64,000 nt of DNA from Chiridota heheva (taxonomy: Eukaryota > Echinodermata > Holothuroidea > Apodida > Chiridotidae): contig JAIGNY010001454.1 of the NCBI GenBank assembly GCA_020152595.1, positions 980,001 to 1,044,000 of the forward strand. The letters run 5' to 3'. How positions within the stretch are numbered: position 1 is the stretch's first letter; every line of letters begins with the position of its first letter. Under the pieces are notes generated by a model, which was not told where the DNA came from, made no database searches, and was given only the letters and a program-made list of their open reading frames with translations. Made by a program: the position numbers and the translations under genes. Positions 1-64,000 of the stretch are shown here, piece after piece.

Positions 1-379
1 TACATACATGATACAGTACATGTAATGATACATGCTAGCTTGGCAGATATGCAGCCCTTAAGGCAATGAAAATCCAGCTGCCCTAGTTAAAAAAACATGA
101 ACTGTGTGTATGCATAAAATGATTAATGATTAGAGTACACTCTTCTTCTGCCCCACAAGATGAATGGGGAAATGGGAGACTTTATTTTGCAGTTATAATT
201 CTCCTCTAGAAAGCTGGGGGTGAAGGGAAATATGTAGTAGAGCATAGTATTCTGCCCCCTCAAAGAGATCAACCCCAACCCTCATATGCTCAACATACAC
301 ATCCAAAATTCAAAAATTTAAAGGCAAAAAATTGTTAAATTAAAAAATAGTTATTTTATTGTGAACTCCCACCAGAAAG
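1..379. other. Non-coding, probable Kv4 intron
   Basis: AT-rich sequence with no ORF, RNA gene or clear repeat that I can support. It lies 3' of the Kv4 exon on that gene's strand, so it is probably intronic; this depends on the next Kv4 exon lying outside the window. Confidence 0.3.
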
Positions 380-419
380 TAGGGTGACATATCCCCCTGT
401 CCCCAGGAATAAGGTTATG

Positions 420-640
420 TGTTATAACCACCACCTCCCCACATCATCCCACTGCCTCCCCACATCACCATCTCTCCACATCACCATCTCTCAACAACAT
501 ACACACCCTCACATTAATTACCCCCTCTCCATTCCTTCAGACTCAATAACAACCTCCCCACATCACCCCTCCCCACATCACCCCTACCCACATGACCAAC
601 TCACTACATCACTACCTCTCCACAACATTCCCCCACCCTC
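420..640. repeat. C-rich degenerate short repeat
   Basis: Irregular repetition of words such as CCCCACATCACC and CTCCACATCACC, with spacing of about 12-16 bp. A plus-strand ORF of 114 codons spans it, but its composition (Pro, His, Ser, Thr) is simply the repeat translated. Confidence 0.6.
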
Positions 641-699
641 ATATTGTCCCTTTCTACTCCTTCAGGCTCAAACCACATCCGCTAATGTCGAAACGCTTC

Positions 700-1782
700 A
701 GCATCAAAAAGACCATATAAAAATCTAACATCAATAACCAGTTTTCCCAATAACAAACATTAATGTTAAAGGTACTGTATGATCCCCCTCCTTCACAGCA
801 GTAAACATGCCATAAACAGTGTGCCTTCTGCACTTTCTATTTCTATGGTATTTGCTTATAACTAGTTCAAATAATTGTGCTATTTGCATCCAATTAAGCA
901 AACAACATTACATTTAAAAGCAGTCACTAAAAAAAGCAGACGCTGGGAATAATTGCAAAGATTGCAGAAAAGCACACAAACTGAACTTACGATGTAAGTG
1001 AGCATGCTGAGGAGATTCACTTTATAAGTAATGTCTGAATTTGTTTTCACATCAGCATACAGTATGAGGTGGAGATGTGCAGGTGCATAACCCTGTCAGC
1101 ATCTAAATAGTTTAACACAAAGGTTGGCAGTGAGGGGTGGAGTGTTCAAAATATTATTGAGGGGTCTAATGAGGCCATCAGGTGACTAAGATAACAATAT
1201 TGGGGGGATAATTAGGTCAGGGCATTGTTAACATATGTTCACCTAAAACTATTGGGGGTTGAAGCCCCCAGACCTCCTCCCGGCTCTGCCAACCCTGCTC
1301 AGAAGTGGACATTCTCTCATATATGTTCCTAAACTAATAAATTAGATACAGGAAAATTGAGATATACATGTACTCTTCCCAGGCTTTCTGAATCCTTATC
1401 TACCATTTTCTTCTAAATCTTGATACCCATATATCGTTTTTCAATTTTTAAAACATGGTGACCATTTTCTGATTTTTTTCAATATTTTAATAACAATAAG
1501 GTCATCACCAACTGGGATGAAGTTCAAAAGGTAAAATTGTTCAAATGAAAAACATTAATATGCTTTGTTGTTTGTAAAGATGCACTTTCTGTTTTTTCAT
1601 TTCTGTCTTTGTAAACTTTTTATTTACCACTGCCTTATGAAGAATCAATATTAAAATATCTATTTTCTAAAATGAGCAAATGATGATATGAATTAGCTAA
1701 AGACACACCCACACAATCTGCACTGGATTTTTCAAACAGTGTTCAAATTCCTCACAAATCATTTTTCCTTGAAAATCATTTA
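700..1782. other. Non-coding, probable Kv4 intron
   Basis: No gene seen. At 1254-1269 GGGGGTTGAAGCCCCC can form a short hairpin. It resembles the GGGGCGAAGCCCC hairpin of the repeats at 25 and 28 kb, so this may be a lone decayed copy of that family. Confidence 0.3.
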
Positions 1783-3328
1783 AACATGATGTACCCCAAG
1801 CTTCCTGGTATAACATGATGTACCCCAAGCTTCCTGGTATAACATTATGTACTCCAAGCTTCCTGGTATAACATGATGTACCCCAAGCTTCCTGGTATAG
1901 CATGATATACCCCAAGCTTCCTGGTATAACATGATGTACAACAAGCTTCCTGGTAGAACATGATGTAACACAAGCTTCCTGGTATAACATGATGTACCCC
2001 AAACTTCCTGGTATTAAACATGATGTACCCCAAGCTTCCTGGTATAACATGATGTACCCCAAGCTTCCTGGTATACCATGATGTACCCCAAGCTTCCTGG
2101 TATAACATGATGTACCCCAAGCTTCCTGGTATAACATGATGTACCCCAAGCTTCCTGGTATAACATGATGTACCCCAAGCTTCCTGGTATAACATGATGT
2201 ACCCTAAGCTTCCTGGTATAGCATGATGTACCCCAAGCTTCCTGGTATAACATGATGTACCCCAAGCTTCCTGGTAAAACATAATGTACCCTAAGCTTCC
2301 TGGTATAACATGATGTACCCCAAGCTTCCTGGTATAACATGATGTACCCCAAGCTTCCTGGTATAACATGATGTACCCCAAGCTTCCTGGTATAACATGA
2401 TGTACCCTAAGCTTCCTGGTATAGCATGATGTACCCCAAGCTTCCTGGTATAACATGATGTACCCCAAGCTTCCTGGTAAAACATAATGTACCCTAAGCT
2501 TCCTGGTATAACATGATGTACTCCAAGCTTCCTGGTATAACATGATGTACTCCAAGCTTCCTGGTATAACATGATGTACCCCAAGCTTCCTGGTATAACA
2601 TGATGTACCCCAAGCTTCCTGGTATAACATGATGTACCCCAAGCTTCCTGGTAAAACATAATGTACCCTAAGCTTCCTGGTATAACATGATGTACTCCAA
2701 GCTTCCTGGTATAACATGATGTACCCCAAGCTTCCTGGTATAACATGATGTACTCCAAGCTTCCTGGTATAACATGATGTACCCTAAGCTTCCTGGTATA
2801 GCATGATGTACCCCAAGCTTCCTGGTATAACATGATGTACCCCAAGCTTCCTGGTAAAACATAATGTACCCTAAGCTTCCTGGTATAACATGATGTACTC
2901 CAAGCTTCCTGGTATAACATGATGTACTCCAAGCTTCCTGGTATAACATGATGTACCCCAAGCTTCCTGGTATAACATGATGTACCCCAAGCTTCCTGGT
3001 TTAACATGATGTACCCCAAGCTTCCTGGTATAACATGATGTACCCCAAGCTTCCTGGTATAACATGATCTACTCCAAGCTTCCTGGTATAACATGATGTA
3101 CTCCAAGCTTCCTGGTATAACATGATGTACCCCAAGCTTCCTGGTATAACATGATGTACCCCAAGCTTCCTGGTTTAACATGATGTACCCCAAGCTTCCT
3201 GGTATAACATAATGTACCCTAAGCTTCCTGGTATAACATGATGTACTCCAAGCTTCCTGGTATAACATGATGTACCCCAAGCTTCCTGGTATAACATGAT
3301 GTTCCCCAAGCTTCCTAATACAACATGA
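1783..3328. repeat. 29-bp minisatellite, about 53 copies
   Basis: Head-to-tail 29-bp units containing AAGCTTCCTGGTATAACATG. Marked variants (AAAACATAATG with CCCTAAGC) recur at about 2276, 2479, 2653 and 2855, spacings of 203, 174 and 202 bp, which is six or seven units. The array has therefore grown partly by copying blocks. The minus-strand unit has no stop codon in any frame, so overlapping long ORFs run through it; since 29 is not a multiple of 3 each cycles through all frames with an 87-nt period. I read these as artefacts of the repeat. Confidence 0.97.
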
Positions 3329-3675
3329 AATGTCCCTTGATGACTTGTGCTCCAATTACTCACTGTGTTCATCAATTCAACACATGTAAATTAACGTAAG
3401 CAGTGAGCTATGACCATGAATGATGCAAGCGATGCATTTCTTGAACAGATGCATACAGTAATTGGAGCATCCACAGATGACACCTTTTCATCCCGCCTTA
3501 TGGCTAGGTCTATTTTTAGAGGAAATAAAGGAAAAATATAACAAACTTCAAGAAAATGAGTGTTTTGTTTATTAACAGCAGTGTCAAAGTGGAGGGGGCA
3601 TGCATGTAAATGACTTACAGGGGCAGATCTAGGAAACTCACGAGGAGGGGATTTTGGTTATTATGATAAAACACT
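3329..3675. other. Non-coding spacer
   Basis: Sequence between two minisatellites. No gene or distinctive structure seen. Confidence 0.3.
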
Positions 3676-3966
3676 TTTTGGAGGGGGAGGTGGTTGGAAC
3701 TTTTTCGGAGGGGGTGGTGGTTGGAACTTTTTATGAGGGGGTGGTGGTTGGAACTTTTTCTGAGGGGTGGTGGTTGGAACTTTTCGGAGGGAGTAGTGGT
3801 TGCAATTTTTTCCCAGGGGGTGGTGGTTGGAACTTTTTCTGAGGGGGCTGGTGGTTGGAACTTTTTTAGAGGGGGGTGGTGGTTGGAACTTTTTTCAGAG
3901 GGGTGGTGGTTGAAACTTTTTCGGAGGGGGTGGTGATTGGAACTTTTTCAAAGGGGTGGTGGTTAA
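3676..3966. repeat. 27-bp G-rich minisatellite, about 10 copies
   Basis: Units of 26-31 bp built on GGTGGTGGTTGGAACTTTTT, with runs of four to six G between units. The G-rich plus strand has enough G-runs to form quadruplexes (inference). ORFs across it are translations of the repeat. Confidence 0.9.
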
Positions 3967-4159
3967 AACCAATCCCCAGAACCAGCAGCGGTGCCAGGAT
4001 TAAATATCAGGGGACCCAATCCAAAACAGTGTTTTATGAGCAGTTTTGTCATAACTAATGGAGCATATTGGGACAAGAGTGCAGTCTTATAAGCACAGAC
4101 AGCAGCGGAAATGTAGGCTACTTCCTGAAAGGAAACCACCTTCCTTAATGCATGTTTTC

Positions 4160-5080
4160 TTTTGATTGGGAAATTATTAACAAGAAATTAAAGGAAAATT
4201 TGGCAAAATCATTGGAAGTTTTGGTCAAATTTGGTATCTTGACTAAATTCCTTCTCCCCTCGTGGGAAATAGGGCCAGAGAAATTTTGTATCATTTCACA
4301 ATAATTCATAAAAATTTACCAAATATCGAAGAAAAATTACCCCCAAAATGAAGAAAATTGCATGAAAATTAAAGAAATTTCCTGAACATTAAAGATAATA
4401 TCCCAAACTCTAAATGAAATTTCCCCTACATTAAATTAATTTGATGAAAATTTACCTAAAATCGACGAAAAAGTGACATAAAATGAAGAAAATTTTCCAA
4501 AAATTACACGAAAATTAAAGAAAATGTTCAAATAATGAAAGTGATTTCCCATACATACATTGAAAGAAATTTCCCGAAATTCATTTACCGGAAAATTGCC
4601 CCAAAATGAAGGATTTTTCCAAAAATTGCATGAGAATTAAGGAAATTTCCCAAACATTGCAAGGGATATTATAAACATTGAAGGAAATTTCCCAAAATTT
4701 TCAGAAAATTTTCCCTAGATCTAAAAAACAGCCTCAAAATGAAGGAAAATTTCCGAAAAGTTTTGAAATTTACAAGAGAATGAAAGAAATTGCTTAAATA
4801 TTAAAAGTGACAGAATATTGAACAAATATTGCTCCAAAATAAAGGAAAGGCTAAATAAATTGTACAAGAATTAAGGAAATTTCCCAAAATTGAAAGAAAA
4901 TTCCCACACACTGAAGAAAATTCCCAGAAAACTGAAGAAAAGTTTCTCAAAGATGAAGCAAATTTCCAGAAAATTAAAGAAAATTACCCCAAAATAAAGG
5001 AAATTATCCAAAAATTGCACGAGAATAAAGGAAATTTCAAACAGATTAAAAGATTGAAATTCCCGAAAACTGACTGAATG
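4160..5080. repeat. Degenerate GAAGGAAATTTCCC repeat block
   Basis: About 0.9 kb in which words such as GAAGGAAATTTCCC, GAAAATTTCC and AAAATTGCACGAGAAT recur every 20-35 bp with heavy divergence. The same vocabulary appears at 54350-55240 (both strands) and 55690-55920 (complement), so this is a dispersed family and not one local array. A polypyrimidine CCTCCTCCTCCCCC tract follows at about 5167. Confidence 0.6.
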
Positions 5081-5345
5081 AAGGAAATTTACAAGGAGAA
5101 GATTCTGGTCATTATTGGAGTCATGAAAAATGTTGGAATTTTTTTGGAGGGCCCACAGAACCTCTCTCCCCCTCCTCCTCCCCCTTATAGATGGACCGCC
5201 TCTGAACCAGTTCTGAAGTCACCACAAAGTGAAAATTTAATTAGCCCATTGACTGGAGTTACATTACAAACAGGGATTTGTGCTGTGCCCACAGTGAACA
5301 GGTTTAATCAAATCATGACCCCTCCCCAATCAGAAAAAGTAATAA

Positions 5346-5407
5346 TTGGCAAGTCCCTTGACAAGTCCATTGGCAAGTCTATTGGCAAGTCTCGTGGCAA
5401 GTCTATT
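5346..5407. repeat. 12-bp tandem repeat, 5 copies
   Basis: Units of the form GGCAAGTCTATT. It ends a 110-codon plus-strand ORF that has no recognised domain and is rejected as a gene. Confidence 0.85.
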
Positions 5408-5408
5408 T

Positions 5409-6294
5409 AAAAGACTATTGAGAATTCATAAACAAACATAAAAAGGTATCTGTTGTTGTCCTCTTCACACACTTTACTCCTGAAAGCTTGGACTACATGA
5501 GAATGTATCTCATTTTAGAGTGATATTATGAACTGATCAATTCATAGGGCATAATCAGATGGACTCCCTGATCAGATTAACCTACCAATTCTCAAGCTGT
5601 ACCTATTCCTTGTTCGTGATGTTGGTTTCATAATCCTCAAATACTGTGCTCTCATTTTTTTTTGATAATAACAGGAAATTGTGATTTCCAGAAATGTGAT
5701 TTCCTTATTAGAAATATATTTTAATAGCTTGGGCAAATTTTAAACTATTACAAAAATGTATAACAATAATAACAAAAAAGTTTATATAGATGCATGAGAA
5801 TATCCTTTATCTTTATGCACTTTTGGATTTGTTTACAACTTGATTTGGCATATAGAATATTACATATGATAAGAATCAAAAACAACATTTGCAGTTTGAT
5901 TTATTGTACAAGTGCTAAGGTAGTGATTGAACAATCTTATAATACAAAGAATCACAACATGGCTTCATTTCACAACAGTTAAAGACCTGCTTAACCAAGA
6001 ATGTTATGTACACCACTTATATTGTATTAGTCACAGAGTTGTAAATAACAAAAAATGACTCAATAGTTTGTAGTAAGAACGCACACTGACTGGATGCAAC
6101 AATAGCCAAGTCATGAATATTTGATGAATGTTTCTATGCCATCACGGTCTGACCAGGGAAAAATCCATATCTTGAATATGGGACTTTGTTTGAATACAAA
6201 TAGATGATTCCCACTATGGGGGTAAGTTATGCAGTAGTTGTGCAACAAGAGAAAGGGAGTGTGTGATTTGAACTGCTGGTCTGACTACCTGTAT
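5409..6294. other. Non-coding, probable Kv4 intron
   Basis: AT-rich; nothing gene-like recognised. Confidence 0.3.
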
Positions 6295-6530
6295 ATGCCA
6301 AATAATGGGAAGGGTTGTGACCATAATGGGAGGGGGTAGATTAAATAAGGGTCAGGCAACTAAGGTTAAATAATGGGGAGGATTATGCCAAATTATGGAA
6401 GGGTTAAGCCAGTTGATTGCAGAGGATAGGCCATATGATAGGGATATACCAAATGATGGGAGGGGGGGATTAGGACAGCTCATAGGAGAGTGATAGCCCA
6501 AATGATATGGAGTGGTAGGCCAAATTTTTC
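6295..6530. repeat. Degenerate ~30-bp repeat, about 7 copies
   Basis: Loose repetition of CCAAATGATGGGAGGG followed by a TAGGCC-like word, with copies differing in length and many substitutions. Confidence 0.5.
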
Positions 6531-6889
6531 AGGATCGAATTAAAAGGGGAGCGATAGCCAAATCCAAATTACAAAATAATACAATGCTTTTTATATCAAC
6601 AAGTATCAAGTCAAAAGAGAAATTGTGTATTGTACATCTTCCCATGATCTTAACAGAGCCAGTATTTGCCCTACTTCTGTATCATAACAATCCTTATTCT
6701 CTACGAATTCAGATCCAAATAAAGAACTTTCTGTCATAATATAAGTATGTATATTCCAAAGTATTCTTATGTTAATTCATCACTTCAGTGATTCCATTTT
6801 ATGTTACACACAAAAAGCAAATTCCTTTTATTTATTATATGTCATTTCTAAGAGAAAGCTTGGGTATTTCAAAGAGAAATTGATTCATA

Positions 6890-7032
6890 TGATTAGTTGC
6901 ATGATCTAATTTACCGTAAGTTTGTTGAAAGTGTATGTATTATATGTTCTACGTTGTTGCTGTAAGCATTGCCATGTTGTAAATATAAAAAGGCCAGTGG
7001 CCCATTAAGTAAATAAACTGGATTGAATTGAA
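6890..7032 (+). mobile_element. Possible 3' end of an L2/CR1-like LINE
   Basis: A short non-coding stretch ends in AAGTAAATAAACTGGATTG followed by repeats of GAATT. Ending in a short microsatellite in place of poly(A) is known for L2/CR1-group LINE tails. No coding sequence accompanies it, so it would be a strongly 5'-truncated copy. A similar GAATGGAATTGGATGAATT run occurs near 56731. Confidence 0.35.
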
Positions 7033-7136
7033 TTGAATAAAGGGCCCAAACCCCATCTCTTCACATAACGCAGTGCTCCTTATATTTTCTGCAAAACAAT
7101 TATATATGGTCCACAATGCCGGGCGCCTGGGGCCGG

Positions 7137-7306
7137 TGGCATAGCCAGGATTTTCATATTAGTGGGGCAACTAACAGAAATAAACTAACAGGATACAAAA
7201 TATGGCCCCTGCCAACAAACAGTACAAATTTTGAACCAATAAAAATGGAATAAGAAGGAGAATTGGTGGGGCGATTGCCCCCTCTGGCCACCATTTGGAT
7301 ATGCCA
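7137..7306. mobile_element. Short MITE-like element with TGGCATA termini
   Basis: Begins TGGCATAGCCA and ends TGGATATGCCA, imperfect inverted termini around about 150 bp, with inner complementary GGGGC/GCCCC words. The 21-bp minisatellite begins a few bases after its right end. No transposase is present. Confidence 0.45.
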
Positions 7307-7311
7307 CTGAC

Positions 7312-8190
7312 TAGGGCTACTCCCTCAGAGCCTGCGTCTACTCCCTCAGTGCCTGCGTCTACTCCCTCAGTGCCTGCGTCTACTCCCTCAGTGCCTGGAT
7401 CTACTCCCTCAGTGCCTGGGTCTACTCCCTCAGTGCCTGGGTCTACTCCCTCAGTGCCTGGGTTTACTCCCTCAGTGCCTGGGTCTACTCCCTCAGTGCC
7501 TGCATCTACTCCCTCAGTGCCTGGGTCTACTCCCTCAGTGCCTGGGTCTACTCCCTCAGTGCCTGGGTCTACTCCCTCAGTACCTGGGTCTACTCCCTCA
7601 GTGCCTGGGTCTACTCCCTCAGTACCTGGGTCTACTCCCTCAGTGACTGGGTCTACTCCCTCAGTGCCTGGGTCTACTCCCTCAGTGCCTGGGTCTACTC
7701 CCTCAGTGCCTGGGTCTACTCCCTCAGTGCCTGGGTCTACTCCCTCAGTGCCTGGGTCTACTCCCTCAGTGACTGGGTCTACTCCCTCAGTGCCTGGGTC
7801 TACTCCCTCAGTGACTGGGTCTACTCCCTCAGTGACTGGGTCTACTCCCTCAGTGCCTGGGTCTACTCCCTCAGTGCCTGGGTCTACTCCCTCAGTGCCT
7901 GGGTCTACTCCCTCAGTGCCTGGGTCTACTCCCTCAGTGCCTGGGTCTACTCCCTCAGTGACTGGGTCTACTCCCTCAGTGCCTGGGTCTACTCCCTCAG
8001 TGACTGGGTCTACTCCCTCAGTGCCTGGGTCTACTCCCTCAGTGCCTGGGTCTACTCCCTCAGTACCTGGGTCTACTCCCTCAGTGACTGGGTCTACTCC
8101 CTCAGTGACTGGGTCTACTCCCTCAGTGACTGGGTCTACTCCCTCAGTGCCTGGGTCTACTCCCTCAGTGCCTGGGTTTACTTCCTCAGT
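7312..8190. repeat. 21-bp minisatellite, about 42 copies, open on both strands
   Basis: Units of 21 bp containing CTCCCTCAGTGCCTGGG. The period is a multiple of 3, so a 336-codon plus-strand ORF reads STPSVPG repeats and a 348-codon minus-strand ORF reads GVDPGTE repeats. The minus ORF ends in a hydrophobic tail that comes from the adjacent MITE. The commonest variant (GTGCCT to GTGACT) changes the amino acid on both strands, so codon selection is not evident. No signal peptide, splice context or homologous domain supports a protein, although a Ser/Thr/Pro mucin-like exon cannot be excluded. Confidence 0.95.
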
Positions 8191-8439
8191 AATTTGCATG
8201 GCCGTATTTTTCACCACCTCAATTCAAGTGCCTTTTGTGTCATATAAAAATGATTTGCTTTCCTACACCAGCATACCTGAAAACACATTAACAAAAATAT
8301 TATGAAAATTTACAGTTGACACCAGCTGTCACTGTCACCCCATTCAAGACACCTTCACATTGCACTTTTTGTTTTACCTGCGAAGCAGGATGAAAAGACA
8401 TAGGGATCATCCTGTCATCGGCGGCGTCATTATCAGCAT

Positions 8440-9215
8440 CCACAAATGTTAAACATGAACTCATAACTTAAGTTATGAATGGTGTACATTCATGTAACTT
8501 GGCACAGGCAAAGAGGACATGGGTACTGTTCAAAGAAGCATAATTGGGGGGTTGTGTCTACATACTAATTAGTTTATTTGCATAACAATGATAATATTTT
8601 TACCTCTGATATACAGTATCTTAAATCAAGGTGGATGTGGGGATTTTGTTTGCAGAAATGATCGTATATGTGAAGAGCATTGTCTACACTTATTAATAAA
8701 GTGTGGTGTGCATATTAATTAAATTATTTGCATAACAATAGACTTTTGTAAAAAAATGTTTAACATGAACTCATAACCTAAGTTATGAATAGTGCACATT
8801 CATGTAACTTGGCACAGGGGTAGAGGACATGGGTACTGTTCAAATGAGCATGACTGGGAGTTGTGTGTGCATACTAATTACCTTATTTGTGTAACAATGA
8901 AATATTTTGATCTGATATCTCTTAAATTAAAGTGGATGTGTGATTTTGTTTGCACAAATGATCATGTACATGAAGAGCATTGTCTACACTCAATAGTGAG
9001 GTGTAATGTGCATATTAATTAGGTTATTTGCATAACAATAGACTTTCATACAAAATATTAAACCTGAGAAAATAGCATGGTACAGTGGTAGAGGGCATTG
9101 GTACTGTTCAGTTAAGATGATTGGGGATGTGTGTGCATACTAATTAGCTTATTTGCATAATAATGAAAAAAATTGTATCTATGATATCTCTTAAATTAAA
9201 GTGGGTGTGGGGACA
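8440..9215. repeat. ~310-bp tandem repeat, about 2.5 copies
   Basis: Copies start near 8446, 8756 and (truncated, diverged) about 9055. Shared words include AACATGAACTCATAAC, CATGTAACTTGGCACAG and ATTATTTGCATAACAATAG. No coding potential. Confidence 0.85.
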
Positions 9216-10699
9216 CACTTTTTTCTAATCTATGTTACTTGTAAAAACATGCATTGTTACTAATTGTAAAATGAGAAAATCAAAAACATATGCCAGGCGA
9301 GACTTACTAACTTCACATTTCTATTGTTTTACAATAAACTACCAGAAATGAAACAAAAGAGAAATAAGCTTCAACAAAAGCACTGAAATCTTTCATGTAC
9401 ACCTATTGCAAAGATATTCCATGCAAATACTGACTTCTTGGGAAATGAATTTTTGCTTTCCAGTCTTTTGTTGTTGGAGGAGGTGATGGAGGAGGAATTG
9501 GAGATTTTCTGTCCCACTTTACGCCAAAGAGCTGAGGATGGCACAAGTATCCTCACAATTTCATTTTTTAAATTTAATTTCATAAAAAAGAAATTGCATT
9601 CAAGAATTTGGTTCTACGGGAAAAGATTCATAGTCCAATCGAGTGCTTCCATGTAGTTTTACTTCTGCATCCCCTTAAGAGTGAGTGCCCTTCTTATGAA
9701 CTTTAATGATGAATTTCAGAAGCAAACAACCAAAGGACAGACTCAACATCTGCCCTGGGTTTTGAGAATAATGTACTTTGTTACATTAAAAACTTGCCAG
9801 TTGAAATGCTTGTTGGCAAATTCATTGATTTTCTATAATTTTCAGCTATCACTTATTCACATCAATGTGTCTTCAACTTGAAGAACAAACAGTATTTATG
9901 CACAAGGGATCCATGCTTGATTTAATCCATAAAAATTCATCGATTGCTTTTTTAAGAGTATAGAAAAACTTAAAGATGAAGCTGGATTCTAATTAAAGAG
10001 TTCCAATACAGTTACAACAATTGCAACATAATCAATACCATGTCATAATTAGCCAAATATCACGGAGGTTTGAGTACAAGGCCAATCTAGCTAAGTTCTG
10101 TGCTGTACCACAATCATTGCTTCGTGTGTATATATACTTTTTTTTACAGATTACATCGTTACATGCAAATTTCACAACATGAATTAACATTACATTAGTG
10201 AGATCTACCCCTCCATAAACTTTTACTTAACCAAATATATAGCGATAACTTTTAAGAGCCAACTCCCTTTTTTCAAAATTGTTACTTCGAGCAACTTGGA
10301 TAAAGCTTCCTCGAGCATGATATTGAGGGTATCTGTCATTTACTAGTTTGCACAGCCATAGAGCATTTGAAAAGTGTGTGAATATGGAGGGCATCACAAA
10401 GTAATTAAAAGTAGATATAGCAAAGCAATACTTTGAAAAGTAGGATGTATTTAAAGGCAGTCCCTGGGAATAGGTACCTCTTCCACCAGTTACTACAACT
10501 ACTGTATATAAGCCATCTTCATCACGACATGATCTACAACTCATAAGCCATCTTCATCACGATATGACAAGAAACGTCCTCCTGAAGGAATGCACCATTT
10601 AGCAGAAAGTTGCTTTCAGTGGTAGATTAATCTTGCATGACACATGGCTACAAAAAAAGGTTTATGACATGTTATTCAGAAATAATGTAAAAAACTCAC
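9216..10699. other. Kv4 intron, 5' part
   Basis: Directly follows the Kv4 exon donor on the minus strand. ORFs of 60-105 codons occur on both strands, but none shows a domain or splice structure that I recognise. I looked for a Kv4 exon beginning with the Tyr-Gly-Asp filter residues and did not see one. Confidence 0.6.
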
Positions 10700-11799
10700 C
10701 CGAGTGTTGTCATGGTCACAATGGTGTACCAGAATGCTGCCGGAATACTGTAAAACTTTGTATTTGGTGTTGCCTTTTCTGTGTAAAACATTATTGTTGC
10801 AAATATAATAATGGCCATTGTAAGTGAAAAAAGTAAAAATCCGAGTTCACTGGCGCAACTTTTAAGTGTGTATCCTAAAATACGCAAACCTTGTGAATGT
10901 CTGGAAAATTTGAAAATCCTAAATACACGAAACACTCTGAGTGTGACAAACATCCCACTCAGGCTGTCGTCCTTGAAAAAGAGACCAATATAATAAGGCA
11001 TGATTGCCACTATGTCAATTACTGACATCACACTCCGCATGAACTTCACGCGGTCCGGGGCAGCAAACAGTCTCAGCAAGTATTCTACAGTAAAAATTGA
11101 AACACAGGCTGTATCTAAACAAAAGAATCCTTTTTCATATCTTTTTCCACATTCTAAGACCTGTATTGTCCCTGGAAGAGGGGAGCACGGCACCGTCTCA
11201 ATAACATTGAATATTACAGACACCGCAATGAAAAACCCAGTCACATAATAAAATACCAAAGCTGCTGTACTCGTGTGTGGATTTTCAAAGGCTCGCCACA
11301 TTTTTTCTCGCACAGTATAAACAGGTGGGAGGTATTCTCCCAATTCTGATAGTCTCTCATCCATCAGCCTCTCTGTATTGTCCCTCTTCTTGTCACGGTA
11401 GTCCTCATAACAACAGTCACCTATAATCTCAGGCATTAGACCAAAAAATTGTAATTCTTCTTCGAATGCAGTGATACATTCACCCTTAGGGAAGTGCATC
11501 TTCCCAGTGCGATAGAATGCCATTACGTGTCTGAAGAGGTCAGGATCCCTATCAAAGAAGTATTCATTTCTTTCTTCTTCATAGAAAAACTCTTTTTCAT
11601 TGCTACCTAGTAGGGTATCTGGATATTTTTCTAACATATGCTTCCACGTCTCAAACCTTCGTCCACTTATATTTATCAAAACACGACCAGTGCCAACTTC
11701 TGCTAGCCTTCGTTCTGGCAACGTAGGCATAGCATTTTGGGAGATAGGTACCCATCCTATCGCCGCCGCCCGTGCGAACGGGAGCCATGCGGATGTCAT
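10700..11799 (-). CDS. Shal: Shal/Kv4 voltage-gated K+ channel, first coding exon
   Basis: Pore-forming subunit of the A-type (transient outward) K+ channel in the plasma membrane of excitable cells. The exon gives 366 residues plus two bases. Order from the chosen Met: KChIP-binding hydrophobic N-terminus ([13 protein letters not shown], 4-16); T1 domain about 39-135 with the Zn motif H102-X5-C108-X20-C129-C130 of non-Shaker channels; S1 about 180-204; S2 224-248; S3 255-275; S4 285-307 with arginines every third residue ([13 protein letters not shown]); S5 317-341; pore helix from 351, ending TMTTLG. A GTGAGT donor starts at 10699, leaving two bases of the last Gly codon. The frame continues 42 codons upstream to an ATG at 11925. 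I start at 11799 because family proteins begin just before AWLPFAR and this ATG has A at -3, while the upstream one has T. S6 and the C-terminus must lie in later exons, not seen here. Identity very secure; exact start probable. Confidence 0.96.
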
Positions 11800-13067
11800 C
11801 TTCGCCGACGAGTCCCGTTCCACTTCTTGGTTCTGATGATTTCGAGGAGCCAGTCCAATATCGGGTTCTAGATGGGCTGTGGATTCATGAAAACCAGATC
11901 CACTACCACATTTAGTTTGCATCATATATCCATAACTGATTCCAACACGTCAAACACGTCTTAACTTCTCATTAAATGAAATACAGAATCCACAAAAATA
12001 TATATTCCAAGAAAGATAGTAATTAACTTTGCTATTAGATCTCCTTGTATTTAGCTTTTTCGGATGATTAAACTACTGTTGCCTAAATTTATCCTCTAAC
12101 ACAACGGACTTAAAAGAACTAGAAAAAACTGCCACAACTTCCAATTTAAAATCCTCGATTGGTTAAATAAAATTCAGTGCAGTAAAAAATCATCCGAGCC
12201 TAACGTTAGTAATCCGTCTGTTTGCTTTCCTAATACAACTTTCCAATTCACACTCAATCTGAAATGAGTAAAATCATCGCTAATTCGCTAAAGCGTTTGG
12301 TTATTTTGTATACAGTATACCATGTTTTAAAATGTAATCGCTAGCTAGATACTAAAGACGCCATATGTCTTGGGATGTTGGTTACAACTTATTGTGCTCA
12401 TTATACAGAAAGCTTAGGAGAATGCACTGTGATCAACAATTTAATAGTCGTTTTCTGAATGAAACCTTGAACGAAAACACATCTTTCACTTACAAAGTTT
12501 CTATCTTTTGAATATATTTTGCCATATCGTTAGAGTTTTTTGTTAATTATCTGTATTTACAGCAAATCGAGATGATTTTTGGATCCTAACGGATACTTTA
12601 AATCACCAATCGATATATTGTCCGTTAACTACATTGTTATTGGTCCAAACTAAATGGAAATAAGGATTACATATTCAATACGTTATTTACATATATCGTA
12701 CCTTTAACTTTAAAATCGTAGTAAAGCAAGCGCCCTCTCTAACTGCATGAGCATCATCTGGACGGCTTGGTAATGATATTTATATACTTATGAATGCATA
12801 TTCATATAAGTTTCGCTCTTAGTTTTGCTCTTAGTTAGAGAGATAGGCGGCTGCAAAAATCACAAATGAACAGGTGTATTAAAGCAGGCAATGACTGAAA
12901 TAATTACCACAGGGACGCAGGAAGTTGATAAAAAGAGAAACGGAGAAGATAATGAATGGCGTACAAACAGATTACACCCATATAGGATAAAAGTCACATG
13001 ATTAATATTGTTTTTTGTTTGTTAATTTAATGCTAATATAAAATACACTTTAGCAAACATTGCTAGT
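11800..13067 (-). promoter_or_regulatory. Kv4 5' leader and upstream region
   Basis: The reading frame stays open from 11799 back to the ATG at 11923-11925 and meets a stop at 11950-11952, so 11800-11925 is either leader or an N-terminal extension. Beyond that the DNA is AT-rich with no recognised gene. A minus-strand TATATAAAT word lies at about 12777-12788, but no core promoter can be assigned with confidence. Confidence 0.4.
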
Positions 13068-13578
13068 TTTACCCTGAAAACTAAATAATGGCCGACAGAG
13101 TGTTGATGGCCCAGGTGGGCTATCCTTTTTTTCCAATGATGGTGGAACATTTTCTAAAGTGGGGCTGAAATTCAACTTGTGGAAGTTGCCATAGGAAGCC
13201 CACTGATTTGGAACATTTTAGGTGCATTATTTACCATTTTGTATTTATTTTCATCATTATAATTTGTATATAAAGCCCTTGCCTTACCTGTATTATTCCT
13301 GCAATTTTTTCGCATGTGTAAAAAAGGTGACTAATTCAAACCTAAATTAGGATATCTCAGTTTAAGTTTTATCCGCAGAACAGGGCTGCAGGTTTGTCAC
13401 TTTTCATAATCTGTTTATCGAAGGAAAAATTAATTTCCACGTCTCAGCCCGGGAAGGAACTTCTAGAAGGGAAAATCTCACACCAAATTGTTCCACCATC
13501 ATTGGAAAAGAAGGATAGCCCACTCGGGCCATCAACAGATCAACACTCTGTCGGCCATTATTTAGTTTTCAGGGTAAA
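13068..13578. mobile_element. ~510-bp MITE with 85-90 bp inverted ends
   Basis: The left arm starts TTTACCCTGAAAACTAAATA at 13068 and continues through GGCCGACAGAGTGTTGAT to about 13152; the right arm is its complement at about 13488-13578. One arm carries a short duplicated ATCAACAG word. I could not assign a target-site duplication, so the superfamily is unknown. There is no transposase. The 111-codon ORF inside (13394-13729) is not recognised and crosses the element end. Confidence 0.8.
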
Positions 13579-13798
13579 GAAACAAGTACCAGAGACACGG
13601 AATTCAAAACGGGGCGCCGTTTTGTTCGCCGCCGTGATTCGATCATTCAAATTTCAAAAGCCGTGGAATACAAAGGGCTCGAAGACCCCACGTTACCATA
13701 GATATACACTTACTAATGCTGAATGGTAAAAATTACTTCTCTTCTTCGTAAACGATCAAAGGGATTATGCCTTATTGTAAATTTACACATAACATGGG

Positions 13799-13955
13799 GT
13801 GTAGCCAGCCTTTTAGATTTGGGGGAGGGGGTCGCCGATTTTTCTTGTTGTTGACCTTTTACCATATTTTGTGGACCTTTTTACCGTTTTGTCATTACCA
13901 TGTTACTTCGGGGGAGGGTCGCACGACCTGTCGACCCCCTCTCCCTGGCTATAAC
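13799..13955. mobile_element. GTGTAGCCAG-type MITE, copy 1
   Basis: Starts GTGTAGCCAG and ends CTGGCTATAAC, imperfect inverted termini. Just inside are GGGGGAGGGGGTCG and its rough complement near the other end, with an inner GACCTTTTACC word. Copies of the same design occur at 16652-17132 and about 32050-32225. Confidence 0.5.
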
Positions 13956-13964
13956 CGTGTAAAT

Positions 13965-16334
13965 TAACATCAATGCAATACAATTTAATGTAGCTTAAAC
14001 TTACTTTTACATCCTTTACATTACAGTTTGTCTAAACCTGTAAACGGTGTAGATCCAAATAATCTGAGAAACACCCATAAAGAAAATCATTGAATAGTCA
14101 AAGTTATCAAAGATTCAAATGATTTTCAAAGAATCAGGAATTATAAGAAGAAGTCAAAAGCCAAAATTCCAATGGCACTTTTGGTAAGTTTTACTTTTTT
14201 TTCCTTTCTTTTTTTCACGGCGAAAGAGCCTCACTATTCCATTTGAGGATCCTCACTTAAAGTTGATGGTGGCGTGATCAGGTAATGTGGAGTTGTCACT
14301 TCACAAGTGGCGACACCCCTGATAATATTTATCAGAAAATCACCTGACAATAAGCCGACTAGAAGCGGCGCACGAAGATGGCAAATCACCATCAAAAATT
14401 GCATAGAACCTTGAAATCCGTATATTTTTTCATGTAGATTTACGAAGATGATAAAAGGAATGAAAGCACCATGTTGATTTCCTACTATAGGAGTATATTA
14501 TATTGCATTAGAAAAAAATACATGTTGTGTTGATTGGTACAGGAAGACCAATTCAACAGTGTGATTTCATAACTGTACTTCTGATACATTTTATGTCTTT
14601 CCTTATTATTGCGTATTTGGGATTGTTTTCTTAATTATTTGAAACATAATTATTGAGATGCATAACATGCACTTTAGAAGAACATGCTCTGCCCATATTG
14701 ATGTACCTGATAATCTTAATAAGAGAAAATATAAATGCAAATGGAAATGGACAAGAAACTTTTCCTTCAAAATTATTTTGTACGTACGAATAGACCAAAT
14801 TTTTACAAAAGAAAACAAACAAAAAACTTGAAACTATTGTATACTTTATTTATGCCTGCTTCAACATGTTGGAAGTGCAGGGGAAGAAACTACTTCTGAC
14901 AAAGATATTTAGGATTATTTTAATATCTCCAGTCAATCTCTAAATCATCAGTAATTCTCATCAATTTAAAGAGCAAAAGAATTGAATTAGAGAAGGAGAA
15001 ACGAAGAAATGCATGAAGATTTAAAGAAGACATAGAGTCAAAAAATTATACTTGATGTATGATAGAGAATATAAAAAAAACCTAGTGCAAAAAAGCGCAT
15101 CTTAAAAGCTTCTTCCGTTCTAAAGTTATCTATATGTTTAACGGTTTATGTTGTAACATGGAAGCTACCATTTTGTGCAGAAATGCTACCAATTATCTGA
15201 TTATTGCCCCATTTACCCTATGTGTTAGCACAAAATAATGCATTTCTTTATCATTTTTTAAAAATATTTTATCCAGTATGATTTGACATGAAGTTCTTAA
15301 GGCCTGTATCAGTCTGTCAGTAATGTCTTGTACAAATACAAAATTATAGACCATCAAGCAAAGGAAAATATCTTCTTACGAGCTATTATCAGATTATGAA
15401 GAAATACATTGTAAATTCATTACAAACTGTGTTGAAGATGTCATTTTTAGGGGGCGGTATGAACATTATGGCAGCTCCCATGTAGGCTATTTTTTTTTTT
15501 TCTTAACATAATTATTATTTTAACTCATTGCAAAAGATATGTTAGATTGCTTTGGAAGATGTGAAATTTGGGCAAATCATAAATTATAATCATGCTTGCA
15601 TAATAACAAAGTAGGAAAAAAAGCCAGACTGTATGTCTCCTTATAAGCTGTCTTAATGTTCATACATTACCATGATGCATCTGAAAAAGCCCAAAAAGTC
15701 AAATGTCTAAAATGGTCAGCCAGTGAGGAAAGGAACTAACAGAGGTCATATATCCGCCCCGAAGATTAATATTTTAACTAAGATTCACGCCCTTATATTG
15801 AAAAACATCTAGCGAGTTTACCCAATACCATGCATGTATATGGTCAATGTTATACTTATTCACAATATATTTCGAAAGTAATGGTCACCCTATTCATCTT
15901 GGATATACGGCCGGCTCTATTAACAAAGAACGTTTTTCTTCAAAATCTAAAAACTGTGTTTTTTGCTTAAGAATTGTATGTTCTTTTCCATAGGCAAGAT
16001 TTGAGGGGGCAAAGGGGACACCCCCCCCCCCCCCTATACACACACACACTTTTTTCCGATTTTGTATCTTTTGCATCTTAGCATGAATTTGTGGTTACCG
16101 CCCTCCCCTCCCCCCGTCCCACTTTTAATTTGGCCCCCACTTTCTGTAGGAAAATCCCGCCCATGCTCTTTTTAATGGATGATAAAATGGATACCCCCAT
16201 AGTGCATCTAGAGCCAGTTACCACCAAATGACATGCTATTGACAGCCTTAGATACTTTTGATCTCTTGTGTTTGGTATTATGTTACTACCAATTTTGAAA
16301 TTGTGCAAAAATGGCGTTAAAAAGTATCGTTTCT
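13965..16334. other. Intergenic, no gene seen
   Basis: AT-rich sequence with scattered short ORFs that I cannot support as genes. At 16020-16034 a run of C is followed by a short CA repeat; the surrounding GGGGGC-rich sequence resembles MITE ends. Confidence 0.3.
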
Positions 16335-16464
16335 GGCATGACACCCCGGTATGCATGTCACCCCGGCATGTCACCCCGGCATGTCACCCCGGCATGTCGC
16401 CCCGGCATGTCACCCCAGCATGTCACCCCGGCATGTGTCACCCCGGCATGTCACCCCGGCATGC
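16335..16464. repeat. 13-bp minisatellite, 10 copies
   Basis: Nearly perfect CATGTCACCCCGG units. The period is not a multiple of 3, so ORFs crossing it cycle frames and are rejected. Confidence 0.95.
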
Positions 16465-16651
16465 CACGCAACATATCTTCGTCAAGGCGAAGATCTTAGC
16501 AATTGAAAGAGCGGTGCTGAATATTTGGATGGTGGACTCACTGCGAGTGCTTGTGCATAGCTCGTCGGTGCGGGATCCATGGTCCATGTGTGTTGGTATA
16601 CTTGTATATACAAACTTGACTACAATCCTACAAACATATTCCTGATCAGGA

Positions 16652-17132
16652 GTGTAACCAGCTTTTTGGATTGAGGGGAAGGGCGGGGCTTGGGGGAAGG
16701 GGGGAGGGTCGTAGAACGACACACGTGCAGATGTCATAAAGACATTGAATTCCAAACTTTTGTCAAATAGCGGTCTTTAAATTTTTAAAAAGGTCATTGC
16801 CTAGGTTAAAAGAAGCTACTGTGAATTTTAAAAGGCAGCGGTAAAAACTTTTGAATATTCATATACAACCAAGTCAAATTTCACAGTAGCCAATGGAGAT
16901 TCAAAATAATCAGGAGTGGAAAATGTAAACATCCCATACGCTTTAGTGCATGCTCAACGACGTGACGTGCCAATTTCTCATATTTTCACGGTATTTTGAG
17001 TAGGCTATTTAGCGGGTTGTTTCCGGACTTTTTAGAAAAAATTCTGGACCTTTGAGCAAATTTTCTGGACCTTTTAGCAACATTTTTGGACCCTTTAACT
17101 TTTTTGAGAGCAGAACGACCCCCTGGCTACAC
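16652..17132. mobile_element. GTGTAGCCAG-type MITE, copy 2
   Basis: Starts GTGTAACCAGC and ends CTGGCTACAC, with GGGGGAAGGGGGGAGGG just inside the left end. The right half contains three loose copies of TTCTGGACCTTTTAGCAA, about 27 bp apart. Same organisation as 13799-13955 but longer. Confidence 0.5.
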
Positions 17133-18607
17133 CCATGTTGATCCAACATAAATCGAACAAAAATATTTTGACAAAATCTCTTGTTTTATTTCAGTTTATC
17201 ATTTTTATAGCTCTTCCCCACAAAAAATACGTGGGTCCTGAAATATGTAATAAAAGTGCAATTATTCTATCATTACACATGTATATGAGGATAATATATT
17301 GTAGTCAGTTCGGGGGTATTGCACATAAATATAGGCTCTAGCCCCTAGACCCCACGACGCCTATAGGGTTATGTATAATAGCCTCATAGTTTGGGTAGGG
17401 GTCCTGAGTTTGTGACAGGGCCAAAGGCGGTGAACTTAAACATAAACGTCAGAGTCTGTTATTTCCTCTGCAGTCTTTCGGAAAATAACCGTAATTATGA
17501 TCATGTCCCGACCAATCATAGGCCTGCACAGTGGCGGCAATTTCTTTTACATTGGGAAGGGGGAGCGAACCCAGACAGTGGTGTAGCCAGCCAAATATAG
17601 CTTTATATGAGGCTTCATTTTTTTAGGGGGACATAATGATATTCGTCCCCCCAACAAAATTATTGGGGGACATGTTCCCCCGTCCCTCCGGGATCGCCGC
17701 CTATAGGCCTACATGGTCAGCCGTAACTAAAAACGCTAAGAGTGATATTATTATTATTTTTAAATACAACCAGTCGTAACTGTCACAAGAGCAATATTTA
17801 CATTACTTTCCTTCAATAAAAAGATCAGATCTGACTGTTTTTCTACATTATATACAGGGAGGTACTTTTGAACTTTTCGAAAGTTGGCCCTCCGCTAGTC
17901 ACTCGGTGATACCGCTTAGTTATAAAAAATATAAAAAAAAGGGCTGTCGTGGCAATTAATATTTTTGTATGGATACTAGAAATAGAACAAAGTGATGTAG
18001 GTTTTAATTTATGTATTATAAAATCTTAGAATAGAATAGATACAATAAATAAAGACGATCTGCAACTTGGTTCTCCTGAAATCAATTCTATCCACGCCCG
18101 AATTTAACAGGCTGGGAGGATTTCAGTGTGTGCATATGTGATGGTGAGCTGATGGAAAGTGGCGTACTCACGCTAAGTTTTTAAATTAACTCAAGTAAAC
18201 TCTTGCAGTTTCAGAAACGCATCCGATGAGACAAACCTCGTTCGTTTCAAATTTCAAATAATAATATATCTCAGTGACACTTCAAAAAATATTTTGGTGT
18301 AATAAATATGTTTCTGAAACAGTAAAAATGTCTCAATAATACCATTCTTCATATCACGTTTTAGACGTGGCTAGTAAACTATCGGATTGGTACTTGGAAG
18401 TCTACATTCCTCAACGTTGCCAATTTACACGAGTTTTTCGAATAAAAACAATTCCATAAATTTCTTAATTAGCATTGCTGAAATTGATTGTAGCGTTGTA
18501 ACCGTTAAAATACAACCTTCAATAAACTACACTTAATTTGAAGTCCATATTCTTTTCAATAATACAACAAATTAAATATAATTCTCAATTTAAAAATAGC
18601 GGATTAA
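17133..18607. other. Intergenic, MITE fragments only
   Basis: No gene recognised. A further GTGTAGCCAGCC terminus lies at 17579-17592 near GGGGGACAT-type words at about 17625-17680, probably another partial copy of the MITE family. The remainder is AT-rich without visible structure. Confidence 0.3.
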
Positions 18608-18892
18608 CAGGCCCGCAGCCGGGAGGAGGGTGGGGTGGGGGCAGGGACGAAACCCCTTTGTTGAGGAAGAGCCATTTTGAAATCTAAAAATATAATAAAT
18701 AAGCACCCAGAATTTCAAGATTTTTGTCCTTTCATGCGAAAAACCAAACCCCCTTTCAAATTCCTGAATTCCTTTTTGTTGAGAAAGTGCCCTTTTGAAA
18801 TCTAAAAAAATAATAAACATTCATTTGCATTTTTTGCACTTTTAGGCCTATACGAAAACGAACCCCCTTTCAAATTCCTGTCTACGGGCCTG
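18608..18892. mobile_element. Short element with CAGGCCCG termini
   Basis: Left terminus CAGGCCCGCAGCC; right terminus CTACGGGCCTG. Between them two direct copies of a roughly 150-bp segment share CCCCTTTCAAATTCCTG-like and GCCATTTTGAAATCTAAAA-like words. No coding capacity. Confidence 0.5.
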
Positions 18893-19930
18893 ATAATCAA
18901 GGAAATTGTTGAACTTCCTTATTATAAGGAAAGAATAAAGGCTCAATTGCAACAAAAAATATATATATCTTTTTTTCTTTTTCAATTCCATTCCCATTTT
19001 ACAATGATACGATTTGGGTTTCATAACTACGTGTTTCAGCACTAGATCTAAAACAGTAAAGGAGTTTTACTCCATATGCATCAGGGCCCCCGACACAGGT
19101 TTCATATCCGGGGAAGAAAGGGAGGGGGCTCGATGTTGTCAATTGCCAATCAGACATTGTAGACAAAGAGCGTATGCCAGTAAAGTATTGAGTCCTAAAT
19201 GAACTTTGGATGAGTATAGGTGTTAATTCTGTGACAGAAACTTAAACTTGATTAAAGGCCAGTTGCCGTCTCTAACGTACGAGGCAAATGAAATTCAAAT
19301 CCTGTGTTTTGATTGGTCGAAACACAATGGTACAGTGTGCACTTACATTGATAGGCCAATCAGTGTCGTTTTGGAATAAATTGTACACCGCCACATTTTA
19401 ATCACGATAGATGACTTTAAAAAAATAATAATTAATAAAGAAGTTATTACTGTTTTGAATAAGGCTTATTTGAAATCCATTGCTTTTAAAATTATTAGGG
19501 CCTGTACTTCACGTTAAGCTTTAATCCACTTCCTTTCTGGTTCTATATGCGCGAGTTGTCTAATTAACAAATCCCCGTGTGCATTCGCAAAGAAAGTAAG
19601 CATTAAGCCGGTCTGTCCAGGGTATTCGCAGGTCAGCCTACCTTCGCAGCATCTACAATAATGTTCTTTGTTTCAAGTTCGCTGGCTAGAAATAATCTTT
19701 ATTCTGCCACATTTTGATTAGCGCTTACCTCTTTCTATAATAATAGAACCCAATAAAAATTGTAAATAGGACTTTGAATAGATTTTTTGTACAAATTTTA
19801 CCTTTTTTACTACCTCCTGATTACTACTTTGTTCAAATAATCACGCAGTGTCAAGTTTTACATTTTTCAAAATAGTCATTAGTTTGATTACTGAACGTTT
19901 GTAATTCTATTTCAAGTGAGAGTATCAAAG
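18893..19930. other. Intergenic, 5' flank of a possible gene
   Basis: No gene seen. Contains CCAAT-type words in both orientations (GATTGGTC near 19313, GGCCAATCAG near 19353). These may be promoter elements for the ORF starting at 19931; this is an inference only. Confidence 0.25.
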
Positions 19931-19941
19931 ATGGCGGATTT
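19926..19941 (+). promoter_or_regulatory. YY1-like motif at a start codon
   Basis: AAAGATGGCGGAT matches the YY1 consensus AANATGGCGGC closely. In animals this motif often lies at or just after the start site of housekeeping genes and can include the initiator ATG, as it would here. Confidence 0.4.
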
Positions 19942-20077
19942 CCGGCATGTAGATACATTACTAGTCCTGTTGCGTTCTGGGGCCACGACAGAAAAATGTC
20001 CTGTCATGCTGGAATTGTATGAACAATATTTAACAAGGATCTGTTATTTCATTAAAATGTCATTTATTATTACATAA
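19931..20077 (+). CDS. Possible first exon, product not recognised
   Basis: A 48-codon ORF begins with an ATG in excellent context (AAAGATGG) inside a YY1-like motif. The first 37 residues look like a globular helical N-terminus: alternating hydrophobics, then EKCPVMLELYEQYLTRI. The last residues before TAA are less protein-like, so the true coding part may end at an internal donor; GTATGA within the Leu-Tyr codons (about 20015) is the least bad candidate. I do not recognise the family. A 4-kb foldback element begins 156 bp downstream and would lie in the first intron if the gene is real. It could also be a chance ORF or a pseudogene. Confidence 0.35.
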   Translation: MADFRHVDTLLVLLRSGATTEKCPVMLELYEQYLTRICYFIKMSFIIT

Positions 20078-20193
20078 CATTTGTAGTACCAATTTTACAT
20101 TTCTTCGTGGCTTTGGTAAATTCATGAGTTGGAATTTAATACGCGACTTCACGCTTTCCGTCACCGAGAGGAAAATTCGGTGTGGAAATTCTG

Positions 20194-20203
20194 ATCACGT
20201 GAT
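20194..20203. promoter_or_regulatory. Palindromic E-box ATCACGTGAT
   Basis: A perfect palindrome containing TCACGTGA, a site type bound by bHLH-zip factors. It lies between the possible first exon and the foldback element. Function is inferred from motif and position alone. Confidence 0.25.
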
Positions 20204-20245
20204 AGCTTACACAATAAACATGTAGACGAAAGTAGTAGTAAGAGG

Positions 20246-20770
20246 ACACTATACAGGCCCGGACGGGCCTGTATAGTGACCCCTGAGATTTTCTTCTGGG
20301 TCCTCGGATTGGTCGGGGTCTGTATAGTGGCCCCTAAGATGTTTTATTCATTTGCGTATACTTAATGCTAACTTCGGATTGGTCGGAGTCTGTATAGCGG
20401 CCCCTGAGAATTTTTTCTTGGTCATTGGATTGGTCCAGGCCAGTATAGCGGCCCCTGAGATTTTCCTCTGGGTCATCGGATTGGTCGGGGTCTGTATAGC
20501 GGCCCCTGAGATTTTCCAGCCAATCACTACCTGTATAGCGGCCCCTGAGATTTTTCTTCTGAGTCATCGGATTGCGTCACAAGATAGTCTCGACGACGGA
20601 GCTTTTGATTGGCCACTACCTGTATAGCGGCCCCTGAGATTTTCCAGGTCATCGGATTGCGTCCCAGGATATTCTTGACTGTTCCATAGAATCCTTTGCT
20701 GGCTTCTGATTGGTCACTGCCTGTATAGCGGCCCCTGAGATTTTTTTCTCTGGGTCATTGGATTGCCGTC
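20246..20770. repeat. Subterminal tandem units of foldback element, left
   Basis: Eight or nine units of about 45-90 bp, each with CTGTATAGCGGCCCCTGAG followed by ATTTT and usually a GGGTCATCGGATTGG word. The inverted counterpart is at about 23885-24260. The GATTGG words are inverted CCAAT boxes. Confidence 0.85.
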
Positions 20771-21430
20771 ACAGGATAGTCTCGATTGTTCTGCAGAGTC
20801 CTTTTAACGAGGTGTAGAGCTTTTCCTGACTGGGTGTGTCAGGTGATTGTAGGGTAAAAGTACCTGCCCCAACCAACGCAGGATACCGTAGGAGGCAAGC
20901 CATGGTAGATCTTTTTTTTTCTCCTTCCGCCCTCATTAGGGTTTCATCAGATCTTGAGTTACGAATGTTGGCATTCAACAGTGTGGTCTAATTGAATCAC
21001 CTAATTGTCGTAGATGAACCTGTCCGTTTCATGCGAGAGGACTTGCGGGATGATAGGTTTAATACCCGTACGGGAGGGTTGTCAGATCGGGCGTTTTGTA
21101 TAGATCAGTCGATATTTCTTGGTGATGGCTCTGGTGAGAACTTTACCGGAACCGTCTCTCTGGATGCGGTGAGAGTAGTGGACGGGAACGATGACTTCTT
21201 CATCATCGTCCCAAGCCCATAATTTTTCCATTCAATACTGTTGCCATATATGGTTATCACACCACTATTAATTGACCAATCTGATTAGTCAAAAAATGGC
21301 ATATTTCTATTACGCATTAAATGGACCAATACCTTGTTCCGCAGAGTCCTTTTAACGAGGTGTATAGTTCATTTGCAATGCTGGCTTCTGATTGGTAGGG
21401 GCCCGTCTGTATAGTGGCCTCTGAGATATT
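20770..21430 (+). repeat. Conserved inner module of foldback element, left arm
   Basis: Inverted copy of about 23215-23890. An open frame at 20992-21222 (76 codons, first codon TTG) matches the corresponding frame on the other strand of the right arm at 71 of 76 residues. The opposite strand is also open over a different part (20769-20978) in both arms. I recognise no domain, so this may be a captured gene fragment or plain DNA with few stops. Confidence 0.7.
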
Positions 21431-21756
21431 TTCTTCTGGGTCATCGGATTGCGTGACAATATATTATGAATTGTTCCATAAAGTCCTTTTAACGAAGTGT
21501 ATAGCTTTTCATGACTAGGTGTGTCAAGTGGGAAGGTATCATGGTACTCATTGTCGCCCATTTCACAACAATACACCCTGATAGTCTGTTAATTAGAAGC
21601 TTAGATTTGTCAAAGAGTTAAAACTGTACAAATAATATATATAAATCGCGAGTATCGATAATATCGAGATAATATCGTCACAATTACCGAGTCACGTCAT
21701 TCGAGAAACAAGGAAACTTGTCATGTTTGAGACCATGTTTTTAAAAATAGATAAGA

Positions 21757-21915
21757 TTTGAGCGACGATATTTTTTAAGCGGTGTGATTTGAGCGGCGAT
21801 ATTTTTTAAACGGTGTGATTTGAGCGGCGATATTTTTTAAACGGTGTGATTTGAGCGGCGATATATTTTAAAAGGTGTGATTTGAGCGGCGATATTTTTT
21901 AAACGGTGTGATTTG
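21757..21915. repeat. 31-bp tandem repeat within foldback arm, 5 copies
   Basis: Units containing ATTTGAGCGGCGATATTTTT and ending AAACGGTGTG. The right arm carries essentially one copy near 23120-23160, so the arms have diverged in copy number. Confidence 0.85.
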
Positions 21916-22464
21916 AGAACGAAATTTTATTTTCATATCCCATTGACTTTGCACAGGGGGCAAAATTTGAGCGACGATATTTTGAAAACGTTAATAATTT
22001 GAGAAGACATTTTTTTCTGACACTCCTCATTTAAGAAACAATTTTTCTGTAACACTCATTTGAGAAACAATTTTTCTGAAACACTGTCATTTGAGGCAGT
22101 TTTTTTGCTCAACTGTTTTTCATTTGAGAGGACCAAGATGGCGTCCTAACGGAGAATGACAGGACAGAACTGCACTCTAATGCAAAAAAAAAGGGTCTAC
22201 GGGGGATTCATCGTGGGAATAATCGGACAAAACTACGTTCTTAATAGAAAAAATGGCGTCAACGGGAGGGATGACAGGACAGAACTGCGCTTTAATGTGA
22301 AATACGGGGGTCTACGGGGATTCATTGTGGGAATAATCAGACAAAACTACGTTTCTAACGGGCAAAAAATGGTGTCAAAGGGGAAATGACAGGACAAACT
22401 GCGCTTTAAAAGGGGTGGGACTTGATTCCAAACCACCAAAATACCTTCTCAAAATTGACGCCCT

Positions 22465-22541
22465 GCTTCTTCTCCTCCTCCTCTTGCTCCTCCTCTTGCT
22501 CCTCCTTCTCCTCTTGCTCCTCCTTCTTCTTCTTCTTCTTC
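22465..22541. repeat. Polypyrimidine triplet tract in the loop
   Basis: A CTC/CTT/TGC triplet run at the symmetry centre of the foldback element. Its antisense translation gives a Lys/Glu-rich ORF (22406-22615), which is an artefact. Confidence 0.9.
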
Positions 22542-23214
22542 ACCGGATTTTCAAAAAGGGCATGCTCAAATGTAATGTTTGAGGAAAAAGTTAAAGGGGC
22601 GTGGTTTGGAACCAAGTCCCACCCCCTTTTAAAGCACAGTTCTGTCCTGTCATCCCACCGTTGACGCCATTTTGCCCGTTAAAAACGTAGTTTTGTCCGA
22701 TTATTCCCACGATGAATTCCCCGTAGACCCCCGTATTTTACATTAAAGCGCAGTTCTGTCCTGTCATTCCCCCTGTTGACGCTATTTTTTCCATTAAAAA
22801 CGTAGTTTTGTCCGATTATTCCCACGATGAATCCCCCGTAGACCCCTTTTTTCGCATTAGAGTGCAGTTATGTCCTGTCATTCCACCTTAGACGCCAGCT
22901 TGGTTCTTTCAAATGAAAAACAGTTGGACAAAAAATTTGCCTCAAATGACAGTGTTTCAGAAAAATTGTTTCTCAAATGAGTGTTTCAGAAAAATTGTTT
23001 CTCAAATGAGGAGTGTCAGAAAAAAATGTCTTCTCAAATTATTCACGTTTTCAAAATACCGTCGCTCAAATTTTGCTCCCTGTGCAAAGTCAATAGGATT
23101 TGAAAATACAATTTTGTTCTCAAATCACACCGTTTAAAAAACATCGCCGCTCAAATCTTACCTATTTTCAAAAACATGGTCTCAAACATGACAAGTTTTC
23201 TTGTTTCTTTGACC

Positions 23215-23890
23215 CAGAAGACAATATCTTAGAGGTCACTATACAGACGGGCCCCTATTAATCAGAAGCCAGCATTGCAAATGAACTGTACACCTCGTTA
23301 AAAGGACTATGCGGAACAAGGTTTTGATCCATTACATGCGTAATAGAATTATGCCATTTTTTGACCAATCAGATTGGTCAATTAATAGTGGTGTGATGAC
23401 CATATATGGCAACAGTATTGAATGGAACAAATATGGGCTTGGGACGATGATGAAGAAGTCATCGTTCCCGTCCACTACTCTCACCGCATCCAGAGAGACG
23501 GTTCCGGTAAAGTTCTCACCAGAGCCATCACCAAGAAATATCGACTGATCTATACAAAACGCCCGATCTGACAACCCTCCCGTACAGGTATTAAACCTTT
23601 CATCCCGCAAGTCCTCTCGCATGAAACGGACAGATTCATCTACGACATTTGGGTGATTCAATTAGACCACACTGCTGAATGCCAACATTCGTAGCTCAAG
23701 ATCCGATGAAACCCTAATGAGGGCGAAAGGAGGAAAAAGAGCTACCATGGCTTGCCTCCTACGGTATCCTGCGTTGGTTGGGGCAGGTACTTTTACTCTA
23801 CAATCACCCGACACACCCAGTCAGGGAAAGTTCTACACCTCGTTAAAAGGACTCTGCAGAGCAATCGAGACTATCCTGTGACGGCAATCC
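23215..23890 (-). repeat. Conserved inner module of foldback element, right arm
   Basis: Inverted partner of 20770-21430. The minus-strand frame at 23332-23661 is open for 109 codons, including the part shared with the left arm. It uses the same downstream features (GTTAAAAGGACT words, CTATACAGACGGGCCCC). Confidence 0.7.
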
Positions 23891-24279
23891 GATGACCAAG
23901 AGAAAAAAATATCTGGGGCCGCTATACAGGCAGTGACCAATCAGAAGCTAGCAAAGGATTCTATGTAACAGTCAAGACTATACTGTGACGCAATCCGATG
24001 ACCCAGAGGAAAAATCTCAGGGGTCGCTATACAGGTAGTGATTGGCTGGAAAATCTCAGGGGCCGCTATACAGGTAGTGGCCAATCAGAAGCTCCGTCGT
24101 CGAGACTATCTTGTGACGGCAATCCGATGACCAAGAGGGAAAATCTCAGGGGCCGCTATACAGGTAGTGTTTGGGAAAATCTCAGAGGCCGATATACAGG
24201 TAGTGACCTTGTCAGGGGCCGCTATACAGGTAGTGACCAAGGTCACTACCTGTATAGTGTCCCCTTACTACTAACGAAA

Positions 24280-24985
24280 TCAAGCTATAGTGGTTTTCTA
24301 CCAGATTTGTGCGATTTATCCACTTAAATGTTGCGATTGTTTTTCTTTCAAGTATTAAAAGGGATTTTTCACGCACTTAAGACACTTTTGTCGTAGGTCT
24401 TATTGTTCTCTGTAAAAAAATCGGAGTTAAAAGTTGCTCTGCTTACGATTGCTTACACTTTAAGCACAGTCGTCTATATAGCACAATCCGAATCTGGCGC
24501 ACTCGCATAAAATAAATTAGTATGATTTTGTGTATCCGAAGAAAGTAAATAAATTAAAAGTACAATGGCAACAACACACTTTAAGTAATATTAGCTAAAG
24601 TTGGGATTTTCTGTTATTTTTTTCCCCAGTATTACCAACACAAACTTAGGAGTATGATTTTAAATTTATGAACGAGCCTGATATTGTATTAGATATTCCG
24701 AAAGTGTGAAGTCACGTGTCATCTACATCAAATCAAACTTAAGTGTCCAAAGTTTAGCCTCATTCTTAAGCAAAGTTTGTTTGATATTCTTTGCTATTTT
24801 TGTGCGGATTCAAAAAACTAGGTCGTAAATAAACCAAGAAGCGTGTTACGCAACAGGTCAAAAGGTCAATCGGGAAGTTTCTGACGCTAAACGAGTCGAA
24901 GATTATCTCAATCCTTCATCACACAAACTGCGTACGCACACGCATGCGTACGTTAGCCCAAGAAAACTCAAAATAATGATAACTT
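24280..24985. other. Intergenic, no gene seen
   Basis: AT-rich flank of the foldback element. A short palindromic run, ACGCATGCGT, lies near 24940. Nothing else supportable. Confidence 0.3.
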
Positions 24986-24989
24986 TCAA

Positions 24990-25760
24990 ATGAAGATAAC
25001 AGATCAAAGACTAAAATGATCAACACGAATTATGATAACGGCGTGGGGTCAAGGGGACGAAGCTCTAAATATCCTTGCTTTTGATAGCCCCAAATGGCCT
25101 TAAAATGATGATTTTTTTTTTAAATAATGATAAAAAATAATATACTTATGTGACGTGCTAAAGACAGATAGATAACGATGTGGAAACCAGGGACGAAGCC
25201 CTTGTAGGGTCCAGAGTACGAAACCCCGGAAGTTCTGAAGAATCATTCAGTTTTTGATGACCCTAATGATAAATGACTTTAAAATGATAAAAAACTTTCA
25301 AATGAAGATAACAGATCAAAGATTGCATATATTATCTTTTGACGGCGTGGGAATTACCATGGGGCAAACCCCCGGGAGCTTTGAAGATTCATTATTTTTA
25401 ATGACCGTAAATGGGCTTAAAATGATGGAAACGTTCAAATGAAAATAACAGATCAAAGATTGCAAATGGCTTCATTATTTGGGCGGGTTAAGTAGAGAGG
25501 GGGATATACTAAACATCATCTCCAACAAAATTATTGGGTGGAGATATCGGCGTGGGAAACCAGAGACGAAGATAGGTTTATAAGGGGGTTTTTTGTGAGG
25601 GGGGCGGGGAGCATATTCGTCCTCACACAAAACGATTAGAGGGAGACATATTAGGATGGTGTTCAGGGGGCGAAGCCTCCCGAAGCTATTCAGATTCATT
25701 ATGGCCCTAAATGGCTTTACAATGCTGGAAAACTGACATATCAAATGAAGATGCATATTC
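24990..25760 (+). repeat. ~200-bp tandem family with CGAAGCCCC hairpin, cluster 1
   Basis: Three to four diverged copies, each with GGGACGAAGC or GGGGGCGAAGCC, then GCTCTGAAGATTCATT-like, TTTTTGATG and AAATGGCTTTAAAATGATG words. The second cluster is at 27950-29110. The repeats are non-coding; the GGGGCGAAGCCCC core can fold into a hairpin with a short loop. Confidence 0.7.
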
Positions 25761-27949
25761 ATACAGGTTTTATATATTAAGTTTTTTTTAAATATTTTTT
25801 TTAAGAGGGGGAGGGGGACAATTCGGCCCTTCCTTTTAGAGTATGGTATCTTAACTTCTAAAACTGTATCATTTTTCTGTAGTACGTTTTACAACATGCC
25901 TTCTGTGGATAATCTTGACTTTTCGAATTTCTATTTTAATAAGCCTGGTCTCGCTTTCATGTCATCATAATAATACTACATTTCTTAAAGACATAATATA
26001 TTTTTCTATCAGAAACAAAAGAGTCGATCCCGCTTTAATGCGAATAAGATCATGTATGGGACTATGCCATTGTTTATGTATGAAGAAGGTTGATTTATTA
26101 TATATATTTTTTCTGGGAGGGGAGGGGGGGTGGCGACAGCAAAATATGTATTCCAATCCATACCTTTGAGGTTCGTGCATAAAGAAACGAAGGCAGAAAT
26201 GCAGTCCTCGGTGCGGATTGGTTGGTTAAGTGTCACTAAATGGGAAACCAGTCTGGAAAACACTTTTTCGCCCAAAATCTTCAAGGTAAATCTTGATCAG
26301 CTTGAAAAATGCTTACACAAAATTCATAAAAAGTACATTAAAATCATCACTAGCGTAAAAATAAATTTTTCGCATTTCAGACTTAAAGGTGCGATATCGG
26401 CATAAACAGATAAAGACGTTCAATTCTAATTTTTGGATTGGTTGAAATGGCTATACGCGCCTCTATCGATAATATTTGAAACAGCACCCAAGTCATTGCT
26501 GTCAGGCTGTGTGTGGCCGCATGGATAAGGTGATGTGTTGCGGATTTGCTTTTGTCCCAAACGTAACGACTTAGAGTCTCGTCAAAGCAACATAATTTCT
26601 TCGTCTTTCCCCTCCTGCGAATTAATACATGGAGCTATGAATAGTTAATATTAGCTAATAGCTCCATGATATAACTAACGACGAGTTTGTACAGCTCTAT
26701 TCAACTCGGCCGTGTCATGTTTTTATTTTTTTCCACACACATAATCTGTAAATCTCTGAACGATTGTAATACATATGTTGATGGCGTGTTAAGTACATGT
26801 CATGTACTAACTGACGTCTTTGCGATTTGTTTTGAGACAATTAACACCGCCTCTTTAAAAGCTTACGAAAGAAACTAGAATAGTACTTTCGAAAACAAAT
26901 GTTAACGAAATTGATTTATTTAAAGATTCCTATTGTCGAATTATATATATTTTTTGTCCCTACTGACCAGAGAAGTTCTGAAGTTCAGGTATGTAGAAGG
27001 TTAAAAAAGTGAAGGAAATGGAAGTTTTATGATACACTCCTTTTGTTCGCTATCGATCAATGAACTACACAATGGACCTGCGCTGAGCACTGTTGATCTT
27101 GCAAGATTAATTCCCAAATGACCTACAGCGAGAGGTCACGGAATAATATTACGCATCTCCGAATTGGCTTATTAACTTGATGTATCCCTTTCCATTTGGT
27201 AAAAAATCTTGACTCATGATTTTCCTCCAGTTTTATGACTTTTATTCTTGAAGCACTTCTGTTTCGTGACAGATGTGGGTAATTTCTCGTTCTGGAACGG
27301 TGAACTGCTAAAAAAAAATGCTAAAAACAAACATTTGCAAATGAATAACTGTTTCTTTGACAGTTTGATAAGGTCATGAGCAGGCTTCTTGTAATGAATA
27401 TGAAACACAGTGGGCATATGCGGAATATGCCTACCAAAACAAAGTGGGGGGTGGGGTGGAGAAGAAGGTGGGGGATGGGGAAAGGGGGAAGGGGGAAGGG
27501 GAGAGATGGGGAGATGGGGGAATAGGGGGTGGGGGGTGGGGGGAAAGTCAAAGGTGGAAGGGGGATCACAAAATCACTCTAAGATATACAAAAAATCAAT
27601 ATACAAAAATATGGATATGATTTGACTGCATGATGAGTTTTCGGGGAAAAGATGTAAAAGTTATCTGTACGTAGTTGCAGGTGAGATACTCACCACTACT
27701 TCTTGAAGTGTCCATATGAACAAGGCAGCAGGGGGCAACATGATCTCGAGCGCTGCGATGTAACACCATTGCCGGATTAAAATTTACATTTGCTTGCTTT
27801 ATCTATAAGGAAATGCATGTGTCTACAAGCCCACAATTGGGAACAGACCCGCCTCCCCCCCCCCATCCCACCCCCCCCTCCCATTCCCCATCCCACCAGT
27901 GACGTCGCCAAATATTTTGGCTTGGAGAAACAGTATACTTAAGTACCAA
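25761..27949. other. Intergenic, no gene seen
   Basis: No recognised gene. Contains a purine-rich G tract at 27446-27545, a C tract near 27855-27885, and ORFs of about 60-90 codons (for example 26130-26405) that I cannot support. Confidence 0.3.
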
Positions 27950-29110
27950 ATGCGCCACTGCGGAACAGCGTGTGTACGCTTAAGGGACCCTGGCAGGGTC
28001 CAGGGGCGAAGCCCTGGTATGGGTCCAGGTGGCGAAGCCCCCGAAAGCTCTGAAGATTACCTATTTTTGATGCTCAAAATGGCTGAAAATTAACACAAAG
28101 TTAAAATTCTGCTTAGATATGCATTTGGGCTTACTATTTCTAAACAGAATGACTGACAGACAGACTATCAGAGGGGAAATTTCGCCAGAAAACGGAGACA
28201 ATTCTGACAAAGTTGTGAGGTTCATGGGCTAAGTCTTGGTACCAGGTCCAGGGGCGAAGCCCCTGTTGTTCTGGAAAATTCTTGCTTTTGCCAAACTGAC
28301 TGAAAATCAACACAAAGTTCGAACATTTAAACAGAATTTCCAATCAAGCAAAGGAGAAATTTACCATGAATATTGAAAAAATTTGGATAAAATTGTGGCG
28401 TTAACGGGCGAAGCCCCAAGAAGCTCTGAAGTTTTTTTTGTTTTTGATGAATCTTTGATGAAAAAAAAAGACAAATTAAAATTCTCTTGTTAAAATCTAC
28501 TCAGACAGTCAGATGTGCATTTGGGCTTGCTATTTCTAAACAGACAGACTGACAGACAGGTTAGACAGAGGGGGAATTTCGCCAGAAAATTCGAACAAAA
28601 TTGTGAGGTTCATGGGTGAAACCCTGGTATGGGTCCAGGGGCGAAGCTCTTGATGCTCTGGAAAATTCTTCTTTGATACCCCAAAATGGCTAAAAATCAA
28701 CACAAAGTTTGAACATTTAATTATAATTTCTACACAGGCAGAAGAGAAATTTACCATGAATATTGAGAAAGTTCGGGTAAAATTGTGAATGGACGAAACC
28801 TTGGTATTGATCTAGGGGCGAAGTCCCAGAAGCTAAGAAGATTTTTTTTATGCACCAAAATGGCTGAAAATTAAGACAAACTTCGACAATGTAATTAATA
28901 AAAACAAGAAATTTTTTAATTCTCATGTTAAAATCTACTCAAATAAGCATTTGGGTTACCAATTCTAAACAAGCAGAGGAGAAAATTCTCTGAAAAATTG
29001 AAAAAATTAAAGTCAAATTTTGGAGTTTTGGAGACGAAACCCCCAGAAGCTCTGAAAAATTATTGTTTTGGAAGCCCCAAAAAGGCGCATACCATCGGGA
29101 TTCAGGTTGA
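27950..29110 (+). repeat. ~200-350-bp tandem family with CGAAGCCCC hairpin, cluster 2
   Basis: At least five diverged copies. Shared words: GGTCCAGGGGCGAAGCCC, AAGCTCTGAAGATT, AAAATGGCTGAAAAT, CAACACAAAGTT, GCATTTGGGCTTACTATTTC and ACAGACTGACAGACAG. Same family as 24990-25760. Confidence 0.8.
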
Positions 29111-29169
29111 AAACCTGGTCAGTTGTGTGGACGGGGCATATTTATATATGTCCCAGATTCCCAATCCAA

Positions 29170-29880
29170 TCCGTATTATGCCGAGTTGAGTGGGGATGAT
29201 TCTGATATCTAAACGATTTGGGAAGACCTGATAGGATTTTTATAAATTTCTGATATAAATAGAACACCCGACCAAAATTTTCAGAAATAACGTTATCAAG
29301 GTCCCTCGCCGTCCCCCACTTTTTGAACGTTGACATCAAAATATCAATATTTACACCCCTGGCTCCCTCACCAACTTTTGGGAGGCTGACTACGCTACTG
29401 TATTCGATATTTCGCATCCTTGCCAGATTAAGATTGGTGACCCCAGAATCATGTTGCCAGCATTATGCTGAGTCGGGCATTCGGGAGGACATGCCTGCCA
29501 GACATGATTTTGATATCAAGCTGAAGAGTCGGGCATGATTCAGACTGTCAGATATATCTCCGCTGATTTAAACAGTACGGTATACATCCGACAATTTGTA
29601 TCTGTCCGACTACGACTGCACGACCGGTGCCCAATACTGTTTTCAGCATCTTACCGAGTGCAGAGGGCATGATTCTGATATCTAGCCGAGTGGGACATGA
29701 TTAAGATATATCTCTGATTTAAACAGTACATTCGACACTTTACATCTCTGCTCGACTAAGATTGGTGCCAAAGTATGGCGTTGTCAGCATCATGCCGAGT
29801 CGGGCATTTTCCAAAAATATTTATAAAGTAAACAATACATTCGACATTTCACATATCAGCCCGACTAATATAGCACCCTC
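29170..29880. repeat. Irregular 110-170-bp tandem repeat
   Basis: Recurring words GCCGAGTCGGGCAT, GGCATGATTCTGATATCT, GATTTAAACAGTAC and CATTCGACA-type. About three to four copies with internal deletions. It ends at a CCCTCCCCTCCCCC tract at about 29876. Confidence 0.65.
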
Positions 29881-30389
29881 CCCTCCCCCTTTCCCATCCC
29901 TCGCCCCCTCGCCCGCACGTCTTTGACGTCCATGAAAATAACAACAATAAGGGATGTTTTTGGCCGACGAAACAAAATTGGAATTACCCTACAAAAATTG
30001 TTCCTAGAGGGTGTAACATCCCCGGCCCCACACCCTAAGTTTCGTCCCTGTATCAAGCAAGGCACAGAGAAGTCCGTGATTACCGGAGCAAGTGCATGAC
30101 TAGAGGTCGCCGCCCACTATTTGCTATCCACGCTGAGCCCAACTTTTCTTTCTTATTCCAATTCTTGATTGTTGATTATTTCTTAATACTGCATGAATAA
30201 AACAGTTTTCATGTTTTCCGAGCTATAACTATCTGACTATAGTCAAAGCTATTGGTGATTTTCCAAAATACGTCAATTTGGGGCATTAATCTTTTAATTG
30301 GACTGAAAGCCTTCCTTTAATTTCAATCATTTCCAGGAAAATGATGAAAAATTATTTCCAGCTAGATTGGGGGCATGCTGATTTAATCA
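29881..30389. other. Intergenic, no gene seen
   Basis: C-rich start, then ordinary AT-rich sequence. No supportable feature. Confidence 0.3.
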
Positions 30390-30840
30390 TCAAATAGCAG
30401 CGTATGAAGATATTTGTCATGGGAGGGATGCAGAATTGATTTTTCCAACAAACCTATACAAATGTACGAGTAAAACTAATGGTTTTTCAATTCTGAAAAC
30501 TTAGTAGAATTTAAAACACTCTAAAGTATGCAAAATGGTATATATACCATATTTATATCAGTATCATTTAGCAGTGCCTTTAAAAAAAAAAATCCTTATT
30601 GGGAACATTATAATGTATTCGTTAAACAGCGGTGTAGGAAGATATTTGTCATGGGAGGTGGGAGGGGTTCAGATTTGATTTTTCCAACAAACCTGTAAAA
30701 CTGTATAAGTAAAACTATTGGTTTTTTCAAATCTAAAAACTAAAAAGAATTTAGAATCTAAATTATGCAAAATTTTATATTTACCATATCCATATCAGTA
30801 CGCAGAGCCTTTTTCAAAGAAATCCTTAGTTGAGAGGGAG
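30390..30840. repeat. ~233-bp tandem duplication
   Basis: Two copies starting near 30395 and 30628, each opening with GAAGATATTTGTCATGGGAG and containing TTGATTTTTCCAACAAACCT. A related opening, GGCGTAGGAAGATATTTGAC, occurs at about 54779, so the unit belongs to a dispersed family. Confidence 0.8.
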
Positions 30841-31084
30841 GGGGGGGGGGGGCACTACACAAGAGACCATTTTTATACAATTTTTGTTTCGTAATATATC
30901 TCCCCCAGAAAAATTGCTTACTTGAATAAAGCTGAATGTATTATTGCTTTATTGCTTTTAATTGTTCTTATTTTTATTTTGGTTATGTTTTTAACAAAAC
31001 TCTATAGGGGAGCAAAATACTCAACCAGGGGACTCCTCCTCCCCCCTCCAAGCTAGTGTGTCTAAAAAAGTCCTTGTCATTTAG

Positions 31085-31945
31085 AGCAAAACACCATGTG
31101 TGGGCCCCATATGGGATTACTGTGGGAAACATAAGTTAATATGGGCATGGAATGACCACATATGTCCCATGTGACTCCCATCTGAAGAAACTAAAGAACT
31201 AAATCAGTGGCATATACATATGGGTTTCCCATGTGAGCCACAAATAAGATATCCCATGATAAGGGTTCTATGTGGGAAACACCGCGATGAGAGCAGGAAA
31301 CTTTTAAGCAGGCTGGCAGGTGGAGCTTCGATGTTTGGTTTTTAAAAGAAACTACATCCTTATTTGATTTATCCGCATGCAGTTTGTTCCTGTTTTTTTT
31401 TTCAATTTGGTTATCGGTTATCAGATCAGTGATTAACTTGAAAGGTATAGTGTTTTAATAACCAACTGAAGTGAATATGTTTCATTTTGGGATTAAAATA
31501 AATCAATTCTGAAGTATGTAATACGAAATGAAAAAAATAAAGAAATATATCATATCTGTACTTCTCTGACGTATATAAAGATGCAATTAATAGATTGTAT
31601 TTCTTTTTGTGTACCTAGAGATTGAAAGAATTATTCTTCCAAGTTCGATTTATTGAGGTCAGTTCCTTGGACCAAATATATGCCCTTTCTGGATGCCCCA
31701 TCTGGAACCCATATATGCCCCATCTGGAACCCATATATGCCCTATCTGGATCCTATAGATGCCCCATCTGGAACCCATATATGCCTTATCTGAATCCTAC
31801 ATATGGGATTGCTTTGTGTTGTTTGAGCCCTCACACGTTTGCTTCCCATATAGGCCCCATGTAAAGCCCATCGACAAATTCATGTGGGCCAAAATGGAAA
31901 TCCCATAAAGGCCCCACAAAGCAGCCCACATTGGTCACAATATAA
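31085..31945. repeat. Degenerate CCCATATGGG-rich repeats
   Basis: Dispersed short words such as GGGCCCCATATGGG, CCCATGTG and TATATGCCCCATCTGGAACC. At 31675-31800 they form a clearer array of about six 20-bp units. The flanking 31300-31670 shows no structure. The vocabulary resembles the 24-bp array at 36.6-37.6 kb. Confidence 0.5.
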
Positions 31946-32049
31946 ATCTGTGTTGGCTGGATAGGAGCTGATGAGTATCAACTGAGTGAATAAAGCCGAT
32001 CCTGAATTGTTTGACATTTTTGAAAAGCGGATTGGTCACCCCTATTGAA

Positions 32050-32225
32050 CAAAACCGTCACGTGGGGGGAAGGGGGTCGCCGAGGTTAATATTAGGACCT
32101 TTTAGTATTTTAGTATATTTTCTAGACCTTTTAACCATTAACATTTTACTCCTTTGTGTATGTTGGGGGGGGGGGAGGTATGGGGTGGTAGTCTTAGGAC
32201 CCTGTCGAACCCCTCTCCCCACACA
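32050..32225. mobile_element. GTGTAGCCAG-type MITE, partial copy 3
   Basis: Contains GGGGGAAGGGGGTCGCCGA, AGGACCTTTTAGTATTTT, TCTAGACCTTTTAACC and CGAACCCCTCTCCCC in the same order as 13799-13955. The outer termini are eroded. Confidence 0.4.
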
Positions 32226-32839
32226 CACACCTACACCCAAGCTGATATGCTTAATAAGCAACGTTTCCGTCAATAATGTCTAAAATGCTTTTGATTTCTG
32301 CAATGAGAACAGTCCCGCATGATTCTAGTCGCTGTTTCTAACAGTTGAGTACTGCCTGGAGTCTAAAGCATGTGCGATTATTCGTGCCTAAATTTCTGTC
32401 TTGCATTCCGGAGAATCACATTTCAAATAGCGCTGTTAAAATGGTAATCTTATATTGTATTGATTTAGATCAATACGTTCGTTAGTTCAGATACTGTAAA
32501 CATTAATTTGATGCCTGTGACGGCGGCCTATGGTTATAAAAGCTGTTCACCTATTATCAGCAACAAGTAGGCGTTACTAACGTTAGTTCCACGAAAAATG
32601 CGTCCACCTGTTCCTAATCGAAGTCATTATTTGAGTATTCGGTCATCGTGGCATTTTGAACATCCGGAACTCTTTGTCGGTGAAAACTTTCAGAATATGA
32701 ATAGGTTAAATCGGAAAAAATCATTCATAGTGAATGCCAACCGATTGTAGCAAAAGTATGAGAAAAAATCAATTAACAAGCTACGCTGCTACGATTTGTG
32801 CACAAGTGAACATCACGCTTTAGCTTACGCCTAGGACAC
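32226..32839. other. Intergenic, no gene seen
   Basis: No supportable gene. A GTAATC donor-like word follows an ATG at 32441-32443, but nothing ties it to a gene. Confidence 0.25.
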
Positions 32840-34382
32840 GCAATCGACAGAATCTTCAACCGGGTGTCTTTTTATGACGTCATAGCAGAGTTAACGCTTT
32901 TAGAACAATGACGTAATTTTTTATAACATTCTCGTAATATTGAACAATGACAGAATGAACACTCGCGCGGCATGTAAACACACGTAGGTTCTGTGGTCAA
33001 TTGCGACACGACTACGGGAGGTGAAGGCTGAACTTAGTGAATTAGTGTAAAACGGAACTAATTATTCTCAATATTGAAAGCGATGATGAAAGAGTCAAGA
33101 TCGGGGTCCTTTTTGTACCAGAATGTTATAGATTTGGGATATTTTGTGATGTTTTCCAAAAAGGACTTTCGATAGGGGTCACCAGCGGTTTTGGTCTTCT
33201 TTTTTTAAGCCGATGTGTAGAGGTGTTGTACATAAGCACATTTTAATAATTTCATTGGCGCCGTCAGTGTCCCCCCTAACTCACTATAATAATTGTCCTC
33301 CCCCCTTTCCATTCAATATTGGCTATTGTTACTGTTTTTCCTGGAAATTTACGTTAAGAAAGGAATACATTTAACATTGAAAGGGAGGATAGGGGGTTAC
33401 AATTCTCGGCAAAATATTAAAGAAACATGGCACTATAACATATGAAGATCTCAAAAAGCTGAAGTGTTCCAGCCGTTTTGTCCAAAATTGTAGGCCTAGG
33501 CCTACTCCCAATAAAAAATATATCCCATAATATTTCCTTCAACTTATGATGATCTGCAAGAATTTAAAATGCAGTCACAAATGCTAAATTAACCCTGTTA
33601 ACGGTAGGTAAGGAAGTTTTGGCATACGGAACCCCCACCCAAATCCTATCACGGACCCACCCTTCTGAATCCCAAATTCTATCACCCCCCCCCTCCGAAT
33701 CCCAAATCACCCCCCCCTCACCCAAATCACGAACTACCCTGAATACCAAAACCATATGTCACTCACCCCCATTCACCCCCATTCACCCCCACCCCGTGGG
33801 GTGGGGACTAATTATTAAGTATAGGGGCTAATTATTAAGTATAGCCTAATCTTAGACCCCAGATAGTCTAGGCCATTCTACTTCCATTCAACAACTTGGA
33901 AGTTCCAAGCACTTGTATGACACCTGATGAAATTACTCCTCCACCTATTCAGTGCTGTCATGCAAAATAAATGACACACTATCCATTTAATAGTACCTCA
34001 GTCTCCATAACAAATGCTATTTAGAATTAGCTATCATTCATAGTTGTATAGTAAGCTTGCTGCCTATGGATACAACTAACCAGGGAGTTGTGGCCAACGC
34101 TAGTGTTACTGCTGTTAAAGTGCGTGGGAAGCGGGAAACAAACATTTAGATATTAACAAAGTAAAAAGTTTCAGGATATCGCGCGGGAAATTCACAAAAA
34201 CTTTAATCAGGTGATGTATCACATGACGGTGTGCGCAGAATCATAGTGGCGTTTGCGTTATAATTTGCGACTTTAGTACGACATCACTCTGTGTAAGCTG
34301 CCGTAACAAGAAATGACGTCAAAAAGCCATAAGGAGAAATGACGTCATAAAAAGACACCCGGTTAAAGATTATGTCGATTGC
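32840..34382. mobile_element. 1.54-kb Mutator-like non-autonomous element
   Basis: Both termini begin GCAATCGACA reading inward. The inverted repeats (32840-32883 and 34339-34382) match at 42 of 44 bases. A perfect 9-bp direct repeat CTAGGACAC abuts each end (32831-32839, 34383-34391). A 9-bp duplication with a G-initial terminus is typical of Mutator-like elements. Each inverted repeat ends in the palindrome ATGACGTCAT, a CRE-type site, and further TGACGTCA and TGACGTAA words lie just inside. No transposase is present. The interior has a pyrimidine-rich stretch at 33640-33790 whose ORFs are low-complexity artefacts. Confidence 0.85.
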
Positions 34383-34394
34383 CTAGGACACCCC

Positions 34395-34469
34395 GTAGTA
34401 CCGTCGGACTGATGACAGCCATGTTTGTATGGCTGTCGTTGGTGATGGCTGGCCGTCTGAGGGTACTAC
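34395..34469. other. Nested hairpin sequence
   Basis: GACAGCCAT (34414-34422) and ATGGCTGTC (34429-34437) form a perfect 9-bp stem with a 6-base loop. GTAGTACC (34395-34402) and GGTACTAC (34462-34469) form an outer stem. It lies 4 bp beyond the Mutator-like element's target duplication. Confidence 0.6.
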
Positions 34470-34929
34470 AAAATCACATACCCTCATGTACTGTTTTAAG
34501 CGAGATGTTAAAAGTATAGGAAAATCTCAGTTTTTAGATCTTTATGAAGAGGAAACCATTTTACCTTTTTTTCGCCCACAATTATTAGAATCAATGTTTG
34601 AAGACCATCCATGTCTTCAAAAACGGTTTTTAAAGTGATTGAGGTTACTTTTATCAAAGCTAGCTCCGTGTTTGACATCTGGCTCGCACATAACTTGCTG
34701 GCTATTGATCTTGCCGCGCATGTGAAGCAAATTGGCCTAACTAAACTACATGTATAGTACTAATGCAAAGCCTGCATGGTTATGCAAAGCCTGACAAACA
34801 TTCAACCGTGCAGATTTCTGTAAAATTTAGCTATCCTGGGCCGAGCATTGGCTAGAAATCACAGGTCACTTGCTATACCCCGGATAAGGTGCATCATTGC
34901 ACAACCTGCATCACGCAAGTGGTGAATTT
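34470..34929. other. Intergenic, unsupported ORF
   Basis: A 69-codon plus-strand ORF (34429-34638) overlaps the hairpin. Its composition is protein-like, but I recognise no family and it has no visible splice sites. The rest is featureless. Confidence 0.25.
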
Positions 34930-35710
34930 GGATGCACCCCTCAGTCACACAAATGACTAACATCTTGTCTCAAAATGACTGTACCTGCGTCACAAAAGTG
35001 ACACACATTTCAGAGTAATTGACGCACACCACAGTCAAGAAAGTGATGGACATCACATTAACATTGACACACATATTGACGCACCAAAAGAAATAATACA
35101 ATTTTAGATTTAATGCAAAGAAGAACAGACGACATCGGCTCAATATCCGAGAATATGTTTTACTGGGTTTTGACAAATGCACCAGAATTAAACTTCATCT
35201 CTCAAGTAGACCCACTGGTCTTTATTGATAAAGGATCAATTGAAACTACTGGTGTCAATTTATTTAATTGTGATGTAAACAATAAGTACTGGAAAATTTG
35301 GACCATCTATGAGTGTTAATAATCAGATACACTCATATGTCTGGTATTGCATTTTAGTTTTTCATACGGCAACTGCTGAATAAAGCTATGCTTTGTGCCA
35401 ACTTGCAAAATTTACCAGGCACACGCATGAATTCTGCAGAGACGTAAAGTAAAATTAGTTTTTGCAGAGATAAATTTGGTGTTAAAATAAAAAACATAAC
35501 AATAGAACCTTTAAGGGTAGTATTATTGGCCTTCACAAATTGTACATTTAATCACATGCAACAGATTTAGTGACCCACATACCCACCCCTGTGTCATTGA
35601 AATGACCAACATCTTTGGTCAAATGACTCACTCCACAGTCATATTTATGACTGACATCTCAAGTAAAATAATGCACATGTAAGTCACATTTTATTTGCAA
35701 TGACCCACCT
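34930..35710. repeat. Two blocks of degenerate TGAC/CACATC repeats
   Basis: At 34930-35070 and 35570-35710, words such as GACACACATTTC, AAATGACTAACATCTTG and CCACAGTCA recur every 25-35 bp. The 0.5 kb between them lacks the repeat and may be an insertion; it carries a 68-codon ORF at 35113-35319 that I do not recognise. Confidence 0.5.
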
Positions 35711-36589
35711 TTGACTCACCTTGACAGGAAGGGGAGGGGGGGGGGAGTATAGAGGGTGGGATATTCAATTGATATGTACATAAACCTTTCGAATAAATTG
35801 TAACGTTAGGTTTCTAGAGTTTATTACATGTTCTACATGTTAATCACTCTATTTGTGAAAAAATGTTGACGTATCATTTTATTGGTGAGCATGCGAAGCA
35901 TAATGTAAACCTTTGTAATGGCGATTTCAGCCGTCCAGAAAAAGTTAAAATTTCTTCAGATATCCTTATAGAAGCTAAGAATTGCCTTACAAAATGTTGA
36001 AGTTTTTCAGAGACACTTAAGACAGATTGAAGACTAGTTTCCTTAAAAAGTCTACAAAACATTTGATATTTCCTTAGAAGATAACTGTAAAATGATATGA
36101 TTTTCCAAAATTCTTTAGAGAACCTCAAGTGTCTCTCTCGTAGCACTAGAGATTTAAAATCCTTAAAACTCTTCAAAATATTTGGGCACCAACAGTTGTA
36201 TCAGGCATGATTATTAAACTCTGCTTTTATTATTGTGGCCTTTTGTATAAAGTTGCTACAGTATATGAACTGACCAGACTTTTTTTTATTAAGTATGCAC
36301 AGTCAGGGAGTCTGACAGGATGTGACTGCATATGGACATAGAAAGGGATGCCATATGGAACATGGACAGTGGCCATGCAGGATGTATGATATGATATAAT
36401 ATATACCATGTGGTATACACCAAGGGCTATATCAGGCATAATTATTTGACTCACACCTTTTTTTCTTATTCAACAACTCATTTGCATATAAGTTAGTATA
36501 TGAACTGACACTTGAATACATAGTATGCTCAATCAGGGACTGTGATAGCTAGGATGAGACTTTTATGGAGCTTATGGAATGTCATGTCA
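35711..36589. other. Intergenic, no gene seen
   Basis: Opens with a G-rich run near 35733, then AT-rich sequence. A 100-codon minus ORF (35874-36176) has no recognised features. Confidence 0.3.
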
Positions 36590-37610
36590 GACATAGGGGT
36601 GAATGCCATGTGGGATGCCATGTGGGACATGGGGTGGGATGCCATGTGGGACATGAGGTGGGATGCCATGTGGGACATGAGGTGGGATGCCATGTGGGAC
36701 ATGAGGTGGGATGCCGTGTGGAATGCCATGTGGGACATGGGGTGGGATGCCACGAGTAACACAGAGTGTGACATACTGTAGGTTGGGATGCCGTGTGTGA
36801 CATAGTGTAGGAGGCTATGTGGGACATATGGTAGGAGGTCTAGGCACATGGGATGTGATGCCATGTGGGACATAAAGTAGGATCTCATTTGGACATTGGG
36901 AGGGATACCATGAGGTACATATGGTGGGACATAATGTTGGATGCAATGTGGGACATTAGGTGGGAAGCCACTGATGTGGGACATAAGGTAGGATGCCATG
37001 CGGGACATAGGGAGATATGCCATGTGGAATACAGGGAGGGATGCCATGTGGGATATAGGGAGGGATGTCATGTGGTACATATGGTTGGATTAATGTGGGA
37101 CATACATTTACGATGGGATCCATGTAGGACATAGGGTGGGATGCTATGTGGGTCATAGGGTGGGATGCCATGTGGGACATATAGTGGAATGCTATGTTGG
37201 ACATATGGTGGAATGCCATGTGAGACATACTGTATGGTGGAATGCCATGTGGAAGATATGGTGGAATGCCATGTGGGACATGAGATGGGATGTCATGTGG
37301 GACATGGGGTGGGTTGTCATTTGGGACATGGGATGGGATCCATGTGGGACATAGGATGTGATGCCATGTGGGTCATAGGATGGGATGCCATGTGGAACAT
37401 ACGGTGGAATGCCATTTGGGACAAGGGATGGGATGGAATGTCATTTGGGACATGATGTGTGATGCCATGTGGGAGATATGGTGGAATGCCATGTTGGACA
37501 AGGGATGGTATGGGATGTCATGTGGGACATGGGGTGGGATGCCATGTGCGTGTGGTATGCCATGTGGGATATGGGATGCCATGTGGGACTTAGTATGAGA
37601 TGCCATTTTT
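36590..37610. repeat. ~24-bp minisatellite, about 40 irregular copies
   Basis: Units built on GGGATGCCATGTGGGACATG, clean near 36600-36750 and more divergent beyond. Unit length varies from 20 to 30 bp. Long ORFs on both strands are translations of the array. Confidence 0.92.
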
Positions 37611-37929
37611 ATAATTAACATACATCAAACTAAAACCACCCAAGCAAACAATCAACAAACCAACCAACAAACAACCAACCAAAAAACTACCAATCAACAA
37701 ACAGCCCGCCACCCAAACCCACATGCATGACACTGAAGAGAATATGGATTGTTCAATTAGGGAACACACTGATCATACTTCTTGTCCAATTTTAAAAAAC
37801 GACCGCTCCCAAAGAAACAGATCCGAAGAAAAAACAAGCCAACTCAGACTCAACAGATCTTCCTCCAGATAACCCCCCGCCTCCTTATGGCGTACACCAT
37901 AAACAATAACAATAACATTCACAACATTA

Positions 37930-38545
37930 TACAATGGAACATAAGGAGCCTTAAGGCCAATTCTGAAGAAATTGATGGCCACCACATTCAACCCGGTCGT
38001 CTTCTGCCTACATGAAACCTTGCAAACCACTGACCATTATTCCCTCAACAACTTCGCTTGCTATCACAAAAATCAAATGGAGTGGGGCATCTCCATTCTC
38101 GTTAGACACGATATCCCACACAGCCCTGTTCATGTGCACACTGACCTAAGGCTTCAGGCCATCTGTATGTCTATCTCCCTCCACAAAACCTTCACTCTTT
38201 GCAATATTTATCTCCCCCCAGCGCCAAGATTCAACCAACCAGCCTTAACAACCTTATCTCTCAGCTCCCCTCCCCCTTCATCCTTCTTGGTGACTTCAAC
38301 GCCCACAACCCTATGTGGGGCTCTATTACCACCACCCCCAGAGGCAAGCTCATTGAAAACACTCTTCGGCAACACAGCCTCTCCTTGCTCAACACTAACT
38401 CCCTGACCTACCTTTACCCTGCCACAGGCTTCCTTATCTGTATTGACCTGTCTATCTGCTACCTCAACCTCTTTGATTTTAGCTGGAGAGTCACTGCTGA
38501 TCTCTGTGGTAGTGACCATTACTCTCTTCTTATACACTCAAACCC
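37930..38545 (+). pseudogene. LINE endonuclease domain, frameshifted
   Basis: Begins with IIQWNIRSLKANSEE, continues in another frame with VVFCLHETLQ and CNIYLPP, then in a third segment FILLGDFNAHNPMWG and finally SDHYSLLI. These are the N-terminal, DFNAH and SDHxxL motifs of LINE endonucleases. At least two frameshifts separate them. Confidence 0.85.
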
Positions 38546-39199
38546 CCACTGACCACACCTCCAATTAGAACCTCGAGAAGGCTGACTGGCCTCTTTTCGA
38601 AACCCTTTGTGACTCACACCTCTCCCCCATCTCCTCAAGGGTGAGGATCCCATGTCAAACTTCAGTAATATCCTTATCAACATCGCCACCTGCTTAATTC
38701 TCCCAAACCCTTAATCACCCCCCCCTCAACCCCTGGTTCTCTGATGACTGCAAAACTGTTAACAAGAACAAGAAAAGGGCCCTCAGGAACTTTAAAACTA
38801 ACCGGACCACCCACAACCTCAACCTCTTTCGCATCAGCCGTGCCAAGGTCAGGCGCACTATCAAGGACAGTAAAACCAACACTTGGAACAACTTCATTTC
38901 TTCTCTTACCATCAACACCCCCACTAAGAAGATTTGGAGATTGGTTAACAGCTTCCACGGCAGGGTGGGCAAGTCTCCCAACTCCCATCTCTCCTGGAAT
39001 GGTGACCTTCTCACAGCGAAAAAGGACATCGTTAACCACCTTGCCACCTCTTTCAGCAACATCTCATCCTCGGCCAACTATTCCAATGCCTTCAAAACCA
39101 AAAAAGCTCGCGATGAAGCCCGGAGTATCACCTTTCCCTCCGAGTGCTACAACACCCCTCTCACCCTTTCTGAATTAAATCAAGCCATCCACGATGCTG

Positions 39200-40125
39200 G
39201 CTGCACCTCCTAGAGCTCAGATAACATCTTCTACCAGTTTCTGAAACACCTCCCCAACAAGGCCACCACTACCCTACTCACCATCTTTCACCACATTTGG
39301 TCCTCACACTCCTTTCCCCCTATCTGGTGGACAGCTATTGTCATCCCCGTCCTTAAACCGAGGAAGGACTGTACGGACCCCTCCAGCTTTCGCCCCATTG
39401 TCCTCACCTGCTGTCTCTGTAAAATTATGAAAAGGATCATTAATCAGAGACTAAACTGGTTCCTTGAGACCAACAGAATCCTCTCTCCTCACCAAAGTGG
39501 CTTCCGGAAACATCGCATTACCCTTGACTAGTTAATTACACTCGATTCTGCTATCCGGGAATCCTTTGCAAAAAAGGAACACCTCATTGCCATTTTTTTT
39601 ACCTTAAGAAAGCTTTCGACACTACTTGAAAATACGGCATTATCTGCAAACTTTACACCATCGGCCTCAGAGGCCATCTCCCCATCTTTATTCAAAACTT
39701 CCTCTCACCCAGGCAGTTCCAAGTTTGTATTGGCCACACCCTTTCCAACCCCTACTCCTAAGAAGAGGGCATTCCCCAAGGCAGCATTCTCTCTCCCACT
39801 CTCTTCAACCCGAGCATTAATGACATCGCGGACAGCCTTGGCCCCAGCATCAAACATACCCTCTACGTGGACGACTTCACCATCTTCTACTCCTCCCCTA
39901 GCTTTCCTCTTGTCGAAAATAGACGCCAATTCAGCCTCAGCCAGCTGCAAGTCTGGTGCAACAATAATGGTTTTGAATTCTTCAAAGACAAGACAGTCTG
40001 CATGTACTTCTGTCATTTTAACAACGTCCACCACAACTCGAACCTCGTGCTCAATGGCAATCGCATCCCTAAAGTTGAACACACAAAGTTCGTGGGTTTA
40101 AATCTAGTCCCCAAGCTCTCCTAGA
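39200..40125 (+). pseudogene. LINE reverse transcriptase domain, interrupted
   Basis: Contains FRPIVLTCCLCKIMKRI and LSPHQSGFRKHR (about 39390-39530), a stop after TLD, then LYVDDFTIFYSS with the catalytic YxDD motif at about 39859-39895, followed by thumb-like sequence. Both active-site aspartates survive, but stops and frameshifts elsewhere exclude a functional enzyme. Confidence 0.85.
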
Positions 40126-40714
40126 AGCAACACATCACCAACCTGAGACTGAAATGCAGCAGCTCCCTCAACATCCTCCGACTCCTCTCCAACACCAAAT
40201 CTTCAGGCTTACCATTCATGCAAAGCTTTACTACTGCAATATTGTCTACTGTGTTGCTCACAACTCATACTTCAACCACATCAACACCATCCAAAATGAA
40301 GCCCTCAGGCTTTGTCTAGGTGCCTACAGGACCTCCTCAATCACAAGCCTTCATGTTGAAGCCAACGAACCCCCGTTTCTGCTTAGATGTAGAAAGCTTA
40401 GCCTCTCCTATGCTTTTAGAGTCCTCACCAACACCCAGAACCCTGTTTACAACCTCATTAGGTACCCCAATTTCTCCACTCTCTTTGATAGGACTAAAAC
40501 CCTATCCCCTTCCTTTAGCTTACGCATTAAATCAGACCTCCTCCATCTTGGCATCAACCTCGCCACTCTCGGCACCTTCTCCTGGCCCACTTTTCCTTCT
40601 TGGGCCACCCCCCTCCCTTCTAACCACCTGGGCCTCTCCAATCATCACAAAACTTAAACCCATCCTAACCTCTTCAATAATCTCCACAACCAAATCAAAA
40701 ACCAACTCTCAAAC

Positions 40715-41090
40715 CACACCTCCATCTATACTGATGGCTCCAATAAAGACAGCTGCTGCTGCCGTCATCCAAGACATTACCCTCAGTAGCTGACTTTCCG
40801 ACTATTCGTCCATCTTTACAGCCAAGGCAAAGGCCATCCTCCTCACCCTCAACTTTATTGAGTACTCTCCGCTTAGCCACTTTGCCATTTTCTCTGACAT
40901 CAAGGCTGTTTTTACTTTTTTACTCAATCTTAAATGGGATAACTTCACATTCAACCTCCTCCTCCAGAAACTCCTTCCGCCCACCCTCTGCAGGAAAAGT
41001 ATTTTTTTCTTCTGGATACCCAGCCATGTTGGCATCCCTGGCAATGACAGGGCTGATGCAGCCGCTAAGCTTGCCCTCAACCTCCCCCTA
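40715..41090 (+). pseudogene. LINE RNase H domain, interrupted
   Basis: SIYTDGSNKD (first catalytic Asp) is followed, in another frame, by FTAKAKAILLTLNFIE (Glu normally catalytic is Lys here), FAIFSDIKAV (Asp) and FWIPSHVGIPGNDRADAAAK (His and Asp). The order and spacing fit RNase HI of I-like LINEs. Confidence 0.85.
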
Positions 41091-41264
41091 CCCTTTTACC
41101 CAAATCCCTTTCTGACATCAAACCGCTTATTGCTTCCCTTGTTCATGCCCGCTGGCAAACCTCATGGGACTCCCAAATTGATAACAAACTCCACGTCATC
41201 CAGCCCACCATTTCGACTAAACCAACTATCAACAACCTCTCTCGTGTCGACAACGTTCATATTA

Positions 41265-41410
41265 CTTGTCTTGGAATAGGTCACACCCACCTCACTCACT
41301 CCCACCCCCTAGTAGCTCCCCCCAACCCCTCTGCAACAATTGCCATTGCACCCTCACAGTCCATCACGTTCTCCTTGCTTGCCCCCGTACAACTTTCCCA
41401 GAGCTTGCCT
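41265..41410 (+). pseudogene. LINE C-terminal CCHC-type motif
   Basis: GIGHTHLTHSHPL in one frame, then CNNCHCTLTVHHVLLACP in another: the Cys-X2-Cys, His and Cys arrangement found at the C-terminus of I/Jockey-type ORF2 proteins. Confidence 0.7.
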
Positions 41411-41849
41411 CGCTCCCCACAACTCAATTGCTGAGTTCTTCCAGAAAAACCCTCGGGATAAAATTATCTCCTTCCTTCATCATGCTTCCCTCTACAACCA
41501 TATTTAGTTCTCCTCTTCCACCCCTCTCTCTACTTTGTTTTTTCACCCATGTACCTCTTCTCTCGATCCCAGCTTTCTGACATTTTGTTCTTGTATTTCT
41601 CTTATTCTCCCCCTGTTTTCTTTCCTTTCTACCTCTAGAATGATCTGACCTCTCAGGCACAATTTGACCCTCGTGGTGCCGTTAAGCTCTCATCAAACAA
41701 ACCATCAAAAACATAAAATGAAAGGCAAAATGTTTTGATGTCTATAAGTTTGCACTCTAGCAGTTGTACAAAGCCTGAAAACGATCCATATATTTATGTG
41801 GTAAAGACGTAGCAAATATCCAGGGACTTGTTTAATACAGTACATGTGT

Positions 41850-42120
41850 CATCCCACACATGGGCGTAGGAGGCGGGGTTTAGGGGGTGAACAATTTCTC
41901 CCTCCCCCAATTGAAAAATTAAACTATTTTTGGGCAAAAGTTTTAAAGAAATTTGGGCAAAAATACCAAACAAGACACTTTTGTAATGCAAAGGGGGTAT
42001 TTTATTGGTGCATCCTTTTGCCAATTTTGCGCCTGGAAATTCAAGATTTTTGGGCAATTTCCCTTTGCCCCCCTCAGAAAATAGAGGATGAGCAGCCCAC
42101 TCCAAAGTTTTGCAATTAAT
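41850..42120. repeat. Short dispersed repeat with GGGCGTAGGAGG start
   Basis: Begins GGGCGTAGGAGGCGGGG and contains internally complementary TTTTTGGGCAAAA words. It resembles other GGCGTAGGA-type fragments at about 30628 and 54779. Ends unresolved. Confidence 0.35.
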
Positions 42121-42249
42121 CACGAACTCAAATTATATTAAATTTAAGCTTTTATTACAAACAAAACATCATGCAACGTTCAACATAAATGTATACAAAT
42201 GAAAAAAAAGGGGAAAATATTCTTCCTTATGCCACGCTGTGATCTTGTT

Positions 42250-42781
42250 CCTTGATCATTTGAAGAAAAAAAGATGGCGTCTGAGATTTATAGACTGAAG
42301 TATTTTAGCGACTCTGAATGTATTTGACAAAATGGCATCTTCTGCTAACTTACTCTCAGTATAGCAATTCCCGCCCTTTAATTTAATGGTGTCTCCCACG
42401 GTTGAATAAACTCTTGGATGCTTCCAAAACTTAAGTCTCAAGATGAGTTCCCGTCTTAGGAGGTCAAGTTGTGACTCTTACAACATGGATCTAAAGGATC
42501 GACAAAATCGGCGCCCTCTGAATAATATGTTGTAAATAATTCTTGTCTAAGAAATAAGATACTCTATCCAACGTTGGATTTCTAAGTTTGTGGTGTACCT
42601 TTGTCAGGCATAGGAGGAACTGGTTCGATTTTGTAAGGTCCTCTCCGGTTACAATTTGAGTGCCTTTGAGTTGACACCAGAACTTAATAAACTGATTGCA
42701 TTGGGAATAACGAGTGAGCTTCACAGTAATGGCACATGCCTCGTTATGTCCTGATTTTCCTATATGGTGGCAACGATCCAA
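42250..42781 (-). pseudogene. L1-type ORF1 fragment
   Basis: The frame at 42491-42781 reads DRCHHIGKSG, then ITVKLTRYSQ, LKGTQIVTGEDLT and KSNQFLL. These fit the C-terminal part of L1-type ORF1 RNA-binding proteins (R-x-HRIGK, I-VKF, LKGT-EDLT). It lacks the N-terminal coiled coil, and a stop lies four codons before the first residue. The 61-codon ORF at 42256-42441 is downstream on the same strand and may belong to it. Orientation is opposite to the I-like LINE next door. Confidence 0.65.
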
Positions 42782-42789
42782 GTCATTTT

Positions 42790-43644
42790 ACATGAATTAC
42801 AGGTTGAGCATTGTTTTGGCCAAATTCAAGATAATTTCCTTTATATTTTCTTTTGACTTTTCCTCAACATCAAAAATGTGGAAAAAAATTGCATCTCGGC
42901 TACTGCAATAGTTCATTGATGTCTTTGTGGAAGTGTCACACAGATCATTTAATTAGACTTTTTGTTCAAGTCGTTTAATCTGAGACTAAGTCTGATCAAA
43001 CGTATGTGCAAGACCGATGCCCTAATCATTGGGCTGCTGCAACCTTATGTGGCAAATAACTTTAATCACATTAACACCTTTGATGAGGATTTGATAATGT
43101 AAATGACTTATTCCAAAGCAAAATTGATCACAATCTGATATGAACTGCAATCATAATGTTCTCTACTGTTCATATAAAGTTCTTACATCTACTTGCAACC
43201 ATAAATGGAATTTTTACCCAACGGGAATTGTCTGACGAATGAAATAATGTGTTCAAGAAGGTGAAATCTAACAACAGTAAATGGAAATGAATTATTTAGA
43301 GACACCACCGTGTGTATCCTGCAAAAGAAACTGTTTATCTCACTGTTTGTAGTCTGTCTAGTGGTTGAAGGTCTCTGCCAAATCTGATTGGAGTTTTAAG
43401 ATATAAAATTATGTTTTAATTAAAAGTTAGTGAAGTCCATTAGAGCCATAATGTTTATTCCCGGTTTCTACAATGCAAACAGGTGAGAGCTCTTGACTCC
43501 CCCCTGATGCCAGTTAACTCCCCAGCAATGCTGAGACTCATTTTCACAGCCTAAGTGGAGCTCAGACAAGCGGTATAAAGTGCTTTAATAATAATGATAC
43601 TAGATGAGATTTATTGAGCACTTTTCCAGAAACTGATCAAATTA
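42790..43644. other. Non-coding, possible IMP4 upstream region or intron
   Basis: No gene recognised. I looked here for an exon ending in ATG followed by a GT donor (the missing first codon of IMP4) and saw no convincing one. Confidence 0.3.
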
Positions 43645-44149
43645 CTGTACCAGTAACCAACCAGTACCTGTATCAGTAACCAACCAGTACCTGTACCAGT
43701 AACCAACAGTACCAGTAACCAACCAGTACCTGTATCAGTAACCAACCAGTACCTGTACCAGTAACCAACGGTACCAGTAACCAACCAGTACCTGTACCAG
43801 TAACCAACCAGTACCTGTACCAGTAACCAACCAGTACCTGTACCAGTAACCAACCAGTAATCAGTAACCAACCAGTACCTGTATCAGTAACCAACCAGTA
43901 CCTGTATCAGTAACCAACCAGTACCTGTATCAGTAACCAACCAGTACCTGTATCAGTAACCAACCAGTACCTGTATCAGTAACCAACCAGTACCTGTATC
44001 AGTAACCAACCAGTACCTGTATCAGTAACCAACCAGTACCTGTATCAGTAACCAACCAGTACCTGTATCAGTAACCAACCAGTACCTGTATCAGTAACCA
44101 ACCAGTACCTGTATCAGTAACCAACCAGTACCTGTATCAGTAACCAACA
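43645..44149. repeat. 23-bp minisatellite, about 22 copies
   Basis: Units AACCAACCAGTACCTGTATC plus AGT. The left third is mixed (GTACC/GTATC variants and short units); the right two thirds are almost identical, suggesting recent expansion there. Confidence 0.97.
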
Positions 44150-44480
44150 TGATACATTGTCATAGGAACAATTAAAAAGTTTTCAGGTCGTTATTAAATG
44201 CCTCAATAGTTGGTACAGTTTTAAAATCACATTGGATATCATTTCATTGTTTCGGTGCAAAATCAGCAAAATGCTGCAATGTACACGGTATACTCAGTTT
44301 ATTTGAGAATGCAATAGAACGCAAAAACCAGGCGTTATGTGCGAAAAATAATTTTGTAAGTAATTTGGCGCCACTCTCATTCATAAACCTGTGAAGAAGT
44401 AGGAGTATCTTACAGTTGTTTCTTTCTTTAACTGGCATACTACACTATGTACTGTATGTAACTGACTGGGTATCTCTACA
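44150..44480. other. Non-coding spacer
   Basis: No gene recognised; AT-rich, ending at the SINE-like head. Confidence 0.3.
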
Positions 44481-44509
44481 GAAGGACCAAGGACACAACA
44501 CAGCTGCTC

Positions 44510-44570
44510 AGCCGGGAATCAAACCCGGTACTCTTCATTTTGAACACAGACTCCCAACCACTGCATTCCT
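44510..44570 (-). mobile_element. tRNA-like SINE head
   Basis: On the minus strand GCAGTGGTTGGGAGTCTG (A-box-like) precedes GGTTTGATTCCCGGC (B-box-like, consensus GGTTCGANTCC) by tRNA-like spacing. The 3' arm pairs as CCGGG/CCCGG. It seeds the 81-bp tandem array. Confidence 0.5.
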
Positions 44571-45165
44571 GTAAAATCATGTTAACATGTTAGATACAAT
44601 CAAACCCGGTACTCCTCATTCTGAACACAGACTCCCAACCACTGCATTCCTGTAAAATCATGTTAACATGTTAGATACAATCAAACCCGGTACTCCTCAT
44701 TCTGAACACAGACTCCCAACCACTGCATTCCTGTAAAATCATGTTAACATGTTAGATACATTCGAACCCGGTACTCCTCATTCTGAACACAGACTTTCAA
44801 CCACTGCATTCCTGTAAAATCATGTTAACATGTTAGATACATTCAAACCCGGTACTCCTCATTCTGAACACAGACTTTCAACCACTGCATTCCTGTAAAA
44901 TCATGTTAACATGTTAGATACATTCAAACCCGGTACTCCTCATTCTGAACACAGACTCCCAACCACTGCATTCCTGTAAAATCATGTTAACATGTTAAAT
45001 ACAATTAAACCCGGTACTCCTCATTCTGAACACAGACTCCCAACCACTGCATTCCTGTAAAATCATGTTCACATGTTAGATACAATCAAACCCGGTACTC
45101 CTTATTCTGAACACAGACTCCCAACCACTGCATTCCTGTAAAATCATGTTCACATGTTAGATACA
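44517..45165. repeat. 81-bp tandem repeat, 8 copies, derived from a SINE
   Basis: Each unit contains AAACCCGGTACTCCTCATTC, ACTGCATTCCTGTAAAATCA and ACATGTTAGATACA. Period is 81 bp (starts near 44520, 44601, 44682). Only the first unit keeps the complete B-box; the others break just after it. Confidence 0.93.
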
Positions 45166-45300
45166 CACAACACATCTAGTGGTGTGGTGAGCCTTCAAAA
45201 AGTCGGGGGATCCGACAGTGATGTCAACGTCCAATAAGTAGAGGGCCCAAGGGACCTTGATAACAGTATGTCTTATGCCTCCTTGCATCACACAAGAACC

Positions 45301-45332
45301 AAACTGTTATACCACCATGGTGATAACAGTTT
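45301..45332. other. 32-bp palindrome beside IMP4 acceptor
   Basis: AAACTGTTAT and ATAACAGTTT flank the palindromic core CACCATGGTG with only a 2-base asymmetry. It ends 26 bp before the IMP4 exon and could form a hairpin in the pre-mRNA (inference). Confidence 0.75.
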
Positions 45333-45358
45333 GATATTTTTGTCTTCTTGTATTTTAG

Positions 45359-45467
45359 TTGAGACGTCAAGCCAGATTACGTCGTGAATATCTCTATAGA
45401 AAATCCCTAGAGGAACAGGACAGGGCAATCATTGAGAGGAAGCGAAAACTGAAGGAGGCGTTAGATG
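45359..45467 (+). CDS. IMP4: IMP4 (U3 snoRNP protein), first visible exon
   Basis: IMP4 acts with IMP3 and MPP10 in the nucleolar U3 snoRNP and is needed for early 18S rRNA processing. The exon follows a TTTTAG acceptor and encodes 36 residues beginning at residue 2 of the family: LRRQARLRREYLYRK, then a charged helix rich in Glu, Arg and Lys. It ends one base into a codon at a GTACAG donor. An in-frame TAG (45356-45358) sits immediately before, so the exon must be spliced to an upstream one. The phase and alignment imply that the upstream exon ends exactly with the initiator ATG. That exon was not identified. The next exon is 7.3 kb away across a large satellite. Identification is secure because three exons join in frame. 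Confidence 0.93.
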
Positions 45468-45587
45468 GTACAGTGCCATTTGTTTTTATTTCTGATGTAG
45501 CATATACTCATATAACAGCACATTAACAACATAAACTTGTGGTTGTTGATTTAATTTCACAATTATACCTCTTGATGCTCTTGAAAT

Positions 45588-48500
45588 CTACTTCAAGTAT
45601 ATCAAGCACTTATGATAGGACAAATCTTATCTACTTAAGTATACCAAGCACTTATGATAGGACAAATCTTATCTACTTAAGTATATCAAGCATTTATGAT
45701 AGGACAAATCTTATCTACTTAAGTATATCAAGCACTTATGATAGGACAAATCTTATCTACTTAAGTATATCAAGCACTTATGATCGACAAATCTTATCTA
45801 CTTAAGTATATCAAGCACTTATGATAGGACAAATCTGATCTACTTTAGTATATCAAGCACTTATGATCGACAAATCTTATCTACTTAAGTATATCAAGCA
45901 CTTATGATAGGACAAATCTTATCTACTTAAATATATCAAGCACTTATGTTCGGACAAATCTTATCTAATTAAGTATATCAAGCACTTATGATAGGACAAA
46001 TCTGATCTACTTAAGTATATCAAGCACTTATGATAGGACAAATCTGATCTACTTAAGTATAAGTGATATCAAGCACTTATGATAGGACAAATCTTACCTA
46101 CTTAAGTATATTCAAGCACTTATGATAGGACAAATCTTATCTACTTAAATATATCAAGCATTTTATGATAGGACAAATCTTATCTATTTAAGTATACTTA
46201 TCTAATTAAGCACTTATGATAGGACAAATCTTATCTACTTAAGTATATCAAGCATTTATGATAGGACAAATCTTATCTACTTAAGTATATCAAGAGCACT
46301 TATGATAGGACAAATCTGATCTACTTTAGTATATCAAGCACTTATGATCGACAAATCTTATCTACTTAAGTATATCAAGCACTTAGGATAGGACAAATCT
46401 TATCTACTTAAGTATATCAAGCACTTATGTTAGGACAAATCTTATCTAATTAAGTATATCAAGCACTTATGATAGGACAAATCTGATCTACTTTAGTATA
46501 TCAAGAACTTATGATAGGACAAATCTGATCTACTTAAGTATATCAAGCACTTATGATAGGACAAATCTTACCTACTTAAGTATATTAAGCACTTATGATA
46601 GGACAAATCTTATCTACTTAAGTATATCAAGCACTTATGATAGGACAAATCTGATCTACTTAAGTATACCAAGCACTTATGATAGGACAAATCTTATCTA
46701 CTTAAGTATATCAAGCATTTATGATAGGACAAATCTTATCTACTTAAGTATATCAAGCACTTATGATAGGACAAATCTTATCTACTTAAGTATATCAAGC
46801 ACTTATGATAGGACAAATCTTATCTACTTAAGTATATCAAGCACTTATGATCGACAAATCTTATCTACTTAAGTATATCAAGCACTTATGATAGGACAAA
46901 TCTGATCTACTTTAGTATATCAAGCACTTATGATGATCGACAAATCTTATCTACTTAAGTATATCAAGCACTTATGATAGGACAAATCTTATCTACTTAA
47001 GTATATCAAGCACTTATGTTCGGACAAATCTTATCTAATTAAGTATATCAAGCACTTATGATAGGACAAATCTGATCTACTTAAGTATATCAAGCACTTA
47101 TGATAGGACAAATCTGATCTACTTAAGTATATCAAGCACTTATGATAGGACAAATCTTACCTACTTAAGTATATTAAGCACTTATGATAGGACAAATCTT
47201 ATCTACTTAAGTATATCAAGCACTTATGATAGGACAAATCTTATCTACTTAAGTATACCAAGCACTTATGATAGGACAAATCTTATCTACTTAAGTATAT
47301 CAAGCATTTATGATAGGACAAATCTGATCTACTTAAGTATATCAAGCACTTATGATAGGACAAATCTTATCTACTTAAGTATATCAAGCATTTATGATCG
47401 ACTTAATCTCTTAAGTATATCAAGCACTTTATGATAGGACAAAATATCAAGCACTTATGATAGGACAAATCTGATCTAATTAAGTATACAAATCTTATCT
47501 ACTTAAGTATATAAAGCACTTATGATAGGACAAATCTTATCTACTTAAGTATATCAAGCACTTATGATTGACAAATCTTATCTACTTAAGTATATCAAGC
47601 ACTTATGATAGGACAAATCTTATCTACTTAAGTATATCAAGCACTTATGATAGGACAAATCTGATCTACTTAAGTATATCAAGCACTTATGATAGGACAA
47701 ATCTTATCTACTTAAGTATATTAAGCACTTATGATAGGACAAATCTTATCTACTTAATATATCAAGCACTTATGATAGGACAAATCTCTACTTAAGTATA
47801 TCAAGCACTTATGATAGGACAAATCTATCTATTAAGTATATCAAGCATTTATGATGACAAATAGGACAAATCTTATCTACTTAAGTATATCAAGCACTTA
47901 TGATAGGACAAATCTTATCTACTTAAGTATACCAAGCACTTATGATAGGACAAATCTTATCTACTTAAGTATATCAAGCACTTATGATAGGACAAATCTT
48001 ATCTACTTAAGTATATCAAGCACTTATGATAGGACAAATCTTATCTACTTAAGTATATCAAGCACTTATGATAGGACAAATCTTATCTACTTAAGTATAT
48101 CAAGCACTTATGATAGGACAAATCTTATCTACTTAAGTATATCAAGCACTTATGATGTATATCAAGCACTTATGATAGGACAAATCTTATCTACTTAAGT
48201 ATATCAAGCACTTATATCAAAGCACTTTTATGATAGGACAAATCTTATCTACTTAAGTATATCAAGCACTTATGATAGGACAAATCTTATCTACTTAAGT
48301 ATATCAAGCACTTATGATAGGACAAATCTTATCTACTTAAGTATATCAAGCACTTATGATAGGACAAATCTATATCTACTTTAAGACAAATCTTATATCA
48401 AGCACTTATGATAGGACAAATCTTATCTAGGACAAACTTTAGTATATCAAGCACTTATCTACTTTATGATACTTAGGACAAATCTTATCTACTTAAGTAT

Positions 48501-51500
48501 ATCAAGCACTTATGATAGGACAAATCTTATCTCTACTTAAATATATCAAGACAAATCTTATCACTTTATGCACTTATGATTGACAAATCTTATCTACTTA
48601 AGTATATCAAGCACTTATGATAGGACAAATCTTATGATATGATTGACAAATCTTATCTACATATATCAAGCACTTATGATAGACAAACTTAATGTATATC
48701 AAGCACTTATGATAGGACAAATCTATATCTACTTATTAGGACAAAGTATATCAAGCACTTATGATAGGACAAATCTTACCTACTTAAGTATATAAGCACT
48801 TATGATAGGACAAATCTTATCTACTTAAGTATATCAAGCACTTATGATAGGACAAATCTTATCTACTTAAATATATCAAGCACTTATGATAGGACAAATC
48901 TTATCTACTTAAGTATATCAAGCACTTATGATAGGACAAATCTTATCTACTTAAGTATATCAAGCATTTATGATAGGACAAATCTTATCTACTTAAGTAT
49001 ATCAAGCACTTATGATAGGACAAATCTGATCTACTTTAGTATATCAAGCACTTATGATCGACAAATCTTATCTACTTAAGTATATCAAGCACTTATGATA
49101 GGACAAATCTTATCTACTTCAAAGTATATCAAGCACTTATGTTAGGACAAATCTTATCTAATTAAGTATATCAAGCACTTATGATAGGACAAATCTGATC
49201 TACTTAAGTATATCAAGAACTTATGATAGGACAAATCTGATCTACTTAAGTATATCAAGCACTTATGATAGGACAAATCTTACCTACTTAAGTATATTAA
49301 GCACTTATGATAGGACAAATCTTATCTACTTAAGTATATCAAGCATTTGATGATAGGACAATGATCTTATGATAGCACTTATGATAGGACAAATCTTATC
49401 TATTTAAGTATATCAAGCACTTATGATAGGACAAATCTTATCTACTTAAGTATATCAAGCATTTATGATAGGACAAATCTTATCTACTTAAGTATATCAA
49501 GCACTTATGATAGGACAAATCTGATCTACTTTAGTATATCAAGCACTTATGATCGACAAATCTTATCTACTTAAGTATATCAAGCACTTATGATAGGACA
49601 AATCTTATCTACTTAAGTATATCAAGCACTTATGTTCGGACAAATCTTATCTAATTAAGTATATCAAGCACTTATGATAGGACAAATCTGATCTACTTAA
49701 GTATATCAAGAACTTATGATAGGACAAATCTGATCTACTTAAGTATATCAAGCACTTATGATAGGACAAATCTTACCTACTTAAGTATATTAAGCACTTA
49801 TGATAGGACAAATCTTATCTACTTAAATATATCAAGCACTTATGATAGGACAAATCTTATCTATTTAAGTATACCAAGCACTTATGATAGGACAAATCTT
49901 ATCTACTTAAGTATATCAAGCATTTATGATAGGACAAATCTTATCTACTTAAGTATATCAAGCACTTATGATAGGACAAATCTTATCTACTTAAGTATAT
50001 CAAGCATTTATGATCATTTATGACAAATCTTATCTACTTAAGTATATAAAGCACTTATGATAGGACAAATCTTATCTACTTAAGTATATCAAGCACTTAT
50101 GATTGACAAATCTTATCTACTTAAGTATATCAAGCACTTATGATAGGACAAATCTTTGATGTACTTAAGTATATCAAGCACTTATGAAGTATATCAAGCA
50201 CTTATGATAGGACAAATCTTATCTACTTAAGTATATCAAGCACTTATGATATGACAAATCTTATCTACTTAAGTATTAAGTATACCAAGCACTTATGATA
50301 GGACAAATCTTATCTACTTAAGTATATCAAGCATTTATGATAGGACAAATCTTATCTACTTAAGTATATCAAGCACTTATGATAGGACAAATCTTATCTA
50401 CTTAAGTATATCAATATCACTTATGATAGGACAAATCTTATCTACTTAAGTATATCAAGCACTTATGATAGGACAAATCTTATCAACTTAAGTATATCAA
50501 GCACTTATGATAGGACAAATCTTATCTACTTAAGTATATCAAGCACTTATGATAGGACAAATCTTATCTACTTAAGTATATCAAGCACTTTATGTACTTA
50601 AGTATATCGACAAATCTTATCTACTTAAGTATATCAAGCACTTATGATAGGACAAATCTTATCTACTTAAGTATATCAAGCACTTATGATAGGACAAATC
50701 TTATCTACTTAAGTATATCAAGCACTTATGATAGGACAAATCTTATCTAATTAAGTATATCAAGCACTTATGATAGGACAAATCTGATCTACTTAAGTAT
50801 ATCAAGCACTTATGATAGGACAAATCTGATCTACTTAAGTATATCAAGCACTTATGATAGGACAAATCTTACCTACTTAAGTATATTAAGCACTTATGAT
50901 AGGACAAATCTTATCTACTTAAGTATATCAAGCACTTATGATAGGACAAATCTTATCTACTTAAGTATACCAAGCACTTATGATAGGACAAATCTTATCT
51001 ACTTAAGTATATCAAGCATTTATGATAGGACAAATCTTATCTACTTAAGTATATCAAGCACTTATGATAGGACAAATCTTATCTACTTAAGTATATCAAG
51101 CATTTATGATCGACAAATCTTATCTACTTAAGTATATAAAGCACTTATGATAGGACAAATCTTATCTACTTAAGTATATCAAGCACTTATGATTGACAAA
51201 TCTTATCTACTTAAGTATATCAAGCACTTATGATAGGACAAATCTTATGTACTTAAGTATATCAAGCACTTATGATAGGACAAATCTTATCTACTTAAGT
51301 ATATCAAGCACTTATGATATGACAAATCTTATCTACTTAAGTATACCAAGCACTTATGATAGGACAAATCTTATCTACTTAAGTATATCAAGCATTTATG
51401 ATAGGACAAATCTTATCTACTTAAGTATATCAAGCACTTATGATAGGACAAATCTTATCTACTTAAGTATATCAAGCACTTATGATAGGACAAATCTTAT

Positions 51501-52388
51501 CTACTTAAGTATATCAAGCACTTATGATAGGACAAATCTTATCTACTTAAGTATATCAAGCACTTTATGACAAATCTTATCTACTTAAGTATATCAAGCA
51601 CTTATGATCTACTTTATCATTAGGACAAATCTTATCTACTTAAGTATATCAAGCACATATGATAGGACAAATCTTATCTACTTAAGTATATCAAGCACTT
51701 ATGTTCGGACAAATCTTATCTAATTAAGTATATCAAGCACTTATGATAGGACAAATCTGATCTACTTAAGTATATCAAGCACTTATGGTAGGACAAATCT
51801 GATCTACTTAAGTATATCAAGCACTTATGATAGGACAAATCTTACCTACTTAAGTATATTAAGCACTTATGATAGGACAAATCTTATCTACTTAAGTATA
51901 TCAAGCACTTAGGATAGGACAAATCTTATCTACTTAAGTATATCAAGCACTTATGATAGGACAAATCTTATCTACTTAAGTATAAGCACTTATGATAGGA
52001 CAAATCTTATCTACTTAAGTATATCAAGCATTTATGATAGGACAAATCTTATCTACTTAAGTATATCAAGCACTTATGATAGGACAAATCTTATCTACTT
52101 AAGTATATCAAGCACTTATGATAGGACAAATCTTATCTACTTAAGTATATCAAGCACTTATGATAGGACAAATCTTATGTACTTAAGTATATCAAGCACT
52201 AATGAATGATAGGACAAATCTTATCTACTTAAGTATATCAAGCACTTATGATAGGACAAATCTTAGCTACTTAAATATATCAAGCACTTATGATAAGACA
52301 AATCTTTTCTACTTAAGTATATCAAGCACTTATGATCAGACAAATCTTATCTACTTAAGTATATCAAGCACTTATGATAGGACAAATC
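45588..52388. repeat. 6.8-kb 42-bp satellite in IMP4 intron 1, ~160 copies
   Basis: Head-to-tail units of 42 bp containing TATCAAGCACTTATGATAGG and ACAAATCTTATCTACTTAAG. Marker variants recur in a fixed order: GTTCGGAC with CTAATTAAG; then two TCTGATCTACTT units; then CTTACCTACTTAAGTATATT. The last one appears near 46094, 46567, 47157, 48776, 49287, 49767, 50870 and 51842, giving spacings near 480-590 bp or twice that, i.e. a higher-order repeat of about 11-14 units. Around 48150-48780 the units are scrambled. Because 42 is a multiple of 3, ORFs reading NLIYLSISSTYDRT repeats occur in frame; I regard them as artefacts. Confidence 0.98.
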
Positions 52389-52787
52389 ATATTGAAAAAT
52401 TCTTATTCATTATATTGGTGTGTTGAGAAATATTTTTTATTTTTTATTTGAAAGGTCAAAATTTGAAATATCATTGACCAAATTACCTTCTTTTACTATT
52501 TCTAAAAATATAAATTTGTAAATTGTTGTGTTCACAGAGGCATTTATATGTTCACCAGACAACACAGTGTTAGAGGAAATCAGTTCCGTCATATTGGCGG
52601 CCATATTTTAAGGGTACAGTGTATGGGTGAAAACATGCTAGCAAAAGTCTTTCATATTAGATGGAAGGTGTGGCTGACTCTCATGCCAACAAAATCATGA
52701 AACATGCTGCATTTACCATTAACTACACTGCCTTTACGTCTGCCTAAGTTTCTTGTCAAATAATCAGATATATAATTGTTTTTACAG
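52389..52787 (+). other. End of IMP4 intron 1
   Basis: Unique-looking AT-rich sequence between the satellite and the next exon, ending in a TTGTTTTTACAG acceptor. No other feature seen. Confidence 0.6.
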
Positions 52788-52871
52788 AGAACAAGGAAAT
52801 CCCGACAACACTGCGGGAGGATGCTCTGAAACTACAGAAGTCACTGGCATATGATGATGATGGAGGGGAAG
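52788..52871 (+). CDS. IMP4: IMP4, second visible exon
   Basis: 84 bases: two complete the codon split by intron 1 (giving Glu), then 27 codons and one base. It encodes ENKEIPTTLREDALKLQKSL followed by AYDDDGGE. The acceptor is TTTTTACAG; the donor GTATCA is after GGGGAAG. The AG used is the first of two, because the second would shift the frame. The acidic run DDDGGE corresponds to the variable acidic linker before the Brix domain in family members. Confidence 0.93.
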
Positions 52872-53595
52872 GTATCAGTCATTTCCATAGTCACTTTAAT
52901 TGTTTCTATCTCAAAACTTATTTTTGACATCCATATATTGCTGTAATTGTTTATTTGATATGTTTCTGATTTAGAACAATAATCAAAATATCTGGCAGCA
53001 TTTGTTATTGTCTTTAAGGCAATGTCAAGATTTAATCCTTGAAGGTCCACGTGTTCGTGTCAAGAATGCATGGACATGCACTTTTCAAAAAATTATTTGG
53101 GTAGCTTAACATCGTGATATAAACGTAGTCCTGGTATCATTTGAAAGAGCTTGAATAATTCTTTCACAAAATGTAACTCTTTTATAGGAGTTATAGATTT
53201 TTGAGAAAACATAGGTTGAAAATGGGTAAAACTCACAAATTGATGAAAAATATATATATATATTTGTTTTGAAACTTACCAAACTTCAAGATCACATTTT
53301 TGCTTCAAAATCAAACACGCAAGTCCTAAGACATGATAGTATCGATTTCTGGTCAATTTTTGTTTATTATACTTATCTGTAATCTTTTTTTTGAACAAAT
53401 TTCATGAATTATTGCCTTTTTTTTGTGAAAAATATCACCGTACCAAAACCCTACATCGCCCATGCCATGCTTTGTTGAACCGTTGTTCTAAAGTGCTCGA
53501 AATTTAATTTAATTTGATTTATAAATAAAGGCATACCCCCTTAATTATGACTCAAAGCTATAAGAATTAGATTTCACCTTTGAGTAAATGATGAC
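52872..53595 (+). other. IMP4 intron 2, proximal part
   Basis: AT-rich, without recognised genes or clear repeats apart from a short TA repeat near 53251. Confidence 0.5.
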
Positions 53596-53599
53596 TAAA

Positions 53600-53665
53600 T
53601 AGTGTAGCGGTTATCAACACGTACTAGCACACAAGCGCACCAGGTTCAAGTGGTGTGTCTACCGC
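53600..53665 (+). mobile_element. tRNA-like SINE head
   Basis: GTGTAGCGGTTATCAACACG is an A-box-like sequence and GGTTCAAGTGG at 53643-53653 an imperfect B-box, at tRNA-like distance. A cloverleaf is not complete, so it is more likely a SINE or tRNA pseudogene than a working tRNA. Confidence 0.4.
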
Positions 53666-54349
53666 ACTGAAATGTTTCTGCTGTGGTTTTCAGGGGTCAT
53701 TAAGCTATGATTATTTTTAGTGTTTTCTCATCTTTCCCTTCTAAGTGCAAATTGTAGATTAGCATCATTGGAAAGGAAATTTTATGAAGAATCTAAATGT
53801 GTAACACAAAACTCATTGGCTCAACTCAACTTAGCTCATTTGTTGACTGAATTTAGCCAAAATTTGCTTAATTTGCATAAATTTGTTCAATTTTCCCTAA
53901 TTTTGCTTTGATTACTCTAAAGATCAATATCTTAGCTTCCATTAAAACCAAACTTGTAATGAAAGAAAAGTTGTCAAAAATTCATATGAAAAAAAAAGTT
54001 ACAAAAATTTGGCTCACATTTTTCAAATCCCTGGGTCTTTAAGGGCCAGGCACAGTCAAAAAGGTGGAAACCTGAGTCAGTGGTCCCAGAAAGTTGGTAT
54101 TATACCTTGCCACTAGCGTACACAATTCTAGCTGTAGCTGTGTATGTACATTCAGGGACCGCGGAGCAATTTTTGAAGGGGAGGGGGGCTGAAGAAGTAA
54201 GTATTGAAAATAAAATGCATCATTATATTCATATTTATATAAACACTAACTCCCAATCATATTGGTAGGAATGAGCCTAGGAAGAGTCACCTCTCGAGGA
54301 GGATGGGAGGGGGAGGGGGGGTCAATTAAGTTTGATGACTGATGTTGCT
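53666..54349. other. IMP4 intron 2, no gene seen
   Basis: AT-rich with a G-rich GGGGAGGGGGG word near 54178 and 54308. ORFs of about 60 codons here are not supported. Confidence 0.35.
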
Positions 54350-55240
54350 GCTAATCAGAAAAACTTCATTTTGGGGGAAATTTCCTTAATTTTCGGAAAA
54401 ATTTTGAGCACTTTTCTTAATGTTTTGGTGAATTGTTTGTCAATTTAACGGAATTTAAGTTCATTTTTGCACCATTTTCTTAGATTTTTGAAAAATCTTG
54501 GACACTTTTTTTAGAATTTATTAATAATTTTAGGACAACTCGTGGGCCACGGAGCAAGTGGAGTGGCACACACATTTGAAATGACTCATCTGAAAGATGG
54601 AAATACAAAATGAGTGAATTGGTAAATCATTTTTCCCTTCGGTTCCTTCCTAACTTAACCCCTCCCCACCCTCTTAAAAAAAGAAGAAGAAGATAGATTT
54701 GTCGTGATATTTCTACAAATGTTTATAATGTGCAGTTGTTATGAAACATGCAAAACAAATTCATGTGACTATGTCATCGGCGTAGGAAGATATTTGACAT
54801 TGGGAGGCCAGATTATATATATTTTTTTTAAATCAAAAAGTGTATGAATCTCTTATCATGGTCCAAAAATTAACATTGTAAAGGGAGGGGTGGAAGCTTC
54901 GTAAAATGATTGGAAATTTTGCAATATATTCCAAAAATTGGAGCAAATTTCCCGAAAATGAAGGAAATTTTTATGAATTTCTCGATAATGAAGGAAATTT
55001 TGCAAAAATTGGGTCTTAACAGGGTCCAAAGACTATTTATAAAGAAGGAGAGGGTTTGTGAAATGTTTGGAATTTTGGAGGAATGTAGCAATATTTCCCG
55101 AAAATTGTAGACAATTTCACGAAAATGAAGGAAATTTTACAAAAAGTGAAGGGTATTTCACGAAAATGAAGGAATTTTTATGAAAATTTAAGCCAATTCC
55201 ATGAAAATGGAGGAAATTCCCGAAAATTAAAGATCTCTGG
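54350..55240. repeat. GAAGGAAATTTCCC family, copies 2 and 3
   Basis: From 54350 to 54540 the family appears as its complement (AAATTTCCTTAATTTTCGG); from 54900 to 55240 it is in the same orientation as at 4.2-5.1 kb (GAAAATGAAGGAAATTTT). Units are about 25-35 bp and strongly diverged. Confidence 0.55.
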
Positions 55241-55387
55241 AAGAAAAATACCATGCATGGAATCTGACTCTTCACAATCAATTCGTTAGACCTTGATTTA
55301 TTGGGTGGCCAAAATGGTACTTGCCCCCCAATAGAATTATGGAATAGGAGAAGGGAGGGGGCTCATTCTGGCTCAGCCAGGTTCTTT

Positions 55388-55441
55388 GTTAGTTTAGAGT
55401 TGTCTTTTTTAGTTTAGAGTTGTCTTTCTTAGTTTAGAGTT
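55388..55441. repeat. 23-bp triplicated AGTTTAGAGTTGTCTTT
   Basis: Three near-identical copies, the last truncated. Confidence 0.8.
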
Positions 55442-55689
55442 TAAAATGACGTTAAATTGTAGTAATTTAACCAAATGTTTTGCCAACATTATTTGTGGCC
55501 TTCACTTCTTTTAGAAATAATCACGTCCTATTCAGATGGGATATTTTATTTGTTTTTTTCTAAATATCAGTTTTTAGTGGCCATGATCTGTTGTTCTTTT
55601 GCAACAGTAATTGTTACATTGTCATCCTTTTTATGATTTGTGAAAAAGTGGGGGCACGTGCCCCGGCCCCTCTACTCTGCGGCCCATGC

Positions 55690-55920
55690 AATTTAGTTCA
55701 TTTTGGGGCAATTTCAAACAAATTTGGGGATATTTCCTTCATATTTGGGCCATTTTCCTAAATTATTTGGTAAATATCCTTCATTTTTGGGCCATTTTCT
55801 TCAATTTGGAAAATTTTCTTCATTTTTAGACAATTTGTTTTGATTTTGAGAAAATATTTGTCAATTTTCAGGATTTTGTAGACAAGTTCGACCAACATTT
55901 CAAATAATTATACCACATTT
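55690..55920. repeat. GAAGGAAATTTCCC family, copy 4 (complement)
   Basis: Words such as TTTGGGGCAATTTC, ATATTTCCTTCATATTTGGG and GGCCATTTTCTTCAATTTGG recur every 25-30 bp, complementary to the block at 4.2-5.1 kb. Confidence 0.5.
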
Positions 55921-56790
55921 ATCTTATATTTTATCTTTCAGCCTTTATTTTCGGGAAATTTCTTGATAATAGAACAAGGTGTAACTTCTGTCAATGTCTC
56001 ACATACAGAGCAACTCGTGCAATTGTAATACATCTAAAAACTTCATTTTGCACTAGGTTTCAAAGCCTTAATGTAATTTTGTAATACCTTTGTGGTATCT
56101 TTCATCACAAGGGACCATTGCAAATGTAGAAACCACTTGTCAAGACATTTCTGTTTAAAACCAAGGAAAGAAGATTGACAAGGAGCATGGTAGTTTCCAT
56201 AGCAACCAATTGGATGAAAAACACCTTTTTGGCACATGATTGAAGATTTTTTCCTTTTGCATTCAGTCTTCAGAAGAAAAAATAAGTGACAGTTATTGCA
56301 TCTTAATTTAGCAGTTGATTAATTCAAAAAGTAGTAAATTAAAGATGCCTTCAAAGAGGAAAGAAAATCATGATTTAGGCTCCTAGATAGAATATAGCAA
56401 GCTTGAAATCATGATTAGGCTCCTAGATGGAATATGAGAAATAACAAGCTTGAAATGCATCACAGCTAATGCTCTTTATATTACACCTAAATGTGCATTC
56501 ATTAAAATGAATGTAGTTGAAAACTCTTGTATGACTTAAGTCAAGATTATCTGACATTATTTTTATTCAGTATTTCTAGTGCATTATTTCTCAAGATCCC
56601 AACTATAGCCTACCTATGCATATGCAGATTAGGCAGGCGATGCATATACATCTCATATAAAAATCCACCCACCTGTTGTTCCAGGCTCCATTAGTCTGCT
56701 TCTATAATATGACTTGCCTGGGGAAATAAATGAATGGAATTGGATGAATTAATTGATTAATTAATGGATTGATGATTTGATCATTGTATT
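55921..56790. other. IMP4 intron 2, no gene seen
   Basis: Mostly unique AT-rich DNA. At 56362-56455 a ~45-bp segment (ATCATGATTTAGGCTCC, AGCAAGCTTGAAAT) is duplicated in tandem. A GAATGGAATTGGATGAATT run near 56731 may be a LINE tail. Confidence 0.4.
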
Positions 56791-57351
56791 TCACCTACAC
56801 AGGGGACCTGGTAATTCACCTACACAGGGGACCTGGTAATTCACCTACACAGGGGACCTGGTAATTCACCTACACAGGGGACCTGGTAATTTACCTACAC
56901 AGGGGACCTGGTAATTTACCTACACAGGGGACCTAGTAATTCACCTACACAGGGGACCTGGTAATTTACCTGCACAGGGGACCTGGTAATTTACCTACAC
57001 AAGGGACCTGGTAATTTACCTACACATGGGACCTGGTAATTTACCTACACAGGGGACCTGGTAATTCACCTACACATGGGACCTGGTAATTCACCTACAC
57101 AGGGGACCTGGTAATTCACCTACACAGGGGACCTGGTAATTTACCTACACAGGGGACCTGGTAATTTACCTACACGGGACCTGGTAATTTACCTACACGG
57201 GACCTGGTAATTTACCTACACAAGGGACCTGGTAATTTACCTACACAGGGAACCTGGTAATTCAGCTACACAGGGGACCTGGTAATTCACCTACACAGGG
57301 GACCTGGTAATTTACCTACACAGGGGACCTGGTAATTTACCTACACAGGAC
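56791..57351. repeat. 25-bp minisatellite, left part, about 22 copies
   Basis: Units CCTACACAGGGGACCTGGTA plus ATTTA or ATTCA. The array is cut at 57351 by a DNA transposon and resumes at 60913 in the same phase once the 8-bp target duplication is counted. Confidence 0.97.
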
Positions 57352-58734
57352 CACAGGTGTTCCTAACGTTATGGCAACCTATACGCTTACTATATATATA
57401 ATAAAAGGTAGGACTCTTTTTTTAACGAGACTATCGAACCGTGTATAAAAATTCCTTTTTTTGACCACTCGCGAATCTTAATTACACTTTTTTACTCTAC
57501 TCACATTCGCAGGAGACTCCCTTCTTCTATATAATCCACGGTATTTGTTAGTTCTTTTCCGATTAGATGTACAACGATGAATTTTCTACCAAATTACACC
57601 AAATTACTGTCCAGACAATCTATTCGTCTTTCAATTTGCTGCAAACTAAAGGAACGTACGATGGCGTCATGAAGAAGCAGCACTGCAGTATTATTTTGAC
57701 AAGAACGAGCCAGGAATGTATCATTCATTACCGGATGAAAATTCGTAGTTAATAACTGGTCCGGGGTAAGGAAACATTGGTTTCATAAAATTCAGACTGG
57801 TTTCATAAAATTCAGACATTCAGATGGAAAAGGGATTACATGTACAAAAATTATATTGGAGGACACGTGCTTCTTTTTCAAGGAGTTATCAAAGGAATTT
57901 GTATAAAAATGGACCTGCAACATCTTGTACTAATTTCTTTTTTTTCAAAGTAAGGCTACAAAGATAATCTTTTTTTTTATTGCTATATGGATATGCACAA
58001 AAAGCAAACTAGCTTCTGGTCATCAATGAGCACATGGAAACGTAGCTGGGCTATGACAACAAGCCATTATTAATATGACAATAAATAAACAGTGGAAGTT
58101 TGTTAGAAATACTTCCTAGGGCCCAAGATAATGCTTTTAGAATTTGTCATTTGTGCAGGCAGGGAATGTACACTTTGGGGTACATTTGTCTCATTTGACC
58201 AAATTTTTGGATGAGTATTATGAGCTTATACCACCTCCATGCAGTTGGAGCCTTGTACAAAATGCATATCAAACTGAGTGCAGTAACAAGGTCATCAAAT
58301 TTTATAATCGAATTGTATTAATTGATGTTAAAATAATTTGGGACATGCTAACAGAAGTTAAAATACAGCAAAATATAAAGTATAAAGAAATTAATATATC
58401 ATTAAGTAACTCTTCTCTGTAATTCACTGTATACTGTGGCAGTAAAAAGTTAATCAACATCTTAAACCGAACTGTTGTCTGCACTTGTAATATTCTCAAT
58501 GTCCTTATCCAATGAAAGAATAGAACGAGTGCAAAGAGTTCCAGAAATATAAGATGACTGTACTATTTTGTAATAACAAAGAAGAGTTACTGAAGGAAAT
58601 TTTGTATTTCTTTATGTTTTGAACATATTTACACTGTGGATAACATTACTATATGTATGATATATATAGTGACCATGGTAACATGGGTATTAACAAGTTT
58701 TCAGTTCAGTTTTAGATGGTGATTATCTATGTTT

Positions 58735-59055
58735 CAAAGAAGAGTTACTTAAATGTTTATTTCTTTAGATTTTAAAGACACTATTTCCACTTGATAACAT
58801 ACATGTAACTATTGAACTTACAGAGAAGAGTTACTTAAAGGATATATTTATTTCTTCATATTTTGAAGAGACTATTTTAACTCGATGACATAACTATTAA
58901 AATTACAGAGAAGAGTTATTTAAAGGATACATTTATTTCTTTGTATTTTGAAGAGACTATTTTAACTTGACATAATTATTGAAATTACAGAGAAGAGTTA
59001 CTTAAAGAATATGTTTATTTCTTTATATTTTGAAGAGACTAATTTAACTAAATGA
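58735..59055. repeat. ~85-bp tandem repeat within the TIR element, 4 copies
   Basis: Copies start near 58738, 58824, 58909 and 58990 with GAGAAGAGTTACTTAAAGG-like words and TATTTTGAAGAGACTATTTT. A more diverged relative starts near 58579. Confidence 0.85.
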
Positions 59056-59079
59056 TATTGTCTTGAGATGCAGTATACA

Positions 59080-60520
59080 TTTTTTTTTTTTTTAAATATA
59101 TTTATTCAACTTCCAAAACAATAACAATCAACAGCTCAAGAAATATACAAAAAGTGAAGGTTTTTACAAAGTAAACAATTTCAAAGAAAATATAGAAGAA
59201 AAAAAAAGAAAAAAAGGGAAATTATGAATTACTGTTACTTTAAAAAAAATGTATCTTTAAACAGTTAGAGAGCAGCCCAAAAAATGGGTATTTTAAAATA
59301 CCCAAAAATTGGGTACTTTTATGTATTAGTCATCGCATGAGCCTACACATTTGACTAGCCCACACTAAACATATGAGGTTTCTCATTATCCGCTCCTGAT
59401 TGTCCAAAAATTCAATAGATGTCCTGAAATTTTGGAGACTGATAGTAAATAGATATCAAAAACTTTCTGTCGCTGTTTTTGAAATTCACGGTTGCTTTTT
59501 GAGAAATTAATAAAATAGATTATAAGCAGTCTGTTTTGTTCATTTTCTCAAAATTGCGACAATGAATTTCAAAAAGCAGCGTAAAAAGTTTTAAATATCT
59601 ATTTACTATCAGTCTCCAAAATTTTAGGATATTGATTGAATTTTTGACAATTGGAAAAAATGAGAAACCCCATATGTTTAGTGTGGATAGTCAAATGTGT
59701 AGGCTCATCGATGACGTAATACATAAAAGTACCTAATTTTTTTGGTATTTCAAAGTACCCAGTTTTTGGGTTGCTCTAACTGTTAAACATTGAAAATAAT
59801 CATAACTTCTTTTTTTAACATAAAAGTTTCTTTCCATCTCGAGCATCATCTTCATAGCTGTTTTAAATCTATAAAGAGTAGGTATGGTATTGGTATATTT
59901 ACATGTGAAAATAAAATATTTAGCGTGAAAAATAATGTAATTGTATTTGAAATAGTTTTCATCAGTATAACCAAGAGCAATAACTTTATAATTCAAACTT
60001 AAAGTTACATCACTTAAAGTATCAACAAAAACGTCATTCCAAAACTTAGATGAAATATTACATGACCAAAATAGATGCTTAAGGGTTTCACTGTCATTAC
60101 CACAAAAAGGAACAAAGGTCATTATCTAGTATTTTTAACTTGTGTAGGTAGCTATTTACAGAGAGTATTTTGTGAATGAATTTAAATTGGAAATAATGGA
60201 TTTTTGTTTCATGGACTGCTATAAAACAGTTAGAAAAATAACCTGCCATTCTTTGTCATTTATATCAAAAAACGATCCCAGTAATATTTAGTAATATGCA
60301 TCGCCCTGTTTGAATGACATAAATGATTATAACTCCACTTTGTGACTTTATTAACCGCACAATGTTACTTAAAACATTTTCTTGATAAGAAGGTATTTTC
60401 CTCTGAAAAGTACAAATATCAGATTTCCATTGCTTAGGAATGGCAGAGATCAACCATAGAAAAATGTAAAATTCTTAGAATTTATATCATAAACATCATT
60501 AAAAGATTTAAAATTATAGA
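59080..60520 (-). pseudogene. 5'-truncated L1-like LINE, 3' part of ORF2
   Basis: On the minus strand ISAIPKQWKSDICTF (from 60453) and, in a different frame, FCGNDSETLKHLFWSCNISS (from 60122) followed by NYIIFHAKYFIFTCK are hallmarks of the region after reverse transcriptase in L1/Tx1-type ORF2: the IPxxWK segment, the C-X2-C-like HLFxxC motif and the HAKYFI-CK tail. A T-run at 59080-59093 marks the poly(A) end. The frameshift and 5' truncation make it inactive. It lies wholly inside the TIR element. Confidence 0.8.
59262..59782. mobile_element. 521-bp foldback MITE inside the LINE
   Basis: Termini CAGTTAGAG and CTCTAACTG. The two halves are inverted copies over most of their length (for example GAGCCTACACATTTGACTA in the left half and its complement in the right). 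TTAAA directly repeats at 59257-59261 and 59783-59787, a possible target duplication. It is inserted at the 3' end of the LINE coding region. Confidence 0.85.
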
Positions 60521-60912
60521 TATGACCAGCGCCGAGTATAGATTCCCGGCCTGCGTTCTTGTCAAAATAATACTGCAGTGCTGCTTCTTCATGACGCCAT
60601 CGCACTACCGTTCCTTTAGTTTGCAGCAAATTGAAAGACGAATAGATTGTCTGGACAGTAATTTGGTGTAATTTGGTAGAAAATTCATCGCTTGTACATC
60701 TAATCGGAAAAGAACTAACAAATACCGTGGATTATATAGAAGAAGGGAGTCTCCCTAAAATGTGAGTAGAGTAAAAAGTGTAATTAAGATTCGCGAGTGG
60801 TCAAAAAGGAATTTTTATACACGGTTCGATAGTCTCGTTAAAAAAAAGAGTCCTACCTTTTATTATATATATAGTAAGCGTATAGGTTGCCATAACGTTA
60901 GGAACACCTGTG

Positions 60913-60985
60913 CACAGGACCTGGTAATTTACCTACACAGGGGATCTGGTAATTTACCTACACAAGGGACCTGGTAATTTTTCCT
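60913..60985. repeat. 25-bp minisatellite, right remainder, 3 copies
   Basis: Same unit as 56791-57351, resuming after the transposon. Beyond 60985 words such as GGGATTTG and GAGGACCTGGTTTTTTCGCC suggest decayed units to about 61190. Confidence 0.95.
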
Positions 60986-62164
60986 ACAATTTTTAGGCTT
61001 GGTTTTCCTAGGTATTTGTTATGTAACAAATTGTTGAAGGTCCCATGAATTTACCTGGTGGTTTGAACTTTTCCCAGGGATTTGTTAATTATCAAATGCG
61101 TGGTGGTCCCATATGCAGGGATTTCCCTAGTGGCTATTTGATTTGCTCTTTTGATCTACATTGAGGACCTGGTTTTTTCGCCTACAATTTTTAGGCTAAA
61201 TGTTTGTTATCAATGTTCATCTAAACTATTTATAAAGGTTGCGACAAACGTCAAAATTTATGTCTTCTCATGTTGTTTTGGGTTTGAATAAAGAACATGT
61301 GTGACAAGTATACAGGGTTGGAAAAATACACAAACGTCACTCACCACTCATTTATACAACTTTGCGAGTAGTACGATGAAATCAGTATTTCCAAGTCCTC
61401 GGCAACACTTTCAAACCAAATTTGACAATTTTGCACTAATAGTATGCCTCTCTATTGTCCTTTACCTGTGCCTGATTTCATGACTGTACATGCTTAAAAA
61501 CCAAGCAGGATATCTGAAAGTTGACGGCTAATGGCCAAATTTTAATTTATATTTTAGATTTTAATGGAAATATCACTTTGTGTGTGGGAGGGGGGAGTGC
61601 GTGTTTGTGTGTGTGTGTGTGGACAAGGGGCATTTCTTATTAGAGAAAAAACACAAGACAGTATTGTAAGTACGTTACCTGAAATAAACAGTTTCTTATG
61701 AATATCAGAACAAGATTTTCACTCACCATGGCTTAGCAGAGTGTGGTGTGTACCACAGTATATTGTAATATTTCTACTTGTCTTAATTTATTTTGCTCGC
61801 CTATGGCAAGCAGGTGAGTGATTTTTCCAACCCTGCAAGTACATTCTATAGACAAATACATTAATGATTGTAACATGTCCCTCTTATTCTTTGTTTGAGT
61901 TACTTATTTAGTTGCTTAATAAAGCAATACAAATATTATAGCACAGTAGGAAACAGAATCTGTTCAGCTTTACAAGGTCAATCCGAATAAGTTAACAAAG
62001 TGCTATCAAGTTAGGAGTCTATTAAAGTATTGCTTTATTACTTCTTATATCATATGTCACTGAAATGTTGAATGAAAGGCCAAAAGATGTATTCATAGTT
62101 TAGCTTTGATTTGCAATATGTGAATGGAGTTAACTTGGTTAACTTGATTTCTTGTGTCTGATAG
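60986..62164 (+). other. IMP4 intron 2, distal part
   Basis: No gene seen. Decayed 25-bp units, a GT repeat near 61607 and ordinary AT-rich DNA, ending with TTGTGTCTGATAG as acceptor of the next IMP4 exon. Confidence 0.5.
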
Positions 62165-62271
62165 AGCTGAATCACATTGATGATGAGTACAAATGGGCAG
62201 GGGTTGAAGACCCAAAGATCATGCTTACGACATCCAGGGACCCGTCTTCCAAACTCAAGCAGTTTGCCAAA
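62165..62271 (+). CDS. IMP4: IMP4, third visible exon (start of Brix domain)
   Basis: 107 bases: two complete the split Glu codon, then 35 codons, ending in phase 0 at a GTAAGT donor. Encodes LNHIDDEYKWAG, VEDPKIMLTTSRDPSSK and LKQFAK. The VEDPK-TTSRDPS segment opens the Brix (RNA-binding) domain in IMP4. Using the next AG instead (exon start 62167) gives a stop within four codons, which fixes the acceptor. The remaining two thirds of the protein lie beyond the window. Confidence 0.95.
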
Positions 62272-62328
62272 GTAAGTTCATAATGTAGCCCGGTTGCTCT
62301 TTGTCAGTGTGAAATATGCAGAAACTCC

Positions 62329-62608
62329 TCATCCAAGTAGTTTGTCTGTGGAGTCACTCCTTCCAAGTAGTTAGTCTGTGGAGTCACTCCTTCCCAGTAG
62401 TTTGTCTGTGGAGTCACTCCTTGCAAGTAGTTAGTCTCTGGAGTCACTCCTTGCAAGTACTTAGTCTGTGGAGTCACTCCTTTCAAGTAGTTTGTCTGTG
62501 GAGTCACTCCTTCCAAGTAGTTTGTCTGTGGAGTCACTCCTTCCAAGTAGTTTGTCTGCGGAGTCACTCCTTCCAAGTAGTTTGTCTGTGGAGTCACTCC
62601 TTCCTAGT
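62329..62608. repeat. 30-bp minisatellite, about 9 copies
   Basis: Units GTTTGTCTGTGGAGTCACTC plus CTTCCAAGTA, beginning 57 bp after the IMP4 donor. In-frame ORFs on both strands are translations of the repeat. Confidence 0.96.
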
Positions 62609-62865
62609 TGAAAAAATTCAAGTTTTGTGTATATACTTACAAACCCCTCTTCCAATCTCAAATGATTTGACTGATTGTGTCTTTGCTAAGGAAAGCTACT
62701 TGCTGTTGTATAGTTATGAGTATAAACCTAGACACTAATATAGTATAATACAATTCTCATAAAGCGCTTAGATATTACAAAGCCCTTTAATGCTCTGAAC
62801 AAGTAGGAAAACAGACAAATACAGGATAAGGATATCAATTTCAAAGCAAGTTTAAGCTCCAAAGG
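62609..62865. other. IMP4 intron 3 spacer
   Basis: Short non-repetitive stretch between two minisatellites. Confidence 0.4.
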
Positions 62866-63786
62866 TCTCTCCTACTAAAGACAGTACTCTCCTACCAATG
62901 ATAGTACTCTCCTACTAATGACAGTACTCTCCTACTAAAGACAGTACTCTCCTACTAAAAACAGTACTCTCCTACTAAAGACAGTACTCTCCTACTAAAG
63001 ACAGTACTCTCCTACTAGTGACAGTACTCTCCTACTAAAGACAGTACTCTCCTACTAATGACAGTACTCTCCTACTAAAGACAGTACTCTTCTACTAAAG
63101 ACAGTACTCTCCTACTAAAGACAGTACTCTCCTACTAATGATAGTACTCTCTTACTAAAGACAGTACTCTCCTACTAATGATAGTACTCTCCTACTAAAG
63201 ACAGTACTCTCCTACTAAAGACAGTACTCTTCTACTAATGATAGTACTCTCCTACTAAACACAGTACTCTCCTACTAAAGATAGTACTTTCCTACTAAAG
63301 ATAGTACTCTCCTACTAAAGATAGTATTCTCCTACTAGAGATAGTACTCTCCTACTAAAGATAGTAGTCTCCTACTAAAAATAGTACTCTCCTCCCTAAA
63401 GATAATACTCCCCTACTAAAGATAATACTTTCCTATTAATAAAAGTACTCTCCTACTAAATATAGTACTCTCCTACTAAATATAGTACTCTCATACTAAA
63501 TATAGTACTCTCATACTAAAGATAGTACTCTCATACTAAAGATAGTATTCTCCTACTAAAGATAGTACTCTCCTACTAAATATAGTACTCTCCTACTAAA
63601 GACAGTACTCTCCTACTAAAGATAGTACTCTCCTACTAAAGACAGTACTCTCCTACTAAATATAGTACTCTCCTACTAAAGACAGTACTCTCCTACTAAA
63701 GATAGTACTCTCCTACTAAAGATAGTACTCTTCTACTAAAGATAGTACTCTCCTACTAAAGATAGTACTCTCCTATTAAAGATAGT
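62866..63786. repeat. 20-bp minisatellite, about 46 copies, two subtypes
   Basis: Units AGACAGTACTCTCCTACTAA. The left half mostly has ACAGT and the right half mostly ATAGT, with irregular units near 63390-63440 where the phase slips. Confidence 0.97.
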
Positions 63787-64000
63787 TTCTATTGCTCAGA
63801 TATAGTTTTTAAACTTATTTATAAGCATTTTTGTTTGCAAGACATCAAGCAACAAATCTCTCATAACAAAATTGTTAATCTCTTAATCTATACATGCAAT
63901 GGAGTCAAGATGGAAGCCTATTGAAGCATCTCCACAATATTTGGTCTCTGAAGGTCATTCTACTGTATATGTCCTATTTGTTTCATTTCTTTTCAAACAA
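63787..64000. other. IMP4 intron 3, no gene seen
   Basis: AT-rich; no exon recognised before the window ends. Confidence 0.4.

Follow-up and report, generated by a model that had tools for sequence, protein, structure and literature searches.

The 25-bp minisatellite in an intron of IMP4 is most probably interrupted by three different mobile elements that lie one inside the other, a terminal-inverted-repeat (TIR) transposon containing a LINE fragment, which in turn contains a foldback MITE. As an explanation of the locus as a whole, this nesting is given a probability of about 0.86. The window is the whole 64-kb stretch of DNA that was analyzed, and all positions are counted from its first letter. 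A first-pass annotation of the same DNA had already pointed to this locus, with coordinates that are correct to within a few bases; the features as now delimited are listed in Table 1.

Table 1. Features of the nested insertion and of the flanking IMP4 exons
Feature	Position	Strand	Remark
IMP4 exon upstream of host intron (approximate ends)	52787..52879	+	found with an IMP4 query
25-bp minisatellite, left part (22 units and left part of split unit)	56788..57351	+	
Target-site duplication CACAGGAC, left copy	57344..57351	+	
TIR DNA transposon, apparently non-autonomous, 3561 bp including inserts	57352..60912	.	
Left terminal inverted repeat, about 370 bp	57352..57721	+	
~82-bp tandem repeats inside TIR element	58568..59058	+	TRF 58806-59050, plus weaker copies from 58568
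Probable LINE target-site duplication, 3' copy AATGTATACT (minus strand)	59072..59081	-	AA merges with poly-A tail
5'-truncated LINE fragment, 927 bp without MITE and one TTAAA	59082..60534	-	ORF2-like frame end, AATAAA, poly-A tail
TTAAA, left flank of MITE	59257..59261	+	
Foldback MITE, 521 bp, ends CAGTTAGAG / CTCTAACTG	59262..59782	.	
TTAAA, right flank of MITE	59783..59787	+	
Probable LINE target-site duplication, 5' copy AATCTATACT (minus strand)	60535..60544	-	right TIR inner edge
Right terminal inverted repeat	60538..60912	-	
Target-site duplication CACAGGAC, right copy	60913..60920	+	
25-bp minisatellite, right part, back in phase	60913..60988	+	
IMP4 exon downstream of host intron (start approximate)	62164..62271	+	

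The 25-bp array is found by TRF in two pieces, at 56788-57349 (22.6 copies, 94% matches) and at 60917-60988. The two copies of CACAGGAC that flank the TIR element between these pieces are identical at all eight bases, and in the 64-kb window this 8-mer occurs at exactly two sites of the plus strand, which are the two junctions, and at none of the minus strand. When the flanks are joined and one copy of the duplication is kept, the array consists of 22 units, then the 23-bp unit into which the element was inserted, then two more units and a partial unit, all in phase; the length of 23 bp is shared with two other units of the array. Because this short variant is private to the junctions and is present on both sides, it is regarded as a true target-site duplication rather than an accident of array phase, and the candidate explanation that the duplication is an artefact of the tandem array was rejected. 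This is in agreement with the first-pass annotation, where it was proposed that the array is split by a TIR element with a perfect 8-bp duplication and resumes in phase, such that the empty site can be reconstructed: the joined flanks are indeed an uninterrupted array.

The termini of the TIR element are CACAGGTGTTCC and GGAACACCTGTG. The alignment of its two arms has 381 columns, of which 359 are identical, with 8 mismatches (four of them in one adjacent cluster) and 7 gap events, and it was extended up to the probable LINE duplication, the last gap event being located where the alignment was cut. By blastn, the arms are 95% identical over 378 columns. Inverted termini together with a short direct duplication are the order-level properties of a cut-and-paste TIR DNA transposon. 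Without the LINE, the element is about 2.1 kb, of which about 1.35 kb lies between the arms and holds the ~82-bp repeats; an inverted partial copy of this repeat is found at 58377-58424. Most probably, an apparently non-autonomous cut-and-paste transposon entered the 25-bp minisatellite through a staggered 8-bp cut, visible as the duplication, by means of a transposase that would be encoded elsewhere.

Three of the gaps between the TIR arms are differences in the lengths of T-runs, as in noisy reads, and such differences could reflect an assembly artefact in which the array was falsely connected with a TIR locus from elsewhere, as might happen where the tandem repeats of a heterozygous animal are assembled wrongly. 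Faulty assembly of a tandem repeat is reported, from a draft genome, for one globin gene of amphioxus (PMC3087553). A misjoin would not, however, yield a perfect 8-bp duplication that is private to the junctions and has inverted ends on both sides, and such an artefact is therefore considered extremely improbable.

When either TIR arm was compared by blastn with the 64-kb window, the only match outside the arm itself was the other arm. Further copies of the TIR element, the LINE or the MITE were not found in the window either, apart from a distant relative of the MITE arms that is described below. Exact patterns of the TIR tips gave 0 matches in virus and prokaryote contig collections, which says little for an animal element, and these collections may omit records from the window's own genome. 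No transposase (hAT, THAP/P or MULE) was found in the six ORFs that were scanned of the 38 ORFs of at least 40 amino acids around the element. The sole domain matches in these six ORFs are below the cut-off, with 15.8 bits for FUR (cut-off 23.1) and 16.4 bits for Bromodomain (cut-off 21.7). The FUR match is carried by a 64-residue open frame in the TIR (60540-60731, minus strand), and a PDB search with the reading of this frame gave one match, at E 0.74. The two weak domain matches and the PDB match are probably due to chance. At the gathering thresholds of Rfam, there are 0 matches in the window. The TIR element may represent an undescribed family; new families are routine in animal genomes.

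The first-pass annotation had also described, inside the TIR element and opposite to it in orientation, a 5'-truncated LINE, and this is supported by a zf-RVT region on the minus strand and by the AATAAA and poly-A tail with which the fragment closes. On a frame-joined reading, the zf-RVT region scores 36.9 bits, above the Pfam cut-off of 27.5, but the raw ORF reaches only 18 bits and stays below it. In the joined reading, the upstream ~420 bp contain about four frame changes and one stop, and the last ~110 codons are free of both; upstream of the zf-RVT region, the frames were chosen by resemblance to L1. As frame changes and a stop are needed, either this LINE copy is inactive or there are indel errors in the assembly. 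A profile search with the upstream half of the reading gave no match to a reverse-transcriptase family, and no L1 ORF2p was found in the PDB searches with the LINE, one of which gave two chance-level matches and the other none. The C-terminal zf-RVT region, the poly-A tail and the 5' truncation are as in L1-like LINEs, compared with which only the last ~0.93 kb is present here; the truncated copy lacks the reverse-transcriptase and endonuclease domains, and for this reason the L1 clade is not proven.

On the minus strand, the sequence after the LINE tail is (AA)TGTATACT, and the sequence at the inner edge of the right TIR is AATCTATACT; nine of these ten bases match. This is a probable target-site duplication of the LINE, and it is new relative to the first-pass annotation. 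The match had been seen before its significance was tested, and among 2000 41-bp places drawn at random from the window, 8 gave a score this high; for the 101-bp region, this was the case in 34 of 2000 random places and in 54 of 2000 shuffles. The equivalent site of the left TIR (57715) has the sequence AATGTAT, in line with the 3' copy. Most probably, a LINE transcript was copied into the TIR element by target-primed reverse transcription and was truncated at its 5' end: the poly-A tail and the truncation are observed, and the 10-bp duplication is probable.

The LINE abuts the inner edge of the TIR, a coincidence that we estimate at roughly 2%. This position of the 5' junction at the right TIR would be explained if the LINE piece were filler, captured during the repair of an internal gap of the TIR element and not generated by reverse transcription, and the acquisition of non-TIR sequence is reported for the TIRs of the Drosophila element Galileo (PMC4168063). 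Filler is not expected, though, to stop at a poly-A tail, and the piece has both an AATAAA with poly-A end and the duplication matching at 9 of 10 bases; its capture as filler is considered improbable. The probable LINE duplication overlaps the inner edge of the right TIR, which would be the base of a hairpin if the two arms paired. A landing of the LINE that was not random, in which this hairpin base may attract the LINE endonuclease or the priming, is more speculative still and is regarded as very doubtful; if it were true, elements with long TIRs would be preferred landing sites of LINEs via their exposed stem-loop junction.

The MITE is located in the last codons of the LINE and, as previously noted in the first-pass annotation, is a 521-bp foldback element flanked by TTAAA. 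Its small size, its inverted arms and the TTAAA on either side are the properties of a MITE. After removal of the MITE and one TTAAA, the frame of the LINE ends with YDYFQCLKIHFF followed by the stop. By eye, alternative boundaries are possible, with a TAA duplication and the ends ACAG...CTGT. Most probably, the MITE entered near the 3' end of the ORF2-like frame, either here or in the source copy of the LINE, whereby TTAAA was duplicated. The arms of the MITE differ at 27 of 250 positions, which is about 11% (26 of 244 when other gap costs are used). Elsewhere in the window, at about 16810-16948, there is a sequence distantly related to the MITE arms (66-68%); it is part of a stretch (about 16660-17140) that, by eye, looks different in its outer sequence.

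The four layers are thus observed, as the first-pass annotation had stated. The order of insertion that it considered to be fixed, being array, TIR element, LINE and MITE, is overstated, because nesting shows containment only: a TIR element that already carried the LINE and the MITE could have entered the array last, and no feature of the window contradicts this. In agreement with such a late entry into the array, all 8 of 8 bases match in the outer duplication as compared with 9 of 10 in the probable LINE duplication, about four frame changes and a stop have to be assumed in the LINE piece, and the MITE arms (27 of 250) are more diverged than the TIR arms, of which 8 of 367 positions are mismatched (about 2%; Fisher p about 9e-6). 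Duplications of eight and ten bases, however, have no dating power, the MITE arms may have differed already in the source copy, and the TIR arms also have 6-7 indels in 381 columns, which is broadly consistent with equal residence and provides no real clock. If the MITE is the youngest layer, then its arms must have been unlike before arrival, or the TIR arms must have been kept alike. Weighing these points, we consider entry of the loaded element into the array rather unlikely; residence of the transposon in the array before it received the LINE is the simpler reading and the likely one.

The position of the nested insertion inside an IMP4 intron, as suggested by the first-pass annotation, is confirmed by the exons on either side. 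In the PDB, chains named IMP4 are matched by the reading of the downstream exon, with 7mq8 as the best match (E 2.1e-15). An IMP4 query detects both this exon and the upstream one, and a third IMP4 exon, found with motifs, is near 45360-45467. The host intron is about 9.3 kb. A single IMP4 intron of ~16.7 kb was considered and rejected, as an exon is present at about 52787-52879, and because of this exon, the nested insertion and a second array, with a 42-bp unit, are in different introns. This second array (45586-52392, 6.8 kb, also scored with a unit of 126 bp) starts about 120 bp past an IMP4 exon and occupies most of the interval to the next IMP4 exon that was found. The nested insertion is most likely an intronic passenger for which no function is needed.

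Several other features of the window were observed. A foldback-like element is located at about 20230-24270, with arms at about 20492-22436 and 22601-24199 that are far longer than in the nested insertion described above, that are 90-91% complementary in their two longest pieces and that are separated by a loop of about 164 bp. Both arms contain 115-bp and 29-bp tandem repeats, and the left arm has a 31-bp array; by eye, its possible ends are TAGTAGTAAG(A/G)GGACACTATACAGG, with a possible 6-bp duplication ACGAAA. A LINE-like stretch at 37945-41434 has open frames in several registers, with matches to Exo_endo_phos_2 and RVT_1 in the two ORFs that were scanned, and a reading of a Shal-type voltage-gated potassium channel is found at 10696-11949 on the minus strand (Shal-type 45.2 bits, Ion_trans 110.5 bits). 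The window is rich in tandem arrays, with 102 TRF rows, overlapping rows included. Tandem arrays within genes are also known from the amphioxus 'mirage' minisatellites, which are described as spanning exon-intron boundaries (PMC3087553), whereas the 25-bp array does not cross such a boundary.

Among the literature matches listed (titles and abstract starts), there is no treatment of this locus. Nested insertions in long-TIR elements are common, and the present case is clean but ordinary; no known mechanism is altered by it. It shows stacked insertions in a clean natural form, with a target-site duplication that is private, and would serve as a relative clock if other copies could be compared.

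The 8-bp duplication is compatible with the hAT, P and Mutator superfamilies, and as no transposase was found in the ORFs tested, the assignment of the TIR element to a superfamily is withheld. In the hAT superfamily, the target-site duplication is 8 bp, as it is here, and the consensus for the start of the TIR is YARNG. The termini of the TIR element, CACAG, deviate from this consensus at the third base, which is a C. The element thus resembles hAT elements such as Herves in its 8-bp duplication and differs from Herves in its TIRs, which are about 370 bp as compared with 11 bp in Herves.

The duplication is also within the range of 7-8 bp that is given for the P superfamily in PMC4168063. Galileo, a Drosophila DNA transposon with long TIRs of this superfamily, is described there as having duplications of 7 bp, and of 8 bp in three D. 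willistoni copies. In D. willistoni, other elements are inserted within about 17% of the Galileo copies, and the duplications are identical in about 89% of the copies with preserved ends (PMC4168063). The long TIRs, the 8-bp duplication and the presence of other elements inside are as in Galileo, whereas the host is different, no transposase is found and the duplication is CACAGGAC instead of GTATTAC. The combination of long TIRs with an 8-bp duplication also agrees with Mutator, when the range of 8-10 bp reported for Tetris is taken. This foldback element of Drosophila virilis is provisionally placed in Mutator by its authors (PMC4079207), and the present element is like Tetris in being non-autonomous, in its long TIRs, in its internal tandem repeats and in having a duplication within 8-10 bp. 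It is unlike Tetris in the location of these tandem repeats, which are between the TIRs here and inside the TIRs in Tetris (PMC4079207).
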